The notes under the pieces are model-generated. The model did not search any database, was not told the origin of the DNA, and saw only the letters and a program-made list of their open reading frames with translations. The translations under genes and the position numbers were made by a program. DNA of 58,008 nucleotides from Rhodoferax sp. GTDB lineage: Bacteria; Pseudomonadota; Gammaproteobacteria; Burkholderiales; Burkholderiaceae_C. This document shows, piece after piece, positions 1-58,008 of the stretch. The stretch spans positions 1 to 58,008 of the forward strand of contig NZ_JANXUQ010000203.1 in assembly GCF_025356155.1 (NCBI RefSeq). The letters run 5' to 3'. The first letter of the stretch is position 1; each line of letters starts with the position of its first letter.

Positions 1-1
1 G

Positions 2-823
2 TTCATCCGCAACAACGGTGACCCCAAGGTGTCCATACAGATGGACATCCGCAATGCGGACACCACGCAAGCCCTGCCCGCCGAGCGCTCCATGGTGGCA
101 GAGAATGTGCTCAAGGAACGCATCAAGTCATTTGGCTTTCGGGTCTGGTCAGCCGATGGTGATGTGAAAGCAGGCGCCAAAGTGCAGCCTTCCGATATCC
201 AGATTCAGGGTGAGGTCAAAGTCAAGGTGTTGTCGGCCAAGCTGCCTGCATCGGGCTTGACGATCAGCAAGACTGCGCTGACCTCCTGGACCCTGAAGGC
301 CATCGACAAAGCCAGCGGCGAAGAGGTTTACCTCAACACCGTTAACCCCACGGGCAAGAGCTGGGGTTCGGAAGATCTGGCTTTGGCAGAGATCGGCAAG
401 CTGGTGGGGGACGAGTTCTCCAAGAACTTCTTCCTGGAGCACTTCAACTTCAATGCGCAAAAAGTCAACCTGAACGTTGCAGGCCTGCCGGACAAACAAA
501 GTGCCAAGCTGTTGCTGCGTGAGCTGCGCGGCTTCCGCCAAGTGTTGGATGCCCAGCCGACGTCGGACTCCGGTCAGTACCAGTTGCAACTGGCCGATGG
601 CAATGCCAGCGACATGATCAACGAAGGCGTTCTCAAGCCATTGAACACCAAGCTGGGCCAGGCATGTTTTGCATTGGCGGGGTCCAATGGCGGGGATGTA
701 AATGTGAGCTTTTCGCCAGCGTGCCGCGAGTCGGCCATACGCGGCAAGCTCGACACGCTGCCGCCTGCTGGCCTGCAAAGTGCGCCGGGTGCGCGCGGCA
801 AGCTGGTGAGCAAAACGACCTGA
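2..823 (+). CDS. Conserved hypothetical protein, 5' end outside window
   Basis: The reading frame is open from the first bases of the window to TGA at 821-823, so this is the C-terminal part of a longer protein. The visible ~273 residues look periplasmic or outer-membrane-associated. The stretch AENVLKERIKSFGFRVW, followed by an alternating beta segment and a helix before FSKNFFLEHF, resembles the small alpha/beta modules of CsgG/FlgT-like lipoproteins; that is a weak fold impression, not an identification. No catalytic motif is visible. It converges on the FHA-cyclase gene with only 4 bases between the stops, so the two may share a bidirectional end. Function unknown. Confidence 0.7.
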   Translation, partial: FIRNNGDPKVSIQMDIRNADTTQALPAERSMVAENVLKERIKSFGFRVWSADGDVKAGAKVQPSDIQIQGEVKVKVLSAKLPASGLTISKTALTSWTLKAIDKASGEEVYLNTVNPTGKSWGSEDLALAEIGKLVGDEFSKNFFLEHFNFNAQKVNLNVAGLPDKQSAKLLLRELRGFRQVLDAQPTSDSGQYQLQLADGNASDMINEGVLKPLNTKLGQACFALAGSNGGDVNVSFSPACRESAIRGKLDTLPPAGLQSAPGARGKLVSKTT

Positions 824-827
824 AGTT

Positions 828-1796
828 TCAACTACCCTCGATGGTGAAGCGGACGAACTCCGCGTCAGGCAGATCCACCGAGTGCCCAAAACCTATGCGG
901 CCCGTGCCGCGCAACATGATTTCTTCTCGCCGCAGCAGCACTTCGGCCTCGTTGGCCATCACTACAAAAGTGCCATTGGTGCTCTGATCGATCAGAAAAA
1001 ATTTGTCGCGCCGGCATTCGATGCGCGCATGCTGGCGTGACGCATTGCGGTCGGCGATGACCACTTCGCATTGGGCGTCACGGCCCAATACGATGGAGGT
1101 GTGCGCGTTGTCCACCACCCAAGAACGACCATGCGCAATATGCTCGAGGCGCAGTGCGACCGCCTTGCTGGTGTAGGCAAGAGACGATGTGGTCATGGTC
1201 AGCTCTTCGCCCCCCTGCCAGATCACCTCGCTGACACTTACCTCATCCCCCTTGCCCTTGACCGACAAGGCAGCGATATTGCGCGTAGATGCTTGCAACA
1301 TCTTCGACATATTGGCCACAGTGCTGCCAGTCGTGATGATTTGCATGCCTCTGGCCAACCCCGCCATGCGGGCCGCCACATTGACGGTGTCACCAAAGAC
1401 GTCATTGTTTTCTTCTATGACCGGCCCAAAATGAAAACCTATGCGCACACTGCGCTTGATCTGGGACACGGTGGGCAGGGCCATCACCTTATGGTGCATG
1501 TCGGTGGCGGCCAGGCAACCGCTGTCGGCACTGGGCAGCACGCACATGATTTCGTCGCCAATCGTCTTGATGAGCCGGCCGCCATACTTCAGCACCACGC
1601 TCTGCAGTACGACCAGGCACTCGTCAATCATCTGTTTTGCCGCGGCGTCCCCCAGGGTGTCATACAGCTTGGTGCTGCCCACGACGTCGGCAAACAACAC
1701 GACCAGCATGGCCGTCGGACGCACAGGCAGAAGGTTTGCCAACCCAGCGGGCACGGTTTCACCAGGAGCGAAGTGGTTTGGATCAGTGGTGGCCAT
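828..1796 (-). CDS. Class III adenylate/guanylate cyclase with C-terminal FHA domain
   Basis: A 322-residue protein. Residues ~31-190 form a class III nucleotide cyclase domain with both metal-binding aspartates visible (D37 in LFADVVGST, D81 in KTIGDE) and the transition-state Asn/Arg pair (N139 and R143 in VNVAARM). The catalytic set therefore looks complete, and K77 fits an ATP rather than GTP preference. Residues ~212-320 are a forkhead-associated domain with GRD, SRQH and TNG phosphothreonine-binding motifs. The likely role is a cytosolic cAMP-producing signalling enzyme steered by a phosphorylated partner. The ATG at 1796 is chosen because the upstream in-frame extension is not protein-like. 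It is divergent from the DUF3617 gene across 116 bp that must hold both promoters. Confidence 0.9.
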   Translation of the reverse strand: MATTDPNHFAPGETVPAGLANLLPVRPTAMLVVLFADVVGSTKLYDTLGDAAAKQMIDECLVVLQSVVLKYGGRLIKTIGDEIMCVLPSADSGCLAATDMHHKVMALPTVSQIKRSVRIGFHFGPVIEENNDVFGDTVNVAARMAGLARGMQIITTGSTVANMSKMLQASTRNIAALSVKGKGDEVSVSEVIWQGGEELTMTTSSLAYTSKAVALRLEHIAHGRSWVVDNAHTSIVLGRDAQCEVVIADRNASRQHARIECRRDKFFLIDQSTNGTFVVMANEAEVLLRREEIMLRGTGRIGFGHSVDLPDAEFVRFTIEGS

Positions 1797-1912
1797 AGGC
1801 GTTTTGATTCTATAGGCTTTGGTCGGGTAGGCGCATTTTGCGCCACAGCAACCGGGGCCCATTCCCAAATGGGGCAACTTTTGCCACAATCCGATTTTTT
1901 GAGGGTGAAAAC

Positions 1913-2485
1913 ATGAAACTGCAACTCGCAATCGCGGCTATTCTGCTCACAACCGGCGCGGGCTATGCCAGCGCCCAGACGATGAAACCTGGCCTGTGGG
2001 AAATTGCAACGCAGATGCAGGGCGGCTCTGGTGAAATGGCCGATGCCATGGCCAAGGCGCAAAAAAGCATGGAGACCCTGCCCCCCGAGCAACGCAAGAT
2101 GATGCAGGACATGATGGCAAAGCGCGGCATGCAAATGGGCGCCAACGGCGGTGGCGGCATGAGCGTCAAAATCTGCATGACGCAGGAAATGGTAGACCGC
2201 AACCAAGTGGCCAACCACCAGTCGTCGGGCAACCAAAACGATTGCACCCACACCAACAGCCCGCGCACCGGCAACTCCATGCAGTTCTCGTTCGTCTGCA
2301 CCAAACCGCCCAGCACCGGCGAAGGCCGCGTCACCTTCACCAGCCCCGAGGTCTACAGTATGAAGATGGCAACGACCAGCACGGTCCACGGACAGCCTGC
2401 AAAAATGGAAATGCAGACAGACGGCCATTGGTTGGGCACCGATTGCGGAACTGTCAAACCCTTTGAGATGCCCAAGAAGCCGTAA
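1913..2485 (+). CDS. DUF3617 family periplasmic protein
   Basis: A 190-residue protein with a clear signal peptide (MKLQLAIAAILLTTG...ASA, cleavage before QTMKPG). The mature N-terminus carries the family hallmark MKPGLWEI, and several cysteines could pair (KICMT, DCTHT, FVCTK, GTDCG). A Met-rich helical stretch (residues ~50-80, MMQDMMAKRGMQM) lies in the middle. Proteins of this family are small secreted proteins of unknown function. The ATG at 1913 has a good ribosome site (gaggg, 7 bases upstream). The stop at 2483-2485 abuts the stop of the convergent yggS with no bases between. Confidence 0.88.
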   Translation: MKLQLAIAAILLTTGAGYASAQTMKPGLWEIATQMQGGSGEMADAMAKAQKSMETLPPEQRKMMQDMMAKRGMQMGANGGGGMSVKICMTQEMVDRNQVANHQSSGNQNDCTHTNSPRTGNSMQFSFVCTKPPSTGEGRVTFTSPEVYSMKMATTSTVHGQPAKMEMQTDGHWLGTDCGTVKPFEMPKKP

Positions 2486-3199
2486 CTATGTGACAGTGGC
2501 GGGGTTACCCGCCGCATAGTCCCGTAATCCGAAGATCGCGCTACCGACCCGCACCATGGTGGAGCCGCTGGCGATGGCGGCCTCCAGATCACCGCTCATG
2601 CCCATGGACAAGGTATCCACCGGCATTCCTGCCTGCTTCATTTCATAAAATAGGGCTGTAGCCCTCGAAAACACTGCGTATGTTGCTATATAATTAGGAG
2701 CAGGCTCGGGGATACACATTAGCCCCCGCAATTGCAAACGGGGCAGCTCTGCCACCGCCTGTGCCAAGGCCATGGCGTCGGATGTGGGCACGCCCGACTT
2801 GCTGGCGCCACCATCTACATTGACCTGCACACACACCTGCAGCGGTGGCATATGCGCGGGTCGTTGCTCACTTAGGCGCTGTGCGATTTTCAAACGGTCA
2901 ATCGTGTGGGCCCAGTCAAAGTGCTCGGCCACCAGCCGCGTCTTGTTGCTCTGGATGGGGCCTATGCAGTGCCACTCCAATGGCAAGTGGCGCAAGGCCT
3001 GGATTTTGTCCACAGCCTCCTGAATGTAGTTTTCGCCAAAAGCGGTCTGGCCGGCAGCATGGGCCTGTGCCACGGCACCTGCGCCGAAGGTCTTGGATAC
3101 GGCCAGCAGAGTCACTGAACCGACTGGGCGATCGGCCAGTGCACAGGCCTGCGCAATTCGGGTTTGAACGCGGTGGAGATTCTCGGCAATCATGGTCAT
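2486..3199 (-). CDS. yggS: YggS/PROSC family pyridoxal 5'-phosphate homeostasis protein
   Basis: About 237 residues, the usual family length. It folds as a single TIM-barrel domain related to the N-terminal domain of alanine racemase and binds PLP without known catalytic activity; it buffers free PLP and affects amino-acid pools. The PLP lysine is K36 in LLAVSKTFG. Other family motifs are FGENYIQE, HCIGPIQSNK, DTLSMGMSGDLEAAI and VRVGSAIFG. ATG at 3199 and ATG at 3193 are both possible. Residues ~169-184 are encoded by a copy of a dispersed repeat (2646-2702) read in frame without lengthening the protein, which is unusual. It is divergent from pilT across 46 bp, an arrangement common in proteobacteria. 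Confidence 0.93.
   Translation of the reverse strand: MTMIAENLHRVQTRIAQACALADRPVGSVTLLAVSKTFGAGAVAQAHAAGQTAFGENYIQEAVDKIQALRHLPLEWHCIGPIQSNKTRLVAEHFDWAHTIDRLKIAQRLSEQRPAHMPPLQVCVQVNVDGGASKSGVPTSDAMALAQAVAELPRLQLRGLMCIPEPAPNYIATYAVFSRATALFYEMKQAGMPVDTLSMGMSGDLEAAIASGSTMVRVGSAIFGLRDYAAGNPATVT
2646..2702 (-). repeat. Dispersed ~57-bp repeat, copy A, inside yggS
   Basis: Read on the minus strand this is tgct, 14 bases ending in atagc, 17 bases, then cgagggct and a tail acagccctatttt. The same spacing (18 + 17 + 8) occurs at 5792, 26455, 51282 (minus) and 54415. Here the repeat is fully within the coding frame of yggS. Confidence 0.8.
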
Positions 3200-3245
3200 A
3201 ATCAGTCTAGCGTAACAAACCCAGCCCTTATCGGAAGAGGACACC

Positions 3246-4289
3246 GTGGACATTACCCAACTCCTGGCCTTCAGCGTCAAAAACAAGGCGTCCGACTTGC
3301 ACTTGTCGGCTGGCTTGCCGCCCATGATTCGCGTACACGGCGACGTGCGCCGCATCAACGTAGAGGCCCTGGACCACAAGCAGGTCCACGGCATGGTCTA
3401 CGACATCATGAACGACGGACAGCGCAAGCACTACGAAGAATTTCTGGAGATCGACTTCTCGTTTGAGATCGACGGCCTGGCCCGCTTTCGTGTCAATGCC
3501 TTCAACCACAACCGCGGTGCAGGGGGGGTGTTCCGAACCATTCCTAGCAAGATTTTGTCACTGGAGCAGCTCAACGCACCCAAGATCTTTGGCGAGTTGG
3601 CCTTGAAGCCGCGCGGCATGGTGCTGGTGACCGGCCCTACGGGCTCGGGCAAATCGACCACGCTGGCCGCCATGGTCAACTACCTGAACGAGACCGAGTT
3701 CGGCCACATCCTGACCGTGGAAGACCCGATCGAATTTGTGCATGAGTCCAAGAAATGCCTGGTCAACCAGCGTGAAGTCGGGCCGCATACGCTGTCATTT
3801 GCCGCCGCGCTGCGCTCTGCACTGCGTGAAGATCCGGACTGTATTCTGGTCGGCGAAATGCGTGACTTGGAAACCATTCGCTTGGCGATGACGGCTGCAG
3901 AAACCGGCCACTTGGTGTTTGGCACCTTGCACACTTCCAGCGCCGCCAAGACGATTGACCGGATCATTGACGTGTTCCCGGCGGACGAAAAAGAAATGGT
4001 CCGCGCGATGTTGTCCGAATCGCTGCAGGCCGTGATTTCACAGACGCTGTGCAAGACCAAGGACGGCCAGGGCCGCGTCGCCGCGCACGAGATCATGCTG
4101 GGCACCAGCGCCATCCGCAACCTGATCCGCGAGGCCAAGGTCGCGCAGATGTACTCATCCATCCAAACGGGTAACAGCGTCGGCATGAAGACGCTGGACC
4201 AGGATCTTACGGAATTGGTGAAACGCAATGTCATCAGCGCCGCCGAGGCCCGCAGCAAAGCCAAGATCCCTGAAAACTTCCCCGGATGA
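3246..4289 (+). CDS. pilT: Type IV pilus retraction ATPase PilT
   Basis: A 347-residue hexameric AAA-like motor ATPase at the inner-membrane base of type IV pili that powers pilus depolymerisation and twitching. The N-terminal PAS-like domain (1-100, with KASDLHLS) is followed by a Walker A at 130-138 (GPTGSGKST), an Asp box (LTVEDPIEFVH), a Walker B (CILVGEMRD) and a His box (GHLVFGTLHT). The PilT-specific AIRNLIRE motif is intact near residue 290, which separates it from PilU and PilB. The start is GTG at 3246, with aagagg 6 bases upstream. It is followed by a hairpin-rich repeat and then pilU, so the two probably form a transcription unit with an internal processing or attenuation site. 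Confidence 0.97.
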   Translation: MDITQLLAFSVKNKASDLHLSAGLPPMIRVHGDVRRINVEALDHKQVHGMVYDIMNDGQRKHYEEFLEIDFSFEIDGLARFRVNAFNHNRGAGGVFRTIPSKILSLEQLNAPKIFGELALKPRGMVLVTGPTGSGKSTTLAAMVNYLNETEFGHILTVEDPIEFVHESKKCLVNQREVGPHTLSFAAALRSALREDPDCILVGEMRDLETIRLAMTAAETGHLVFGTLHTSSAAKTIDRIIDVFPADEKEMVRAMLSESLQAVISQTLCKTKDGQGRVAAHEIMLGTSAIRNLIREAKVAQMYSSIQTGNSVGMKTLDQDLTELVKRNVISAAEARSKAKIPENFPG

Positions 4290-4429
4290 ACCTTACCCCC
4301 ACGCTCCACCGCTGCGCGGGTCGCTGCCCTACTACCGGAGGGGTCGCTGCGCACCGGGGGCGAATTTGCCTTGGGGCGGCCCGGCGGCAAATTGTCCCTA
4401 CCCCCCATTACTCGTAAGGAGGTGTTCTC
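4290..4429. repeat. Repeat and strong hairpin between pilT and pilU
   Basis: This 140-bp spacer begins with a copy of a second short repeat family (ccccCACGCTC...GCGGGTCGCTGCC, 4296-4328), 7 bases after the pilT stop. It then has an inverted repeat with arms 4358-4370 (gggcgaatttgcc) and 4386-4398 (ggcaaattgtccc), one mismatch, loop of 15 G/C-rich bases. No U-tract follows, so it looks like an mRNA-stabilising or REP-type hairpin rather than a simple terminator. A strong pilU ribosome site (aaggaggt, 4416-4423) follows. Confidence 0.65.
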
Positions 4430-5566
4430 ATGGAACGCGATCAAGCCACGAAATTTATCAATGACCTGCTCAAGCTGATGGTCGGTCGCAATGGCAGCGA
4501 TTTGTTCATCACGGGTGACTTTCCGCCGGCGATCAAGGTGGACGGCAAGGTGACCAAGGTGTCGCCGCAAGCACTGAATGCCACCCACACGCTGTCATTG
4601 GCACGTTCAATCATGAACGACAAGCAGGTGGCGGATTTTGAACGCACCAAGGAAAGTAATTTCGCTATCTCGCCCCCGGGCATTGGCCGCTTCCGTGTCA
4701 ATGCGTTCATCCAGCAGGGCAAAGTCGGCATGGTGTTGCGGACGATTCCAACGATCCTGCCAACCATCGACGGCCTGGGCGTGCCGCAGGTTTTGAAAGA
4801 GATCTCCCAGTCCAAGCGCGGTCTTTGCATTCTGGTGGGTGCTACCGGCTCCGGCAAATCGACCACGCTGGCCGCAATGGTGGACTGGCGTAATGACAAC
4901 TCGTATGGCCACATCATCACGATTGAGGACCCCGTCGAGTTTGTGCACATGCACAAGAACTGCGTGGTAACCCAGCGTGAGGTCGGGCTGGATACCGACA
5001 GTTGGGAAGCCGCACTGAAAAACACACTGCGCCAGGCCCCGGATGTGATTTTGATGGGCGAAATCCGCGACCGCGAAACGATGGAGCACGCCGTGGCCTT
5101 TGCCGAGACGGGCCACTTGTGCTTGGCAACGCTGCACGCCAACAGCGCCAACCAGGCACTGGACCGCATCATCAACTTCTTCCCCGAAGAGCGGCGCTCC
5201 CAGTTGCTGATGGATTTGTCGCTAAATCTGAAGGCCTTGGTATCCCAGCGCCTGATCCCCAAACAGGACGGCAAGGGCCGGGTGGCGGCGGTCGAGATCA
5301 TGCTGAACTCCCCCCTCATTTCAGACCTCATCTTCAAGGGCGATGTGTCCGAGATCAAAGAGATCATGAAAAAGAGCCGCCAGGCCGGTATGCAGACCTT
5401 CGACCAGGCGCTGTTCGACATGTATGAGAAGAACATGATCACCTTCGAAGACGCGCTGCGCAACGCCGACTCCGTAAACGACCTGCGCCTGCAGATCAAG
5501 CTCAACAGCCAGCGTGCCAAGTCCAGCGACCTGAGCGCCGGGACTGAAAACTTCGCCATCATGTAA
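4430..5566 (+). CDS. pilU: PilT-like ATPase PilU, accessory retraction motor
   Basis: A 378-residue paralogue of PilT. PilU works with PilT in forceful pilus retraction and does not replace it. Visible motifs are NGSDLFIT near the N-terminus, Walker A at 137-145 (GATGSGKST), Asp box (ITIEDPVEFVH), Walker B (VILMGEIRD) and His box (GHLCLATLHAN). It lacks the AIRNLIRE motif and has a longer C-terminal tail (about residues 345-378, Ser/Ala-rich, ending in FAIM) typical of PilU. The ATG follows a near-consensus Shine-Dalgarno. The pilT-pilU order is the usual one. Confidence 0.96.
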   Translation: MERDQATKFINDLLKLMVGRNGSDLFITGDFPPAIKVDGKVTKVSPQALNATHTLSLARSIMNDKQVADFERTKESNFAISPPGIGRFRVNAFIQQGKVGMVLRTIPTILPTIDGLGVPQVLKEISQSKRGLCILVGATGSGKSTTLAAMVDWRNDNSYGHIITIEDPVEFVHMHKNCVVTQREVGLDTDSWEAALKNTLRQAPDVILMGEIRDRETMEHAVAFAETGHLCLATLHANSANQALDRIINFFPEERRSQLLMDLSLNLKALVSQRLIPKQDGKGRVAAVEIMLNSPLISDLIFKGDVSEIKEIMKKSRQAGMQTFDQALFDMYEKNMITFEDALRNADSVNDLRLQIKLNSQRAKSSDLSAGTENFAIM

Positions 5567-5570
5567 TGTT

Positions 5571-5600
5571 GCCCCCACGCTCCGCATGGCGTGAACCTTG
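5571..5600 (+). repeat. Partial copy of the cccccacgctc repeat after pilU
   Basis: Starts 5 bases after the pilU stop codon with gcccccacgctccgc. The same core follows pilT (4296), lies in the diaA-yraN spacer (7903) and follows the PaaK-like gene (53087, opposite strand). This copy is short and lacks the second half. Confidence 0.55.
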
Positions 5601-5654
5601 GAACGGGTCGGCGAAAAATGGCCCTTTCTTTGGAACAAAAAACTCTTATTCCCC

Positions 5655-6581
5655 ATGTCATCCGCCAACGCCAAAACCTACGAAGCCTGCCCCGCCACCC
5701 GTGTCGCCTTTTTGGGCCTGGGCGTTATGGGTTATCCGATGGCCGGGCACCTCGCCCTGGCCGGGCACCAAGTCACGGTGTACAACCGAACTGCTAGTAA
5801 ATCAATAGCATGGTGTGCAGATTTCACGAGGGCTGGCGGCACAATTGCCTCTAGCACTTATGCTGAAACACCGCGCCAGGCTGCCCTGCATGCCGACATC
5901 ATCTTTTGCTGTGTAGGCAATGACGATGACCTGCGCTGCGTCGCGCTGGGGACCGAAGGTGCGTTTGCCGGCATGAAGCCTGGCGCTGTGTTTGTGGACC
6001 ACACGACCGCATCGGCCAGCGTGGCGCGTGAACTCCATGCCCTGGCAGACGAGCTGGGCATTCACTTTGTCGATGCGCCGGTTTCCGGCGGACAGGCAGG
6101 TGCCCAAAACGGCATGCTGACCGTGATGTGCGGCGGTGAGCAGGCTGCGTTTGACAGGGTCCATGCGGTGGGCATGGCTTTCTCGCGCGCATTTACGCTG
6201 CTGGGGGAGAGCGGCGCGGGCCAATTAGCCAAGATGGTGAACCAGATCTGTATCGCCGGTTTGGTGCAGGGCCTGAGCGAGGCCATTGCTTTCGGCGAGT
6301 GCGCCGGCCTGGACATGAACCAGGTGCTGGATGTGATTGGCAAGGGAGCAGCCCAAAGCTGGCAAATGGACAACCGCGGCAAAACCATGGTGGCTGGCAA
6401 ATTTGACTTCGGTTTTGCCGTCGACTGGATGCGCAAGGATCTGGGGCTGGTGCTGGGTGAAGCCAAGCGCAACGGCGCCCGTCTTCCAGTTACCGCCCTG
6501 GTAGACCAGTTTTACGCCGATGTGCAGGCCATGGGCGGCCAGCGCTGGGACACATCCAGCCTAATCAAACGTCTGAAGTAA
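5655..6581 (+). CDS. NAD(P)-dependent beta-hydroxyacid dehydrogenase (tartronate semialdehyde reductase / 3-hydroxyisobutyrate dehydrogenase family)
   Basis: A 308-residue cytosolic oxidoreductase. Rossmann motif at residues ~17-32 (VAFLGLGVMGYPMAGHL), substrate-binding motif DAPVSGGQAGAQNG at ~140-153, and catalytic lysine K193 in GAGQLAKMVNQ. The all-alpha C-terminal domain is complete. Family members reduce tartronate semialdehyde or oxidise 3-hydroxyisobutyrate; sequence alone does not decide which. ATG 5655 is chosen because upstream in-frame starts would add a non-conserved leader. Residues ~47-65 are encoded by a dispersed repeat copy (5792-5848), in the same frame as in yggS. It lies downstream of pilU but is probably unrelated to pili. 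Confidence 0.88.
   Translation: MSSANAKTYEACPATRVAFLGLGVMGYPMAGHLALAGHQVTVYNRTASKSIAWCADFTRAGGTIASSTYAETPRQAALHADIIFCCVGNDDDLRCVALGTEGAFAGMKPGAVFVDHTTASASVARELHALADELGIHFVDAPVSGGQAGAQNGMLTVMCGGEQAAFDRVHAVGMAFSRAFTLLGESGAGQLAKMVNQICIAGLVQGLSEAIAFGECAGLDMNQVLDVIGKGAAQSWQMDNRGKTMVAGKFDFGFAVDWMRKDLGLVLGEAKRNGARLPVTALVDQFYADVQAMGGQRWDTSSLIKRLK
5792..5848 (+). repeat. Dispersed ~57-bp repeat, copy B, inside the dehydrogenase gene
   Basis: Begins tgctagtaaatcaatagc, then 17 bases, then cgagggct. Internal spacing is identical to copy A. It is read in frame as roughly A-S-K-S-I-A-W-C-A-D-F-T-R-A, the same translation phase as the copy in yggS (A-P-N-Y-I-A-T-Y-A-V-F-S-R-A). Confidence 0.8.
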
Positions 6582-6644
6582 AACCACCTCGCAGCCCAGA
6601 CCGAGCGTACCCCCACGGCGATATCCCCATCAGGTGCGTCAGCA

Positions 6645-8002
<1,358 letters not shown>

Positions 8003-8013
8003 CTACGTTTTAC

Positions 8014-8415
8014 TCAGCCAGCGTCAAATGCGGCTTGTAGCCACTGCACGCCGTCGGGCTCGACCACCACAACATCAAAACGACATGGCGGTAATGTCTG
8101 CAGGCGCATCAGGTAGTGGCGCGCGGCGAAGACAATGCGCCGCTGCTTGATGCCACCCACGCTGGCGGCGGCCCCGCCATGGCGCAAGGAGCTGCGTTTG
8201 CGTACCTCGACAAATACCAACGTGCCATCGAGTGCGTGCATGATGAGGTCAATCTCTCCGCCGCCTCGCCCCGGCGTCCGATAATTGCGTACCAGCAGCC
8301 GCAAGCCCTGCTTTTGCAGGTAATGCAGGGCTAGGTCTTCGGCACCGTCGCCCAACTGCTTGGTGGTGCGCGGCTGAGCGCCGGTGGCCTTCGGTTTTGA
8401 TGAAAGGAATCCCAT
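8014..8415 (-). CDS. yraN: YraN family (UPF0102) nuclease-like protein
   Basis: A 133-residue protein of the endonuclease-like fold family. The conserved signature GEIDLIMHALDGTLVFVEVR (residues ~54-73) contains the acidic and E-V-R residues shared with Holliday-junction-resolvase/restriction-endonuclease-like folds. Its precise function is not settled. Its ATG (8413-8415) sits back to back with the rsmI GTG (8416), so the two genes are divergent with start codons touching and promoters inside each other's coding sequence. It leads the leftward yraN-diaA-dolP set. Confidence 0.92.
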   Translation of the reverse strand: MGFLSSKPKATGAQPRTTKQLGDGAEDLALHYLQKQGLRLLVRNYRTPGRGGGEIDLIMHALDGTLVFVEVRKRSSLRHGGAAASVGGIKQRRIVFAARHYLMRLQTLPPCRFDVVVVEPDGVQWLQAAFDAG

Positions 8416-9330
8416 GTGAGCGCTTTATTTATTTCTGCCCTTGCCGCCTCTGCCGAGGCCGCTTCTACGCAGCATTATCCGCAGGGAACGCTCTATGTGG
8501 TCGCAACGCCGATCGGCAATCTGGCCGACATCAGTTTGCGCGCACTCTATGTGCTGAAGATGGTGGATGCCATTGCCTGCGAAGACACCCGCCACACACA
8601 ATCGATGCTGCGGGCCTATGGCATCGATAAGAGCGCGGGCCAGTTGATTGCGGTGCACCAGCACAATGAATCCCAGGCAGCCCACACGGTCATCGACCAT
8701 CTGCGCCAAGGGCAACGCGTGGCCTATGTCAGCGATGCCGGAACGCCTGGCATTAGCGACCCGGGCGCGCGTTTGGTAGCGGCCGTGCACGGGCAAAAGC
8801 TGCGCACGATTCCCTTGCCAGGGCCTAGCAGCGTGACGACCTTGCTGTCGGTCGCCGGACTCACCGAAGACCAGCCGGGTGGGTTTGTATTTTCAGGTTT
8901 CTTACCCACCAAAGCCACTGAACGGGAACGCGCAGTGCTGGCGCTGTCGACAGAAACGCGGGCAATTGTGTTGTTAGAGGCGCCGCACAGGATTGAAGCG
9001 ACAGCGCTAGCTTTGACGGCGTTAGATAACCGAGCCGTAACCGTGGGCCGCGAACTGACCAAACAGTTTGAAGAAGTGGCAACAGTGAGCGCCAAAGATT
9101 TGCCGAACTGGTTTGCTACAGACGCCAATCGCCTGCGTGGCGAATTCGCAATCGTTCTGCACCCTATTGCGGTGACAACCGAGGCAACACAGGACACGCG
9201 TATTTTGAAACTACTGCTGGAGCAGTTGCCGCTAAAAACGGCGGTCAAACTGGCTGCAGATATTACGGGCGAGCCACGCAACGCGTTATACGAAATCGCC
9301 TTGGCCTTGAAGGCGGACAAGCCCGATTGA
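8416..9330 (+). CDS. rsmI: 16S rRNA (cytidine-1402 2'-O) methyltransferase RsmI
   Basis: A 304-residue SAM-dependent tetrapyrrole-methylase-fold enzyme that 2'-O-methylates C1402 in the 16S rRNA decoding centre. Motifs: TLYVVATPIGNLADI at ~25-39, CEDTRHTQSML, and YVSDAGTPGISDPGARLV. The start is GTG at 8416 (aagga 8 bases upstream); an in-frame TGA at 8401 prevents any longer start. The yraM/lpoA gene that sits beside rsmI in enterobacteria is absent here. It ends 8 bases from the convergent dehydratase gene. Confidence 0.95.
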   Translation: MSALFISALAASAEAASTQHYPQGTLYVVATPIGNLADISLRALYVLKMVDAIACEDTRHTQSMLRAYGIDKSAGQLIAVHQHNESQAAHTVIDHLRQGQRVAYVSDAGTPGISDPGARLVAAVHGQKLRTIPLPGPSSVTTLLSVAGLTEDQPGGFVFSGFLPTKATERERAVLALSTETRAIVLLEAPHRIEATALALTALDNRAVTVGRELTKQFEEVATVSAKDLPNWFATDANRLRGEFAIVLHPIAVTTEATQDTRILKLLLEQLPLKTAVKLAADITGEPRNALYEIALALKADKPD

Positions 9331-9338
9331 GGCCGCGA

Positions 9339-11225
9339 TCATGAATCCGATGCGTCGGCCCCTGCAATGTAGCCGTGTACGCAGGTTCGCAACACGACCT
9401 GGATTTGGTCGGTATTGTCAGCCTCGATTCCAGCGCGCAGAGCTTGCAATTGAAGTTCTAGTTGCCGCCATTCCAGATAGTGTTCGTGGGCCTTCATGAT
9501 GCGCGGGTGGGCGGTCGGCGTAGGGTCATCGCCGATCAACAACTCCTCATACAATTTTTCACCAGGTCGCAGCCCTGTGATGGAGATCGCAATGTCGCCA
9601 TCCGGCGTAGCGTCGTCGCGCACCGTCATGCCTGACAACTCCACCATGCGCCGTGCCAGATCTACGATTCGGACCGGCTCACCCATGTCGAGTACAAACA
9701 CATCTCCGCCAGTGGCCATGGCGCCAGCCTGCAATACCAATTGCGCAGCCTCTGGGATAGTCATGAAGTAACGTGTGACGTCGGCATGGGTAACCGTCAA
9801 AGGCCCGCCCGCAGCTAACTGGCGCCGAAACAGCGGCACCACGCTGCCACTGGAACCCAGCACATTGCCAAAGCGCACCATGCTGAAGTAGGTGCCGCCT
9901 GATTGCGATGACTGAGCCGCCAAGGCTTGCAGGACCAGTTCAGCCATACGCTTGCTGGCGCCCATGATGTTGGTTGGGCGAACCGCCTTGTCGGTGGACA
10001 CCAGCACAAAGTTGGCGACACCACTGTCCAACGCGGCCTGCGCCATGTTGAAAGTACCGAACACATTGTTATCCATCCCTACCGCGGGGTTGGACTCCAC
10101 AATAGGCACATGCTTGTAAGCCGCAGCGTGGTAAACCGTGTAGGGCCGGTACAAGCGACACACTTCGCGCAGACGAGCCAGGTTGGCGACACTCCCCAGC
10201 AAGGCAACCAGCGTTACCGTTAATCCGGAAGACTCGATACTGTCCGCCAGCTCCTGGTGAATCGTGTATAGGTTGAACTCGCTATGGTCCAGCAGCAAAA
10301 GCTGGGCCGGGTGTTGGGCAATGATCTGGCGGCATAACTCACTGCCAATGCTGCCACCCGCTCCCGTAACCAAAACCACCTTGCCGACTAAATTACGTGC
10401 CAGCAAGTCGGTGTTTGGCGGCACCGGGTCGCGGCCGAGCAAATCCTCGATGTCCAACTCCTTGAAGTCTTGCACCGTCACCCGACCACTGGCCAGGTCC
10501 GCCCAATCTGGCAGGGTGCGCACGTGCACGGGAACGGAGTGCAAGCCGTCGATGATTTCTTTGCGGCGTGCACGCGCCGCACTTGGGAGCGCCAACAGCA
10601 AATCGGTAACACCTTGTTCGAGCACTAGGCTCGCAACGCTGGAAGCAGCAAACACCGGTATGCCATTCACACTGCGACCCACCTTCGCCGGGTCATCATC
10701 CACAAAGCCAACCAAGGCAAATTGCGCCGAAACGCCCATCGCCGAAGCCGTTTGCACGCCCGCCGTGCCTGCTCCGTAAATCAGGAACCGGCTTTCAGAA
10801 AGCCCGCCCAAGGGAGGCAAACCGGCCAACCAAAAGCGAGCGAACGCCCGGCTCGCGCCGACCAGCAACAGAAAGATAAGGGGCTGCAATATGCCCAGAC
10901 TGCGCGGCACACCAGGCCACTGCATCCACATCAATAGGGCCAGCAGCACCCCTGCATAAATCCCCGTGGCCTGGCCAGTTGCAAACAGAGCAGCTTGCCC
11001 GGTGTACCGGAAAATGGCGCGGTACAGCCCAAATCGGATGAATATCGGGATAAATATCAGTGGCGTCAGCCCATAGACCCACCACTGCGCGTCAACCGGC
11101 CAATGCAAGGTGTCCAGCCGCAACGAAAACGCCAGCCAGGTCGCCAGGACGGCCAGACCAAAATCCAAAGCCAAGACGACCAGCCGCTTGGCTGAACGCG
11201 ACCATCCAAGAACCGTGCTCTGCAT
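9339..11225 (-). CDS. Membrane nucleoside-diphosphate-sugar 4,6-dehydratase (WbpM/PglF/CapD family)
   Basis: A 628-residue inner-membrane enzyme. Four hydrophobic segments occupy residues ~10-130. A first Rossmann fold starts at FLIYGAGTAGVQTA (~147) and a second catalytic Rossmann fold at VTGAGGSIGSE (~286-296). The catalytic region shows STDKAVRPTNIMGASK (410-425), with Met in place of the usual SDR tyrosine, as in the WbpM/PglF class that makes UDP-4-keto-6-deoxy-HexNAc. It supplies activated sugar for the surface glycan. It is the last gene of the leftward 9.3-19.5 kb operon, separated from the H-NS gene by 31 bp. Confidence 0.93.
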   Translation of the reverse strand: MQSTVLGWSRSAKRLVVLALDFGLAVLATWLAFSLRLDTLHWPVDAQWWVYGLTPLIFIPIFIRFGLYRAIFRYTGQAALFATGQATGIYAGVLLALLMWMQWPGVPRSLGILQPLIFLLLVGASRAFARFWLAGLPPLGGLSESRFLIYGAGTAGVQTASAMGVSAQFALVGFVDDDPAKVGRSVNGIPVFAASSVASLVLEQGVTDLLLALPSAARARRKEIIDGLHSVPVHVRTLPDWADLASGRVTVQDFKELDIEDLLGRDPVPPNTDLLARNLVGKVVLVTGAGGSIGSELCRQIIAQHPAQLLLLDHSEFNLYTIHQELADSIESSGLTVTLVALLGSVANLARLREVCRLYRPYTVYHAAAYKHVPIVESNPAVGMDNNVFGTFNMAQAALDSGVANFVLVSTDKAVRPTNIMGASKRMAELVLQALAAQSSQSGGTYFSMVRFGNVLGSSGSVVPLFRRQLAAGGPLTVTHADVTRYFMTIPEAAQLVLQAGAMATGGDVFVLDMGEPVRIVDLARRMVELSGMTVRDDATPDGDIAISITGLRPGEKLYEELLIGDDPTPTAHPRIMKAHEHYLEWRQLELQLQALRAGIEADNTDQIQVVLRTCVHGYIAGADASDS

Positions 11226-11256
11226 TGAACTCCGTTACCCCGAATCAGCGCGATAG

Positions 11257-11610
11257 TCAGCTCTGGATTGCAAATTCTTCTTTGGTCCGACCTTGAGCCA
11301 ACAAGGTCGACAACCAGCGCGGGGTCAGGCCGCGTCCGCTCCAGGTCTCGCCATTGGGGCCTCTAAATTTGGCCGCAACAACCGCACCAGCTTTCTTCTT
11401 GACGCCAACAGCCTTTGGCTGGGCAAGTGTCTTTGCCTTGCCTCGCCCCTTGCGCCCGGCTGGGACCTGGAGGTCTTTGACCGTAATGCCAAAAGCCTGC
11501 ATTTTGGCCCGAATGTCCAGGACCGTCTTATCAAACTCACGACCTTTAATCTCAGAAGCCTGTTTTTGCAGTTTTTCAATCTGAATTTGAATATCAACCA
11601 AATTATTCAT
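11257..11610 (-). CDS. H-NS family nucleoid-associated protein
   Basis: A 117-residue protein from ATG 11610 (agga ribosome site; an upstream in-frame start would add 8 residues). The N-terminal half is a charged coiled-coil oligomerisation region, the linker is Lys/Ala-rich, and the C-terminus has the DNA-binding core FRGPNGETWSGRGLTPRWL. H-NS proteins bind curved AT-rich DNA and silence acquired genes. Its position inside a polysaccharide operon, between the sugar-phosphate transferase and the dehydratase, suggests either local control of the cluster or capture with it; neither is shown. Distinct from the global copy most Burkholderiales keep elsewhere. Confidence 0.92.
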   Translation of the reverse strand: MNNLVDIQIQIEKLQKQASEIKGREFDKTVLDIRAKMQAFGITVKDLQVPAGRKGRGKAKTLAQPKAVGVKKKAGAVVAAKFRGPNGETWSGRGLTPRWLSTLLAQGRTKEEFAIQS

Positions 11611-11633
11611 GCTGGCGTTCCTACTTATTAACA

Positions 11634-12194
11634 TTAATGGCTCACGTTGCTGCGCATGATAACCTTGAACGCTGTCAAAAATAATATTCTGATATCAAAT
11701 ACCAAAGATTGCCGTTGCGCATACTCTTTGTCCAACGCCACCTTTTGCGGTATCGGCAATTCATCGCGCCCGTTGATTTGCGCCCAACCGGTTAAGCCGG
11801 GTACTATTTCGTGTACACCACATTGCGTTCGTTGCGCGATCAAATCGTGCTGGTTGAATAGTGCGGGCCGTGGCCCTACAAAACTCATATCGCCTCTGAT
11901 AATGCTCCACAACTGGGGCAGCTCATCCAAACTGCTTTTGCGCAAAAACGCACCGATGGGAGTGAGATGGTCTTCGGGTCGGGTCAAAAGATGGGTTGCC
12001 ATGGCGGGTGTACCTACATGCATACTGCGGAACTTGGGCATTTGAAAGATATGGTTGTGCCGCCCTACCCGATCTGACCAATATAAAACAGGGCCTCGGG
12101 AACTCACTTTGACCAATAGTGCCACTACCGCGCATGGCAAAGCCAATACCGAGATGGCAAACGCCGAAAGAATCAGATCAAGCAAACGCTTCAT
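11634..12194 (-). CDS. Initiating sugar-phosphate transferase (monotopic phosphoglycosyl transferase, PglC/WcaJ type)
   Basis: A 186-residue small monotopic PGT. A single N-terminal membrane helix (residues 1-30, KRLLDLILSAFAI) is followed by KFRSMHV, SLDELPQLW and GDMSFVGPRPA, the family's active-site signatures. It moves a sugar phosphate from UDP-sugar to undecaprenyl phosphate, the first step in repeat-unit assembly. The short form without extra membrane domains matches PglC-like enzymes that use UDP-bacillosamine-type sugars, consistent with the 4,6-dehydratase two genes downstream. It sits 18 bp after the epimerase stop. Confidence 0.93.
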   Translation of the reverse strand: MKRLLDLILSAFAISVLALPCAVVALLVKVSSRGPVLYWSDRVGRHNHIFQMPKFRSMHVGTPAMATHLLTRPEDHLTPIGAFLRKSSLDELPQLWSIIRGDMSFVGPRPALFNQHDLIAQRTQCGVHEIVPGLTGWAQINGRDELPIPQKVALDKEYAQRQSLVFDIRILFLTAFKVIMRSNVSH

Positions 12195-12212
12195 AAAATG
12201 ACGGTAGGTAAA

Positions 12213-13175
12213 TTACTTACTGCGTTCAGCCCGATACCAGTCGGCCGTTGCCTGTAAACCTTGGCGCAAAGTAAAAGGTGGAAACCAATCCAATTCGGTA
12301 CAGACCTTGGTACTATCAACCCGCAAAGAACTGAGCAAGCGCTCAAATTCCGCAGTGTAGCCCGTCATATTACCCAGCGTTTGCAGTAAAAAGGGCGGCA
12401 CTGGAAACAGGCGGGACCGCACGCCCAACGCCCTTGCCAAGCCCCGTAGCAATGCATGGGTAGACACGGGCGTTCCATCGCTGACAAGGTATGTGTGGCC
12501 ACTGGCGGCGAGATGGAATGCACACACGATTAAAAAATCTGCCAAATTTCCCACAAACAACAAATCACGAAAATTGCGTGTCAAACCCAGCGGCAATGGG
12601 ATACCCCGATAAACAGCGCCCAATAAGCGTAAAAAGTTACCGCCGACACCTGGCCCATAAATCAATGGTGGGCGCACCGTAACCACTTCGATTTGTCCGC
12701 TTTGTTGAACGCGCCGCAAAACCTGCTCGGCCTCCCACTTGGAGATCGAATAGGGGTTATGGGGGTCGGGCGTATCCGTGTCGGTAAATTTCAGGTCTCC
12801 TTCAGTACTGGGCCCGTTCACGCCAATAGAGCTCACATTCACCAAACGCCGAACTCCCGCTGACGCAGCACTTTGCGCCAGCCTTTCGGTTCCCAAAGTG
12901 TTGACCCGCCGAAACTCAGCCAACGGATCTCTGGACTTGTCGTTCATGATGTGTACGCGCGCCGCCAGGTGAATGACCACATCACACCCGGCCAACGCGC
13001 CTCCCCATTCGGTGCTGCCATCCACATTGCCGACCGCTACATTTTCAACGCCGGGTGGAAGAATGCAGGGTGCGCGCGTTATGCCCCGGACGACCAAGCC
13101 CCGCCTTACCGCTTCGGTACACAAAGCGCGCCCGACAAACCCGTTGGCGCCCGTCACCGCAACGATTCCTGCCAT
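12213..13175 (-). CDS. NAD-dependent epimerase/dehydratase (SDR, GalE-like)
   Basis: A 320-residue extended SDR. The N-terminal TGANGFVGRALC binds NAD and the catalytic tyrosine/lysine lie in PYSISKWEAEQ. It probably epimerises or reduces a UDP-hexose(amine) used by the same cluster, as WbpV-like enzymes do; the exact substrate cannot be read. ATG 13175 is preferred (ggaag ribosome site); the longer frame upstream runs through a GGCAA-type repeat and is not conserved-looking. It starts 2 bp after the upstream glycosyltransferase stop. Confidence 0.9.
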   Translation of the reverse strand: MAGIVAVTGANGFVGRALCTEAVRRGLVVRGITRAPCILPPGVENVAVGNVDGSTEWGGALAGCDVVIHLAARVHIMNDKSRDPLAEFRRVNTLGTERLAQSAASAGVRRLVNVSSIGVNGPSTEGDLKFTDTDTPDPHNPYSISKWEAEQVLRRVQQSGQIEVVTVRPPLIYGPGVGGNFLRLLGAVYRGIPLPLGLTRNFRDLLFVGNLADFLIVCAFHLAASGHTYLVSDGTPVSTHALLRGLARALGVRSRLFPVPPFLLQTLGNMTGYTAEFERLLSSLRVDSTKVCTELDWFPPFTLRQGLQATADWYRAERSK

Positions 13176-13177
13176 GA

Positions 13178-14104
13178 TCACTTCCACCCCACCACAGCCA
13201 AGGCAAGGCAAGACAAGGCAAACCAAACCCTGTCACCGGGTTTGCGTCTACAGCGGGATGACTGCATAGCAAGTGACAACATCACCCATCGGCCACCCCG
13301 ATACCAACTTTTAACAAAGCCATCCTCGTCTGCACCCACCAATTGCGCAATTAATCTGGCTTGGTTTAAACCCCAGCCATTGAGTACTTGCTCGGCGCGC
13401 CACATCCATGCCGCCAAACCAGTATTGGCACCCACTTGATTATTGTCATGCTGACGGTACTGAAGACTCGCGTAATCATCTATCAACCATTTATACCCGT
13501 TGGCACGTGCAAAGGCATACGTAAACCAATCATGCAGACCCACGTTCAAAGTTTGTAGTAATTTGTCGCGCAACAATATTTGCATTTCAGATGCCAATCG
13601 CCTAGTCAGCACAAAGGTACAGCCAGGGCCTGCAGATTCGAAAAGATAATCCCAACGCTGCTGAGGATAAGATTTTTTAATATAACTGAAACGCCCTGAC
13701 TCCCAAAAGGCAAGCACATCGCTCGAATAGCCATCTACGCCTTTCTCCGTTAGAAGTGCAACGGCTCGCTTCAATTTTTCGGGCTGCCATATATCGTCTT
13801 GGTCAGAAAAGGCAATATATTCGAACTGCGAAAAATCCACCTCACGGAGAAGGCGAAAGAAATTGCGCGCCGCGCCGCCAAACTTCTCGCCATATGGCAG
13901 CACAACAATCTGTGAATTTTCCGCTTGCAAGGTGGAGAACCATTCCTCTGTTCCATCATTTGAACGGTCTACGCTCACAAACAGCGTGAGGTCAACATCC
14001 GTTTGCGCAAAAATGGATTCCGTTTGCTGCCGCAAATACTGCATGCCATTAAACGCCGCCAGGCATACCGCCACCGATGGGACCTGAGTTTTATCCAAGA
14101 TCAT
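13178..14104 (-). CDS. Family 2 glycosyltransferase (rhamnosyltransferase-like)
   Basis: A 308-residue GT-A protein. VAVCLAAFNGMQYLRQQ at the N-terminus, VSVDRSNDGTEEW for nucleotide-sugar binding and FSDQDDIWQPEKL (the DxD-like metal site) are diagnostic of GT2 enzymes of the RfbF/rhamnosyl type. It acts on the cytoplasmic face during repeat-unit assembly. The last ~15 residues are encoded by an imperfect pentameric repeat (13199-13222), so slippage there would alter the C-terminus and the spacing to the epimerase start. Confidence 0.92.
   Translation of the reverse strand: MILDKTQVPSVAVCLAAFNGMQYLRQQTESIFAQTDVDLTLFVSVDRSNDGTEEWFSTLQAENSQIVVLPYGEKFGGAARNFFRLLREVDFSQFEYIAFSDQDDIWQPEKLKRAVALLTEKGVDGYSSDVLAFWESGRFSYIKKSYPQQRWDYLFESAGPGCTFVLTRRLASEMQILLRDKLLQTLNVGLHDWFTYAFARANGYKWLIDDYASLQYRQHDNNQVGANTGLAAWMWRAEQVLNGWGLNQARLIAQLVGADEDGFVKSWYRGGRWVMLSLAMQSSRCRRKPGDRVWFALSCLALAVVGWK
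13197..13224 (-). repeat. Imperfect pentanucleotide (GGCAA-type) tandem repeat
   Basis: The plus strand reads as about five to six imperfect units of aaggc (aaggcaaggcaagacaaggc, then aaacc). It lies in the final codons of the GT2 gene, 22-49 bp before the epimerase start. Units are degenerate, so any slippage activity is speculative. Confidence 0.5.
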
Positions 14105-14109
14105 TCAAT

Positions 14110-14919
14110 TCACATTCGGTGTAGGAAACGGACTATGGCCAAGCGCCGCGCAAATTTGACCAGTGAGTAGCATTGCAAGAGTAATAGCTGAGGCAAAGAG
14201 AGCTTGCTTTGACCATAAAAATAGCGGTAGTTTGCAAGTTCGGCCTTCTCCATACCCCACATGTTGGCACTGAGGCCAGACGCACCATAGACTGGTTTGT
14301 ACACAGCAGCCAACTCGACTTGCAGTTTAACTGTGTGCAACGGGGCACCTACAATCTCCAGCCACAAACGATGGTCCTCCATGTGGCGTGTCCCTTCCGC
14401 AAACCGCATCGCTATTTCGCGTTTCAGCATCACCGAGGGCGTCACAAATTGGTGGCGCAGCAGCAAACGAGACCATGTAATGGTCTGCACACCTTCCAGT
14501 GCGACTTCCCATGCGAGGTTGTTTGTCGTGCTTTCGATTAGCTGTCGACACAAATGCCCACTCAGCGCAACATCCAGGTGCTGCTGCATGTAGCCGTATT
14601 GAATCTCTATTTTTTTGGGGTGCCATGCGTCGTCAGCATCCAAGAACGCGACATAGACTTGCGTAGCCAAATTCCAACCCGCATTGCGTGCGGACGCAGC
14701 GCCTGCGTTGGCGGGCAGCGCGACGGTCTTGACCCACTCGCCGTGGCGCGCCTGAAGGGTCTGGAGCAACTCCCATGTGCCGTCACCACTGGCATCGTCC
14801 ACCAATATCAGTTCTGCCGGGCGCCGCGTCTGTTGAAGCACCGAAGATACGGCACGCTCTAAGCTTGCCAGGCAACGGTAGCAAGGCACAACGACCGATA
14901 CAGGGGCAAAGGCATTCAT
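14110..14919 (-). CDS. Family 2 glycosyltransferase
   Basis: A 269-residue GT-A enzyme. VSVVVPCYRCLASLERAV, ILVDDASGDGTWE and VAFLDADDAWHPKKIE (DxD-type metal site) mark it as GT2. It probably adds one sugar to the undecaprenyl-linked unit; donor and acceptor are unknown. ATG 14919 overlaps the upstream gene's stop by 4 bases (ATGA), fixing the start and indicating translational coupling. Confidence 0.92.
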   Translation of the reverse strand: MNAFAPVSVVVPCYRCLASLERAVSSVLQQTRRPAELILVDDASGDGTWELLQTLQARHGEWVKTVALPANAGAASARNAGWNLATQVYVAFLDADDAWHPKKIEIQYGYMQQHLDVALSGHLCRQLIESTTNNLAWEVALEGVQTITWSRLLLRHQFVTPSVMLKREIAMRFAEGTRHMEDHRLWLEIVGAPLHTVKLQVELAAVYKPVYGASGLSANMWGMEKAELANYRYFYGQSKLSLPQLLLLQCYSLVKFARRLAIVRFLHRM

Positions 14920-15749
14920 GCTGAACGGTACCCACGTATGACCGCTGTCAGACGGTCTGGTCGCCCGACCAGAACCCGTTTGGCCACCATGCGGATCAGC
15001 ATCAAACACACTGACACGAATGGTACGGGCGCATGGCGTCTAAGAAAGCGCACGCAGGATCGGGTCGCGTATTCATCCAGTAACGGGTTACCCAGGCCCA
15101 AACTTGCCGACTGCTTGTGCCAGATTTTGGAATCCGCAGCCACGGCAAGTTGCCAACCCGCCTGGTGCAGTCGAAAGCCCAAGTCAGTGTCTTCCCAATA
15201 CATAAAGAATTGCGCGGAGTCGAAGAGACCGACCTGCTCCAGGGCAGCGCGGCGCAGCAGTAGCGACGCGCCGGAAACAAAATCTATGTGGCCTGGCGCT
15301 AACCGGTGGTTTGATCGACCCAGCCATAGATTGACACGCCCGCCACCCCATAGCTGAACCCGGGTCGGTGCGTCTGAATCAAATAACACCGAGCCTACCG
15401 CTCCCACAGCGGGGTTCCCGTCGGCAAGCTGAACCAACGCAGACAGCGCGCCACGGTCAACCGTTGCGTCGCTGTTCACAAGCCAAACATACTCAGCGCC
15501 GCAGGCCAGAGCGTGCCGGATTCCCACGTTGCAACCACCACCAAAACCGAGATTGGCACCGGTTTGCAGCACCTTTATGGCGGGTAGCACCCGCTTGAAT
15601 TGCTCTACAGATCCATCGGTCGAGCCGTTGTCTACCAATAGGATGCTGAAGTCGGCGGAGTTCAACATTTGCAGGCTCGCAATGCAAGCCAAGGTGTCCT
15701 GCCAGCCATTCCAGTTCAGGACGATGATGGCAACGCGTGCGGTCGTCAT
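14916..15749 (-). CDS. Family 2 glycosyltransferase (WbbL-like)
   Basis: A 277-residue GT2 enzyme with VAIIVLNWNGWQDTL, LVDNGSTDGSVEQF, WLVNSDATV (in place of the usual DxD) and the WbbL-type motif FMYWEDTDLGFRLHQAGW. WbbL relatives are rhamnosyltransferases. It is flanked on both sides by ATGA overlaps, so it is embedded in a translationally coupled run of five genes. Confidence 0.92.
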   Translation of the reverse strand: MTTARVAIIVLNWNGWQDTLACIASLQMLNSADFSILLVDNGSTDGSVEQFKRVLPAIKVLQTGANLGFGGGCNVGIRHALACGAEYVWLVNSDATVDRGALSALVQLADGNPAVGAVGSVLFDSDAPTRVQLWGGGRVNLWLGRSNHRLAPGHIDFVSGASLLLRRAALEQVGLFDSAQFFMYWEDTDLGFRLHQAGWQLAVAADSKIWHKQSASLGLGNPLLDEYATRSCVRFLRRHAPVPFVSVCLMLIRMVAKRVLVGRPDRLTAVIRGYRSA

Positions 15750-16759
15750 GCACTCGCCCAGGCACACACCAGTTGCGTGACGTCTTGCTGCGCCATATCA
15801 GGGCTCGCCAGACCACGCAGGAGCAGCCGCGCAGAGCGGAGGTCAACAGGAAGCACAGCATCCCCCCGGCGCTGAATGCGCTCGGACTCAATAGCAGTCT
15901 CCAGCGGGTACGACGGTACCTGCGCACAACGCATGCCCTGTGTACGCAAATAGTCGATCAGCCAAGCGCCGGCGGGAATCGCTAAATGCCTTGGCGCCTC
16001 CAACCCGCGCCAGTTTTCTCTATAGTGCCGTCGCAGAAAACTGGTGGCGTTGGGCACGCTGAGCAGTAACACGCCGTGTGGGCTGAGCGACTGCAACAAT
16101 AGTTGCAATAGATGCAAAGGTTGGTGCACATGCTCCAGCACGTGCGAGCAGACAACACAGTCTACCTGGCCCCTGTAATTCGCCAGCAACTCGTAGCCGC
16201 CTTGGGCTACCTGCAAGCCCTGCGCCTGCGCAGCTAGTACAGCGGACGCGTCCAGCTCTATGCCCCGCGCCTGCCAGCCCAATTGGGTTGCCAATTTCAG
16301 TTTGTCGCCATTGCCGCATCCCACATCTATCAGCAAGCCCTTGGGCAACTGCGCCCACTGCCGCAGGCCAAACGGCTCCGCAATCCAGGGCGTCAACCCC
16401 GCGGTAGCCCAGGCCGCACAGCGCGGTAAACCTAAGCGGGGCGCGATGGACGTCTGCAGCCTGTTGGACCAATATTCATTGCGCAAGCGCTGCTTGAAAG
16501 TGCCCAATCGGCTGGTTTGCTGATCACCGGCGTGGGTGTAGTAGTGGGTGTACGCATTGCCTATGGAATCACGGGTGGGGCGCGGGTGTAGATAAAGTGC
16601 CAGGCAACGGCTGCAATTCCAGTAGCTCCAGCGCCCCGGCGCGCAGCCAAAGGCCCAGTCTTGTACGCCCTCATAGGCAAGACAGCGGTCCGCAGTGTTG
16701 CAATATGGGCAGGTCGACACGTCCTCCAGCGCGTCTGCAGGCCATGGCTTAAACGCCAT
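15746..16759 (-). CDS. SAM-dependent methyltransferase with N-terminal Cys motif
   Basis: A 337-residue class I methyltransferase. An N-terminal CPYC...CSRC set (residues ~17-55) could bind zinc, as in the putative zinc-binding module fused to sugar methyltransferases. The SAM site is LLIDVGCGNGDKLKLA followed by ARGIELD, with a later VVCSHVLEHVHQP motif. It probably methylates a sugar or lipid-linked glycan; the substrate is unknown. ATG 16759 overlaps the flippase gene end by 11 bases. Confidence 0.88.
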   Translation of the reverse strand: MAFKPWPADALEDVSTCPYCNTADRCLAYEGVQDWAFGCAPGRWSYWNCSRCLALYLHPRPTRDSIGNAYTHYYTHAGDQQTSRLGTFKQRLRNEYWSNRLQTSIAPRLGLPRCAAWATAGLTPWIAEPFGLRQWAQLPKGLLIDVGCGNGDKLKLATQLGWQARGIELDASAVLAAQAQGLQVAQGGYELLANYRGQVDCVVCSHVLEHVHQPLHLLQLLLQSLSPHGVLLLSVPNATSFLRRHYRENWRGLEAPRHLAIPAGAWLIDYLRTQGMRCAQVPSYPLETAIESERIQRRGDAVLPVDLRSARLLLRGLASPDMAQQDVTQLVCAWASA

Positions 16760-18005
16760 ACAGCCTCCGCGCAGCGAAGTGCAAGAGAAGCCAGTCCAGA
16801 GCCACGCGGGCCACCCATGCCAGTGCGGCACCCACCACGCCAAACTGCACGGTCAATATCCATAGGGCAAGCAGATACAAAAGCAACTCTGCTACATGAA
16901 AGATTGCCGTCAGACGCGGATTGCCTTTGGCGTGCAACAGCGTGTAAGGCACTGCAGCCAGAGAATTCATCCACACGCCGACACACAAGATGAGTGCCAC
17001 CGGCAAGGCAGAGTGCGCAAACTCGGCGGATATCCAGACTGCCAACACGGGGTAGGCCAAAGCAGCCGCCAACAAACTGACGGCCAACATAGCCACACCA
17101 ACCCGACGGTAGGTCTGCTGATACGCCCGCGTCGCATCTGCGGCCCCCATAGCCGCCAGCCGCGGCAGCAACGCACCGGTTAACGCAGCGGGAATCAACA
17201 GCAGGCGCAACAACATATCCTGCGGAATGGTATACAAAGACAGTTGGTCAGCGCCGACCGTAGCACTCACAAAAAACCGGTCCCCGTATACCATCAAGGG
17301 GCCGACTATGCCGGTGACCGAAACCCAAAGTCCGTAGCTCCACAGCGCCCGAATGTGGCGCTTCGCGAAACCCGTACCGCCTTCAAAAAGGCTTACCCGC
17401 AACTGCATGGCCATGCCCAACACCACCAAAAACCGCCCCGCCACCAAATAAATGGCAACCAGGCGGAGTTGGGGTCCGTGTACGTAAATAGACCATGCCG
17501 GCAAAACGAATATCAACGCGCCCAGCAAAATTCTGCTCAGGTTGGACGCGGCGAACCGATCCAAGCCTTCCAAGCCGCCACGTAAGCCACTGGCCAAGGT
17601 AGTTGGGAATACGCCCACCGCAGCAATTGAGAACGCCAGCCGTGCGTCGTCTTGCAAAGCGGGGCTAATTTTTAGCCAATGGTTTGCCAAACCAGGCGCC
17701 AGGAGCCAAACCAGAACCACGCCTAAAAGACCAGCAACGCAGGCTAGTAACATGCCGGCTCGCAAAGTAGCGCCGGCATCCACCGCACGACCAGCGGCAT
17801 GCATTTGGCTGAGCTGGACAGTGAGTGCCCTGCCCACCCCCAAGTCAAATACGCTGAAGTACCCGATCAAAGCCCAAATCAAAGTTAGCACTCCAAACGC
17901 CTCGCCGCCCAGATGGTTCAGTGTGTAAGGAATCAGGGCCAGCGCAGCCGCCATAGGAACAGCTGTTCCTGCCAGATTCCACGAGGCGTTACGCTTGAGT
18001 GACAT
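16749..18005 (-). CDS. wzx: Polysaccharide flippase (Wzx, MATE/PST family)
   Basis: A 418-residue integral membrane protein with about 12 hydrophobic segments, beginning with SWNLAGTAVPMAAALALIPY. Residues FSVFDLGVGRALTVQLSQ near the N-terminus are typical of Wzx/PST proteins. It would move undecaprenyl-linked repeat units across the inner membrane. No Wzy polymerase or Wzz regulator is seen in the leftward operon, so these may lie elsewhere or be absent. A separate Wzm/Wzt exporter at 45-47 kb serves a different route. Confidence 0.88.
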   Translation of the reverse strand: MSLKRNASWNLAGTAVPMAAALALIPYTLNHLGGEAFGVLTLIWALIGYFSVFDLGVGRALTVQLSQMHAAGRAVDAGATLRAGMLLACVAGLLGVVLVWLLAPGLANHWLKISPALQDDARLAFSIAAVGVFPTTLASGLRGGLEGLDRFAASNLSRILLGALIFVLPAWSIYVHGPQLRLVAIYLVAGRFLVVLGMAMQLRVSLFEGGTGFAKRHIRALWSYGLWVSVTGIVGPLMVYGDRFFVSATVGADQLSLYTIPQDMLLRLLLIPAALTGALLPRLAAMGAADATRAYQQTYRRVGVAMLAVSLLAAALAYPVLAVWISAEFAHSALPVALILCVGVWMNSLAAVPYTLLHAKGNPRLTAIFHVAELLLYLLALWILTVQFGVVGAALAWVARVALDWLLLHFAARRLYGV

Positions 18006-18029
18006 GGGACAATTTTAAGAGGTGGACGG

Positions 18030-19499
18030 CTACCGGAAGTCCGTATCGCCGGACATCAGCCACCAGCGGTTTTTGAAGATATCGGCACGCGGGTCTTCGG
18101 TCCAGCAACTGGTTGGAATGCTCACATTCAAGGCCGTCTCTTGACCTTCGGTTGCAAGAAAACGTTGCAAGTGGTTTTTGGTGATCCAGCAATACAGGTA
18201 GGGCAGGCCCCATAGGCCCGTAAGGCGCCGCGCTTGGTCGATGAGCAGCGGCAAGTTTGCCAGCGGCGCAATCACATCCACCAGTTCGCACATGGTGTCT
18301 AGTCGGCGCAACACCATCACGCCCAGCGGCTTACCGGTAAGCCGCGACGTAGCTGCCAGTACCTCGTAGTGGTTGTGCGGATGGCTGAAATATCGGTGCT
18401 CCACGAACTGCCAATCGCGCACACCCACCACGTCGTACCGCAAGTCGCGGGCCATAGCTGCCCACAGGGTCTCCACTACCGTCCGACTGGCGGCGTTTCC
18501 GCTCACTATGGAATGCAGTCGGGTGCGCAGGCGCAACCGTGGCGAGGCGGGCTGCCAACGCACCTCGGACATCTGACCGACCTCGGCATACAGACCCATC
18601 TTGGCCGCTACCTCCATGGCCCGCGCGTTGGGGAAGCCAAAACCGAGCGGACCATATATCTCGGCGCTGGTGGCAGCCGTCAGCAAAAACGGGCCTTGGC
18701 GCGTCATGACGCCTCGCTCTTTGGGGTGCACCATCACGTCACAAATCTGGAATACCCAATCAGGCTTGCCACACAACATAACGTTACGGTACATGCCTCC
18801 ATAGTGCGCGATCAGGGCGCCGTTGCGCACTGCTAGTACCCCATCGCCATGCCCATTCGCATATTTCCAACTCCACAGCTCCCTACTAATCGGATGGCCA
18901 AACACCTCATGAAACAGGTTTGCTATCGCGTCAAAGTCTCTGGTCCGCACGTGGCGAAGTTGCCATCGAGCTGTAGTCGCCTTGCGAAACACCCGTACGC
19001 GCCCGCTCCGTTCCATACCCTCTTCGTCATCCACCGTGACCTGTTCCGCGAAGCCGCAGCGGACTCCGATGGCTACCACGTATTCAAACCATTTCGGCAT
19101 GCGCGGAGGGGCGCGGATCGGTTCGTGTCCGACCACTACTACTACCGCGCCCTCGTCCAGCCGCTGGTACAGTTGATCCCATAGCGCTAAGGGGTGAATC
19201 TGGGGTGAGACGCCCAGCACCAATGCGGCTGCAAAGGTAGTTGCTGCAGTTTCCGGGAGGGTTAAATTGACAAGGTTCGTGGGGCGGGTTGTACGCGTGG
19301 CAAACCTATTCAAACCCTCGTCTGATCCAAAGTTATGGCACGCGACCGAGTACCCCAGTACTTCTAGTTGTGCCAACTGTGCGACCGGTTGCGCACCCAG
19401 TAGCAGCAGATGGGCGGGAGCCGAAGGCAAATGTTTCAACACCGCATCAGTTAGCCAGCCTGCTTCGCCTGCTTGAGCCAGAGGCTCGCCACGTGTCAT
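18030..19499 (-). CDS. GNAT-like acyltransferase with N-terminal degenerate domain
   Basis: A 489-residue protein. Residues ~1-170 resemble a methyltransferase/Rossmann core without a clear SAM glycine motif (AHLLLLGAQPV, VVVVGHEPIR). From ~190 on it has a GNAT/Eis-like acyltransferase shape: RDFDAIANLFHEVFGHP, then AHYGGMYRNVML and DVMVHPKERG (the acetyl-CoA loop region), then IYGPLGFGFPNARAMEVA. A plausible role is acylating a sugar or amino acid of the glycan. It is the first gene of the leftward polysaccharide operon; its ATG (19499) has only a weak ribosome site. Confidence 0.65.
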   Translation of the reverse strand: MTRGEPLAQAGEAGWLTDAVLKHLPSAPAHLLLLGAQPVAQLAQLEVLGYSVACHNFGSDEGLNRFATRTTRPTNLVNLTLPETAATTFAAALVLGVSPQIHPLALWDQLYQRLDEGAVVVVVGHEPIRAPPRMPKWFEYVVAIGVRCGFAEQVTVDDEEGMERSGRVRVFRKATTARWQLRHVRTRDFDAIANLFHEVFGHPISRELWSWKYANGHGDGVLAVRNGALIAHYGGMYRNVMLCGKPDWVFQICDVMVHPKERGVMTRQGPFLLTAATSAEIYGPLGFGFPNARAMEVAAKMGLYAEVGQMSEVRWQPASPRLRLRTRLHSIVSGNAASRTVVETLWAAMARDLRYDVVGVRDWQFVEHRYFSHPHNHYEVLAATSRLTGKPLGVMVLRRLDTMCELVDVIAPLANLPLLIDQARRLTGLWGLPYLYCWITKNHLQRFLATEGQETALNVSIPTSCWTEDPRADIFKNRWWLMSGDTDFR

Positions 19500-19733
19500 C
19501 TCGTCGTTCAGAAAGCCACCTATTTTAATGCCCTAGCAGTCACTCCATCCGCTTCAAGCCTGTTCGACATGGCGGTGTCGCGTTCATGAAGTTTCCCAAC
19601 GTGCATTGACCACAGTTCCATTGGACCAACCGGTCTGCCAGGCGCAATGCAGCGCTCAGCTGTCCAACCAATAAGTTTGTTAATGCACCAGTCGTTGCAG
19701 GCAATGTATTATGGGCTGAGGGAGCGTTCCCTT
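19500..19733. other. Intergenic region upstream of the polysaccharide operon
   Basis: 234 bp without an open frame that looks coding. It must hold the leftward promoter of the 9.3-19.5 kb operon and the end of the gene at 19734. No confident promoter or terminator hairpin was picked out. Confidence 0.5.
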
Positions 19734-20813
19734 TTAGACTTTCGTGTTAAGCAAATCGCCTAAGGCTGCTTTAGTGGCAAAACCACCAAAAGCCAGTGCC
19801 TTCTGCATGTGAATCAGAGACCGTTGCAATGCAATTTTGGCAGACGCCGTTGCTTCAGTTCTGGAATCGGCAAGTGCAGTTTGCTGTCGATCTGACGAAG
19901 ATCCCGCTTTGGGCGTTAAATTCAAGGTAGATTGGATGGAGCCTATAACCGTTGAAAGGGCGGCGGACTTGGTGGTTGATATGGGTGTTGCCGCAAGTAC
20001 GGCAGTTCCATTACCAGCAAATCCATCTCCTGCCACTCCAGTCCCGTTTCCTATATAACCATCCTTAATTGACCAGTTGTTTGTACCGTTGTAATCCGAT
20101 CCAACTTGGCCAGTTGAACCAAAAGCTACTGTAGAAGCTTGACCCGTTTTCCAAACTTTGCTTCCGTCACCCCGCCCACTGTCCACCTCGGTATGCCCGC
20201 CACCTGCGACGATTCGTCCGTCAAATGCACCATTGCCGCTATCCATTGCTGTGTAACCCAAGCCTCCAGTGTACAAGTTAAACGAAAATCGGTTGAAGTG
20301 CTGGCCAAGTGCCTGCCCGGTGTACCCCTGCCCGCGCAAAGCCGCATTCAAGTCCTGAAGACTTAGCCCAAGGGTATTAGCCTGCTGAAATATCTGCTTG
20401 TCGCTTGGATTGGTCGCGAGGAAAGCCTTAACCTCATTTGGTTTAATCCACCTGTTTTGGGTTGGAGACCATGGGGTAGTGCCCTTGTCTATGCCAGAAC
20501 TGATTTGAGGTGCAACTTCTAGCCGTTGATTCTTACTATCAAAATCATAGCCATTTTGCTCAGCGTACTTGATTACATCGTTTCTTGCGAGATCAACGCC
20601 ACCTATCTTAAGAGCCTGTTGGATCTGGTCTGCAGTCAAACCCATAGAGGCGGCCTGCTGCGCGAGGACTTGTGGGCTGTCCTGATTGGACTGGACGAAC
20701 TGTTTGATTTGTTCCTCACTGTAGGCTTGTCCGTTTGCAGAAAAGCCCGAGTTGCGCGGCGTGACGTTAAACGGGCTAACGTTCGAGGTGCTGCTGATGA
20801 TGCCGATACCCAT
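19734..20813 (-). CDS. Hypothetical protein with two helical repeats and a Gly-rich middle
   Basis: A 359-residue protein not assigned to a family. ATG 20813 has a strong site (aaggag, 8 bases upstream). Two related ~40-residue helical units occur at about 35-70 (QIKQFVQSNQDSPQVLAQQA...LTADQIQQALKIGG) and 125-165 (EVKAFLATNPSDKQIFQQAN...LSLQDLNAALRGQGY). A Gly/Thr/Ser/Asn-rich stretch (~175-280) with many short beta-prone turns follows, then a C-terminal helix. Such helix units occur in large exported betaproteobacterial proteins. No signal peptide is visible. Possibly a non-classically exported or surface-associated protein; downstream of the secretion operon. Confidence 0.6.
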   Translation of the reverse strand: MGIGIISSTSNVSPFNVTPRNSGFSANGQAYSEEQIKQFVQSNQDSPQVLAQQAASMGLTADQIQQALKIGGVDLARNDVIKYAEQNGYDFDSKNQRLEVAPQISSGIDKGTTPWSPTQNRWIKPNEVKAFLATNPSDKQIFQQANTLGLSLQDLNAALRGQGYTGQALGQHFNRFSFNLYTGGLGYTAMDSGNGAFDGRIVAGGGHTEVDSGRGDGSKVWKTGQASTVAFGSTGQVGSDYNGTNNWSIKDGYIGNGTGVAGDGFAGNGTAVLAATPISTTKSAALSTVIGSIQSTLNLTPKAGSSSDRQQTALADSRTEATASAKIALQRSLIHMQKALAFGGFATKAALGDLLNTKV

Positions 20814-20899
20814 TGCAGTGCTCCTTGATTCTGAAAGCACGATTAGAAAATAAAACGCATATTTCTAAAGCAAGAATAACGGCAACATTGTCCAACAAA

Positions 20900-22684
20900 T
20901 CAGTATCCCAAAGGTTGATCGTTGAGCAGCACCGATGAGTAAACCTGGTACCAATCGTCCACAATCCAGACCCAGGTTATTTCTGCAGTGACATCAGTTG
21001 GAGCTACTTGGAAAGGCTTTGACAAGCTTGGCAAAACTGTCGGTTTTATTTCGTATTTTGTAGTTACCTTCACTTTCGCCTCATTCCCTTTCACCGAAAT
21101 GTCACCAATCGCATAGCTGAGGTATGTAATGGGACCTAAACTCTCTAGGTAGGCTTCTTTTGAATTCAAAGCGCGGTACGCTGGATCGAACATCCCGTAG
21201 GTCTTGTCAAAATTTGCTCCTGTGCGCGCACTCCAAAACTCATCGAGCCGTTGCCGCAACCCTTCCACTTTACTCTCACCGACCAATTCGCGCGCACCAA
21301 CACTAGCTTGACGCGCAGCCGAGATCATTTCCTCAAAGGTGACGTGTTTCACCACGAAACGCTCATTGCCAAACTTAAACGCATCGCGCTGTGCCTGCGC
21401 AATTGCAATACCGTTACTCCATGGTAAGACCCGCGCAAATCCAGCCGGCCATTCCTTTGCGAGATCCATCATGGGAGTGGCCGGTTGCCATGTCTTCCCA
21501 TCGTCATTCGAAACAGAAAGGTAAACGTTGGGCACTATTTCGCGGTAGTCAGACCAAGCTGAAACCAGCCGCCCGCCGTCAACTGCCACTATCTCTGGGA
21601 ACATTGACTTGGTGTTATCGTAAACTTTGACGTCTAGTCGTTTCGCACCTTCGCCCATCCACGCCGCCGTTTTTGTATCAAGCCTCGCGTGCATGATTTG
21701 TATTTTTGCATTGTCTGCACTCTTCATCCACACTAAGTTAGCAAAACCATTTCGTTGCAGTACCCGCAATCCGCTGTTCTCCGTTTTTTCGGTCCCAGGA
21801 GCAACTCCAACGGTTTGCCATTGAGCACCAGCGTCGTTCGAAACGACCGCCAAAACACCGCGCCCAAGTACATCACCCGCTACGACAACGGTATCGTTTT
21901 CAGCACTGCCCACCAATGAAGATATAAACCTGTCCGTTGTGTAAATGACCTTGGGCTCCGCCCAAGAAATTCCATCATCTTTGCTAACTGTGCCCAATAG
22001 ACGGTACACCGCCTTGCCATCCTGGTGAAAGGTATCTGACCAAACCACTGCCCAACCGCTTGAAAGTTTAAGTGCGATAGGCTCTTGCGCAGAACTCGAA
22101 CGCCCACCGCTAGGTGGTGTGTCAAGCCGCATATCGACTTGATTCCATGTCCGCCCACCATCCGTTGAGCGGTTGGCATAAACTTCATAGCCGGGGGTTC
22201 GCTCATCTGTATACACCATGCCCAGTACGCCGGGGTTGGAACCAGGCAACAGCGTAAACGGCAACAAGACGCCATTATCTGAGGTCGCTGTCTGGACTGG
22301 GGTAAAGCTCTTGCCACGATCATCTGACGTGGTCATGTATATGTTTTTTCCGTCGGAATGCGACCACCACAATGCTTGCAACCCATCCCCATGCTTGTAT
22401 AACTTGGTATAGCTAGCGCCGACTTTGACGCGGGCTGTACTATCGATTATTTTTGTCTCTTCGCCAATTTTTATAGCGACGCGACCGGCTTTGTTTACAT
22501 AGAGTACCGCAGGGTTCCCTTGTCCGACCTCAATGACCGATGGCCTTAGGCTGGACTGAGTCAGATCGGCATCACTTATTTCAGCTAGCACATTTTTAGG
22601 CGGCGACACTACTGAGCATGCAGACAGTGCTTGAATTAAACATACCAACAGTAGCCAATTGAAAATGCGATAATTTATGGTCAT
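20900..22684 (-). CDS. Asp-box (BNR repeat) beta-propeller lipoprotein
   Basis: A 594-residue lipoprotein from ATG 22684. Signal peptide with lipobox LSAC after IFNWLLLVCLIQA. Five Asp-box motifs of the sialidase-like propeller class are visible (TSDDRGKSF, STDGGRTWNQ, SKDDGISWAE, SNDAGAQWQT, SNDDGKTWQP). A C-terminal segment (~480-594) looks like an NTF2-like/DUF domain (GMFDPAYRAL...WVWIVDDWYQVY). No sialidase arginine triad or FRIP was seen, so catalytic activity is not claimed. It probably sits on the outer membrane. It lies leftward between a secreted-protein gene and the helix-repeat gene. Confidence 0.8.
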   Translation of the reverse strand: MTINYRIFNWLLLVCLIQALSACSVVSPPKNVLAEISDADLTQSSLRPSVIEVGQGNPAVLYVNKAGRVAIKIGEETKIIDSTARVKVGASYTKLYKHGDGLQALWWSHSDGKNIYMTTSDDRGKSFTPVQTATSDNGVLLPFTLLPGSNPGVLGMVYTDERTPGYEVYANRSTDGGRTWNQVDMRLDTPPSGGRSSSAQEPIALKLSSGWAVVWSDTFHQDGKAVYRLLGTVSKDDGISWAEPKVIYTTDRFISSLVGSAENDTVVVAGDVLGRGVLAVVSNDAGAQWQTVGVAPGTEKTENSGLRVLQRNGFANLVWMKSADNAKIQIMHARLDTKTAAWMGEGAKRLDVKVYDNTKSMFPEIVAVDGGRLVSAWSDYREIVPNVYLSVSNDDGKTWQPATPMMDLAKEWPAGFARVLPWSNGIAIAQAQRDAFKFGNERFVVKHVTFEEMISAARQASVGARELVGESKVEGLRQRLDEFWSARTGANFDKTYGMFDPAYRALNSKEAYLESLGPITYLSYAIGDISVKGNEAKVKVTTKYEIKPTVLPSLSKPFQVAPTDVTAEITWVWIVDDWYQVYSSVLLNDQPLGY

Positions 22685-22748
22685 TCTAACTTCCGTGCAA
22701 TTGTGTCTTAACAGCAACTGCGTTTGTCTTTAACTAACTTCCACGAAG

Positions 22749-22776
22749 AATGGGGCCCCTTACTAGGGGCCCCATT
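22749..22776 (-). terminator. Rho-independent-type terminator downstream of the secreted-protein gene
   Basis: Perfect 12-bp stem with a 4-base loop (aatggggcccct, loop tact, aggggccccatt). It lies 50 bp past the stop of the leftward gene at 22826 and is followed on the minus strand by ttctt. The GC-rich stem is strong but the U-tract is short. Confidence 0.7.
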
Positions 22777-22825
22777 TGCAGCTCGTAACCTGACTGATCA
22801 GGTATACGTCAAGCTAGCACTTCGA

Positions 22826-23848
22826 TTAGAACGCAGCGACTTGACCCAGCTCGCGGTGGATCAAAGTTCCACGGTCATAAGCGGAACCAGAAGTTACTTT
22901 TTGCAGCTTCAGCAAAATAACGTTATCTGGAGCACCAGCACCGTTCAAGAGACCTGTACCCTTGTACAAACCAGAGCCGCCGCCCTTAGACATGATTGGA
23001 TCATTCAAGAAAGCAGCTGCTTGGCCAGCGGTCAAAAGATTGCCCGAGGTAAAGGTGCCCAAGCAACCACCGCCGGCAGGCTGCGATCCAGAAACGAATG
23101 TCTCATCATTGTTCCAAACGTTGTTCTGGTTATTCAAAACTCCGAAGTTTGCTGCCCAAGACTGCGCCGCACCAGTAGTGAAGGCATTCATGTTACCGAT
23201 AGGCAAAGTCTTCCATGTCGTCGACACAGTGCCAGTAGGCAACCATGTCAGAGGGAAGTTGAGCGCAGCAACTGCTGGACCAGCGCCCACCGCATTCAGC
23301 GTAGCCAGGTTAAAGTTGCCTTCATTTGCGTTTGCATTCAGCACGTTAGAGTACTTACCACCAACAGCAATTGTATTTACACCGTTATCAATGCCCGGGA
23401 AGGACAAAAATGTACCTGTCGATGCAGCTTCGATCACAGCCAAGCTACCACGCAGCGCATTTACTGAAGCAGTAGTTACATTGGAAACGATCAGGAAACC
23501 TTCAGTTTCATTTTGCGGAAGGTAACCGGGAACTGATGTATCGTTGGCAGGTATGACGCCGATACCACCAATGCTAGGCGCAGCGACGGAATGCGAAATG
23601 ATGTCGTTAGCTGTCAACTTACCCCAAGTGTCATAGTGGGCGCAAGTAGGACCAACACCATAAGAATAGTGGATATCTTCGGTAGCTGAAGCAGTACCGG
23701 CATTAGACAGAGATACAACGCTCTGAACACCAGCACCAACCTTGAAGTAAGGGAACAACAGCGAGTTCGCGCTAGCTGTACCGACAGCAGACATCAGAGC
23801 TACGCCAGCGGCAGCAGCGATCAGAGTCTTTTGAAAAGTTTTTTTCAT
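22826..23848 (-). CDS. Secreted hypothetical protein
   Basis: A 340-residue protein. A clear signal peptide (MKKTFQKTLIAAAAGVALMS...ASA, cleavage before NSLLFPYF) precedes a Ser/Thr/Ala/Gly-rich, beta-prone mature chain with four cysteines visible (e.g. GPTCAHYDTW, GGGCLGTF). No known domain recognised. ATG 23848 has an aggaa ribosome site. It has its own terminator (22749-22776) and a 278-bp upstream spacer, consistent with high, independent expression. It directly follows gspD, so it could be a substrate of the type II system; this is positional inference only. Confidence 0.75.
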   Translation of the reverse strand: MKKTFQKTLIAAAAGVALMSAVGTASANSLLFPYFKVGAGVQSVVSLSNAGTASATEDIHYSYGVGPTCAHYDTWGKLTANDIISHSVAAPSIGGIGVIPANDTSVPGYLPQNETEGFLIVSNVTTASVNALRGSLAVIEAASTGTFLSFPGIDNGVNTIAVGGKYSNVLNANANEGNFNLATLNAVGAGPAVAALNFPLTWLPTGTVSTTWKTLPIGNMNAFTTGAAQSWAANFGVLNNQNNVWNNDETFVSGSQPAGGGCLGTFTSGNLLTAGQAAAFLNDPIMSKGGGSGLYKGTGLLNGAGAPDNVILLKLQKVTSGSAYDRGTLIHRELGQVAAF

Positions 23849-24126
23849 GTTTACGTTTCCTATTTTGGCCAAAATAAAATAATTCATACACCTAGCACGG
23901 CAATTTCTCACCAACGCCAGTGTACTACCATTTGCACTAACGAAATCCATTGTACATGGATTGACTAAACCGGTCAAAAAAACTTGTAGTTGCTCTGCCG
24001 GATGGCCAGTTCCCTGACGCATGGTGCCAATGTACAAAAGAACACTAGGCAGGTCAAAGAGATTCCGAGCGATTTGTGTGGCTTTTTGTGTCTATGTGCC
24101 TTAAATGCAACACAGAAACAACAAAT
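23849..24126. other. Upstream region of the secreted-protein gene
   Basis: 278-bp AT-richer spacer between gspD (stop 24127) and the secreted-protein gene. It holds no coding frame of note. It presumably contains the leftward promoter of the secreted-protein gene. No terminator of the secretion operon was identified with confidence. Confidence 0.5.
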
Positions 24127-26394
24127 TTAGTTGCCTTTCGCGCCTTCTATTTGTGTGGCGGTGCCGGTATCACTTTTAACACCGCCTGCCGCTGCGGGAT
24201 TGAGCTTCTGCATACCCGTAAGCTTTTTACGGAATTCCGCAGTGACATCACGGGCCTGCTGGTTGTCGTTTACGACGCGTGGAGTGATGGTAATGATGAG
24301 TTCGCGTCGGTTATTGGTGTCGGCTTTCGCACCGAATAATGCCCCCACCACCGGTATGTCCGACAAGAGCGGGATACCCGATGAACCTGCCGTCTTGTCA
24401 TCCTTGATCAACCCGGCTAGCACCATGGTGTCGCCCGACTGCACGGCAACCATTGTTTGCGCAGAGCGCTTGTTGATCGTAGGAGATGCGAGGCCATCGG
24501 TAGTGAGCCCAACCTGCACATCACTGACTTCTTGACTGACCTCCAAGGTGACCAGTCCGCCGGAATTGATGTGCGGCCGCACCGACAAGACGACGCCAGT
24601 GTCAACATAGCTTACCGACGTTATGACACTCGTACCAGTTACAGTGCTTGCGCCAGCAACAGGAACACTTTGACCGACATTGATTCTCGCGGTCTGGTTG
24701 TCGGTCACCATGATGTGAGGCGATGACAAAATATTGACTTTGGTGTTGCTGGCCAGCGCACTCAATACAGCCGTGACATTGCCACCGGTCGCGCGCCATA
24801 CTGCGGAAAACGGCAGGAGCGGCGTAACGGCGGTTCCGCTTGGGTCTGACGGAAGTGCGCTAATCTTTTTATCGGTGTTAAACAGTCTTCCAGAAAGGTT
24901 ATTGTTGCTATTAAAAAACCACTCCAACCCGTAAGTCAGTGCCCCGCTCAAAGTGACCTCAGCGATAGTGACCTCCACCAAGACTTGCCGCGGCACAACA
25001 TCTAGCTTCTTGATGGCTTCTTCAATCTTTTCATATTCAGCACCGTTAGCCAAAATCAACAGCGAGTTGTTGTCCCGATCCGCAATAACTTTAATAGTGC
25101 TGCCAGCACCCAGACCCAGCGCTTCGCCGGTGCCAGACGCCACTACACCAGGGGATGTGTTGGTGGCCGACGTGGCGCTAATAGACACCCCGCCCGCAGA
25201 TGCGCCGCCGCTCGCATTGGCCGAGCCGCCCACCCCACCACCAGTGCTGCTCCCAGAGGACTGCAAGGTCGCACCTGTCAAACCCGGTGCGACCGTTGCG
25301 GCTGGCGTGCTCGGTACATTCTTGCCACCAATAACCTGGCTAAGCAATGCCGCAATCTTCTCCGCGTTGCCGTTTTGCACCGGGTACACGTAAAGACGCG
25401 TACCGCTCTTGCCGCCATTGCGGTCCAGGCGCTCCACCCAAACCTTGGCTTGCTCTAAATACTGCGGGCGCGGGCTGACGATGAACACCGCATTCATGCG
25501 CTCAATGGGGATCACGCGCAGCAGGCCGGCAAAAGGGCTCTTGGATTTATCCCCAAACAGTAGCTCCAACTCCGGCATGATGCTTTTCACATCGGTGCTT
25601 TTCAGGGTGAACAGCCCAACCGACATGCCTGCCAGCCAATCTAGGTCAAACACACCCACGGTCTCCAGCGCGTGGCGCATTTCGCCCTCGCCGCCCGCCA
25701 GCATCAGCAGATTGCGGTTCTCGTCCACACGCAAGATGCTGCCCTCGGGCAATAGGGGCTCCAGAATCTTGGACATCTCGCGCGCAGCGATGTATTGCAA
25801 CTGCACGATTTGTACGCTGTAGCCCGGCTGCAGTGCGCCCAACTGCGGGGTGGTTGAACCACGCAAGGCGCTGTTGAGCGGCCCAATTTTGTAAGAGCCG
25901 TTTTCCTTCACCATGGCTGCACCGTTCATGCGCAACACAGTCTCCAAAATGGGGGTAACTGCTGCGCGGTTGATGGCTTGGCTGGTGTGAATGGTCACTG
26001 TGCCGTTGACCTTGGGGTCAATGGTGTAGTTCTCGTTCAACATGTCGCCCATGACGACGCGCACTACTTCGCGCAGGTCTGCGCCCTCGAAGTTGAGCAC
26101 GATGTCTTGCGGGCCTGCAGGTGCGGCTGCGATGTTGGCTGGTTTGACAAATATGCCGGTGCCGGGAATGACCCTTGTGCCGTCATCGACAACGGTCTTC
26201 TTCTGCAAGGCCGGGACGGGTGCACTCTCGACCTGCATCACGGTCTTGTCCACACTGCTGATAGGCGCCACGCCAACGGGTGCGGAGGCTGTGACCTGTG
26301 CCACCGGTTGCGTCGTGCAGCCCATCAAGACTACAGGCAGGCAATAGACCAGCGCCAAGGCCATTGCCAGCGGTTTGTATGAATGTTTTTTCAT
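24127..26394 (-). CDS. gspD: Type II secretion outer-membrane secretin GspD
   Basis: A 755-residue outer-membrane channel protein. The N-terminus has a lipobox (VLMGC, C26), so this secretin is probably lipidated. N0 begins near ~97 (DIVLNFEGADLREVVRVVM), followed by N1-N3 ring domains. N3 carries a ~60-residue Gly/Ser-rich insert (~375-435). The secretin core has ITSVSYVDTGVVLSVRP and VPVAGASTV, the segments forming the beta-barrel gate. No separate pilotin gene is in the window; the lipid could target it instead. It is the last gene of the leftward operon, with a good aagga ribosome site. Confidence 0.96.
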   Translation of the reverse strand: MKKHSYKPLAMALALVYCLPVVLMGCTTQPVAQVTASAPVGVAPISSVDKTVMQVESAPVPALQKKTVVDDGTRVIPGTGIFVKPANIAAAPAGPQDIVLNFEGADLREVVRVVMGDMLNENYTIDPKVNGTVTIHTSQAINRAAVTPILETVLRMNGAAMVKENGSYKIGPLNSALRGSTTPQLGALQPGYSVQIVQLQYIAAREMSKILEPLLPEGSILRVDENRNLLMLAGGEGEMRHALETVGVFDLDWLAGMSVGLFTLKSTDVKSIMPELELLFGDKSKSPFAGLLRVIPIERMNAVFIVSPRPQYLEQAKVWVERLDRNGGKSGTRLYVYPVQNGNAEKIAALLSQVIGGKNVPSTPAATVAPGLTGATLQSSGSSTGGGVGGSANASGGASAGGVSISATSATNTSPGVVASGTGEALGLGAGSTIKVIADRDNNSLLILANGAEYEKIEEAIKKLDVVPRQVLVEVTIAEVTLSGALTYGLEWFFNSNNNLSGRLFNTDKKISALPSDPSGTAVTPLLPFSAVWRATGGNVTAVLSALASNTKVNILSSPHIMVTDNQTARINVGQSVPVAGASTVTGTSVITSVSYVDTGVVLSVRPHINSGGLVTLEVSQEVSDVQVGLTTDGLASPTINKRSAQTMVAVQSGDTMVLAGLIKDDKTAGSSGIPLLSDIPVVGALFGAKADTNNRRELIITITPRVVNDNQQARDVTAEFRKKLTGMQKLNPAAAGGVKSDTGTATQIEGAKGN

Positions 26395-26454
26395 TTAGCT
26401 TTCCTTAACTGTCCGGCCTGCGCCGACACGTTGTGAGAATGAGAGAATTTGCTT

Positions 26455-26511
26455 TGCTACTTTTTTGATAGCGCAAGAGGCAATGTTGACGAGGGCTTGG
26501 GGCCAGATGCC
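26455..26511 (+). repeat. Dispersed ~57-bp repeat, copy C, at the 3' end of gspC
   Basis: Begins tgctacttttttgatagc, then 17 bases, then cgagggct; spacing identical to the other copies. It is antisense to the gene here and supplies the last ~16 codons and the TAG stop of gspC (26457-26459). Confidence 0.75.
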
Positions 26512-27164
26512 GCATCGACAGGTTTACCAAGGGGCACTGGAGCCGACGCTGGTGAGTTTGCACTTGCTGCGCGAGCAGGCACTGGAGCTGAAGGCGCCGA
26601 AGCGGGCGGCGCTGTTGGCGGTGGTGGTATAGCCATTGCCTGCGCCTGCGCCACGTTGGGTGGCTTGGGGCCAGTTTGCACGTTGAGCGCCAACTCCTCC
26701 GTCTCCGCGCCTTGGCGCAAAACGACGCGCGAAGATTCCACCTCTCCCAGGGTCATGCCGCGCACCACACCGACAAGCGCGACCGTCTCGGTCTTGTTAG
26801 TTTGAACATCGCGCAGCAAAGCGGACCGCTGCTTGGGCGTAATCAACACACCGACCAGCATAAACTGCCCTTTTTTCATAACGCTCTGGCCTCCCTTGCG
26901 GGCGGCGGTCATCGATCGCCGATTGCCTGCGAACAGACTGCGAGGTACCAATTCAGGGAAGCCTGACTCTGCGTCGGGCAACTTGAACTCTGGGAGGACT
27001 TTTTGTGCCGGCACCGCTGTCGCCGGAATTTTGCGCATCTTGAGCAGCTCGCGCTCCAGGCCTAAGCCCTGATCCCACTCCCAAAACAGCAGGCCCGACA
27101 GCATCAGCACACACAGCGCCAAAACTATGGAGAGGGCTCTTCCCGGTTCCATCGTGGCCTTCAT
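26457..27164 (-). CDS. gspC: GspC-like inner-membrane protein of the type II system
   Basis: A 235-residue bitopic protein. One membrane helix (residues ~9-28, ALSIVLALCVLMLSGLLFW) is followed by a periplasmic homology-region domain: VPRSLFAGNR, FMLVGVLITPKQRSALL, then VVRGMTLGEVESSRVVLRQ. This matches the GspC HR/PilP-type fold that contacts GspD N0. A Pro/Ala-rich tail replaces the PDZ or coiled-coil domain of classical GspC, so some pipelines may call it GspN or a C-like protein. The gene's last codons and stop come from a dispersed repeat copy. It overlaps gspM by ATGA. Confidence 0.82.
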   Translation of the reverse strand: MKATMEPGRALSIVLALCVLMLSGLLFWEWDQGLGLERELLKMRKIPATAVPAQKVLPEFKLPDAESGFPELVPRSLFAGNRRSMTAARKGGQSVMKKGQFMLVGVLITPKQRSALLRDVQTNKTETVALVGVVRGMTLGEVESSRVVLRQGAETEELALNVQTGPKPPNVAQAQAMAIPPPPTAPPASAPSAPVPARAASANSPASAPVPLGKPVDAASGPKPSSTLPLALSKK

Positions 27165-27736
27165 TGGGCGCCTTTCATTGCGTAGCCTGTTACGTTGAAC
27201 TGGACGTTCAACTCGGGCTCGGTCGAGGGGTCCAAGCGTGCACCCACGTTATAGGGGGCACGAATGGATAAGTTGTCGACAAATAAGTAGGGGCGTGCAG
27301 ACTCTAGTGCGTACAGTGTCGCCTTGACGGCGCTGAGCGGCGCGTTAAGTTGCAGCGCGACAGGTATCTGCCGGTATGCGCCCTCGTCCTTGTAAGCAAG
27401 GGGTGAAAAGCTGTTGAGTTTGCCGCCGCTTTCATCAAGGATGGTTTTGACCACCTCTTGCAGCTCGGCTGCGGCCAGTGTTGGACTGGCGCTCTTGAGG
27501 AAGTGGTGCGACGCTTCAAGCGCCTTGACTTGCACAGCCTTGGCCTGCAAACCATCGCGCATGCCGACGACACGGGAATAACGGGCAAGGCGGGTGGCGG
27601 CGTCTTCTACCGCTGCGTCATAGCGACGGTTGAGAAGCCACACAGGCAGTGCTATGGCGGCAATCACCAACAGCACAAGCAACGCCAGAAGGGCCAGCGC
27701 TGCTGCTTTGCTTTGCTTCGGAGTCAGGCGCGTCAT
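27161..27736 (-). CDS. gspM: Type II secretion protein GspM
   Basis: A 191-residue inner-membrane protein. One N-terminal helix (~14-34, LLALLVLLVIAAIALPVW), a short coiled coil, then a ferredoxin-like periplasmic domain (PilO/GspMb type: LNAPLSAVKATLYALESARPY is characteristic). It pairs with GspL at the assembly platform. It overlaps gspL (upstream) and gspC (downstream) by 4 bases each. Confidence 0.88.
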   Translation of the reverse strand: MTRLTPKQSKAAALALLALLVLLVIAAIALPVWLLNRRYDAAVEDAATRLARYSRVVGMRDGLQAKAVQVKALEASHHFLKSASPTLAAAELQEVVKTILDESGGKLNSFSPLAYKDEGAYRQIPVALQLNAPLSAVKATLYALESARPYLFVDNLSIRAPYNVGARLDPSTEPELNVQFNVTGYAMKGAQ

Positions 27737-28806
27737 GGTTTTTTCTCCGACGAAGCGGCGGCGATGGGGGCCGAAGCCGCTGCCGCAATCGGCCCTATTT
27801 GCAGAGCCAATTGGTAGCGCTCCGTTTTACTGGCTTGACCTACAGTCAGAGCTGAACGAAAACTCGCGTCCCTGAATATGCTGGAGTGCTCAAACAGGCC
27901 GATTAACTTGACGGACGAGGCGGTCTCGCCCTGTATTTGCAGCTCTTTGCCTTTGATGTCCAGGGTCTGGACCCAGGTATCGTCCGGCAACACGCGGGTG
28001 AGCTCCTCCAGCGTCTGGATCACGGTAGGGGTTGCCTGGCGCTTCTCCAGCAAATAGTTGTGCTGGTCCACACGCGCTTCCAGCTCCCGTCGAATGCCGT
28101 CAACGGTTTCCGCCGCTTTCTTTCCTTTGTCAACCCACGGCAACATTTGCACTACGGCTTCGCGCTTGACGAGTATTGGCACGGCCATGGCGGTCAATGC
28201 CAGCAACCCGACCAAGAGGGCCAGCCACAGATTGGCGCCGGAGCGCAAGGCAGATGGCGCCTTACCCAAGGCCAGGGGGAGAAGATTGACCAAGCTTCCA
28301 GCCGCCAACATATCCTCGGCAAACACGGCTCGCACCCCAACGCCTTGCTCGGCCAGCGTTTTAACTGCCGCGTCTACGGTAGCGCGTGGCGTCGCCACGA
28401 ACTCCACTCGCAATTGACCCCGCTCAAAGTCGCGCGCCAATACCCGGTGGCCGAAATAGAGCTGCCCAGCAGGAAACGGCGTGTGCTGTTCCATTTGAAA
28501 TTCCAGCACCTGCCGCAGGTTTTCCTCAGTTGCCAAAGGAAGCGTCAGGGTCTTGCGTAAAACACTCTGTGGTGGCAGCGTGAGCGCTACGGCGCGCTGC
28601 GTTTCGCTTTCGATGAGGCTCCGCTTGGCATCGATCTGCCCCAATGGGACCAACAAAAAGCTCGCAGCACTCAGCTCCGCCGACTGCATCCACGCCGGCA
28701 CCATGCTCGATAGCTCGCCCAGCCACCATCGCATGAAGCGACTGGCAAGCAGCTGCTTTCTCATGCCTTCCAAGGCATCTCTGTAGTTTTTCGTCGAAGT
28801 TTTCAT
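27733..28806 (-). CDS. gspL: Type II secretion protein GspL
   Basis: A 357-residue protein from ATG 28806 (a GTG one codon upstream is also possible). Residues ~1-190 form the actin-like PilM-type cytoplasmic half, with one membrane helix near ~195-215 (LWLALLVGLLALTAMAVPIL). The periplasmic part is PilN-like (LEELTRVLPDDTWVQTLDIKG). It links ATPase GspE to GspM and the pseudopilus platform. Confidence 0.9.
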   Translation of the reverse strand: MKTSTKNYRDALEGMRKQLLASRFMRWWLGELSSMVPAWMQSAELSAASFLLVPLGQIDAKRSLIESETQRAVALTLPPQSVLRKTLTLPLATEENLRQVLEFQMEQHTPFPAGQLYFGHRVLARDFERGQLRVEFVATPRATVDAAVKTLAEQGVGVRAVFAEDMLAAGSLVNLLPLALGKAPSALRSGANLWLALLVGLLALTAMAVPILVKREAVVQMLPWVDKGKKAAETVDGIRRELEARVDQHNYLLEKRQATPTVIQTLEELTRVLPDDTWVQTLDIKGKELQIQGETASSVKLIGLFEHSSIFRDASFRSALTVGQASKTERYQLALQIGPIAAAASAPIAAASSEKKP

Positions 28807-28817
28807 CACTTTTCCGT

Positions 28818-29708
28818 CTATTGTTCGGCTTCGCCTGCGCCCCAGGCCAATACTGTGACTGGTCGCTTGGGGTCTGGCGATATCCGCGCCACCGCTTGTC
28901 GAACAAACACTGTTCCATCTGCCATTTTTGCTTCACTGCGCGCCGAATAGGCTGGCACCCCCGCCGCCGCCGATGCAAAAGCCCCAGCCTCCGCAAACTC
29001 GGGCACTTTCTGATTCGTAGCCAGCAGGCTTTGGCGTTGCAATACATACTGTTCAACCAACGCGGGATTAACTCCGGGCAGGGCAAGCAATGCTTCACGC
29101 GGCGCGACTGAAGTTTTGATACCCACCTGTCGGGAATAGACCGTGAGTGCCGGGGCGAGTTTACGGTACAGCTCCGGGGTCGTGCCCAGAACCCGCTGCA
29201 ACTCATCAACGGTTTCAAAAGGCGCGTTGGACGGCACGTAGTTTTTTCCGGCCGCACGGTACTCTTCATCCTCAGCCCCGTGTAGTCGTCTCAGGTTGTC
29301 TGCGTCACGCCAATCCACAACGGCGTCTAGCAATGCAACACTTTCCACCTCACTCAGCCCTACAGACTTGAACAAACCCTGCAACAGGGCTTCGGGCGCC
29401 GTGTTGAGATCAATTTTACCAGCCTCGTCCTGAAGGGATGTGCGCACCAGTCCGCCGTTCAGCGTGAACTCGTGCACAAGGCCGTTTCCCTGCCAGCGTT
29501 GCAAATCAGTGGCGGGCTTTAATAGTTCGAACCACGCGCGTTGCGCACCCGCGTCGGCGAGGGCTTGCGCTTGGGCTGTGGACAATAGGTTACGGGCTAT
29601 TTGCGCTTCGCCACGCATACTGAACGCGAAATTGCCGGCAATCACTGCCAGCAAGGTAATGACCCACAGCACCAGAATCAGTGCAACTCCATCCTGTCGC
29701 TGCTTCAT
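28818..29708 (-). CDS. gspK: Type II secretion minor pseudopilin GspK
   Basis: A 296-residue protein from ATG 29708. The prepilin peptide is short (MKQRQDG, cleavage before VALILVLWVITLL) and, as is normal for GspK, lacks Glu+5. The large C-terminal domain carries the GspK alpha-domain region (DLNTAPEALLQGLF, then FETVDELQRVLG). It caps the pseudopilus tip with GspI and GspJ. The ATGA overlap with gspJ fixes the start. Confidence 0.93.
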   Translation of the reverse strand: MKQRQDGVALILVLWVITLLAVIAGNFAFSMRGEAQIARNLLSTAQAQALADAGAQRAWFELLKPATDLQRWQGNGLVHEFTLNGGLVRTSLQDEAGKIDLNTAPEALLQGLFKSVGLSEVESVALLDAVVDWRDADNLRRLHGAEDEEYRAAGKNYVPSNAPFETVDELQRVLGTTPELYRKLAPALTVYSRQVGIKTSVAPREALLALPGVNPALVEQYVLQRQSLLATNQKVPEFAEAGAFASAAAGVPAYSARSEAKMADGTVFVRQAVARISPDPKRPVTVLAWGAGEAEQ

Positions 29709-30361
29709 CGCACAACCTCCGATGACAGCATGGGCGCTACGATGAAGTCTGGCCAATCGGTGTTGTCGGCGAACTTGACCTGAATTCTGACCAGCATGGG
29801 AAGGCGCACGTCCGATTCCCAACGGTCCAACCAACGCGGGGGCGCGCTTTCGCTCTCGCGACCGTAATAGGTCAGCCAAATATCCTCAACAGTATTGAGT
29901 TCGGTCGCGGCAAGCACCATCTCTTTCGCTTGCGCCAGCTCCGAAAAATCCTGCCCTCGGGGATTGAGCGGCAACTGTCTCCACACCACGCGTTTGCCAC
30001 TGTCCAGGTGTTCGAGCTCCACTGAAACAGCGTACAACCCCCCTGCCCCGACACGGCTGGGTAGCTGTGTAACAAAGCTGAGCTTGTTCCTCTCTCCCAA
30101 AAAAGCCATGCGCTGCCCGGGCGCCTGCTTCCAGCGGTAGGGATAGGTCAACGCAATTTCGCTGCGCAAGAAATTCTCCACCGACCGCACCGTATTGAGA
30201 CTATCCACTTGCTTTTGAACAGCATCCCAACTGCGCACACCAAGGCGCAATCCACCGAATAGCAACACCAGGATTAAGCCCAATAGCGTGATGGAAATGA
30301 GCAATTCCAGCAAGGTAAAACCCAACTGAGGCCGACTGACCCCATGCGCGTGCCGGGTCAT
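29705..30361 (-). CDS. gspJ: Type II secretion minor pseudopilin GspJ
   Basis: A 218-residue pseudopilin. The prepilin cleavage site is PQLG before FTLLELLISITLLG, with Glu+5 present. The globular domain has the expected GspJ pattern (GGLRLGVRSWDAVQKQ). It joins the tip complex with GspK and GspI. It overlaps gspK and gspI by ATGA each. Confidence 0.94.
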   Translation of the reverse strand: MTRHAHGVSRPQLGFTLLELLISITLLGLILVLLFGGLRLGVRSWDAVQKQVDSLNTVRSVENFLRSEIALTYPYRWKQAPGQRMAFLGERNKLSFVTQLPSRVGAGGLYAVSVELEHLDSGKRVVWRQLPLNPRGQDFSELAQAKEMVLAATELNTVEDIWLTYYGRESESAPPRWLDRWESDVRLPMLVRIQVKFADNTDWPDFIVAPMLSSEVVR

Positions 30362-30750
30362 TGCACAGGCCCCAATCTCAATGAAGCCAATTCGACTTGA
30401 CGCTCCCGTCCATCCTCACTCCAACCCACCCAGGCCCGGACCTCATACAGACGGGTCGGCATCGTTTGCCGGTCGGTCACGCCGTCGTCCTCTACCGCAG
30501 CAATCCGCACCCGCCAGCGAAGGTCGGCACTAACTTGCCCCGCCGTTTCCCCTGGCACAAGTGGCTGCTCGATACCCGCTGCAGCGAGTCTTGATTCTGC
30601 TAGAAACACTGCGCGGCTATAACCACTCGCCAGCCGCGCATTGCGCATTCCGCCGGAGAATATTTGCATCAGAACCGCCATTGTCAAAGAGAGGATGACA
30701 AAGGCTACCAACACCTCGATCAGGGTCATACCCCGGGAATTGCTGCGCAT
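30358..30750 (-). CDS. gspI: Type II secretion minor pseudopilin GspI
   Basis: About 130 residues with the prepilin site SRG before MTLIEVLVAFVILSLTMAVL (Glu+5 present). ATG 30750 comes 2 bases after the gspH stop; a TTG at 30756 overlapping the gspH stop is also possible and would add two residues. Tip pseudopilin. Confidence 0.92.
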   Translation of the reverse strand: MRSNSRGMTLIEVLVAFVILSLTMAVLMQIFSGGMRNARLASGYSRAVFLAESRLAAAGIEQPLVPGETAGQVSADLRWRVRIAAVEDDGVTDRQTMPTRLYEVRAWVGWSEDGRERQVELASLRLGPVQ

Positions 30751-30752
30751 GG

Positions 30753-31217
30753 TCAATCGAGAATGACGACTTGGCCAGTCAGCCAGTTGATATCGACGTC
30801 GTATTTGCGGTCACGCGCAGTCACCGTGATGCGTCCGCCTGTGGACCCTCCGTCCGAAAAGAACCGCACCGCCCCAGCATTGCCATTGACAAGTTCAGAC
30901 TGGGCAGTGAAAAGCTGAATCGCAACACTCTTGGGCAAACGATAGACCCGTTGGTCACCCGTTAATTGAAATTGATGTGCGTCAAGGTCTACCAACAATA
31001 CTGACTCGCGCCGATGGGCTATCGCCTCGCTACGCGCCTTACGCAAGCCAGCCGCCAATTGGCGCGCCGATGCCTTGAGCTCGGTGCCGGACACTCCAGA
31101 GGAGATCATGGGGGCCGCCAAGGTGTACGCCATCGCCATGATGACCAACACCACTAGGAGCTCGATTAAGGTAAACCCAGCCTGATTGGCCGGATTTATT
31201 TTTTGCTGTCTTCCCAA
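30753..31217 (-). CDS. gspH: Type II secretion minor pseudopilin GspH
   Basis: A 154-residue pseudopilin. The prepilin site is QAG before FTLIELLVVLVIMAMAY (Glu+5 present). No ATG is available; the start is probably TTG at 31217, with a 22-bp overlap into gspG. The C-terminal domain has the GspH beta fold (SVAIQLFTAQSELVNG). Minor component of the pseudopilus. Confidence 0.9.
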   Translation of the reverse strand: MGRQQKINPANQAGFTLIELLVVLVIMAMAYTLAAPMISSGVSGTELKASARQLAAGLRKARSEAIAHRRESVLLVDLDAHQFQLTGDQRVYRLPKSVAIQLFTAQSELVNGNAGAVRFFSDGGSTGGRITVTARDRKYDVDINWLTGQVVILD

Positions 31218-31642
31218 CCGTTGATGTCCTTGTTCTCGCCGTCGCCGCCTTCTTTATTGTCGAGGCCCAACGAGCTAATGTCATATGCCCCGTGCTGGCC
31301 CGGGGAAACGTAGCGATAGTCGTTGCCCCATGGGTCTTTGGGTACGGTTTTTTTCTTATTGATGTAAGAGCCGTTCCAACCCGTCAAGCCAGGAGGCTGC
31401 TGCACCAAAGCCTGCAGACCTTCCTGGGTCGTTGGATAGCGCCCGGTATCCAGCTTAAACAAATCAAGACTGGATCCAAACTCTTCGGTCTGCAATCTGG
31501 CGGTGTCGGACTTTGCGCCACCCAAATAACCAATGATTTTTGGCCCCGCAACGCTGGCCAACAGCCCCAAAATGACCAACACCACCAATAACTCGATCAG
31601 AGTAAAGCCCCGTTGGCGCCGACCCGATTGCTTACTTTCCAT
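31196..31642 (-). CDS. gspG: Type II secretion major pseudopilin GspG
   Basis: From ATG 31642 (148 residues), prepilin site QRG before FTLIELLVVLVILGLLA (Glu+5). The C-terminal loop (DPWGNDYRYVSPGQHGAYD, then GWEDSKK) is the calcium-binding region of GspG. A direct repeat of M-E-S-K-Q at the N-terminus arises from a duplicated gagagtaaacag-like start; TTG 31657 is a second possible start. It is the main shaft of the pseudopilus. Confidence 0.96.
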   Translation of the reverse strand: MESKQSGRRQRGFTLIELLVVLVILGLLASVAGPKIIGYLGGAKSDTARLQTEEFGSSLDLFKLDTGRYPTTQEGLQALVQQPPGLTGWNGSYINKKKTVPKDPWGNDYRYVSPGQHGAYDISSLGLDNKEGGDGENKDINGWEDSKK

Positions 31643-31678
31643 CTGTTTACTCTCCAATAGTCAATTGTGTGATTGGCT

Positions 31679-32899
31679 TCACATTGCCAGGTCGTTCACG
31701 CTCAAGATCGCCACCAGGATAGACATGATGATGCCGCCGATGACCAAACCGAGCCCCAGAATCAGCACGGGCTCCATGAGCGCCAGCATGCGTTTAACAG
31801 CGCTATGCACTTCGCGGTCGTAGATGTCGGCAATGCGGATCAGCATCTCCTGCAATTTACCGGTTTCCTCCCCAACCATGACCAAGTGTACCGCCAGCTT
31901 GGGAAACAGCCCGATTTCCATGAGGGGCTTGGCCAGACCTTTACCTTCCTTTAACTGAGCGGCAACGGCACTTAAGCCCTCGGACATCACGGTATTGCTC
32001 AGCGTTTCCTTGACGATGGATAGCGCAGTTAGCAAGGTTACGCCATTGCCCAAAAGCGTGCCCAGCGTACGGGAAAAGCGCGCGACCTCCAATTTGGCGA
32101 CTAAATCACCCACCAGAGGCAGGCCTAGCAACCGTGCATCCCAGCGATAACGGCTGGCGGGCTCCCGCATTTGCCGTGAAAACCAGGAATACACCCCAAC
32201 GGCAGCTAAAACCACAGCCCACCAGTAATTGCGAACAAAGTCGCCGGCGGCGATCACGATCTGGGTAGGCAGTGGCAATGCCTTGCCCGACTCTTCGAAC
32301 ATTTGGGAAAATTGGGGCACCACCCACATCAGCAAGACGGCCACAGACAGCACGGCGACACCGACCAAAATGGCAGGGTAGATGAGCGCGGATTTGACGG
32401 TTTCCTTCAGCTCGCGCGAGCGCTCCATGAATTCGTTCAAACGCTGGAGCACAACATCCAGCGCGCCTCCGGCCTCGCCCGCCCGGATCATATTCAAGTA
32501 AAACCGGGAGAAGACTTCGGGATGCGCTTCCATGGCTTTTGACAAGGCCGCACCGCCGCGCACCTCTTCGCGCATCTCGGTCATCAACGCACGCACAAGC
32601 TCGTTTGCAGAAAGACCAATCAATATCTCCAAGCAGCGATCCAGTGGCAACCCAGCCTTCAGCAGCGTTGCCAACTCTTGTGTGAATACGGCGACATCGT
32701 CTTGGGAGACGCTCTTTTTTCCGAACAGACTCAGTCCACGGGAGGAAGCCTCCGCTCTGCTGGCTGTTTCTTCGACCCGAATCGGGATCAAGGCCATGGC
32801 CTGAAGTCGTTCTAATACAGCGGCCTGCGACGGCCCCTCCATATCGCCTTCCTGTGTTTCACCAGTGGGCGCAACGGCCTTATAGCGGTACAGCGGCAA
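31679..32899 (-). CDS. gspF: Type II secretion inner-membrane platform protein GspF
   Basis: A 406-residue protein with two GspF domains (~70-190 and ~270-400) and three hydrophobic segments (one ending in PQFSQMFEESG). The start is TTG at 32899, with gagga upstream. It forms the membrane platform that links GspE to the pseudopilus. It begins 2 bp after the gspE stop. Confidence 0.95.
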   Translation of the reverse strand: MPLYRYKAVAPTGETQEGDMEGPSQAAVLERLQAMALIPIRVEETASRAEASSRGLSLFGKKSVSQDDVAVFTQELATLLKAGLPLDRCLEILIGLSANELVRALMTEMREEVRGGAALSKAMEAHPEVFSRFYLNMIRAGEAGGALDVVLQRLNEFMERSRELKETVKSALIYPAILVGVAVLSVAVLLMWVVPQFSQMFEESGKALPLPTQIVIAAGDFVRNYWWAVVLAAVGVYSWFSRQMREPASRYRWDARLLGLPLVGDLVAKLEVARFSRTLGTLLGNGVTLLTALSIVKETLSNTVMSEGLSAVAAQLKEGKGLAKPLMEIGLFPKLAVHLVMVGEETGKLQEMLIRIADIYDREVHSAVKRMLALMEPVLILGLGLVIGGIIMSILVAILSVNDLAM

Positions 32900-32901
32900 G
32901 G

Positions 32902-34584
32902 CTACTCCTCGCGCGTGACGCGCAAGACTTCTTCAATAGTGGTCACGCCCGCCACCGCCTTGGAAAGTCCGTTTTCATACATGGTCTGCATGCCTTCAGC
33001 AATGGCCTGTTGGCGAACTTCACCAGATGTCACATGCCGCATGACCATGCCGCGAATGGTGTCTGACATGACCAGCAACTCGACGATGCTGACCCGCCCG
33101 GCATAGCCGGTGTTTCCGCACTCGGCACATCCAACGGGCCGGTACAGCACGACTGGTGTGGCGCTCGTGTAGCGCTGCAGTTGCATTTCTTCCACCACCT
33201 CTGGCAAGGCCGGATATGCCTCGCGGCAGTGCAGGCACAAGGTACGAACCAAGCGCTGGGCAAGGATTCCGTTGACGGTGGACGTGAGCAAGTAATCGTC
33301 CATGCCCATGTCGAGCAAGCGATTGATCGTGCTTGCCGCATCGTTGGTGTGCAAAGTGGATAGCACCATATGCCCTGTCAACGCGGACTGCACGGCAATT
33401 TGCGCAGTTTCGAGATCGCGGATTTCTCCGATCATGATCACGTCCGGGTCTTGGCGCACGATGGACCGCAGCGCATTGGCAAAGGTTAGACCGATCTGTG
33501 GCTTGACCTGGATCTGGTTGATACCCTCCATCTGATATTCCACCGGGTCTTCGACGGTAAGGATTTTGATGTCCGGGTTGTTGAGCCTATCCAGCGCGGT
33601 GTACAACGTAGTGGTTTTGCCCGAACCCGTGGGGCCAGTGACCAGCACGATGCCGTGGGGCTGCATCAACACCTTTTGAAATTTCTCCAGCACCGCAGGA
33701 TCAAACCCAAGGGTTTTGAAATCAAGAGAGGTACTGCTCTTGTCAAGAATACGCATTACCACGCTCTCCCCGTGCATAGTGGGCACGGTGGATACACGCA
33801 GGTCAATCTCTTTGCCCTGCATACGCAGCTTGATACGGCCATCCTGCGGCAACCGCCGCTCGGCAATGTCGAGGCTGGCCATGATCTTGATGCGGGATAT
33901 GACCGCAGCTGAAAACCGCCGCGGGGGAGACTCCACCTCGTGCATAACGCCATCCACCCGATACCGCACGATCAACCGGTTCTCGAAAGGCTCAATGTGG
34001 ATGTCGGAAGCACGCGCCTCCAAGGCATGGCTAATGATCAGGCTAACCAAGCGGATGATGGGCGCCTCGGATGCCAGCTCTTTGAGTTGCTGCAGGTCCT
34101 CACTCTCGCCGTCACCATCACGCGTTTCGACTTCGCCAACAATCTGGTCCATGGAGGTCTTGCCAGAGCCATACAGGCGCTCGAAGGCGACCTCTAATTC
34201 AGACGGAACCGCCAAACGCGCAACCACCTTGCGGTGGGTTACCAAACGGAAGGCGTTGACAACATATTCGTCCGTCGGGTCAACCATCGCCAGCACGAGC
34301 TTCTCCTCATCCTCATGCAGGGGCAATGACTTGGATTCTCTGATGAACCGTATGGTGACGCGCTCTTCCAGCACGGGCAACTCCGGGTAATCTGTGGCGG
34401 CAACGATCGGCAGACTGAGCTGAATGGCTAGCGCCTCAATGACATCGCGCTCGGCGGTCATGCCAGAGCGGATCAAAATTGCGCCAATACGCTCTCGCCT
34501 GTCCGTATCTTGAACACGCAGCGCCCGCTCCAGATTGGCGAGATCGAGTTTGCCGCGCTCAATTAAAATTTCCCCCAGACGCAT
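32902..34584 (-). CDS. gspE: Type II secretion ATPase GspE
   Basis: A 560-residue ATPase from ATG 34584 (GTG 34596 would add four residues). Walker A GPTGSGKTTTLYTAL, Asp box LTVEDPVEYQMEGI, Walker B VIMIGEIRDLETA and His box LSTLHTNDA. The tetracysteine zinc site (CLHC and CAEC) is present, as in GspE and not PilT. The N-terminal N1E region is short but present. It leads the leftward E-F-G-H-I-J-K-L-M-C-D operon. No prepilin peptidase gene is present in the window. Confidence 0.96.
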   Translation of the reverse strand: MRLGEILIERGKLDLANLERALRVQDTDRRERIGAILIRSGMTAERDVIEALAIQLSLPIVAATDYPELPVLEERVTIRFIRESKSLPLHEDEEKLVLAMVDPTDEYVVNAFRLVTHRKVVARLAVPSELEVAFERLYGSGKTSMDQIVGEVETRDGDGESEDLQQLKELASEAPIIRLVSLIISHALEARASDIHIEPFENRLIVRYRVDGVMHEVESPPRRFSAAVISRIKIMASLDIAERRLPQDGRIKLRMQGKEIDLRVSTVPTMHGESVVMRILDKSSTSLDFKTLGFDPAVLEKFQKVLMQPHGIVLVTGPTGSGKTTTLYTALDRLNNPDIKILTVEDPVEYQMEGINQIQVKPQIGLTFANALRSIVRQDPDVIMIGEIRDLETAQIAVQSALTGHMVLSTLHTNDAASTINRLLDMGMDDYLLTSTVNGILAQRLVRTLCLHCREAYPALPEVVEEMQLQRYTSATPVVLYRPVGCAECGNTGYAGRVSIVELLVMSDTIRGMVMRHVTSGEVRQQAIAEGMQTMYENGLSKAVAGVTTIEEVLRVTREE

Positions 34585-34660
34585 TTTGAAAACCACGGCT
34601 TTCTCTGACGAAAAGCCCTGACTATATCAGTCGGCCCCAAACCTTGGGACCGGCGGTTGC

Positions 34661-34674
34661 GTCAAATATTTGAC
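34661..34674. promoter_or_regulatory. 14-bp perfect palindrome upstream of gspE
   Basis: gtcaaatatttgac lies 77-90 bp upstream of the gspE start in the 190-bp spacer before the operon. A symmetric site of this size in an operon leader could bind a dimeric regulator. No promoter boxes were confidently placed around it. Confidence 0.45.
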
Positions 34675-35027
34675 AAATGCTATTCTCGACGACCCCGGTG
34701 TACTGCACGGTCATTACACGTGCGAAAGTTGAGATCAGAAAACCGGATGAATGCTCTATGGCGCGAGGTATGTAATTGATGCAAAAACAACCCGCACATC
34801 TTAAGGCAGAAATCAAAATTGAAGGCGCTCGCATATTGGTGCTCGCACTTTACCCAGAAACGGCGGTATTCGGATGTTGTGGCGCAATCTTGCGCCATGT
34901 GGCAGCGGGAGATGCATTGCACGTCGTCGTCGCGTCGGGTGGAAGCGGATCGCTTAATAGACGGCCACCCTACGGGAGAGCGCGAACTCCTGACCTTGCC
35001 CCTGGAATCCGTATCCCATAGCTGAGA

Positions 35028-35924
35028 TCATGAGTTGACTTGCTTGGGTTGATTTGCAAGCCAGCTTTCTTCAAACTGCATTGGACTGACGTAGGCCAGT
35101 GTCGAATGCAGCCGAGTGCGGTTATACCAGAGTATCCAGGCGATGACCTCATCCTTGGCCTGACGCCTGCTCTGGAACTTCTGCCCATACAGACGTTCCA
35201 CTTTCAATGATCCAAACAACGTCTCGCTACAAGCGTTGTCCCAGCAGTTGCCGCGCCGACTCATAGAGCTGGTGATGCCGTACTCCTTGAGCATGTCCCG
35301 AAAGTCTTTGCTCGCGTATTGGCTGCCTCTGTCACTGTGAAACATCAACCCAGCCTGCTTGCTCGGGTGCCGCTTGAACCACGCAATGCGCAAGGCGTCA
35401 ATGACGATGTCGCGTGTCATGTCGTCTCGCAACGACCAGCCCACCACTTGGCGGCTGAACAGGTCAATCACCACGGCCAGAAGCAGCCAGCCTTCGTCGG
35501 TTGCGATGTACGTGACATCACCCACCCAGACTTTGTCAGGCTGTGCAACGGTGAACTCCCGGTTGAGCAAGTTGGCAGAGATTGGTAGGTCGTGGTTGCT
35601 GTCGGTGGTTACCTTGAAACGACGTTTCCCCTTGGCACGAATGCCATGCAGCTTCATGAGCTTTTGCACGCGTTCTTTGCCTACTCGGATGCCGCGAGCT
35701 AGCAGTTCCTTCCAAATGCGTGGCCAGCCGTAGCCACCGCGCGTTTCGGTGTAAATAGCCTTGATGTGCACCAGCAATGCATCGTCGCTCAGATGGCGGC
35801 GCTGGGCAGCGTCGGCCAGGCGCACAAAGTGCTCGTGGTACCCGGCAACGCTGACACCCAGAACACGGCATTGCACAGAGATCGGCCACACGCTGCGGTG
35901 GCGTTGGATAAAGGCGTACTTCAA
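35028..35924 (-). CDS. IS3-family transposase OrfB
   Basis: A 298-residue DDE integrase. The catalytic motifs are visible: WVGDVTYIAT (first D), MFHSDRGSQYAS (second D) and SRRGNCWDNACSETLFGSLK (E). It is preceded by the IS3 HTH_21-type region (RGGYGWPRIWKELLARG). It starts at TTG 35924, overlapping the OrfA stop by 4 bases, and is likely expressed as an OrfAB fusion by frameshifting or by coupling. Full length. Confidence 0.95.
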   Translation of the reverse strand: MKYAFIQRHRSVWPISVQCRVLGVSVAGYHEHFVRLADAAQRRHLSDDALLVHIKAIYTETRGGYGWPRIWKELLARGIRVGKERVQKLMKLHGIRAKGKRRFKVTTDSNHDLPISANLLNREFTVAQPDKVWVGDVTYIATDEGWLLLAVVIDLFSRQVVGWSLRDDMTRDIVIDALRIAWFKRHPSKQAGLMFHSDRGSQYASKDFRDMLKEYGITSSMSRRGNCWDNACSETLFGSLKVERLYGQKFQSRRQAKDEVIAWILWYNRTRLHSTLAYVSPMQFEESWLANQPKQVNS

Positions 35925-36217
35925 ATCGATCCCTTGGCGAAGTACGCCGTCGCTTTTCCCAGGATGTCGCGCTCCATCTTCACACGCGCCAATTCCGCTT
36001 TGAGCCGACTGATCTCCATTTGCTCAGCGCTTACCTTGACTTTGCTGTCAGCACCCTTGAGCTGGCCTTGACGCTGCGCCTTGACCCAATTGAACAACGT
36101 CTGATCGACTATGCCCAATGTTCGTGCTACGGCCGCTATGCTCTGGCCAGTCTCGACCAAACGCACCGCTTCTTGCTTGAATTCGAGCGTGTATCGCGCT
36201 CTCGCTGTCTTTTTCAT
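35921..36217 (-). CDS. IS3-family transposase OrfA
   Basis: A 98-residue DNA-binding subunit. The N-terminal helix-turn-helix lies at about residues 8-45 (TLEFKQEAVRLVETGQSIA), followed by a leucine-zipper-like region (SAEQMEISRLKAELARVKME). It overlaps OrfB by TTGA. It recognises the IS ends and supports transposition. Confidence 0.95.
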   Translation of the reverse strand: MKKTARARYTLEFKQEAVRLVETGQSIAAVARTLGIVDQTLFNWVKAQRQGQLKGADSKVKVSAEQMEISRLKAELARVKMERDILGKATAYFAKGSI

Positions 36218-36603
36218 TTCCGTTCTCCTTGCTTGAATTTAACCACTCAGCAAGGGATACGTTTTTCGGGGGCAAGGTCACTCCTGCGCCAAGAGGCTTG
36301 CAACGCAGCTTTGTTTTTGGGTCACGAAGAGCCAGGGTTTTGGGGCTTAACCGGCGGGCACTTGGAGTATGGGGAGTTTCTAATACGAAAGATCCAAGCT
36401 GCAATCGAGAGCTTTAACTGCGATCTTGTTTATGCTCCCTCGATCTTCGAGTCGCTGCCGGACAGTCGTTTACCGGGGATGGCGGAACTGGAGGCAGTAA
36501 GGCGCCAGGCAAATGCAACTGCATTGGCCATGTAGGAAACAGAGGCGCCCATGATGCAGCCTAACCTGTTGCTGGATATAAGCGATTTGCAGGCGCGCAA
36601 GCA

Positions 36604-36955
36604 TCTGGTTAGCCGCAGGTCAATTCAATATGGGATGCCCGGACGCTTACGCACATCGGGCACAGCCGCGGGAACTCTTCGTAAATACGGGCGATCCACA
36701 CCTCCCACAGGTAATGCGCCTTCGACCGTTTGGGTGTCGCAGGCTCGGGCGTGGGCGGGATCGATGACCCAGCGGAACCACCCCCGGGCGCGCCCTCGCT
36801 CATGTTGGCTGGCTCGGCGTGCACGACGACTTGCTTGGCCGGTTGTGCCAGCGCCGTCACCGCAGAGCACGGCGGCGAATTTGGGGCCAGCACGCCAAAA
36901 TAGCGGTGCTGATGGGTGCGCGGCGGTGGCCCCAGGACCGCAATGCGATCAGTTA
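36604..36955 (-). pseudogene. IS91-family transposase C-terminal remnant
   Basis: On the minus strand the frame reads PPPRTHQHRYFGVLAPNSP, then a degenerate Ala/Pro linker, then HYLWEVWIARIYEEFPRLCPMC, the C-terminal signature of IS91 (Y2) transposases. The frame is broken on both sides and there is no HUH catalytic domain. It truncates the 3' end of the deacetylase pseudogene. A relic. Confidence 0.8.
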
Positions 36956-37321
36956 GTTTCCCTGGCTACACGCTCCAGTGCCTCGCCGTAAACGCCACGT
37001 CAAACACCGAAGCATGGCCGCAAGGCCGTGGGTCGACGGCTGATCCGTCCGCTAATGCCCGGCTTCTTGCGCGCCTATCCCGAGGACTGCAAACCGCTCA
37101 TGCCGTGCTGACCACACTGGCCGTACATAACAAGCCATCCAGCAACGCGCCCTTCGTAGCCGCCCTGGCTCTGGTGGAAGCGGCGACGGATGAAGACCGA
37201 ACTTTGTGAAAAACCGGTGAATTGGGCACTGCGCGGCGTCGGCAAACGCAATGCAGCGCTGCGAGAACTCCGGTGAAATGACCATTCGGTATCATTCGCG
37301 CTTGCGATTTACGCGCCCGTT
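36956..37321. other. Degenerate spacer between the IS91 remnant and the large fusion gene
   Basis: About 366 bp with no protein-like frame and no recognised element. The open frame 36916-37209 was considered and has no family signature. It must hold the promoter of the gene at 37322. Confidence 0.5.
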
Positions 37322-40300
37322 GTGCCCCGTACACCAATACTGAAGACTTCCCAATTGATTTCCAATCCAAATACCCCATTGCCGAACCCGGCCGTACTAT
37401 GCTCGGGGGTAAAACTAGCGCCGTTGGTATCTATATTGATACGCAGTATGGACCGGGGCAGCCTACCTGATGCACTAACTTCAGTCGGCGCGCAAACGTA
37501 CCAATCCATTGAAGTAATACTAGTGAACGCAAAGGGAGTTGGACACAAAGATTTCCAACAGTGGCAATCACGTTTTCCCATTCGATTTGTCAATTCGTCA
37601 ACAAGGCTCGATCGGAGTGCAGCTGCAAATCGCGCGCTTGAGAATGCAAACGGCGATTACCTAATATTTCTGGACGACGATGACTTCATTGACTCTTGTC
37701 ATATAGAGTCCCTGGTCAATGCATTGCTTAACTCTCCAAACTGCAAGGCGGCTTATTCTGGAACGAGAGTCACCGACGCCACAGGGACAACGTTGGGAGT
37801 CTATGACCATTCATTTTCTTCCATGCAACTATTGGTGGGAAACTATTTACCGATCCATGCAGTGCTTTTCAGCCGAGATCTCGTTTCTGCGGGATGCCGC
37901 TTTGACTCAACGCTTGAGACATACGAAGATTGGGATTTTTGGCTACAGGTATCGCGCCACACGTCTTTCGTAAAAACGGGGAAAGTCAGCGCGGCGTATC
38001 GTCCCTTTTTGGGGGATTCTGGCATGTCCAAAACCGAAGATCGACCGCTTCAAAGGCAAAGACGTTCTGTGGTCTGGCAAAAGTGGTGGCGTTCCTGGAA
38101 AGTAGAAACGTTGGATCTACTGGCAGTCGGTCTGGAAGAACGACTAGAGAAGAAAGAAAGTGAAAACATCGCGCTGACAAGCGAGTTTGCTCTTCAGCAC
38201 CATAGCAATGCGAAGCTTGCTGAAGAAAACGCGCAACGTACCCATGAACTGGTCAACTTACAGACGGCCATTTACAGGGAAGAGTGCAAGGTTGTCAATC
38301 TCAATCAAACAATAGCAGAAATACACGCAGCCTTGACCCACAAAGTGGCTGTTTTGGAGATTCAGCAGCAGCAGATTGACATATTGAATAAAAACATCGC
38401 GCTGACAAGCGAGTTTGCTCTTCAGCACCATAGCAATGCGAAGCTTGATGAAGAAAACGCGCAACGTACCCATGAACTGGCCAACTTACAGACGACCCTC
38501 AACAAGGAAGAGTGCAAAGTTGTCAATCTCAATCAAACAATAGCAAAAATACACACAGCCTTGACCCAAAAAGAGGCTGTTTTAGAGATTCAGCAGCAGC
38601 AGATTGACATGTTGAATACGCAGCTCCGAGAAATCCTGACTTCGAGCAGTTGGCGGATGAGTGCACCGATTCGCCGTATTGGCTCTGTTACAAAAGCTAC
38701 TCGTCGAAAGATAAGAGCTGTTGGATTACTTATCAGTTCAACTTGGAGCGACCTTCGGCGGGAGTCGCTAACCAAGCAGTTGCAAAAAGCATATGAATTC
38801 ATGCGGCATGAGGGTTGGGCGGGTGTCAAGCTGTTATTGACCCATAAAACGCCAGAAGCCTCACACCCTGTTTCACACCCACGCTCCCCGGAGGTTATGG
38901 CATATGCCCTGGTACCGAGCTCCGCCTTAAAACCAGAACGCCACGGCTTTCAACTCCTGGACTCTATCGACTCAGATCAATACAACTATTTTTTTATTGA
39001 CGTATTTGATACAGCTGTAATCCGGCTGTTTGAAAAACCAGTAGACATATTCAAATACGTTGGATGTATTACGCACTCCTTCAATTTTGAAAAAAAGCGA
39101 ATTCAAAAGGAGCGTGATGCGCGCACATCAGGCAATGCACGCAAAGACATACGGTTAGTTGATATTTACAAAAATTTCTTAGCAGCCATTCCAGAAATTG
39201 AAATTGAGACCGAATTTAAATTCTGTATAGCGCATCCTGAGACCTATGCATTTTATAGAAAAATAATTGCGAAAGGCAAGAAAGTATATTTCGTTTCGGA
39301 TATGTATTTATCCAAAGATACACTGACTTCAATATTAAACAAAAATGGTTATACACAATATGAAGATATATACGTATCATCTGAAGATGATTATATAAAA
39401 GGTGATGGTAGCCGATTTTTATGGCTCCAGAAAAAACATCCTGACTCTGTTGATGCAGCCATTCACATAGGTGATAACCATATATCCGACTGGGTACAGC
39501 CAATAAAGAACGGGTACAGTGCTTTCAAATTTACACAGAGCATTGAATTTTATGAGCACGATGATTTTATTTTTACAAAAACCCCACATTTACTAGCCCA
39601 CAATAGTCTTGGAACATCCTTTATTCTGGGAATGTTTAGATACTGGAAAGCCAGCTACCTTGATAAATCACCAGGATACTGGAAGCAATTTGGATTTTTG
39701 TATGGGGGAGCACTCGTTTCCGCTTTTTGTGGTTTCTTGAATCAAAGAATCCGAACAGCTGGACTATCAACATCAAGAATATTTTTCCTGGCCCGAGATG
39801 GCGAAATCATGGAGAAAGTATATAAATTACTCTTCCCTGAACATGAGGCCGCATACCTGCTGGCTTCTAGGCGCTGCATGAGTTTTCCTTCCCTGACCGA
39901 GTCAAATTTGACCGACGATAACGAGACACTTAAGTTATTCACAACCCCAATAGGCATTGCTGACGCCAATGACTTGATGGACAGGTTTGGATACGAAGAT
40001 TTGCATGAATTAAAAACTGCATTTGACGAACTCGAATCTGGTCAACGGCTTCATTCGGAATCTGATATCTTAAAATCCATTATTGACAATAAAGATTCAA
40101 TTTTATCGAAAGCAAACTCAGAACGCCAAATGCTGATGGGCTATTTGGAATCCATGCATTTTTTTGAAGACTCAGATATTGTTATTGCCGACGTGGGTTG
40201 GGGTGGAAGCATTCAGAATGCCCTGGCCAAACTGCTTACTCAAGCCGAAAAGTTTGACAATCGACTCCATGGAATGTACCTCGGCGTAGGTGACAACGCT

Positions 40301-40717
40301 TCCCACAAAGAGCAAAAAACTGGGTTCCTGTTTCAGGGAAACAATTCAGCATTTATTGATTTTCTAAACCTTATTGAACTAATTACCTCCTCGCCAAGTG
40401 ATAGCGTTATGAGGGTAACGAAGGTTGATGAACAATATATTCCGGTCAGTCCGGATAAAAACTCGGATGAGCTCAATAGACAGTCGATTTCCAAGGATAT
40501 TCAATCTGGTATTTTGGAATTCGCTGAAATTCTTAAAGCAAGAAACATCGGAAACCTGGATTTCCTGCAACCCGATGACTTTACTGTATTGTTTGAATCC
40601 CTACAATTACACCCTTCAGAAGAAGATGTTCGTCAATTGGAAGGCGTAAAGCACGCAATGACTTTAGGTAACAATTTTGCACAGAATGTGCTGTACCAAA
40701 AAAAAATAACAATATGA
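37322..40717 (+). CDS. Giant fusion: GT2 glycosyltransferase, tandem coiled coil, HAD domain, C-terminal polysaccharide domain
   Basis: A 1131-residue protein. Residues ~30-250 form a GT-A/GT2 domain with LIFLDDDDFID as the metal site and YEDWDFWLQ. Residues ~275-440 form a coiled coil built from two near-identical 76-residue units, encoded by a 228-bp tandem duplication (38163-38390 and 38391-38618). About 550-725 is a HAD-superfamily hydrolase core (FFIDVFDTAVIR, KVYFVSDMYLSKD, IHIGDNHISD). From ~815 on, FFLARDGEIMEKVY, LASRRCMSF and VGWGGSIQNALAKL match a C-terminal domain found with HAD in other polysaccharide proteins. The GTG start is uncertain. AT content rises sharply after ~38900, suggesting transfer. 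It overlaps the next gene by ATGA. Confidence 0.82.
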   Translation: MPRTPILKTSQLISNPNTPLPNPAVLCSGVKLAPLVSILIRSMDRGSLPDALTSVGAQTYQSIEVILVNAKGVGHKDFQQWQSRFPIRFVNSSTRLDRSAAANRALENANGDYLIFLDDDDFIDSCHIESLVNALLNSPNCKAAYSGTRVTDATGTTLGVYDHSFSSMQLLVGNYLPIHAVLFSRDLVSAGCRFDSTLETYEDWDFWLQVSRHTSFVKTGKVSAAYRPFLGDSGMSKTEDRPLQRQRRSVVWQKWWRSWKVETLDLLAVGLEERLEKKESENIALTSEFALQHHSNAKLAEENAQRTHELVNLQTAIYREECKVVNLNQTIAEIHAALTHKVAVLEIQQQQIDILNKNIALTSEFALQHHSNAKLDEENAQRTHELANLQTTLNKEECKVVNLNQTIAKIHTALTQKEAVLEIQQQQIDMLNTQLREILTSSSWRMSAPIRRIGSVTKATRRKIRAVGLLISSTWSDLRRESLTKQLQKAYEFMRHEGWAGVKLLLTHKTPEASHPVSHPRSPEVMAYALVPSSALKPERHGFQLLDSIDSDQYNYFFIDVFDTAVIRLFEKPVDIFKYVGCITHSFNFEKKRIQKERDARTSGNARKDIRLVDIYKNFLAAIPEIEIETEFKFCIAHPETYAFYRKIIAKGKKVYFVSDMYLSKDTLTSILNKNGYTQYEDIYVSSEDDYIKGDGSRFLWLQKKHPDSVDAAIHIGDNHISDWVQPIKNGYSAFKFTQSIEFYEHDDFIFTKTPHLLAHNSLGTSFILGMFRYWKASYLDKSPGYWKQFGFLYGGALVSAFCGFLNQRIRTAGLSTSRIFFLARDGEIMEKVYKLLFPEHEAAYLLASRRCMSFPSLTESNLTDDNETLKLFTTPIGIADANDLMDRFGYEDLHELKTAFDELESGQRLHSESDILKSIIDNKDSILSKANSERQMLMGYLESMHFFEDSDIVIADVGWGGSIQNALAKLLTQAEKFDNRLHGMYLGVGDNASHKEQKTGFLFQGNNSAFIDFLNLIELITSSPSDSVMRVTKVDEQYIPVSPDKNSDELNRQSISKDIQSGILEFAEILKARNIGNLDFLQPDDFTVLFESLQLHPSEEDVRQLEGVKHAMTLGNNFAQNVLYQKKITI
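38163..38618 (+). repeat. 228-bp tandem duplication encoding the coiled coil
   Basis: Two adjacent units (38163-38390, 38391-38618) of 228 bp each, differing at a small number of positions. Each encodes 76 residues (N-I-A-L-T-S-E-F-A-L...Q-Q-Q-Q-I-D). The near identity of the DNA argues for a recent duplication. Confidence 0.9.
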
Positions 40718-41526
40718 CAACAATAAAAATTATTGCCGTTGTAATAAATCCAGAAATGTATGACAGATTCTTTTCTAAAAATCCTGCTCTCGAAGGTTGC
40801 GATCTCATTTCAGTTGACAATCGAACGTTAAATCGAGGCCTTCCAGTTATTTACAATGAACTTATTGCTCGTTATCTTAGTGAAGATTGTTGGCTGTTAT
40901 TTGTGCACGAAGACTTTGAAATAAAATCTAGTCTGTCTATTGTGAACGAACTGGATTCAAGACATATATATGGAACATTTGGACTTAATTTTGAAAATAA
41001 CTCGCCGGTCCCCTATGGACGACACGTCTGCAGCAACAAGGATGGGAGCAGAGCAGTAGAGGTGGGTCATAGCATCTCCCAACCTGTCGCCGTTCAGACT
41101 CTGGATTGCCAGAGCGTCTTGGTTCATACTCAACTACTGCGTAATAACCCTGGACTGCGTTTTGATGAAAACCTTACCTTCGATCTCTATGCGGAGGACT
41201 TGTGCATCTATGCTAAATATATGCTGGGTATTACCTCCAAAGTTTTCCCTCTAATATTTCAGCACTACTCTCACGGGAATCTAACTGATCGATACCATTC
41301 TGGATTACTTTACTTGGCAAAGAAATATCCTAATGTCGCAGTTGCCGGGAGCTGTTCATTCATCGGAGGCAGATCTTCAGAGCTTGAGAAATATTTTGTA
41401 TATGGTGTTGGCCAAGTTCAAAATATACACAGTACTTCCATTGTCAAACCAAAAATGACCCGTTGCAAGATCCGCATAAAACACCTTGCAGCCAAGCTAT
41501 TTTCAAAAATACGATCGCGAAACTAA
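40714..41526 (+). CDS. StrF-like glycosyltransferase
   Basis: A 270-residue protein resembling the GT-A-like StrF family found in polysaccharide clusters. Motifs in order: [60 protein letters not shown]. The acidic VHEDFE and FDLYAEDL positions correspond to the metal/donor site and the family D-L motif. The donor is unknown. ATG at 40714 overlaps the fusion gene stop by 4 bases, so the two are co-translated. AT-rich like its partner. The next feature is an IS remnant beginning near the stop codon. Confidence 0.75.
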
Positions 41527-41639
41527 ATAGTCGGACCTACGAAAACCAGGCGAGCCCCTGAAGTAGACCCCATCATCAAGACAGACCTGACGGTAGCTCG
41601 AGCTGCACCCGATTTCACACAGCTGGACCGCGCTGCCCC

Positions 41640-41831
41640 GGGGTCGCGCTTGCCCTCGAACCGTCTCTTGGCCTGGGCCTGTATTTCTCTCTTCCATTGG
41701 CCGACCTGTACCGGATGGACCCCGAACTCCTGGGCTATCTGATTGACTGTCTTCACCCCGCGTACCGCCTCAAGACCCACCTTGGCTTTGAATTCCGGCA
41801 GGTGTGTGTTGCGCTTCTTCGTTTCGCGCAT
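41640..41831 (-). pseudogene. Truncated IS3-family OrfA remnant
   Basis: The minus-strand frame encodes [19 protein letters not shown], then [20 protein letters not shown], a typical IS3 OrfA N-terminus. Homology is lost after ~residue 60 and there is no OrfB. A relic; its boundaries are approximate. Confidence 0.8.
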
Positions 41832-42369
41832 GGTTTACCCGTTTCTTTGGACAGTGTCCCACTGAAACACATGTCTCAAATTCGGGAGCTACTTCACAAC
41901 CATTCGGCGGCGTCAACAATGGCGTTTCGAAAGATCAAATTAGACGTAACCATTGTTTACGGATAAGTTCTTAGGCGCTACTGCGCCAAGGACGCCTAAA
42001 CCTTGCTGGAGAAGTTGGCCAGCTTGCCAGCACGCCTGCGCCGCCTGGAAGGAACTGGTGCCACAACTCTATGACAAATACGCTTAAACGTTGTACAGCA
42101 AGTCTGCAAAAAAAAGGGGCGGCACATGCGCCGCGAACAACCAATTGAAAAAGCAGGGAAGTCAAAAACCAGGCGGTTGAAGTGATCTCTTAAACTACTT
42201 ATCCCTTAACCAGTCGACCGTGCCTGAACATCGCCACCAAACCGCCCATTCAGGATCAAACCTGATTTGAAGAGGTCTCTAACGTGGAATCAGTCCTGCA
42301 GCATCTTTTTAACACTGGGCATGACCATATCATCCAAAGGCCCCTACAAATATCGCTATCCTGCAATCA
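41832..42369. other. 538-bp spacer between IS remnant and GT2 gene
   Basis: No coding frame of note. It contains the outer end of the IS3 relic (41832-41880) and an orphan leftward terminator-like hairpin (42108-42134). The rest (for example 41960-42080) may be eroded mobile DNA but shows no signature. The promoter of the GT2 gene at 42370 should lie here. Confidence 0.5.
42108..42134 (-). terminator. Leftward terminator-like hairpin with no leftward gene before it
   Basis: On the minus strand gcggc, a 6-base loop and gccgc are followed by ccc and a run of eight T. It is a good rho-independent shape, but no leftward gene ends here; it may be a relic. Confidence 0.6.
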
Positions 42370-43368
42370 ATGACCCAGCAGCCCGCCATTGCTACACACA
42401 CTAAACCAACCATGGTCACCGTCATCATCGTTAACTTCAATGGCGGCGACATGATTTGCCAGTGCCTCGGCGCGCTGCAACGGCAAAGCTTTCAGGACTT
42501 TATAGCGGTGGTGGTGGACAACAACAGTTCCGACGGGTCGGTGGCATCCATCCGCCTACAGCACCCCGAGGCGGTCATTCTGGCTTTGAATGCCAACGCG
42601 GGGTTCGCGAGTGGTGTAAACCATGCCCTGCGCACGCGTACACAAAGCCCGTTAGTGGCGCTGTTAAATCCTGATGCATTTCCGGCTGCGCATTGGCTGG
42701 AAAGCCTGGTGACAGCGGCAGATGCACACCCGGAGTTTGCGGCCTTCGGCTCCAGGATGTACAGCGATGATGCCCAATTGCTCCTGGATGGCGTCGGTGA
42801 CGCGTACCATGTTAGCGGCCTGCCCTGGCGCCAGGGACATGGTTACTCCAATGGCACGCAACATGACCGCGAGCGAGAGATCTTCGCCCCGTGCGCCGCT
42901 GCGGCCCTGTACCGACTGGATGCGCTTCAGTCCGTTGGGCTGTTGGACGAGGATTTCTTTCTCTATGTAGAAGATGTAGACCTGGGTTTCAGGTTACGAC
43001 TGGCGGGCTACCGGGCGCTGTATGTACCCCAGGCGGGTATCCAACATGTAGGCTCGGCGTTTGTCGGGCGCAACAGCGACTTTCAGGTTTATCACGGGCA
43101 TCGCAACCTGGTGTGGGTCTTCGTCAAAAATATGCCGGGCATTCTGTTTTGGCTTTTCCTGCCGCTGCACATTGCGCTTAACCTAGTGACGCTGGCATGG
43201 TTCAGCCTGCGCGGCAAGGGCCAAGTGGTACTACGCGCCAAACACGATGCAGTCCGGGGAATTCCGCGATATTGGGCTAAGCGAAAGTCTGTGCAGGGTC
43301 AACGCAAGACCAGTGTGTGGGCCATCCTGCGCCAACTGAGTTGGAACCCCTTTACTCGTTTCGAATGA
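42370..43368 (+). CDS. Family 2 glycosyltransferase (WbbL/rhamnosyltransferase-like)
   Basis: A 332-residue GT2 enzyme. VTVIIVNFNGGDM, VVVDNNSSDGSVAS, VALLNPDAFP and the WbbL-like FFLYVEDVDLGFRLRLAGY are all visible. The C-terminal hydrophobic stretch (~265-295, FWLFLPLHIALNLVTLAWF) suggests membrane association. ATG 42370 lacks a clear ribosome site; ATG 42412 is an alternative. It starts the second polysaccharide block; its neighbours run the other way. Confidence 0.92.
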   Translation: MTQQPAIATHTKPTMVTVIIVNFNGGDMICQCLGALQRQSFQDFIAVVVDNNSSDGSVASIRLQHPEAVILALNANAGFASGVNHALRTRTQSPLVALLNPDAFPAAHWLESLVTAADAHPEFAAFGSRMYSDDAQLLLDGVGDAYHVSGLPWRQGHGYSNGTQHDREREIFAPCAAAALYRLDALQSVGLLDEDFFLYVEDVDLGFRLRLAGYRALYVPQAGIQHVGSAFVGRNSDFQVYHGHRNLVWVFVKNMPGILFWLFLPLHIALNLVTLAWFSLRGKGQVVLRAKHDAVRGIPRYWAKRKSVQGQRKTSVWAILRQLSWNPFTRFE

Positions 43369-43375
43369 AACTAAG

Positions 43376-44146
43376 CTATTTGCGGCCACACACGATGGCA
43401 AGCAAATTCAAGGCCATGGCCTGCACCGCGGGGAACAAACTCCCCGTGCGGGTAGGCTCCACCCAAAAGGCCTCTGCCACCCGGCCCCTGCCAAGGTACA
43501 GCCCGCGGTAGATGTTCAACCCGTCCACCGCGCGTTCGTAATCACCACAGACCATGGCCGTGGCATGCTCAGCCAGCGCCAGCCGCTTGGTAGCAACCTG
43601 GTCGGTAATATCCACGACATGGGTGGCCGGTACCGGTGCCCACACTTCGTAAAACAAGAGTTGCTCCACACTGGCGGAACGGCGGCACAGCGGCTCCAGA
43701 AATGCCGCGATGCGGACATGGTCGCGGTGGTAGTCCAACGGAGACGGGAGAATGACCCAGTCGGGCTGGTAATCGGCGAGCAATTTCTCGATCTGTCGTT
43801 TCAAGTCCGGACTGGAAACAAATGCGCCATCCGGTTGGTTGAGCTGCAGCGAATCCGTAACACCCAGACGGGCCAGGGCGCGCACAAATTCACCCTGCCG
43901 CACCGCTCCTGCACCTTCCGGCAACCCTCCAGCGCCGCTGCCGTCGGTCACCAACACAACCTTGACCGGGCACAACGGCGCCAAACGCGCCAAAGTGCCA
44001 CCACAACCCAGCGTTTCATCGTCAGGGTGTGGCACAAAGACCAGCACCTTGCGCGCTTGCGTCAAGTCCAGCGCCTGCGGCAAAGGGCATGGCTCAAGCC
44101 CCGCCAACTGTTTGCGGATACGCCTATGGGTTAAAAAGCTGAACAT
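43376..44146 (-). CDS. PIG-L family deacetylase
   Basis: A 256-residue LmbE/PIG-L deacetylase. The metal-binding motif VPHPDDETLGCGG (H40, D42, D43 by ATG 44146) and the downstream DYHRDHVRIA are intact. It removes an N-acetyl group from a sugar or sugar conjugate. The ATG at 44146 overlaps the upstream glycosyltransferase gene by 23 bases. It is the working counterpart of the broken PIG-L at 34776. Confidence 0.93.
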   Translation of the reverse strand: MFSFLTHRRIRKQLAGLEPCPLPQALDLTQARKVLVFVPHPDDETLGCGGTLARLAPLCPVKVVLVTDGSGAGGLPEGAGAVRQGEFVRALARLGVTDSLQLNQPDGAFVSSPDLKRQIEKLLADYQPDWVILPSPLDYHRDHVRIAAFLEPLCRRSASVEQLLFYEVWAPVPATHVVDITDQVATKRLALAEHATAMVCGDYERAVDGLNIYRGLYLGRGRVAEAFWVEPTRTGSLFPAVQAMALNLLAIVCGRK

Positions 44147-45308
44147 ATTGCTCCACGACCGATGCCAGATTCGGCGCATGCAGGGCTTGCGCCGCAGCGC
44201 GCTGCGACAGCGCCTGCCGTTGCGCAGGATTGCCAATCAATTCTTCCAACGCGGCCACTAAAACACCTAGGTCAACTGGGATTAACCGGGCGCCATTACC
44301 CATGACTTCGGGCACACCGCCCACTGCGGTGCAGATGCAGGGCAGCCCGGCAATGAGCGCCTCGAAATTGGCAAGCCCAAATGACTCGGTGACCGAGGTA
44401 CTAGCGTACACATCGGCCGCAGCATAGTACGGCCACACATCGTCCACCGTCGCAAAATGGATGCGCCCGCCAAAGCCAGCCGCATCGGCCAATTGCTGCA
44501 TGCCAGGTCGATCGCCATCTCCCAGCAAATGCAAATGCAGCGATGGGTAGCGTTGGCCCAAGCTGGCGCAAGCCACCACCAACATATCGAAGCGTTTGAG
44601 CGGCACCAGACGCCCCACACCCAGCACATGCATGTCATTCGGCGACCACCCCAATTTTTGGCAAGCAACCTGGCGGTTCAGCGGCACCATGACAGGCGCA
44701 GCATGGCTAATAGCGTGCCAATGGGTGGGGTTGAACGGCAGGGCCAGATCCCGCGCCAACTGGTCCAAGGCCAGCTGAGTGGGCGCCGTAACCCAGTCGG
44801 CCGCGCGCAGTACAAAGGCCTCAAGACGGCGCAGCCAGCGCTGCAAACGCGGGCCTTGTACCAGCCCATCTTCATGGGTGGCACGGCTGTAGCAACCAAA
44901 TCCATGCTCCGTAATACCCCAGCGCACATCGCGTAAACGCAAGCGCTTCTTCCCTAGCCAAAAACCAAGGCCTAGCCATGGGTCATGCAAGTGGACAACG
45001 GTATAACCCTCGTCCCGCGCCGTGTGGGCTGCAAACCAGCCCATCTGCACACGCTCGGCCAACGCGCCCAGAACATGCTGCACATGAGGGCGGCCTGCAA
45101 CACCGGGCAACCGGTGCACACGCGCGAGCCAGCGATTGCGCGCGTCTTTGGCGGTGGAGGCCAAATCTTCTTGGCACAAGTAGCGCATACGCCAATTCTT
45201 GTCTGCCAACGCATCAACCACCGGCATCAGGCTACGGCCCAGACCATACCGCCGGTCACCGGACATCTCCCGGGTCACCATCAGGACATTGCGGCCATGC
45301 TCTGTCAT
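44124..45308 (-). CDS. Family 4 glycosyltransferase
   Basis: A 394-residue GT-B protein. The N-terminal half has the receptor-side fold (HLHDPWLGLGFWLG), and the C-terminal half has the GT4 signature LGVGRLVPLKRFDMLVVA and the EX7E motif in TESFGLANFEALIAGLP. It probably adds a sugar to the repeat unit. It overlaps the PIG-L start by 23 bases; 40 bp separate it from wzt upstream. Confidence 0.93.
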   Translation of the reverse strand: MTEHGRNVLMVTREMSGDRRYGLGRSLMPVVDALADKNWRMRYLCQEDLASTAKDARNRWLARVHRLPGVAGRPHVQHVLGALAERVQMGWFAAHTARDEGYTVVHLHDPWLGLGFWLGKKRLRLRDVRWGITEHGFGCYSRATHEDGLVQGPRLQRWLRRLEAFVLRAADWVTAPTQLALDQLARDLALPFNPTHWHAISHAAPVMVPLNRQVACQKLGWSPNDMHVLGVGRLVPLKRFDMLVVACASLGQRYPSLHLHLLGDGDRPGMQQLADAAGFGGRIHFATVDDVWPYYAAADVYASTSVTESFGLANFEALIAGLPCICTAVGGVPEVMGNGARLIPVDLGVLVAALEELIGNPAQRQALSQRAAAQALHAPNLASVVEQYVQLFNP

Positions 45309-45348
45309 ACAACCCTATCCGTGTTCGGCAGCACAGGCTGGCGCCGGA

Positions 45349-46599
45349 TCAAGCCTCGGCCGGGTTCAGCGGCTCACCGGTCGCTGTTGCGCCGGCTGTG
45401 CTGTGCCAGCCGCGCGCTAGGGAAACCACGCCCTGCTCCAGTGTCTTTTGGCTGAAATGCAGGGTTGCGACATTGGCAGCGCTGTCGTAAATGTGGATGC
45501 CGTCCTCACTCAGCAAGTAGACACCTATGTAGTACTCGCCTTTGAGCAAAGGGATTCGGGGGAATTCGATCGTCGCTGTACCCCGCCCGGGCGCATCTCG
45601 TGTCAACTCCAGCCCATCCGCTTGTGTGCTGCTGCTGGTAATGGTGCGGCCGTCCGTCGAATGCAAAGTCACCGCCACCACCGGTGACGGCAAAGCCGGG
45701 TCTGAGGCAAAGCCCACCGCGATAGCCAGGGTCTGTTGCGAGCTATGGATGTGCAGTGAAGTCCCCGCTACTCCGTCCGCCCGTGTCTGCACACCCAGAA
45801 TACGGGCTTGGCCCACCACCGACGGAACGTGGGCAGCGGGCTCTGCACTCTGCGGCGCAGCATCACGGTCCAGAAAATTCTGGTACCGCGCCACAACGGT
45901 CGAAGGGTCGCCGATCAGCCGGACGACACCCTTCTCCAGCCAGATTGCCCGCGTGCACAGAGCCTCAATCTGGTAGATCGAATGCGAACAAAACAGTATG
46001 GTCGCGCCTTTTTCCTTCAGGCGCATGATGCGGTCAAACGATTTGCGCGCAAAGGCACCATCGCCCACCGACAAGGCCTCGTCAATGACCAGAATGTCGG
46101 GGTCCACACTGGTTGCGATGGAAAACGCCAGCCGCACATACATGCCGCTGGAGTAAGTCTTGACCGGCTGGTGGATGAAGTCGGCAATGCCGGAAAACTC
46201 GACAATGGCGTCGTAACGCGAGTCGATCTCTGATTTGCTCAGGCCCAGGATGGAGGCATTGAGGTAAATGTTTTCCCGGCCAGTGAACTCGGGATTGAAG
46301 CCCGCACCCAGTTCCAGCAATGCGGCGATGCGTCCGTGTACGGTCACTTGGCCTGCGCTTGGCGACAGCGTCCCACAAATCAATTGCAGTAGCGTGGATT
46401 TGCCGGCGCCGTTACGACCCACCAGACCCAGCACTTCACCTTTTTTCAACTCAAAATTAACGTCGTGCAGCGCTGCAAACTCTTTGTAATACCGGCGCCG
46501 GCCACGCATCAGCATTTGCTTCAAGCGGTCGATGGGCCGGTCATACAACTGAAAGGCTTTACCCAGACTCTGGGCATGGATGGCTAGGCTAGAGGACAT
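45349..46599 (-). CDS. wzt: Polysaccharide ABC exporter ATPase Wzt with C-terminal carbohydrate-binding domain
   Basis: A 416-residue ATPase from ATG 46599. Walker A (VGRNGAGKSTLLQLI), signature YSSGMYVRLAFSIA and Walker B (ILVIDEALSVGDGAF) lie in the first ~235 residues. Residues ~260-416 form a beta-sandwich like the Wzt C-terminal domain (TSLHIHSSQQTLAIAVGF, EYYIGVYLLSEDGIHIYDS). In O9a-type systems this domain recognises the capped glycan terminus. Together with wzm it exports an undecaprenyl-linked polymer across the inner membrane. It overlaps wzm by 11 bases. Confidence 0.93.
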   Translation of the reverse strand: MSSSLAIHAQSLGKAFQLYDRPIDRLKQMLMRGRRRYYKEFAALHDVNFELKKGEVLGLVGRNGAGKSTLLQLICGTLSPSAGQVTVHGRIAALLELGAGFNPEFTGRENIYLNASILGLSKSEIDSRYDAIVEFSGIADFIHQPVKTYSSGMYVRLAFSIATSVDPDILVIDEALSVGDGAFARKSFDRIMRLKEKGATILFCSHSIYQIEALCTRAIWLEKGVVRLIGDPSTVVARYQNFLDRDAAPQSAEPAAHVPSVVGQARILGVQTRADGVAGTSLHIHSSQQTLAIAVGFASDPALPSPVVAVTLHSTDGRTITSSSTQADGLELTRDAPGRGTATIEFPRIPLLKGEYYIGVYLLSEDGIHIYDSAANVATLHFSQKTLEQGVVSLARGWHSTAGATATGEPLNPAEA

Positions 46600-47437
46600 C
46601 GGCAAAGCCTTTGCGCGTCAACTGGAAGAAAGTGCCGGCCGCCGCTGCGAACAAAGAGGCAACCGCAGCATAGATGCCCAGTGCAGCCCAGTCGGGCCAC
46701 TGGCCCAGCAGCAATACGGCACGCACCTGCTCAATGATCAGGGTCAAAGGGTTCAAGCCCATCCAGAATTGCAAATCTGCGTTGAGCGACTTCACTGAAT
46801 AGAAGACCGGTGACATGAACATGGTCAGGCTCACAACCATGCTCATCACCTGCCCCACATCGCGCACAAAAACACCAATGGCGGACAAGAACCAACCCAG
46901 GCCCAAGAGTACCGGCAAAAACGCCAAAAGTACCGCGGGTAAAGCGAACGCAGTGACGGGTAGGCCCTCGCGGGCGATCATCAGCACCAGTAGCAAGGTT
47001 GCACAGCTGATCAACAAATGGAACAGGCCCGACAGTACAGTAACCCAGGTCAGCAGCTCAATCGGGAAAATAATCTTTTTCACCAGATTCGACTGGTCGA
47101 CGATCAGGTTTGGCGACTTGCTGGCCACTTCGGCAAACAAATTGAACACGAGGAGCCCGGCAAAAACCTGCAATGCAAACTCCACCCCGCCCCCTGTGGC
47201 CGAACCCGGCCAGCTTTGCCGGAAGACGCCCACAAAAACGAACGAATAGACCCCAAGCATCAACAATGGGGTTAAAAAGGACCAGGTAAGCCCCAACAGC
47301 GAGCCGCGGTAACGGCCCAATACATCGCGTTTGGCAAACTGCCAAAGCAAGGAACGGTTGTGGAATGGAATATAGGAGCGTTGCAGGCGTGTCACACCCC
47401 ATAGTTTAACGGTGCAGCTCGCGGCGGCCCAATCCAT
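46589..47437 (-). CDS. wzm: Polysaccharide ABC exporter permease Wzm
   Basis: A 282-residue ABC-2-type permease with six hydrophobic segments. RDVLGRYRGSLLGLTWSFLTP is the family's hallmark N-terminal region, and GLNPLTLIIEQVRA the conserved C-terminal one. ATG 47437 is used; GTG 47395 is an alternative. It forms the membrane half of the exporter with Wzt. It is the first of this leftward set (wzm-wzt-GT4-PIG-L). Confidence 0.92.
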   Translation of the reverse strand: MDWAAASCTVKLWGVTRLQRSYIPFHNRSLLWQFAKRDVLGRYRGSLLGLTWSFLTPLLMLGVYSFVFVGVFRQSWPGSATGGGVEFALQVFAGLLVFNLFAEVASKSPNLIVDQSNLVKKIIFPIELLTWVTVLSGLFHLLISCATLLLVLMIAREGLPVTAFALPAVLLAFLPVLLGLGWFLSAIGVFVRDVGQVMSMVVSLTMFMSPVFYSVKSLNADLQFWMGLNPLTLIIEQVRAVLLLGQWPDWAALGIYAAVASLFAAAAGTFFQLTRKGFADVL

Positions 47438-47552
47438 ACGCGCTGCGGGTTAGGATAGGCAATCTACACCTGCCACCGCACTCCAAGTACAGTTGCGCCA
47501 TACCCTGCACCGCCACCGAGTCGCACTCCATTCCATCCATCAGGAGCATCCC

Positions 47553-48083
47553 ATGGTCAAAAAAATGCCTAAAGTCGATCTATCCAAACTCACCCAGGCC
47601 CAATTGAGTGGCTCGGTCAAAGACTCGGCCCAGCAAATCTGGCAGGCGGGGCTAGGCGCGTTTACCCGCGCGCAAGCCGAGGGATCCAAGGCCTTTGAGT
47701 CACTGGTCAAGGAAGGCGTCAGCATCCAGCGAAAGACCGCCGCGGCAGCCGAAGAGAAGATTTCGGAAGCCACCAGCAAGATGTCGCACATGGCCACTGA
47801 CATCACGTCCAAAGCCTCGGGTCAGTGGGACAAGCTGGAAAACATTTTTGAGGAACGGGTCGCCAAAGCGCTCAACAAGCTGGGCGTGCCATCGGCCAAA
47901 GACGTGAATGCGCTGATTGCGCGTATTGACGAGCTGAACAAGGCCGTGCAAAAACTGTCCACCAAGGCGACACCGGCCGCAGCCAAAGCCACACCACAAC
48001 CAGCCTCCGCCAAACCCAAAGCCAGCGCCGGCGCCAAGACGGCTCCAGCCAAGAAGACCAAGCCGGCAAAGGCGCAGGGCTGA
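47553..48083 (+). CDS. Phasin (PHA granule-associated protein, PhaI/PhaF type)
   Basis: A 176-residue protein. The N-terminal ~120 residues are an amphipathic helical phasin domain (VKDSAQQIWQAGLGAFTRA), and the C-terminal ~60 are Ala/Lys/Pro-rich (KKTKPAKAQG) like the DNA-binding tail of PhaF. It would coat PHA granules and may tie them to DNA. ATG 47553 has an aggag site. It starts a rightward set with the patatin-like and TetR genes. Confidence 0.9.
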   Translation: MVKKMPKVDLSKLTQAQLSGSVKDSAQQIWQAGLGAFTRAQAEGSKAFESLVKEGVSIQRKTAAAAEEKISEATSKMSHMATDITSKASGQWDKLENIFEERVAKALNKLGVPSAKDVNALIARIDELNKAVQKLSTKATPAAAKATPQPASAKPKASAGAKTAPAKKTKPAKAQG

Positions 48084-48131
48084 AAGCAGGCTTGAAAAAA
48101 GCGCAAGCACTTCCCCCTACACTTTCCATCT

Positions 48132-49379
48132 ATGAACGCCAAATCACCCACGCCACCCAAAATCGCGTTAGCGCTGTCTGGCGGCGGCCCCCTGGGCGCA
48201 ATCTACGAAGTCGGCGCCATGTGCGCACTGGAAGAATCGCTCAACGGCCTGGACTTCACCAAACTCGACCATTACGTCGGCGTGTCGGCCGGTGGTTTCA
48301 TCGTGGCGGCGCTGGCCAATGGCATGTCGCCGCGCGAGTTGTGCGCGTCCTTTATCGAGAACGACAGCGAACCTTCCGAGACCTTTGACCCTGCCTGGTT
48401 GCTAAAACCAGCCTATGGCGAATTCTTGCGCCGCAGCATCATGTTGCCGGGTCTGGTGTTGTCCGCGCTGTGGCAATTCACCGTGGGCGGCAAATCGCTG
48501 ATGAACGCGCTGGAGCGCCTAGGCCCGGGCCTGCCCACAGGGGTTTTCTCCAACCAGGCAGTAGATACGCAACTGGCCCGCCTGTTCACCCGCGAAGGCC
48601 GTACCAACGACTTCCGCCAGCTCAAGACCAAGCTCACGCTGGTCGCCACCAACCTGGACAGTGGCGAGGCCGCGCCCTTTGGTCGCCCCGGCTGGGACCA
48701 TGTGCCGATCTCGCAAGCGGTACAAGCCAGCTCTGCGCTGCCCGGCCTCTTTCCGCCCGTGGAGATTAACGACCAGTACTACGTGGACGGCGCGCTAAAG
48801 AAGACCATGCACGCATCGGTCGCGCTGGATGACGGTGTGGATCTGCTGATTTGCCTGAACCCGCTGGTGCCGTTCAACGCAACCGCGCCGCAAGTGGCCA
48901 AGGTCATGCAGCGCGGCATCCCGACGCACAAGCGCGAGATCCCACGCATCGTCGATGGTGGCCTGCCGGCGGTGTTGAGCCAGACCTTCCGCTCCATGAT
49001 CCATTCGCGCATGGAGTTGGGCATGAAGCACTACACCCACGCCTACCCGAATACCGACATCATCCTGTTCGAGCCCGACCACCGCGACCCCGAGCTGTAT
49101 CTGGCCAACACCTTCAGCTACGCGCAAAGGCGCCAACTGGCCGAACACGCCTACCAGCAGACCCGCCAGATGCTGCGCTCGCGCAAGACCGGGCTGTCCG
49201 CCAAGCTTGCGCGCCACGGCATCAGCCTGAACCACGCGGTGCTGGACGACCCCAAGCGCCACCTCTCCGCGCCACCCAAGGCGCCCACCCGCATCGGGCG
49301 GGCCATTGCCACACTGCAAGAGGTCATGGATGATCTGGGTGAAACCGTAGCGACGGCCTCCCGCCGAGCCGCCCACTGA
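48132..49379 (+). CDS. Patatin-like phospholipase family protein
   Basis: A 415-residue patatin-fold hydrolase. Oxyanion hole ALSGGGPLGA (~16-25), nucleophile Ser in GVSAGG (~54-59), and catalytic Asp in YVDGAL (~218). Substrates may be phospholipid or another ester. Proximity to phasin and other PHA genes makes a granule-linked role possible but unproven. It follows the phasin gene by 48 bp and precedes the TetR gene by 13 bp. Confidence 0.9.
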   Translation: MNAKSPTPPKIALALSGGGPLGAIYEVGAMCALEESLNGLDFTKLDHYVGVSAGGFIVAALANGMSPRELCASFIENDSEPSETFDPAWLLKPAYGEFLRRSIMLPGLVLSALWQFTVGGKSLMNALERLGPGLPTGVFSNQAVDTQLARLFTREGRTNDFRQLKTKLTLVATNLDSGEAAPFGRPGWDHVPISQAVQASSALPGLFPPVEINDQYYVDGALKKTMHASVALDDGVDLLICLNPLVPFNATAPQVAKVMQRGIPTHKREIPRIVDGGLPAVLSQTFRSMIHSRMELGMKHYTHAYPNTDIILFEPDHRDPELYLANTFSYAQRRQLAEHAYQQTRQMLRSRKTGLSAKLARHGISLNHAVLDDPKRHLSAPPKAPTRIGRAIATLQEVMDDLGETVATASRRAAH

Positions 49380-49392
49380 GTACCCGCCCACC

Positions 49393-50067
49393 ATGGTCAA
49401 GAAAGCTCCCCGCCGCACCGCAGAACGCATTCTGGAAGTCACGCTGGAGCTGTTCAACCGCTTTGGCGAACCCAATGTCTCCACCACGTTGATTTCGGCC
49501 GAGCTGGGCATCAGCCCGGGCAACCTGTACTACCACTACCCGGCCAAGGACGAGCTGATCAACTCGCTGTTTGACCGCTACGAAAAAGCGCTCAACGAAC
49601 TACTCAACGCCAGCGACAGCGTGCGCGATGTGGAAGACGCCTGGTTCTTCATGCACACGCTGTTCGAGCTGATTTGGCAGTACCGCTTTTTGTACCGCGA
49701 TCTGAACGACCTGCTGAGCAAGAACCGTCGGCTGGAGACGCATTTCCAGTGGGTGCTGAAGAACAAGACCCGCTCAGTGCGCGCCATGCTCGACAGCATG
49801 AACCGCTCCGGTGCCATGCACATCGACTCCCGCGAGATGGAACCCACAGCCACCAGCATGGTGGTCGTACTCACCTACTGGCTGAGCTTTGAGTATGTGA
49901 AAGATCCGCGCAATGCGCTGGAACCTGAAAGCGCCCAAGCCGCCCTGCTGCGCGGCGCCCACCATGTGCTAAATCTGCTGATTCCCTACATGGAAGCCGG
50001 CCAACGCACCCATTTATTGAAGCTTGTAGGTGCTTACACCACTGCCCCCGGCGCCCAAGCCGCATAA
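49393..50067 (+). CDS. TetR family transcriptional regulator
   Basis: A 224-residue regulator. N-terminal TetR helix-turn-helix (residues ~10-55; TAERILEVTLELFNRFG, then LISAELGISPGNLYYHYPAK) and a ligand-binding C-terminal half. It starts 13 bp after the patatin gene, so it may be co-transcribed and control the phasin/patatin set or the TPR gene downstream. No operator was identified. Confidence 0.93.
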   Translation: MVKKAPRRTAERILEVTLELFNRFGEPNVSTTLISAELGISPGNLYYHYPAKDELINSLFDRYEKALNELLNASDSVRDVEDAWFFMHTLFELIWQYRFLYRDLNDLLSKNRRLETHFQWVLKNKTRSVRAMLDSMNRSGAMHIDSREMEPTATSMVVVLTYWLSFEYVKDPRNALEPESAQAALLRGAHHVLNLLIPYMEAGQRTHLLKLVGAYTTAPGAQAA

Positions 50068-50149
50068 GATAGGAAGAACAAACACAATATAGTGTCCAAA
50101 GCGCATCCGATACAACGAGAAATGCGCCGACCTAAAGAGGAGACACGAC

Positions 50150-50923
50150 ATGGTCCCATGGACCGCCTTTAACCACTGCGAAAACTACCCATTTGACGCA
50201 GCCCGCGTCAAAAAACACTGGGGCCAGTTGCACGCCGGTGATCTGGAATCACTGCCAAAGGACGGCGCCGTACTGGCCGCCTGGGCGCTGTTCCACAGCG
50301 GAGAGTTCGAGAAAGCCGCCGAGGCGGGTCTGCAAGCAGGCCCAGCAGGCGCCAATGTGGCCAACAAGGCCACCAGCGTCTACGCCCACTACCTGGAACC
50401 CCGCGAGAAAAACCGCCAGCGCCTGTTTCTGCAGGTGGCCGACAGGGCTGCCGAGCTGGCCGCCGCGGAGCCTGACAACGCCAACGCCTTCTACTGGCAG
50501 GCCTATGCGCTGGGGCGTTATAGCCAGGGCATCAGCGTGGCCAAGGCCTTGGCGCAGGGCGTGGGCGGCAAGGTAAAGTCGGCACTGGAATCGGCCATTC
50601 GTCTGCAACCCAAGCATGCCGACGCCCACGTCGCACTGGCGGCCTTCCACGCCGAAGTCATCGACAAGGTCGGCACGTTAATCGCCAACATGACCTATGG
50701 TGCCAAGAAGGAAACCAGCCTGAATTTGTTCGCACAGGCGCTGAGCCTGAACCCCCACTCCGCCATCGCCAAGATCGAATACGCCAACGCCCTGGTGATT
50801 TTGGAGGGCGACAAACGCATGGCCGAGGCCACCCAGTGCTACGAGCAGGCTGCCTCCATGAAGGCTTTGGATGCAGCCCAACACCTTGATGTGGAAATGG
50901 CGCAAACCGAATTGGCGAGCTAG
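50150..50923 (+). CDS. TPR-repeat-like protein
   Basis: A 257-residue all-helical protein with tetratricopeptide-like units (AVLAAWALFHSGEFEKAAEAG near 40-60; ALSLNPHSAIAKIEYANALV near 200). No signal peptide. TPRs mediate protein contacts; the partner is unknown. It lies between the TetR and acyl-CoA-binding genes. The ATG follows an aggaga site. Confidence 0.8.
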   Translation: MVPWTAFNHCENYPFDAARVKKHWGQLHAGDLESLPKDGAVLAAWALFHSGEFEKAAEAGLQAGPAGANVANKATSVYAHYLEPREKNRQRLFLQVADRAAELAAAEPDNANAFYWQAYALGRYSQGISVAKALAQGVGGKVKSALESAIRLQPKHADAHVALAAFHAEVIDKVGTLIANMTYGAKKETSLNLFAQALSLNPHSAIAKIEYANALVILEGDKRMAEATQCYEQAASMKALDAAQHLDVEMAQTELAS

Positions 50924-50974
50924 TGGCTCGCTGTACTATTACTTCGTAACAACCAACCTAACCGGAGCAAACCC

Positions 50975-51229
50975 ATGGCCGATCTGAAAAAACAATTCGA
51001 AACCGCTATCGCCAATTCCAAGAACCTGAGCGAGCGCCCTGACAACACCACCATGCTGAAAATCTACGCGCTGTACAAACAGGCCAGCGTGGGCGACAAC
51101 ACTGAGAAGAAGCCCGGCTTTGTCGACATGGTGGGCCGCGCCAAGTGGGACGCGTGGAATGGGGTCAAGGGCGTCAGCAATAAAGACGCGATGCAGCAAT
51201 ACGTGGACTTGATCGAGTCCTTGAGTTAA
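50975..51229 (+). CDS. Acyl-CoA-binding protein
   Basis: An 84-residue four-helix protein, the usual ACBP length. The family core KIYALYKQASVGDNTEKKPG, then KWDAWNGVKG, is intact. It binds medium/long-chain acyl-CoA esters in the cytosol. ACBPs are common in eukaryotes and less so in bacteria; here it sits among PHA genes. The ATG at 50975 has an ggagc site. Confidence 0.94.
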   Translation: MADLKKQFETAIANSKNLSERPDNTTMLKIYALYKQASVGDNTEKKPGFVDMVGRAKWDAWNGVKGVSNKDAMQQYVDLIESLS

Positions 51230-51282
51230 ATTGGGCTGTAGCCCTCGTCCACGCTGAGCTAGCAGCTATCAAAACAGGAGCG
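51228..51282 (-). repeat. Dispersed ~57-bp repeat, copy D, in an intergenic spacer
   Basis: On the minus strand: cgctcctgttttgatagc, 17 bases, cgagggct, then acagcccaattt. It starts at the ACBP stop and fills the spacer up to the PHA granule-region gene. Spacing equals the other four copies. Confidence 0.8.
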
Positions 51283-51284
51283 CC

Positions 51285-51611
51285 TCAGGGCTTTTTGGCC
51301 TTAGCCGTTTTGGCCCCGGCCTTGGGGGCCAGCAGATCGTCTAGGTTTTTGACAATCTCGGCTTCTATCTTGCCCTTGAATGCACCCAGCAAGAAGCCGA
51401 GCTTGGCGTCCAGATCAAAGTGGTCCGTTGTCACCACCAACACGCCGTTGACACCGGAGCGCGTGAAGTGCAAGCGGTCTTCCTTGGCTCCCTCCTCATA
51501 GCTGCATTCCATGCCGAAATCGCTTTCCACCTGTTCCGCCCAGGTACGCGCGATCTTGCGTGCGGCCGCCAGGGTCAGGGAATGTTCCCGTCGAATGTGA
51601 AGATTTGCCAA
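51285..51611 (-). CDS. PHA granule-region family protein
   Basis: A 108-residue protein of the polyhydroxyalkanoic acid system (PHA_gran_rgn) family. Conserved segments: IRREHSLTLAAARKIARTWAEQ, then CSYEEGAKEDRLHFTRSGVNG. The function is not established beyond association with PHA loci. It is convergent with the ACBP gene across the repeat copy. Confidence 0.88.
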   Translation of the reverse strand: MANLHIRREHSLTLAAARKIARTWAEQVESDFGMECSYEEGAKEDRLHFTRSGVNGVLVVTTDHFDLDAKLGFLLGAFKGKIEAEIVKNLDDLLAPKAGAKTAKAKKP

Positions 51612-51713
51612 GTCAGTGCTCCTGAATACAGTGTGTTGTACGGGGTTGGTCCATACTCAGGCACATCATAGAAGCACCCGGGCCTATCAACCCCCATTTA
51701 TCCGCTAAATGCC

Positions 51714-52040
51714 ATGCTATACAAATTCAAATCCAAAGTCACCGGTGATCTCATCATGCTGGAGCCCAACGGGCGCCAGGTTCTGCAACTGATCGGCAAG
51801 GGCGACGCCGCGAAGGGCATTCTGCAGCCAGCGGAAATGCCTGCCGCCATTGCAGCCCTGGAGCGCGCAGTATCAGCAGACGAATCTGCACAACAGCAGC
51901 GCAAGCAAGAGGCCGAGGCCGCTGGTGAGAAGGCAGGGCCGCGCGCCGACACCGTGTCCCTGCGCCAACGCGCCGTCCCTTTCATCGACATGCTCAAACG
52001 TTGCCAGCAGGCCGACAAAGAGATCGTCTGGGGCGTATGA
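51714..52040 (+). CDS. DUF1840 domain protein
   Basis: A 108-residue small protein of the DUF1840 family. MLYKFKSKVTGDLIMLEPN and VPFIDMLKRCQQADKEIVWGV are the conserved ends. Widespread in betaproteobacteria; function unknown. It converges with the Bug receptor gene; the stops are 4 bp apart. Confidence 0.88.
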   Translation: MLYKFKSKVTGDLIMLEPNGRQVLQLIGKGDAAKGILQPAEMPAAIAALERAVSADESAQQQRKQEAEAAGEKAGPRADTVSLRQRAVPFIDMLKRCQQADKEIVWGV

Positions 52041-52044
52041 CCGA

Positions 52045-53019
52045 TTAGTCGGCGTACACCCCGGCGGCCTTGATCACGGGGCTCCACTTGGCAATTTCGG
52101 CCTGCACAAACAGCTTGTGCTCGGCGGGCTCCACGCGCTTGTCCGTCACCACGACGGCGCCCAGGCCTTCCTGCTTTTTGACGAAATCTGCGTCCTTCAG
52201 CGCCAGTTTCAGCGCTGCATTGATCTTGGCCTGCACATCGGTCGGCGTTCCTTTGGGAGCATACAACCCCTGCCACACCGTCACGTCAAAACCCTTGAGC
52301 CCCATATCTTGCAAGGTGGGCAGATCCCGCAGGGCGGGTGTGGTCAGGGGCTTGCTGGTGGTAACGGCGTAGCCAATGACTTTTTTGCCCTCGATCTGCG
52401 ACGACGTATTGGTTGTCTGGTCGCACAACAAATCAATTTGTCCGCCCATCAGGTCCGTCATGGCGGGCGCCGTGCCCTTGTAGGGCACCGTCGTCATATC
52501 AACCTGCAGCGCGTTCTGGAACAACAGGCCACACAGGTGCGAGGCAGACCCCACTCCGGCGTTGCCCAGGTTCATCTTGCCCTTGTTCTGGCCTATCCAG
52601 GTGAGCAGCTCCTTGTAGGTCTTGGCGGGCATCGTCGGGCGGCCGATCAGCGTCATCGGCACGTCGCTGACCATGCCCAAATACTCAAAGTCGCTCTCCA
52701 CCTTGAACGGGATATTGCGCACCAGCGTGGGCATGGTCGCCATGCCAATGTGGTGGAACAGCAGGGTGTAGCCGTCCGCGGCAGCCTTGGCCACCTTGTT
52801 GGCGCCAATAGACCCACCGGCGCCCGCCGCGTTGTCCACCAGCACCGTGGCGCCACCCAGGGGTTTGCGCAGCGCCTCGGCCAGATCGCGCGCCGATTTG
52901 TCCGTGGGGCCGCCTGCGGCGAAGGGCACAACGATGGTGATGGGGCGGCTGGGGTAAGACTGCGCATGGGCAGCCCACGCAAAACCGGCAGCAGCGACAA
53001 CGACGAGTAATTTTTTCAT
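52045..53019 (-). CDS. Bug-type (tripartite tricarboxylate transporter) substrate receptor
   Basis: A 324-residue periplasmic solute-binding protein. Signal peptide KLLVVVAAAGFAWAAHA, cleavage before QSYPSRP. Family motifs: ITIVVPFAAGGPTDKSAR and LGNAGVGSASHL. Bug proteins bind organic acids; the ligand is unknown. Many Bug genes lack neighbouring TctB/TctA genes, as here. It may belong with the CoA ligase and ABC transporter that follow, as another acid uptake route. Confidence 0.92.
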   Translation of the reverse strand: MKKLLVVVAAAGFAWAAHAQSYPSRPITIVVPFAAGGPTDKSARDLAEALRKPLGGATVLVDNAAGAGGSIGANKVAKAAADGYTLLFHHIGMATMPTLVRNIPFKVESDFEYLGMVSDVPMTLIGRPTMPAKTYKELLTWIGQNKGKMNLGNAGVGSASHLCGLLFQNALQVDMTTVPYKGTAPAMTDLMGGQIDLLCDQTTNTSSQIEGKKVIGYAVTTSKPLTTPALRDLPTLQDMGLKGFDVTVWQGLYAPKGTPTDVQAKINAALKLALKDADFVKKQEGLGAVVVTDKRVEPAEHKLFVQAEIAKWSPVIKAAGVYAD

Positions 53020-53086
53020 GGCGCGTTCTGGTTATGGTGCCACCAGCTTAGCCATGGTGGCAAAAATTGCCACGGTGTAAACACCA

Positions 53087-53117
53087 GCAGCGACCCGCAC
53101 AGCGGTGGAGCGTGGGG
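53087..53117 (-). repeat. Copy of the cccccacgctc repeat after the CoA ligase gene
   Basis: Read on the minus strand ccccacgctccaccgctg, then tgcgggtcgctgc, it starts right after the ligase stop codon (53118) and nearly matches the copy after pilT. Confidence 0.6.
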
Positions 53118-54389
53118 CTACTTGTAGCTGCGCGCGTCCTCAATGATCTTGCCATCGTTGGGCAGGCTTCCGAGGGGCACGATATCCACCTGGCCACGCA
53201 GCTTGGTCACCTCGCGGATCGCATCGCTGATGCGGGCCGCCAGGCCCTCCACGCTGCCATCCACTTCTACCTTGAGCGTCATGGCGTCGTTGGCCATCTC
53301 TCCGCTGACCACGAGGCGTGCGCGCGCTACCTCGGCAAAGCGCTTAACCACGTCGTTGACCTGCTTGGGATGCACAAACATGCCGCGCACCTTGGTGGTC
53401 TGGTCGGCGCGCCCCATCCAACCCTTGATCCGGGTGTTGGTGCGCCCACTGGGGCAGGTGCCGGGCAGCATGGCGGACAGATCGCCGGTGCCGAAGCGTA
53501 TCAGCGGGTAGGTGGGGTTCAGCGTGGTGACGACCAGTTCACCCACCTCGCCCTCAAGCACCGGGTCGCCGGTGCCGGGGCGCACGATCTCGACGATCAC
53601 GCCTTCGTCCAGCACCAGGCCTTCGCGCGCCGCCGTCTCGTACGCAATCAGGCCCAGGTCGGCTGTCGCATAACACTGGTAGGCATCAATCCCACGCGCC
53701 AGGAACCAGTCGCGCAGGCTGGGCGGAAAGGCCTCGCCGCCAAACATGGCCTTCTTCAGGCTGGGCAGGGTTACGCCCATCTCGGCAGCCTTTTCCACAA
53801 TGATCTTCAGGAAGCTGGGTGTGCCGATATAGCCTGCCGGCTGCAAATCCCGCATGGCCTGCACCTGCTGCTCAGTCTGGCCGGTGCCGCCAGGGAACAC
53901 GGTGCAGCCCAGCGCATGGGCGCCGGTTTCCATCATGGCGCCAGCGGGTACAAAGTGGTAGCTGAAGCTGTTGTGGATCAGTTCACCCGGCCTGAAACCC
54001 GCCGCGTAAATGGCGCGCGCCATGCGCCAGTAGTCGCGCACCGTGCCTTCGGGTTCGTACATGGGTCCGGGGCTGGCATAGACCCGTGTCATCCCCGCGC
54101 CATAGCCCAGCGTGCTGAAGCCGCCAAACACATCGCCCTGCGCCACGGCACCTGCCGCGCGTTCGCGGGCGGCCAGTTGGCGTTCCTGCAACTCGTGTTT
54201 GCGCGTCACCGGCAACTGGGCCAGCGCTGCGCGGTCCACTACAGCGGCCGTGTCCACATGCTGCAGCAGGTCGGCAAAGGCGAGTGATGCGCGTTTGGCA
54301 TGGGCCAACTGGCCGGGCAGCGCGGCCATCAAAGCAGCCTCGCGCTGCGCGGGGGGGCGGGTTTCTAAAGCGTCATACGCTGAACTCAT
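53118..54389 (-). CDS. PaaK-like phenylacetate-CoA ligase family enzyme
   Basis: A 423-residue AMP-forming acyl/aryl-CoA ligase. STLGYGAGMTRVYAS replaces the classical P-loop, with TPSFLKIIVEKAAEMG and YATADLGLIAYE in the middle, and the C-terminal RADQTTKVRGMFVHPKQVND. It activates an aromatic or other organic acid. It lies with livF/K/M-type ABC genes, which in such clusters import the acid it activates; the substrate cannot be read. Possibly phenylacetate, benzoate or a related compound. Confidence 0.9.
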   Translation of the reverse strand: MSSAYDALETRPPAQREAALMAALPGQLAHAKRASLAFADLLQHVDTAAVVDRAALAQLPVTRKHELQERQLAARERAAGAVAQGDVFGGFSTLGYGAGMTRVYASPGPMYEPEGTVRDYWRMARAIYAAGFRPGELIHNSFSYHFVPAGAMMETGAHALGCTVFPGGTGQTEQQVQAMRDLQPAGYIGTPSFLKIIVEKAAEMGVTLPSLKKAMFGGEAFPPSLRDWFLARGIDAYQCYATADLGLIAYETAAREGLVLDEGVIVEIVRPGTGDPVLEGEVGELVVTTLNPTYPLIRFGTGDLSAMLPGTCPSGRTNTRIKGWMGRADQTTKVRGMFVHPKQVNDVVKRFAEVARARLVVSGEMANDAMTLKVEVDGSVEGLAARISDAIREVTKLRGQVDIVPLGSLPNDGKIIEDARSYK

Positions 54390-54414
54390 ACAGGTCTCCC
54401 TGGGCCAAAGGCGT

Positions 54415-54471
54415 TGCTATACATAACGTAGCGAGCAACGCAGGTTTCACGAGGGCTACAACCCTATTTGT
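54415..54471 (+). repeat. Dispersed ~57-bp repeat, copy E, between ligase and livF
   Basis: Begins tgctatacataacgtagc, then 17 bases, cgagggct, then acaaccctatttg. An inner inverted repeat gcgttgct/agcaacgc (54411-54441) is present. Intergenic. Spacing equals the other copies. Confidence 0.8.
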
Positions 54472-54482
54472 CATATGGAAAC

Positions 54483-55295
54483 TCATGCCAGCCAGCGTTT
54501 GCGGCGCTTGTAGCTTTTGACGTCCTTGAAGCTCTTGCGCTCGCCACCACCCATGCCCAGGTAAAACTCCTTGACGTCTTCGTTGGTGCGCAGGTAGTCG
54601 GCGGCACCGTCCATGACCACGCGGCCCGATTCCATGATGTAGCCGTAGTCGGCGTACTTCAGCGCCATATTCGTGTTCTGCTCGGCCAACAGGAAAGTGA
54701 CCTTTTCTTTGGTGTTGAGGTCTTTGACGATCTCAAACACCTCTTCGACGATCTGCGGTGCCAGACCCATGGACGGCTCGTCCAGCAGCACCATGCTGGG
54801 GTTGGCCATGATGGCGCGGCCAATGGCGCACATCTGCTGCTCACCGCCCGAGGTGTAGGCCGCCTGGCTGGTGCGCCGGGTCTTCAGGCGCGGGAAGTAG
54901 GCATACACCTTTTCCAAATTCGCGGCCACCTCGGCCTTGCTCTTGCGGGTGTAGCCACCGGTCAGTAAATTCTCTTCAATCGTCAGGTGGGCAAAGCAGT
55001 GGCGGCCTTCCATGACCTGCACCACACCGCGCTGCACCAGGTCGGCCGGGCTCAGGTTCTCGATGCGCTCGCCGCGCAGCTCGATGCTCCCCTTGGTCAC
55101 CGCGCCACGCTCGCCCGCCAGCAGGTTGGACACGGCCCGCAATGTGGTCGTTTTGCCCGCACCATTGCCACCGAGGATGGCCACGATGCCGCCCTCGGGC
55201 ACCTGCAAGGACACGCCCTTGAGGACAAGAATGACGTGGTTGTAGATGACTTCGATGCCATTCACGTTCAGAACAATATTCTTTGCATCACTCAT
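54483..55295 (-). CDS. livF: Branched-chain/aromatic acid-type ABC transporter ATPase LivF
   Basis: A 270-residue ABC ATPase. Walker A (LGGNGAGKTTTLRAVS), signature YTSGGEQQMCAIGRA, Walker B MVLLDEPSMGLAP. The length and the C-terminal tail (SYKRRKRWLA) fit LivF. It belongs to the LivK/LivM set in the same strand. No LivG or LivH is present within the window; they probably lie to the right (upstream). Confidence 0.93.
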   Translation of the reverse strand: MSDAKNIVLNVNGIEVIYNHVILVLKGVSLQVPEGGIVAILGGNGAGKTTTLRAVSNLLAGERGAVTKGSIELRGERIENLSPADLVQRGVVQVMEGRHCFAHLTIEENLLTGGYTRKSKAEVAANLEKVYAYFPRLKTRRTSQAAYTSGGEQQMCAIGRAIMANPSMVLLDEPSMGLAPQIVEEVFEIVKDLNTKEKVTFLLAEQNTNMALKYADYGYIMESGRVVMDGAADYLRTNEDVKEFYLGMGGGERKSFKDVKSYKRRKRWLA

Positions 55296-55348
55296 GGTGG
55301 TTTTCCGTTCAGACCAAATGAAAGACCCGTTAGGCGAGCCTTTGATTT

Positions 55349-55378
55349 GGTGGCCCCGCTCTTTTCCTGGGGGCCACC
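55349..55378 (-). promoter_or_regulatory. Hairpin just after the LivK-like gene
   Basis: Arms ggtggcccc (55349-55357) and ggggccacc (55370-55378) form a 9-bp stem, 8 bp past the receptor stop and 54 bp before livF. No U-tract follows. It may lower expression of livF relative to the receptor through mRNA stability or partial termination. Confidence 0.55.
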
Positions 55379-55385
55379 GTTGTCA

Positions 55386-56723
55386 TCAGCTCTGGCAATC
55401 CGCAGGCGTGCGGGGAGTCAGCTTCTTGTCGGCCGCGTACTTGGCTGCGGTTGTCTTGACCAGGGGCTTGATGATCTGCTCATCACCCTGCAGCCAGTCG
55501 GACGTGAACTTCCAAGCCTTGCCATCCCAGGTGTGGATACGGGCCCAGGATGCACCCATGTGGTCCACACACGAGGTGCTGATGGGGCGCATCACGCCGG
55601 CAAAGCCCAGCGCATCCAGTTTGGCCTGGGTCAGGTTCAGGTTTTCCAGGCCCCAGCGCACTTGCTCGCCGGTCATGGTCTTGCCCTTGCCATAGCGCTC
55701 TTGCGCCGCACGGATGCCTTCCACGCCCAGCATCGCGCTCATGGCGCCGCGCATGTACAACACCTGGCCCAGCTCTTCCTTGGGACCGGTACCCTGGCCC
55801 TTGTCATGCACCATGGTGGTCACGTCCTTGACCAGCTTGGATTGCGGCTCGGCACCGTGCTGCATGGTCACGGCGTTGTAGCCCTTGGCGCCGTCGGCAA
55901 CGTCTTTCACGTCAGGCTCCGCACCGGCCCACCACACGCCATACATCTTCTCGCGGGGGTAGCCAGTGGCCTGGGCTTCTTTGATGGCGGTGGAGTTCAT
56001 GACGCCCCAGCCCCACAGCACCACATAGTCGGGCTTGTTCTGGCGTACTTGCAGCCAGGTGGCTTTTTGCTCCACGCCGGGTGCGGTCACGGGCAGCAGT
56101 TGCAGGCTGAAGCCGTGCATGGCAGCGCGCTCTTGCAGCAGCGGGATAGGCTCTTTGCCAAACGGGCTGTCGTGGTAGACGAGCGCCAGCTTCTTGCCCT
56201 TGAGCTTGTCAAAGCCGCCCTCTTTCTTGGCAATAGCCTGCATGATGGCGTCTGCTGCCACCCAGTAAGTGCCGGCGATGGGGAAGTTCCATTTGAAGAC
56301 CGTTCCGTCTGCACTTTCGCTGCGGCCATAACCCACGGTCACCACCGAGATCTTGTCGACTGGGGCTTTCTCCGTAATGGCGAAAGTGGCGCCGGTGGAC
56401 AGGGGTTGCACCAAGGTCGCGCCGCCGTTCTTGCCCTTCAGGCGTTCATAGCACTCCACGCTGCGGGCCGTGTCGTAGCCGGTTTCGCATTCTTCAAACG
56501 TCAGCTTGACGCCATTGACGCCGCCGCGGGCGTTGACCAGCTTGAGGTAGTCCACATAACCATTGGCCCATGGCACACCTTTGGGCGCGTAGGGGCCGGT
56601 GCGGTAGGACAGCACGGGAATGAATTGCTCTTTGGCCTGGGCGAAGGCCTGGGTGCCCGCCATGAGGGTGGCGCCAGCCACTGCCACCATGGTTGCCGCG
56701 AGTGCGAGTTTACGAAGCTTCAT
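55386..56723 (-). CDS. LivK-like periplasmic substrate-binding protein
   Basis: A 445-residue receptor of the branched-chain/aromatic acid ABC type, long for LivK (usually ~370). Signal peptide LALAATMVAVAGATLMAG...AFA, cleavage before QAKEQF. PVLSYRTGPYAPKGVPWANG and QPLSTGATFAITEKAPVDK are visible. Long receptors like this serve aromatic acids rather than leucine. It lies beside a PaaK-like ligase, which supports an aromatic or short acid ligand; inference. Confidence 0.9.
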   Translation of the reverse strand: MKLRKLALAATMVAVAGATLMAGTQAFAQAKEQFIPVLSYRTGPYAPKGVPWANGYVDYLKLVNARGGVNGVKLTFEECETGYDTARSVECYERLKGKNGGATLVQPLSTGATFAITEKAPVDKISVVTVGYGRSESADGTVFKWNFPIAGTYWVAADAIMQAIAKKEGGFDKLKGKKLALVYHDSPFGKEPIPLLQERAAMHGFSLQLLPVTAPGVEQKATWLQVRQNKPDYVVLWGWGVMNSTAIKEAQATGYPREKMYGVWWAGAEPDVKDVADGAKGYNAVTMQHGAEPQSKLVKDVTTMVHDKGQGTGPKEELGQVLYMRGAMSAMLGVEGIRAAQERYGKGKTMTGEQVRWGLENLNLTQAKLDALGFAGVMRPISTSCVDHMGASWARIHTWDGKAWKFTSDWLQGDEQIIKPLVKTTAAKYAADKKLTPRTPADCQS

Positions 56724-56797
56724 TTGTCTCTCTCCTGGTAATAATTAATGGTTGTTGAAGAAGCACGAGGGAACACGGTACGGATAAACCAAAGTCA

Positions 56798-57874
56798 TCA
56801 ATGCGGGAAGGGCCACAGACGCAGTTTCTGTTTGCCTATGGACCACAGCTTGGCCAGCCCATGGGGCTCCACGATCAGGAACCAGACAATGAGCCCGCCA
56901 AAGATCATCAGCTCGGCGTGCGACACCCCGGCCGTGGAAATCTGCACGCCAACCAGCGCCGCCAAAGCGGGCAGGAATTGGCTCAGAAAAATCGGCAACA
57001 GCACGATGAAACCCGCGCCAAAGAAGCTGCCCATGATGGAGCCCATGCCGCCAATAATGACCATGAACAGCAGCTTGAACGACTGGTCCACCGAGAACGC
57101 GGCCGGCTCCCAAGCGCCCAGGTAGATGAAGGCCCACAGCCCGCCGGCCATGCCGACGATGAAGGAGCTGACGGCGAAGGCGGTCAACTTGGCATACATC
57201 GGCCGTATGCCGATGACGGCCGCCGCCACGTCCATATCGCGGATCGCCATCCACTCACGGCCCACCGCGCCGCGCACAAGATTCTTGGCCAAGAGCGCGA
57301 TCACTGCCAGCAACGTCAGGCAGAACAGGTATTTGGATACCGGGCTGGCCAGCGATAAGCCAAACACCTGCAGGTTGTTGACCGACACCGAGCCCGATGG
57401 CGAGTAGTTGGTGAACCACTGGATGCGCAAAAACATCCAGTCCGCAAAGAACTGCGCCGCCAGCGTGGCCACGGCCAGGTACAGGCCCTTGACCCGCAGG
57501 CTGGGCAGGCCAAACAGGATGCCGAAGAGCATGGCGCAGACACCGCCCAGCACCAGGGCCAGCACCAGCGGCATGCCGTCGATGCGAACAAAGAAGTTGT
57601 AGGCTGCGTAGGCGCCGACCGCCATGAAGGCACCCGAGCCCAGGGATATCTGGCCGCAGTAACCCACCAGAATATTTACGCCGATGGCCGCCAGCGAGAA
57701 GATCAGGAAGGGGATCAGGATGTTGGTGAACCAGTAGTCGCTGGCCACCGCAGGCAGTGCTACAAAAGCGACTGCCAGCAGCGCATACAAAGCGATGCGG
57801 TCTTGCGCGATCGGGAAGATCTGCTGGTCTGCCCGATAGTTGGTTTTGAATTGGCCGTTTTCTCTGTAGAACAT
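56798..57874 (-). CDS. livM: Branched-chain-type ABC transporter permease LivM
   Basis: A 358-residue permease with about nine hydrophobic segments. NILVGYCGQISLGSGAFMAVG is the family signature, and AAVIGIRPMYAKLTAFAVSS, then IIGGMGSIMGSFFGAGFIVLL the EAA-like region. ATG 57874 follows an aga-rich site. It pairs with a LivH that is not in the window. Confidence 0.93.
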   Translation of the reverse strand: MFYRENGQFKTNYRADQQIFPIAQDRIALYALLAVAFVALPAVASDYWFTNILIPFLIFSLAAIGVNILVGYCGQISLGSGAFMAVGAYAAYNFFVRIDGMPLVLALVLGGVCAMLFGILFGLPSLRVKGLYLAVATLAAQFFADWMFLRIQWFTNYSPSGSVSVNNLQVFGLSLASPVSKYLFCLTLLAVIALLAKNLVRGAVGREWMAIRDMDVAAAVIGIRPMYAKLTAFAVSSFIVGMAGGLWAFIYLGAWEPAAFSVDQSFKLLFMVIIGGMGSIMGSFFGAGFIVLLPIFLSQFLPALAALVGVQISTAGVSHAELMIFGGLIVWFLIVEPHGLAKLWSIGKQKLRLWPFPH

Positions 57875-57897
57875 TTTCTTTTCGCAATCTATAAGCT

Positions 57898-57993
57898 ATG
57901 AGCCAGGGCGGCAATGCGCTTTGCTCCGTGTCCCCCGTCCGCTTTGCGGGCTCCTCCTTTACCTGCGCAAAACGCATTGCCACCCTGGCTCAT
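57898..57993. repeat. Long inverted repeat upstream of livM
   Basis: Arms 57898-57924 (begins atgagccaggg, ends gcgctttgc) and 57967-57993 (ends accctggctcat) match over 27 nt with two differences. The 42-base loop holds a G/C-rich segment. It lies between the livM start and the edge of the window and is a strong RNA hairpin. It has the form of a REP-like element; its copy number in the genome cannot be seen here. Confidence 0.75.
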
Positions 57994-58008
57994 CGGGCAG
58001 GCTGTAGT

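Follow-up and report, generated by a model that had tools for sequence, protein, structure and literature searches.

A GT2-coil-ribofuranosyltransferase fusion as candidate terminator, ruler and polymerase of an ABC-exported polysaccharide

Main finding and proposed mechanism

The window, i.e. the whole analysed stretch of 58,008 nucleotides from Rhodoferax sp., contains at 37322..40717 on the forward strand a gene for a GT2-coil-PRP-gPRT fusion protein of 1131 amino acids. With moderate confidence, we favour the reading that this protein combines chain terminator, ruler and ribofuranose (Ribf) polymerase for a polysaccharide exported by an ABC transporter. The earlier note had taken the coil for a chain-length ruler between a synthase and a modifying domain. 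The ruler gained support from the terminator-coil-polymerase layout and from the variability of the coil length, while the roles assigned to the domains proved wrong.

According to the proposed mechanism, the PRP-gPRT pair would move ribofuranose 5-phosphate from PRPP onto the growing chain and then strip the phosphate, probably in alternation with a 270-aa transferase encoded by an overlapping gene. The GT2 domain would lie at the far end of the coil, about 27 nm away if the coil is fully helical, and only chains long enough to reach it would receive the capping sugar, which would end growth. De-N-acetylation of this sugar would fall to a PIG-L enzyme, which is part of the fusion in relatives and a protein of its own in the window, and the cap-binding domain of Wzt would recognise the de-N-acetylated cap, which in this system is perhaps an amino sugar. 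Tandem duplication, in many cases of whole heptads, may adjust the coil length. Tentatively, a wider claim can be put forward, namely that the protein belongs to a family of tunable rulers, whose tandem-repeat coils gain or lose whole heptads between close species and so retune the O-polysaccharide length by repeat number, and that a sugar added by GT2, de-N-acetylated by PIG-L and recognised by a Wzt cap-binding domain of matching type forms a new class of cap.

The C-terminal half as predicted ribofuranosyltransferase

The reading frame begins with a GTG start and all of its 1131 codons are open, so that the union of glycosyltransferase, coil, HAD core and C-terminal domain in one polypeptide, as claimed before, was confirmed by frame and domains. 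Within the gene, GC3 drops from 0.48 in the GT2 part to 0.33 in the HAD half. A fold prediction of the whole protein as a monomer (mean pLDDT 73.6, pTM 0.55), proposed as a check in the earlier note, yielded long helices but left an extended coiled coil unproven.

The HAD-type phosphoribose phosphatase domain PRP comprises residues 547-780 (38960..39661, forward strand) and the putative PRPP-dependent glycan phosphoribosyltransferase domain gPRT residues 786-1131 (39677..40714, forward strand), both assigned by sequence, profile and Foldseek matches. With the fusion protein as query, every Pfam HAD model stayed below its cut-off (best score 14.4 bits against a required 27); three relatives passed PF00702. 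A single-sequence phmmer comparison with 7SHG gave an E-value of 5.6e-16 over both domains, an 18-sequence profile matched Bcs3 with E 8.7e-76 and 7SHG with E 1.6e-73, and Foldseek placed Bcs3 and 7SHG chains at ranks 1-8. In the alignments, PRP keeps the HAD motif residues D560, S659, K693, D718 and D723 with GDN at 717-719, and it fits the signature of this type (motif I with the first Asp only, a feature given in the accessible text of PMC10299916, then Ser, Lys and GDNxxSD). The split acidic pair and the phosphate loops of gPRT are also present (R825, D826, S849, R850 and D957, with R679, D680, S707, R708 and E818 as Bcs3 reference residues), D826 being aligned with D680 and D957 with E818, the latter equivalence counted by hand.

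Since HAD and C-terminal domain match this enzyme together and the catalytic residues are kept, the two are, as judged from sequence, a two-step PRPP-dependent ribofuranosyltransferase and thus a polymerase module instead of a modifier. The HAD-type hydrolase core and the C-terminal domain named in the earlier note therefore both exist, the former as one half of the predicted ribofuranosyltransferase and not as a separate modifying domain, the latter, more exactly, as its phosphoribosyltransferase half. A stand-alone modifying HAD enzyme was rejected on the basis of the same match.

The GT2 domain and the N-terminal slot

The GT2 domain extends over residues 33-260 (37418..38101, forward strand), as delimited by PF00535 (residues 47-139, E 8.9e-13), PDB 9jma (E 3.3e-13) and the model. 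Modules of chondroitin and heparosan synthases are similar to it as well. With the HAD half as polymerase, GT2 occupies the position of the terminator in known terminator-coil-polymerase proteins, in which the terminator lies distal to the coil and the polymerase modules at the opposite end (described in the accessible part of PMC11231755); the domain is thus a putative chain-terminating transferase, and its earlier assignment as synthase was not upheld.

In relatives, the N-terminal slot is filled by PIG-L plus GT2 or by a methyltransferase, while the window protein has GT2 alone. One relative of each kind (L083, from Nitrosomonas mobilis, with PIG-L-GT2, and L084 with a methyltransferase) shares the 270-aa partner and has a C-terminal half 51% identical to that of the window, and in L162 PIG-L-GT2 with a short coil forms a separate frame of 569 aa. 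Relatives with a PIG-L-GT2-coil-RgpF-PRP-gPRT architecture were found in Nitrosomonas; their GT2, coil, post-coil motif and Ribf transferase are of the kinds seen in the window protein, from which they differ by the fused PIG-L and by an additional RgpF-type module that follows the coil and precedes the Ribf transferase.

The window fusion carries no PIG-L domain in the same polypeptide; only broken relics lie upstream. An N-terminal PIG-L part, whose catalytic motif is lost, was found at 34815..34964 (tblastn E 1.5e-9) and a central part with an in-frame stop at 36287..36601 (tblastn E 3.7e-24; PF02585 below cut-off, E 0.026), both on the forward strand. Between them, a transposase with an rve integrase core is encoded on the reverse strand at 35028..35924 (domain match). 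Two short frames at 36.6-37.3 kb have no Pfam match and may be IS91-type debris. The fused PIG-L of the window is a broken relic, and the gene has lost it.

The coil and its length

The coil spacer comprises residues 260-440 (181 aa; 38099..38641, forward strand), as defined by segment lengths, heptad analysis and the model. The two 76-residue units described before were found by repeat comparison at residues 281-356 (38162..38389) and 357-432 (38390..38617), likewise on the forward strand, although they are not near-identical as had been stated: 64 of 76 residues agree, i.e. 84% in protein, with 214 of 228 identical bases. The best heptad register is constant over most of each unit and is shifted by one between them, the unit being a non-integral number of heptads. 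Helices are predicted at 261-363 and 373-439 with low to moderate confidence and a break near the unit junction, and the hydrophobic periodicity, taken over the complete window coil, is at the border of significance (p 0.05). The coil is followed by a family-wide motif, SSSWRMSAPIRR (residues 441-452; 38642..38677, forward strand; from alignment), with the conserved pattern S-SW-P-R, which may form a membrane-proximal helix; the helix predicted at 444-471 has a pLDDT below 50.

No other part of the family proteins varies in length as much as the coil. Among 26 family proteins, the spacer ranges from 60 to 181 residues and GT2 from 225 to 229, with coefficients of variation of 25% for the spacer, 0.5% for GT2, 5.0% for PRP and 1.2% for gPRT. 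A comparison of coil lengths, which the earlier note had proposed across strains, was thus run across species and showed variation. As a result of the 76-residue duplication, the window coil is the longest of the 26; the same-genus orthologue has 105 residues, and 181 equals 105 + 76.

In 16 of the 26 genes, the DNA encoding the coil contains tandem arrays (19 arrays in total, two genes being counted twice or more through overlapping calls), against a single array in the remaining 93% of the DNA of these genes. Of 11 disjoint nearest pairs, ten have coils of unequal length; the difference is divisible by 7 in six of these ten (p 0.001) and amounts to 22, 12, 25 and 3 in the other four. For pairs of at least 76% identity, a cut picked after viewing the list, six of seven differences were multiples of 7 (p 5e-5). 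When all unique coil lengths were taken together, quantisation gave p 0.0016 for a period of 3.5 and p 0.04 for a period of 7, with seven periods tried.

The amino-acid periodicity of the coil itself may account for part of the repeats in the coil-coding DNA.

Neighbouring genes and linkage to Wzt

The start of the partner gene, which encodes a putative GT-A-like transferase of 270 aa (40714..41526, forward strand), overlaps the stop of the fusion gene. Its orthologue adjoins the fusion in all three other orthologous loci (L083, L084 and L262). It has no Pfam match, and a low-confidence model (pLDDT 57.5) found UDP-bound majastridin as best fold match. Further downstream follow a GT2 gene similar to rhamnosyltransferases (42370..43368, forward strand; sequence match) and, on the reverse strand, a stand-alone PIG-L de-N-acetylase beside Wzt (43376..44236; PF02585, E 2.1e-25), a GT4 glycosyltransferase in the exporter gene row (44124..45308; domain match), Wzt with ATPase and C-terminal cap-binding domain (45349..46605) and the ABC-2 permease Wzm (46589..47437; domain match). 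A separate counterpart of this PIG-L also lies beside a PIG-L-less GT2-coil protein in L094. The exporter, reported as lying about 6 kb away, was confirmed on the strand opposite to the fusion, at 4.6 kb to the Wzt gene and 5.9 kb to its start codon, and a Wzt_C match (E 8.5e-11) bears out the glycan-recognising C-terminal domain; a sequence search with this domain gave no convincing solved relative.

PIG-L was found near 15 of 28 Wzt genes with a window-like cap-binding domain (CBM) and near none of 48 others (Fisher 1.3e-8, a p value that overstates independence, since many positives come from the one genus Nitrosomonas). The sample consisted of all 29 CBM-like loci found besides that of the window and of 50 stretches taken as controls from the head of the list (one place passed over); L207, L210 and L233, with middling CBM scores, were left out of the 79 Wzt loci. 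Stretches under 10 kb made up 7/28 and 3/48, and with at least 10 kb the counts were 14/21 and 0/45. The PIG-L label requires 9 changes on the CBM tree, compared to 14.1 in shuffles. In 13 of the 28 window-like loci, PIG-L was not found in the stretch read; L181, L185 and L188 have a window-like CBM, yet a methyltransferase coil protein instead of PIG-L, and in L177, L179 and L192 neither PIG-L nor a window-type GT2 was found. The domain was therefore rejected as a strict marker of a PIG-L cap, the association being strong but broken.

Wzt lies near the fusion in the window, L083 and L084. Among the best 80 of 182 loci, 28 of the 51 that encode a long N-terminal part and 4 of the 25 that do not have a Wzt (E<1e-40), as counted with six seed sequences, to which domains outside the seeds are invisible. 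The loci of the sulfotransferase-type relatives L102, L108 and L113 gave no Wzt match. G810, a genome of the same genus in a single contig, has the orthologue, an open frame also without PIG-L, together with its partner at a distance of about 1.5 Mb from Wzm and Wzt, and no match to either exporter gene was found in the 20-kb stretch read.

Alternative explanations

A rather unlikely explanation, though the strongest of the others, would be a plain polymerase of several glycosyltransferases, in which GT2 and the Ribf transferase alternate on the repeat unit, the coil only oligomerises or tethers, and length is set elsewhere. It would agree with Bcs3, which unites several synthesising modules in one chain (accessible text of PMC10299916), with the similarity of GT2 to the glycosaminoglycan synthase modules named above, with the tolerance of length changes expected in coils without ruler function and with the distance between fusion and Wzt kept in G810. 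It does not account for methyltransferases, incapable of polymerising, in the same N-terminal slot, for the separate PIG-L-GT2-coil protein of L162, for the tracking of one Wzt cap-binding type by PIG-L or for the change of coil length in heptad steps. The original assignment, with GT2 as synthase and HAD as modifying or terminating phosphatase across the coil, is largely refuted and highly improbable: the HAD nucleophile and motifs are indeed present, but nearly the full length of HAD plus C-terminal domain is covered by the match to one two-step ribofuranosyltransferase, and the phosphatase step of this family belongs to chain extension in the accessible text of PMC10299916 and PMC11127046.

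We consider it unlikely that the insertions which destroyed PIG-L left a decaying remainder, barely functional if at all, whose GTG start arose by chance. The stop, the lost motifs and the transposase in the PIG-L relics would fit such a decay, as would a twofold excess of unique changes at conserved sites in PRP (23/116 in the window, 10/103, 10/103 and 9/102 in relatives) and the substitutions between the coil units, where 12 of 14 changed codons alter the amino acid and no constraint signal is seen. Against it stand the 1131 open codons, the retained catalytic positions and 270-aa partner gene, and the open frame of the G810 orthologue, which lacks PIG-L as well; unique changes show no excess in gPRT (19/148 in the window, 14-19 in relatives) and hardly any in GT2 (20/127 compared to 17/124 in G810). 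Several of the observations above also count against the terminator-ruler-polymerase reading itself: the window-like CBM loci with a methyltransferase or no PIG-L, the distance from Wzt in G810, the lack of a Wzt match in the sulfotransferase-type loci, the lost PIG-L and the changes in PRP, the register shift by the 76-residue unit and the low pLDDT behind the coil. Altogether, the combination of terminator, ruler and polymerase is the preferred reading.

Implications

To our knowledge, the measuring of exported sugar chains has been tested in few systems, mainly via engineered coil lengths. Among the Nitrosomonas relatives, the coil between the same kinds of enzyme measures from 60 to 116 residues; they offer a natural series of putative rulers, and so does the same-genus pair of window (181) and G810 (105 coil residues), whose flanking domains are also alike. 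If the ruler model is general, the chain length would be expected to rise with coil length within each series.

Comparison with known systems

WbdD of E. coli O9a and Klebsiella O3 comprises, as the window protein probably does, an N-terminal cap enzyme, a coil and a membrane-proximal C-terminal region, and its product is exported via Wzm/Wzt with a cap-binding Wzt, as is proposed here (accessible parts of PMC3482155 and PMC11231755). As far as described there, WbdD differs in its methyltransferase-kinase cap and the separate polymerase WbdA, whereas the window has a fused polymerase module and GT2 with PIG-L as candidate cap enzymes. WbbB (Klebsiella O12) and ORF6 (Klebsiella O7) are reported to unite a terminator, a coil and polymerase modules in a single chain, as is proposed here, with Kdo or methylphosphate caps and other glycosyltransferases as polymerase modules (accessible part of PMC11231755). 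To the caps named in the accessible literature (methyl, phosphate or methylphosphate, and Kdo), a cap made by GT2 plus PIG-L, if true, would add an amino sugar. Neither a PIG-L cap nor this fusion was found among the matches listed in a literature search, most subscription papers being outside its reach.

Bcs3 (Haemophilus influenzae b, 8A0C) and 7SHG (Thermobacillus composti) combine HAD phosphatase and PRPP-dependent phosphoribosyltransferase in the same order and with the same motifs as the window protein; Bcs3 differs in carrying a ribitol-phosphate transferase, and no coil is described for it in the accessible text of PMC10299916 and PMC11127046. Its pathway is reported to operate without a chain-terminating residue, and the ribofuranosyltransferase of Klebsiella O4 and O7 is a protein by itself (both in the accessible part of PMC11231755). 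According to the same 2024 paper, as far as accessible, the ribofuranosyltransferase structure holds nothing that precludes fusion, and in the present family the predicted ribofuranosyltransferase is fused behind the putative ruler.

Composition of the fusion protein

The fusion gene (37322-40717, + strand) is an open frame of 1131 residues, and together with the domain matches it bears out the earlier note, which had described one protein joining a glycosyltransferase, a coil of two units, a HAD core and a C-terminal domain. The GT2 domain comprises residues 33-260 (PF00535, E 8.9e-13) and the coil residues 260-440, including two tandem 76-residue units with an identity of 64/76 in protein and 214/228 in bases (one alignment register). 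The motif SSSWRMSAPIRR lies directly after the coil, and residues 547-1131 form the HAD core and the C-terminal domain. The gene of a 270-aa putative transferase (the partner) starts in overlap with the fusion's stop codon, and the genes for the exporter Wzm/Wzt, a GT4 and the de-N-acetylase PIG-L follow at 43.4 to 47.4 kb on the opposite strand.

The window sequence alone matched the ribofuranosyltransferase 7SHG with an E of 5.6e-16. For a profile of 18 relatives including the window, the values were 8.7e-76 for Bcs3 of Haemophilus influenzae b and 1.6e-73 for 7SHG over almost the full profile length, and chains of these two proteins occupied ranks 1-8 in a Foldseek search with the predicted model of the fusion. 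In the alignment, the phosphatase residues D560, S659, K693, GDN 717-719 and D723 as well as the transferase residues R825, D826, S849, R850 and D957 are kept. Based on these matches, ranks and residues, the HAD core (phosphatase, PRP) and the C-terminal domain (phosphoribosyltransferase, gPRT) are best read as one predicted extending enzyme, and the earlier view of the HAD core as a modifying domain was not borne out. According to the sequence, a predicted ribofuranosyltransferase is tied to the GT2 through a length-variable coil.

Variation of the coil

The coil is the changing part of the fusion family. A check of its length, proposed across strains and run across species, revealed differences from 60 to 181 residues in 26 family proteins (CV 25% over the 25 with GT2), compared to 225 to 229 for the GT2 core (CV 0.5%), 214 to 256 for PRP (CV 5.0%) and 321 to 335 for gPRT (CV 1.2%). 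Tandem Repeats Finder detected 19 arrays within the coil DNA of 16 of the 26 genes, where two in L133 and likewise two in L044 share bases, and one array in the remaining 93% of their DNA. In 14 of the 19, the repeat unit was 21 or 42 bases, corresponding to one or two heptads. No array was detected in the coil DNA of a 27th gene, the orthologue in the same-genus genome G810.

Coil length differed in ten of 11 disjoint nearest pairs, all ten with equal GT2 length; the difference was a multiple of seven in six pairs and two elevens in one. The coils of L094 and L105, from close Nitrosomonas genomes, are 22 residues or two 11-residue repeats apart, a hendecad rather than a heptad step, and the coil DNA of L094 carries a 33-base tandem array. 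The G810 coil has 105 residues, so that the window's 181 equal this length plus one 76-residue unit. Such a unit comprises eleven heptads minus one residue, and the heptad register is shifted by one at the unit junction; the predicted model has a helix break at 364-372. The computed spans would be about 27 nm (window) and 16 nm (G810) at 0.1485 nm per residue.

State of the window gene

Upstream of the fusion, a transposase gene lies between two PIG-L relics, at 34815-34964 and at 36287-36601, in which motifs have been lost and a stop occurs. Probably, the ancestor of the fusion was PIG-L-GT2-coil-PRP-gPRT, like L083 of Nitrosomonas mobilis. Since the G810 orthologue starts at the GT2, the short form could be functional. 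The window comprises a separate PIG-L in the exporter gene row, as does L094 beside a GT2-coil protein lacking PIG-L. The end of a gspE-like gene lies about 0.2 kb from a broken relic; the type II secretion genes GspD, GspE and GspF, beside a BNR-repeat protein, occupy 20900-34596.

Unique changes, counted at sites where the remaining orthologues agree, showed no excess for the window gPRT (19/148 compared to 18/147, 14/143 and 19/148) and hardly any for GT2 (20/127 compared to 17/124 in G810), while PRP changed at about twice the rate (23/116 compared to 10/103, 10/103 and 9/102). GC3 is lower in PRP (0.33) than in GT2 (0.48). A degree of relaxation is possible, as is a foreign source of the HAD half.

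Association with the exporter and possible mobility

Window-like Wzt cap-binding domains were searched for independently of the fusion. At order level, 24 of 399 genomes carried one, and at genus level 7 of 61; both counts include the domain of the window. In the surrounding sequence (about 20 kb at most, several stretches shortened by contig ends; 79 loci minus three of middling score), PIG-L was found near 15/28 of these domains compared to 0/48 Wzts with other cap-binding domains, and a window-type GT2 near 12/28 compared to 1/48. Such a pattern is consistent with a cap that GT2 and PIG-L produce and Wzt recognises. The association is not strict, as L181, L185 and L188 combine a like Wzt domain with a methyltransferase coil protein. 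A second Wzt-like ATPase of the window's genome (L216, contig C82:10435-11145; 61% identity in the NBD) has a C-terminal domain unlike that of the window Wzt, and no PIG-L was found near it.

In G810 (one contig), the distance between the exporter genes and the pair of fusion and partner is about 1.5 Mb. This orphan pair (C1:4111652-4115523; L262:9653-13524) looks as though it had been moved in together; its neighbours are a GGDEF protein and, on the opposite side and farther out, a purH-like gene. In G814, also of this genus, the slot between type II secretion flank and exporter, which holds the fusion in the window, contains a GT2-coil frame of 992 aa whose C-terminal part differs from the window's and weakly matches GT2. 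The fusion module seems to move. In the window, the genes of a patatin-like phospholipase and, after it, a TetR-type regulator (48132-50067) form a flank kept in same-genus G021.

Position of the GT2 and comparison with known systems

Most likely, chain extension at the membrane would be the task of the ribofuranosyltransferase and the 270-aa partner, the GT2 at the coil tip would cap only chains reaching it, PIG-L would trim the cap, and Wzt would recognise the trimmed cap. Alternatively, both modules could polymerise and the coil merely tether them, which we consider less likely. The reading of the GT2 in a terminator position is supported by three relatives. L083 comprises PIG-L, GT2 and coil, and L084 (Methylomicrobium) a methyltransferase and coil, each followed by a C-terminal half that shares 51% identity with that of the window, and each adjoined by the partner; in L162, a separate frame of 569 aa comprises PIG-L, GT2 and a short coil and ends shortly past the post-coil motif.

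In the best 80 of 182 matched loci, 76 carried a near-complete PRP-gPRT, preceded by at least 300 residues in 51. Among these 51, the first domain recognised by six seed sequences was RgpF (16), PIG-L (15), GT2 (9), methyltransferase (5), sulfotransferase (3) or none (3). A sulfotransferase ahead of RgpF and PRP-gPRT was observed in L046, L047, L102, L108 and L113 (three from Pseudomonas; L046 and L102 on one contig), with no Wzm/Wzt match nearby. The window's genome encodes a second such protein, GT2-coil-RgpF-PRP-gPRT of 1328 aa (L044:2342-6328, - strand), on the 12-kb contig C7, which gave no Wzm/Wzt match.

By analogy, the layout of the fusion is that of a terminator-coil-polymerase protein. 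In the part of the literature considered, the Klebsiella systems place the terminator at the distal end of the coil and the polymerase modules opposite, and coil proteins are described as a marker of capped, ABC-exported assembly (PMC11231755). The position of the terminator in these Klebsiella proteins corresponds to that of the GT2 in the window.
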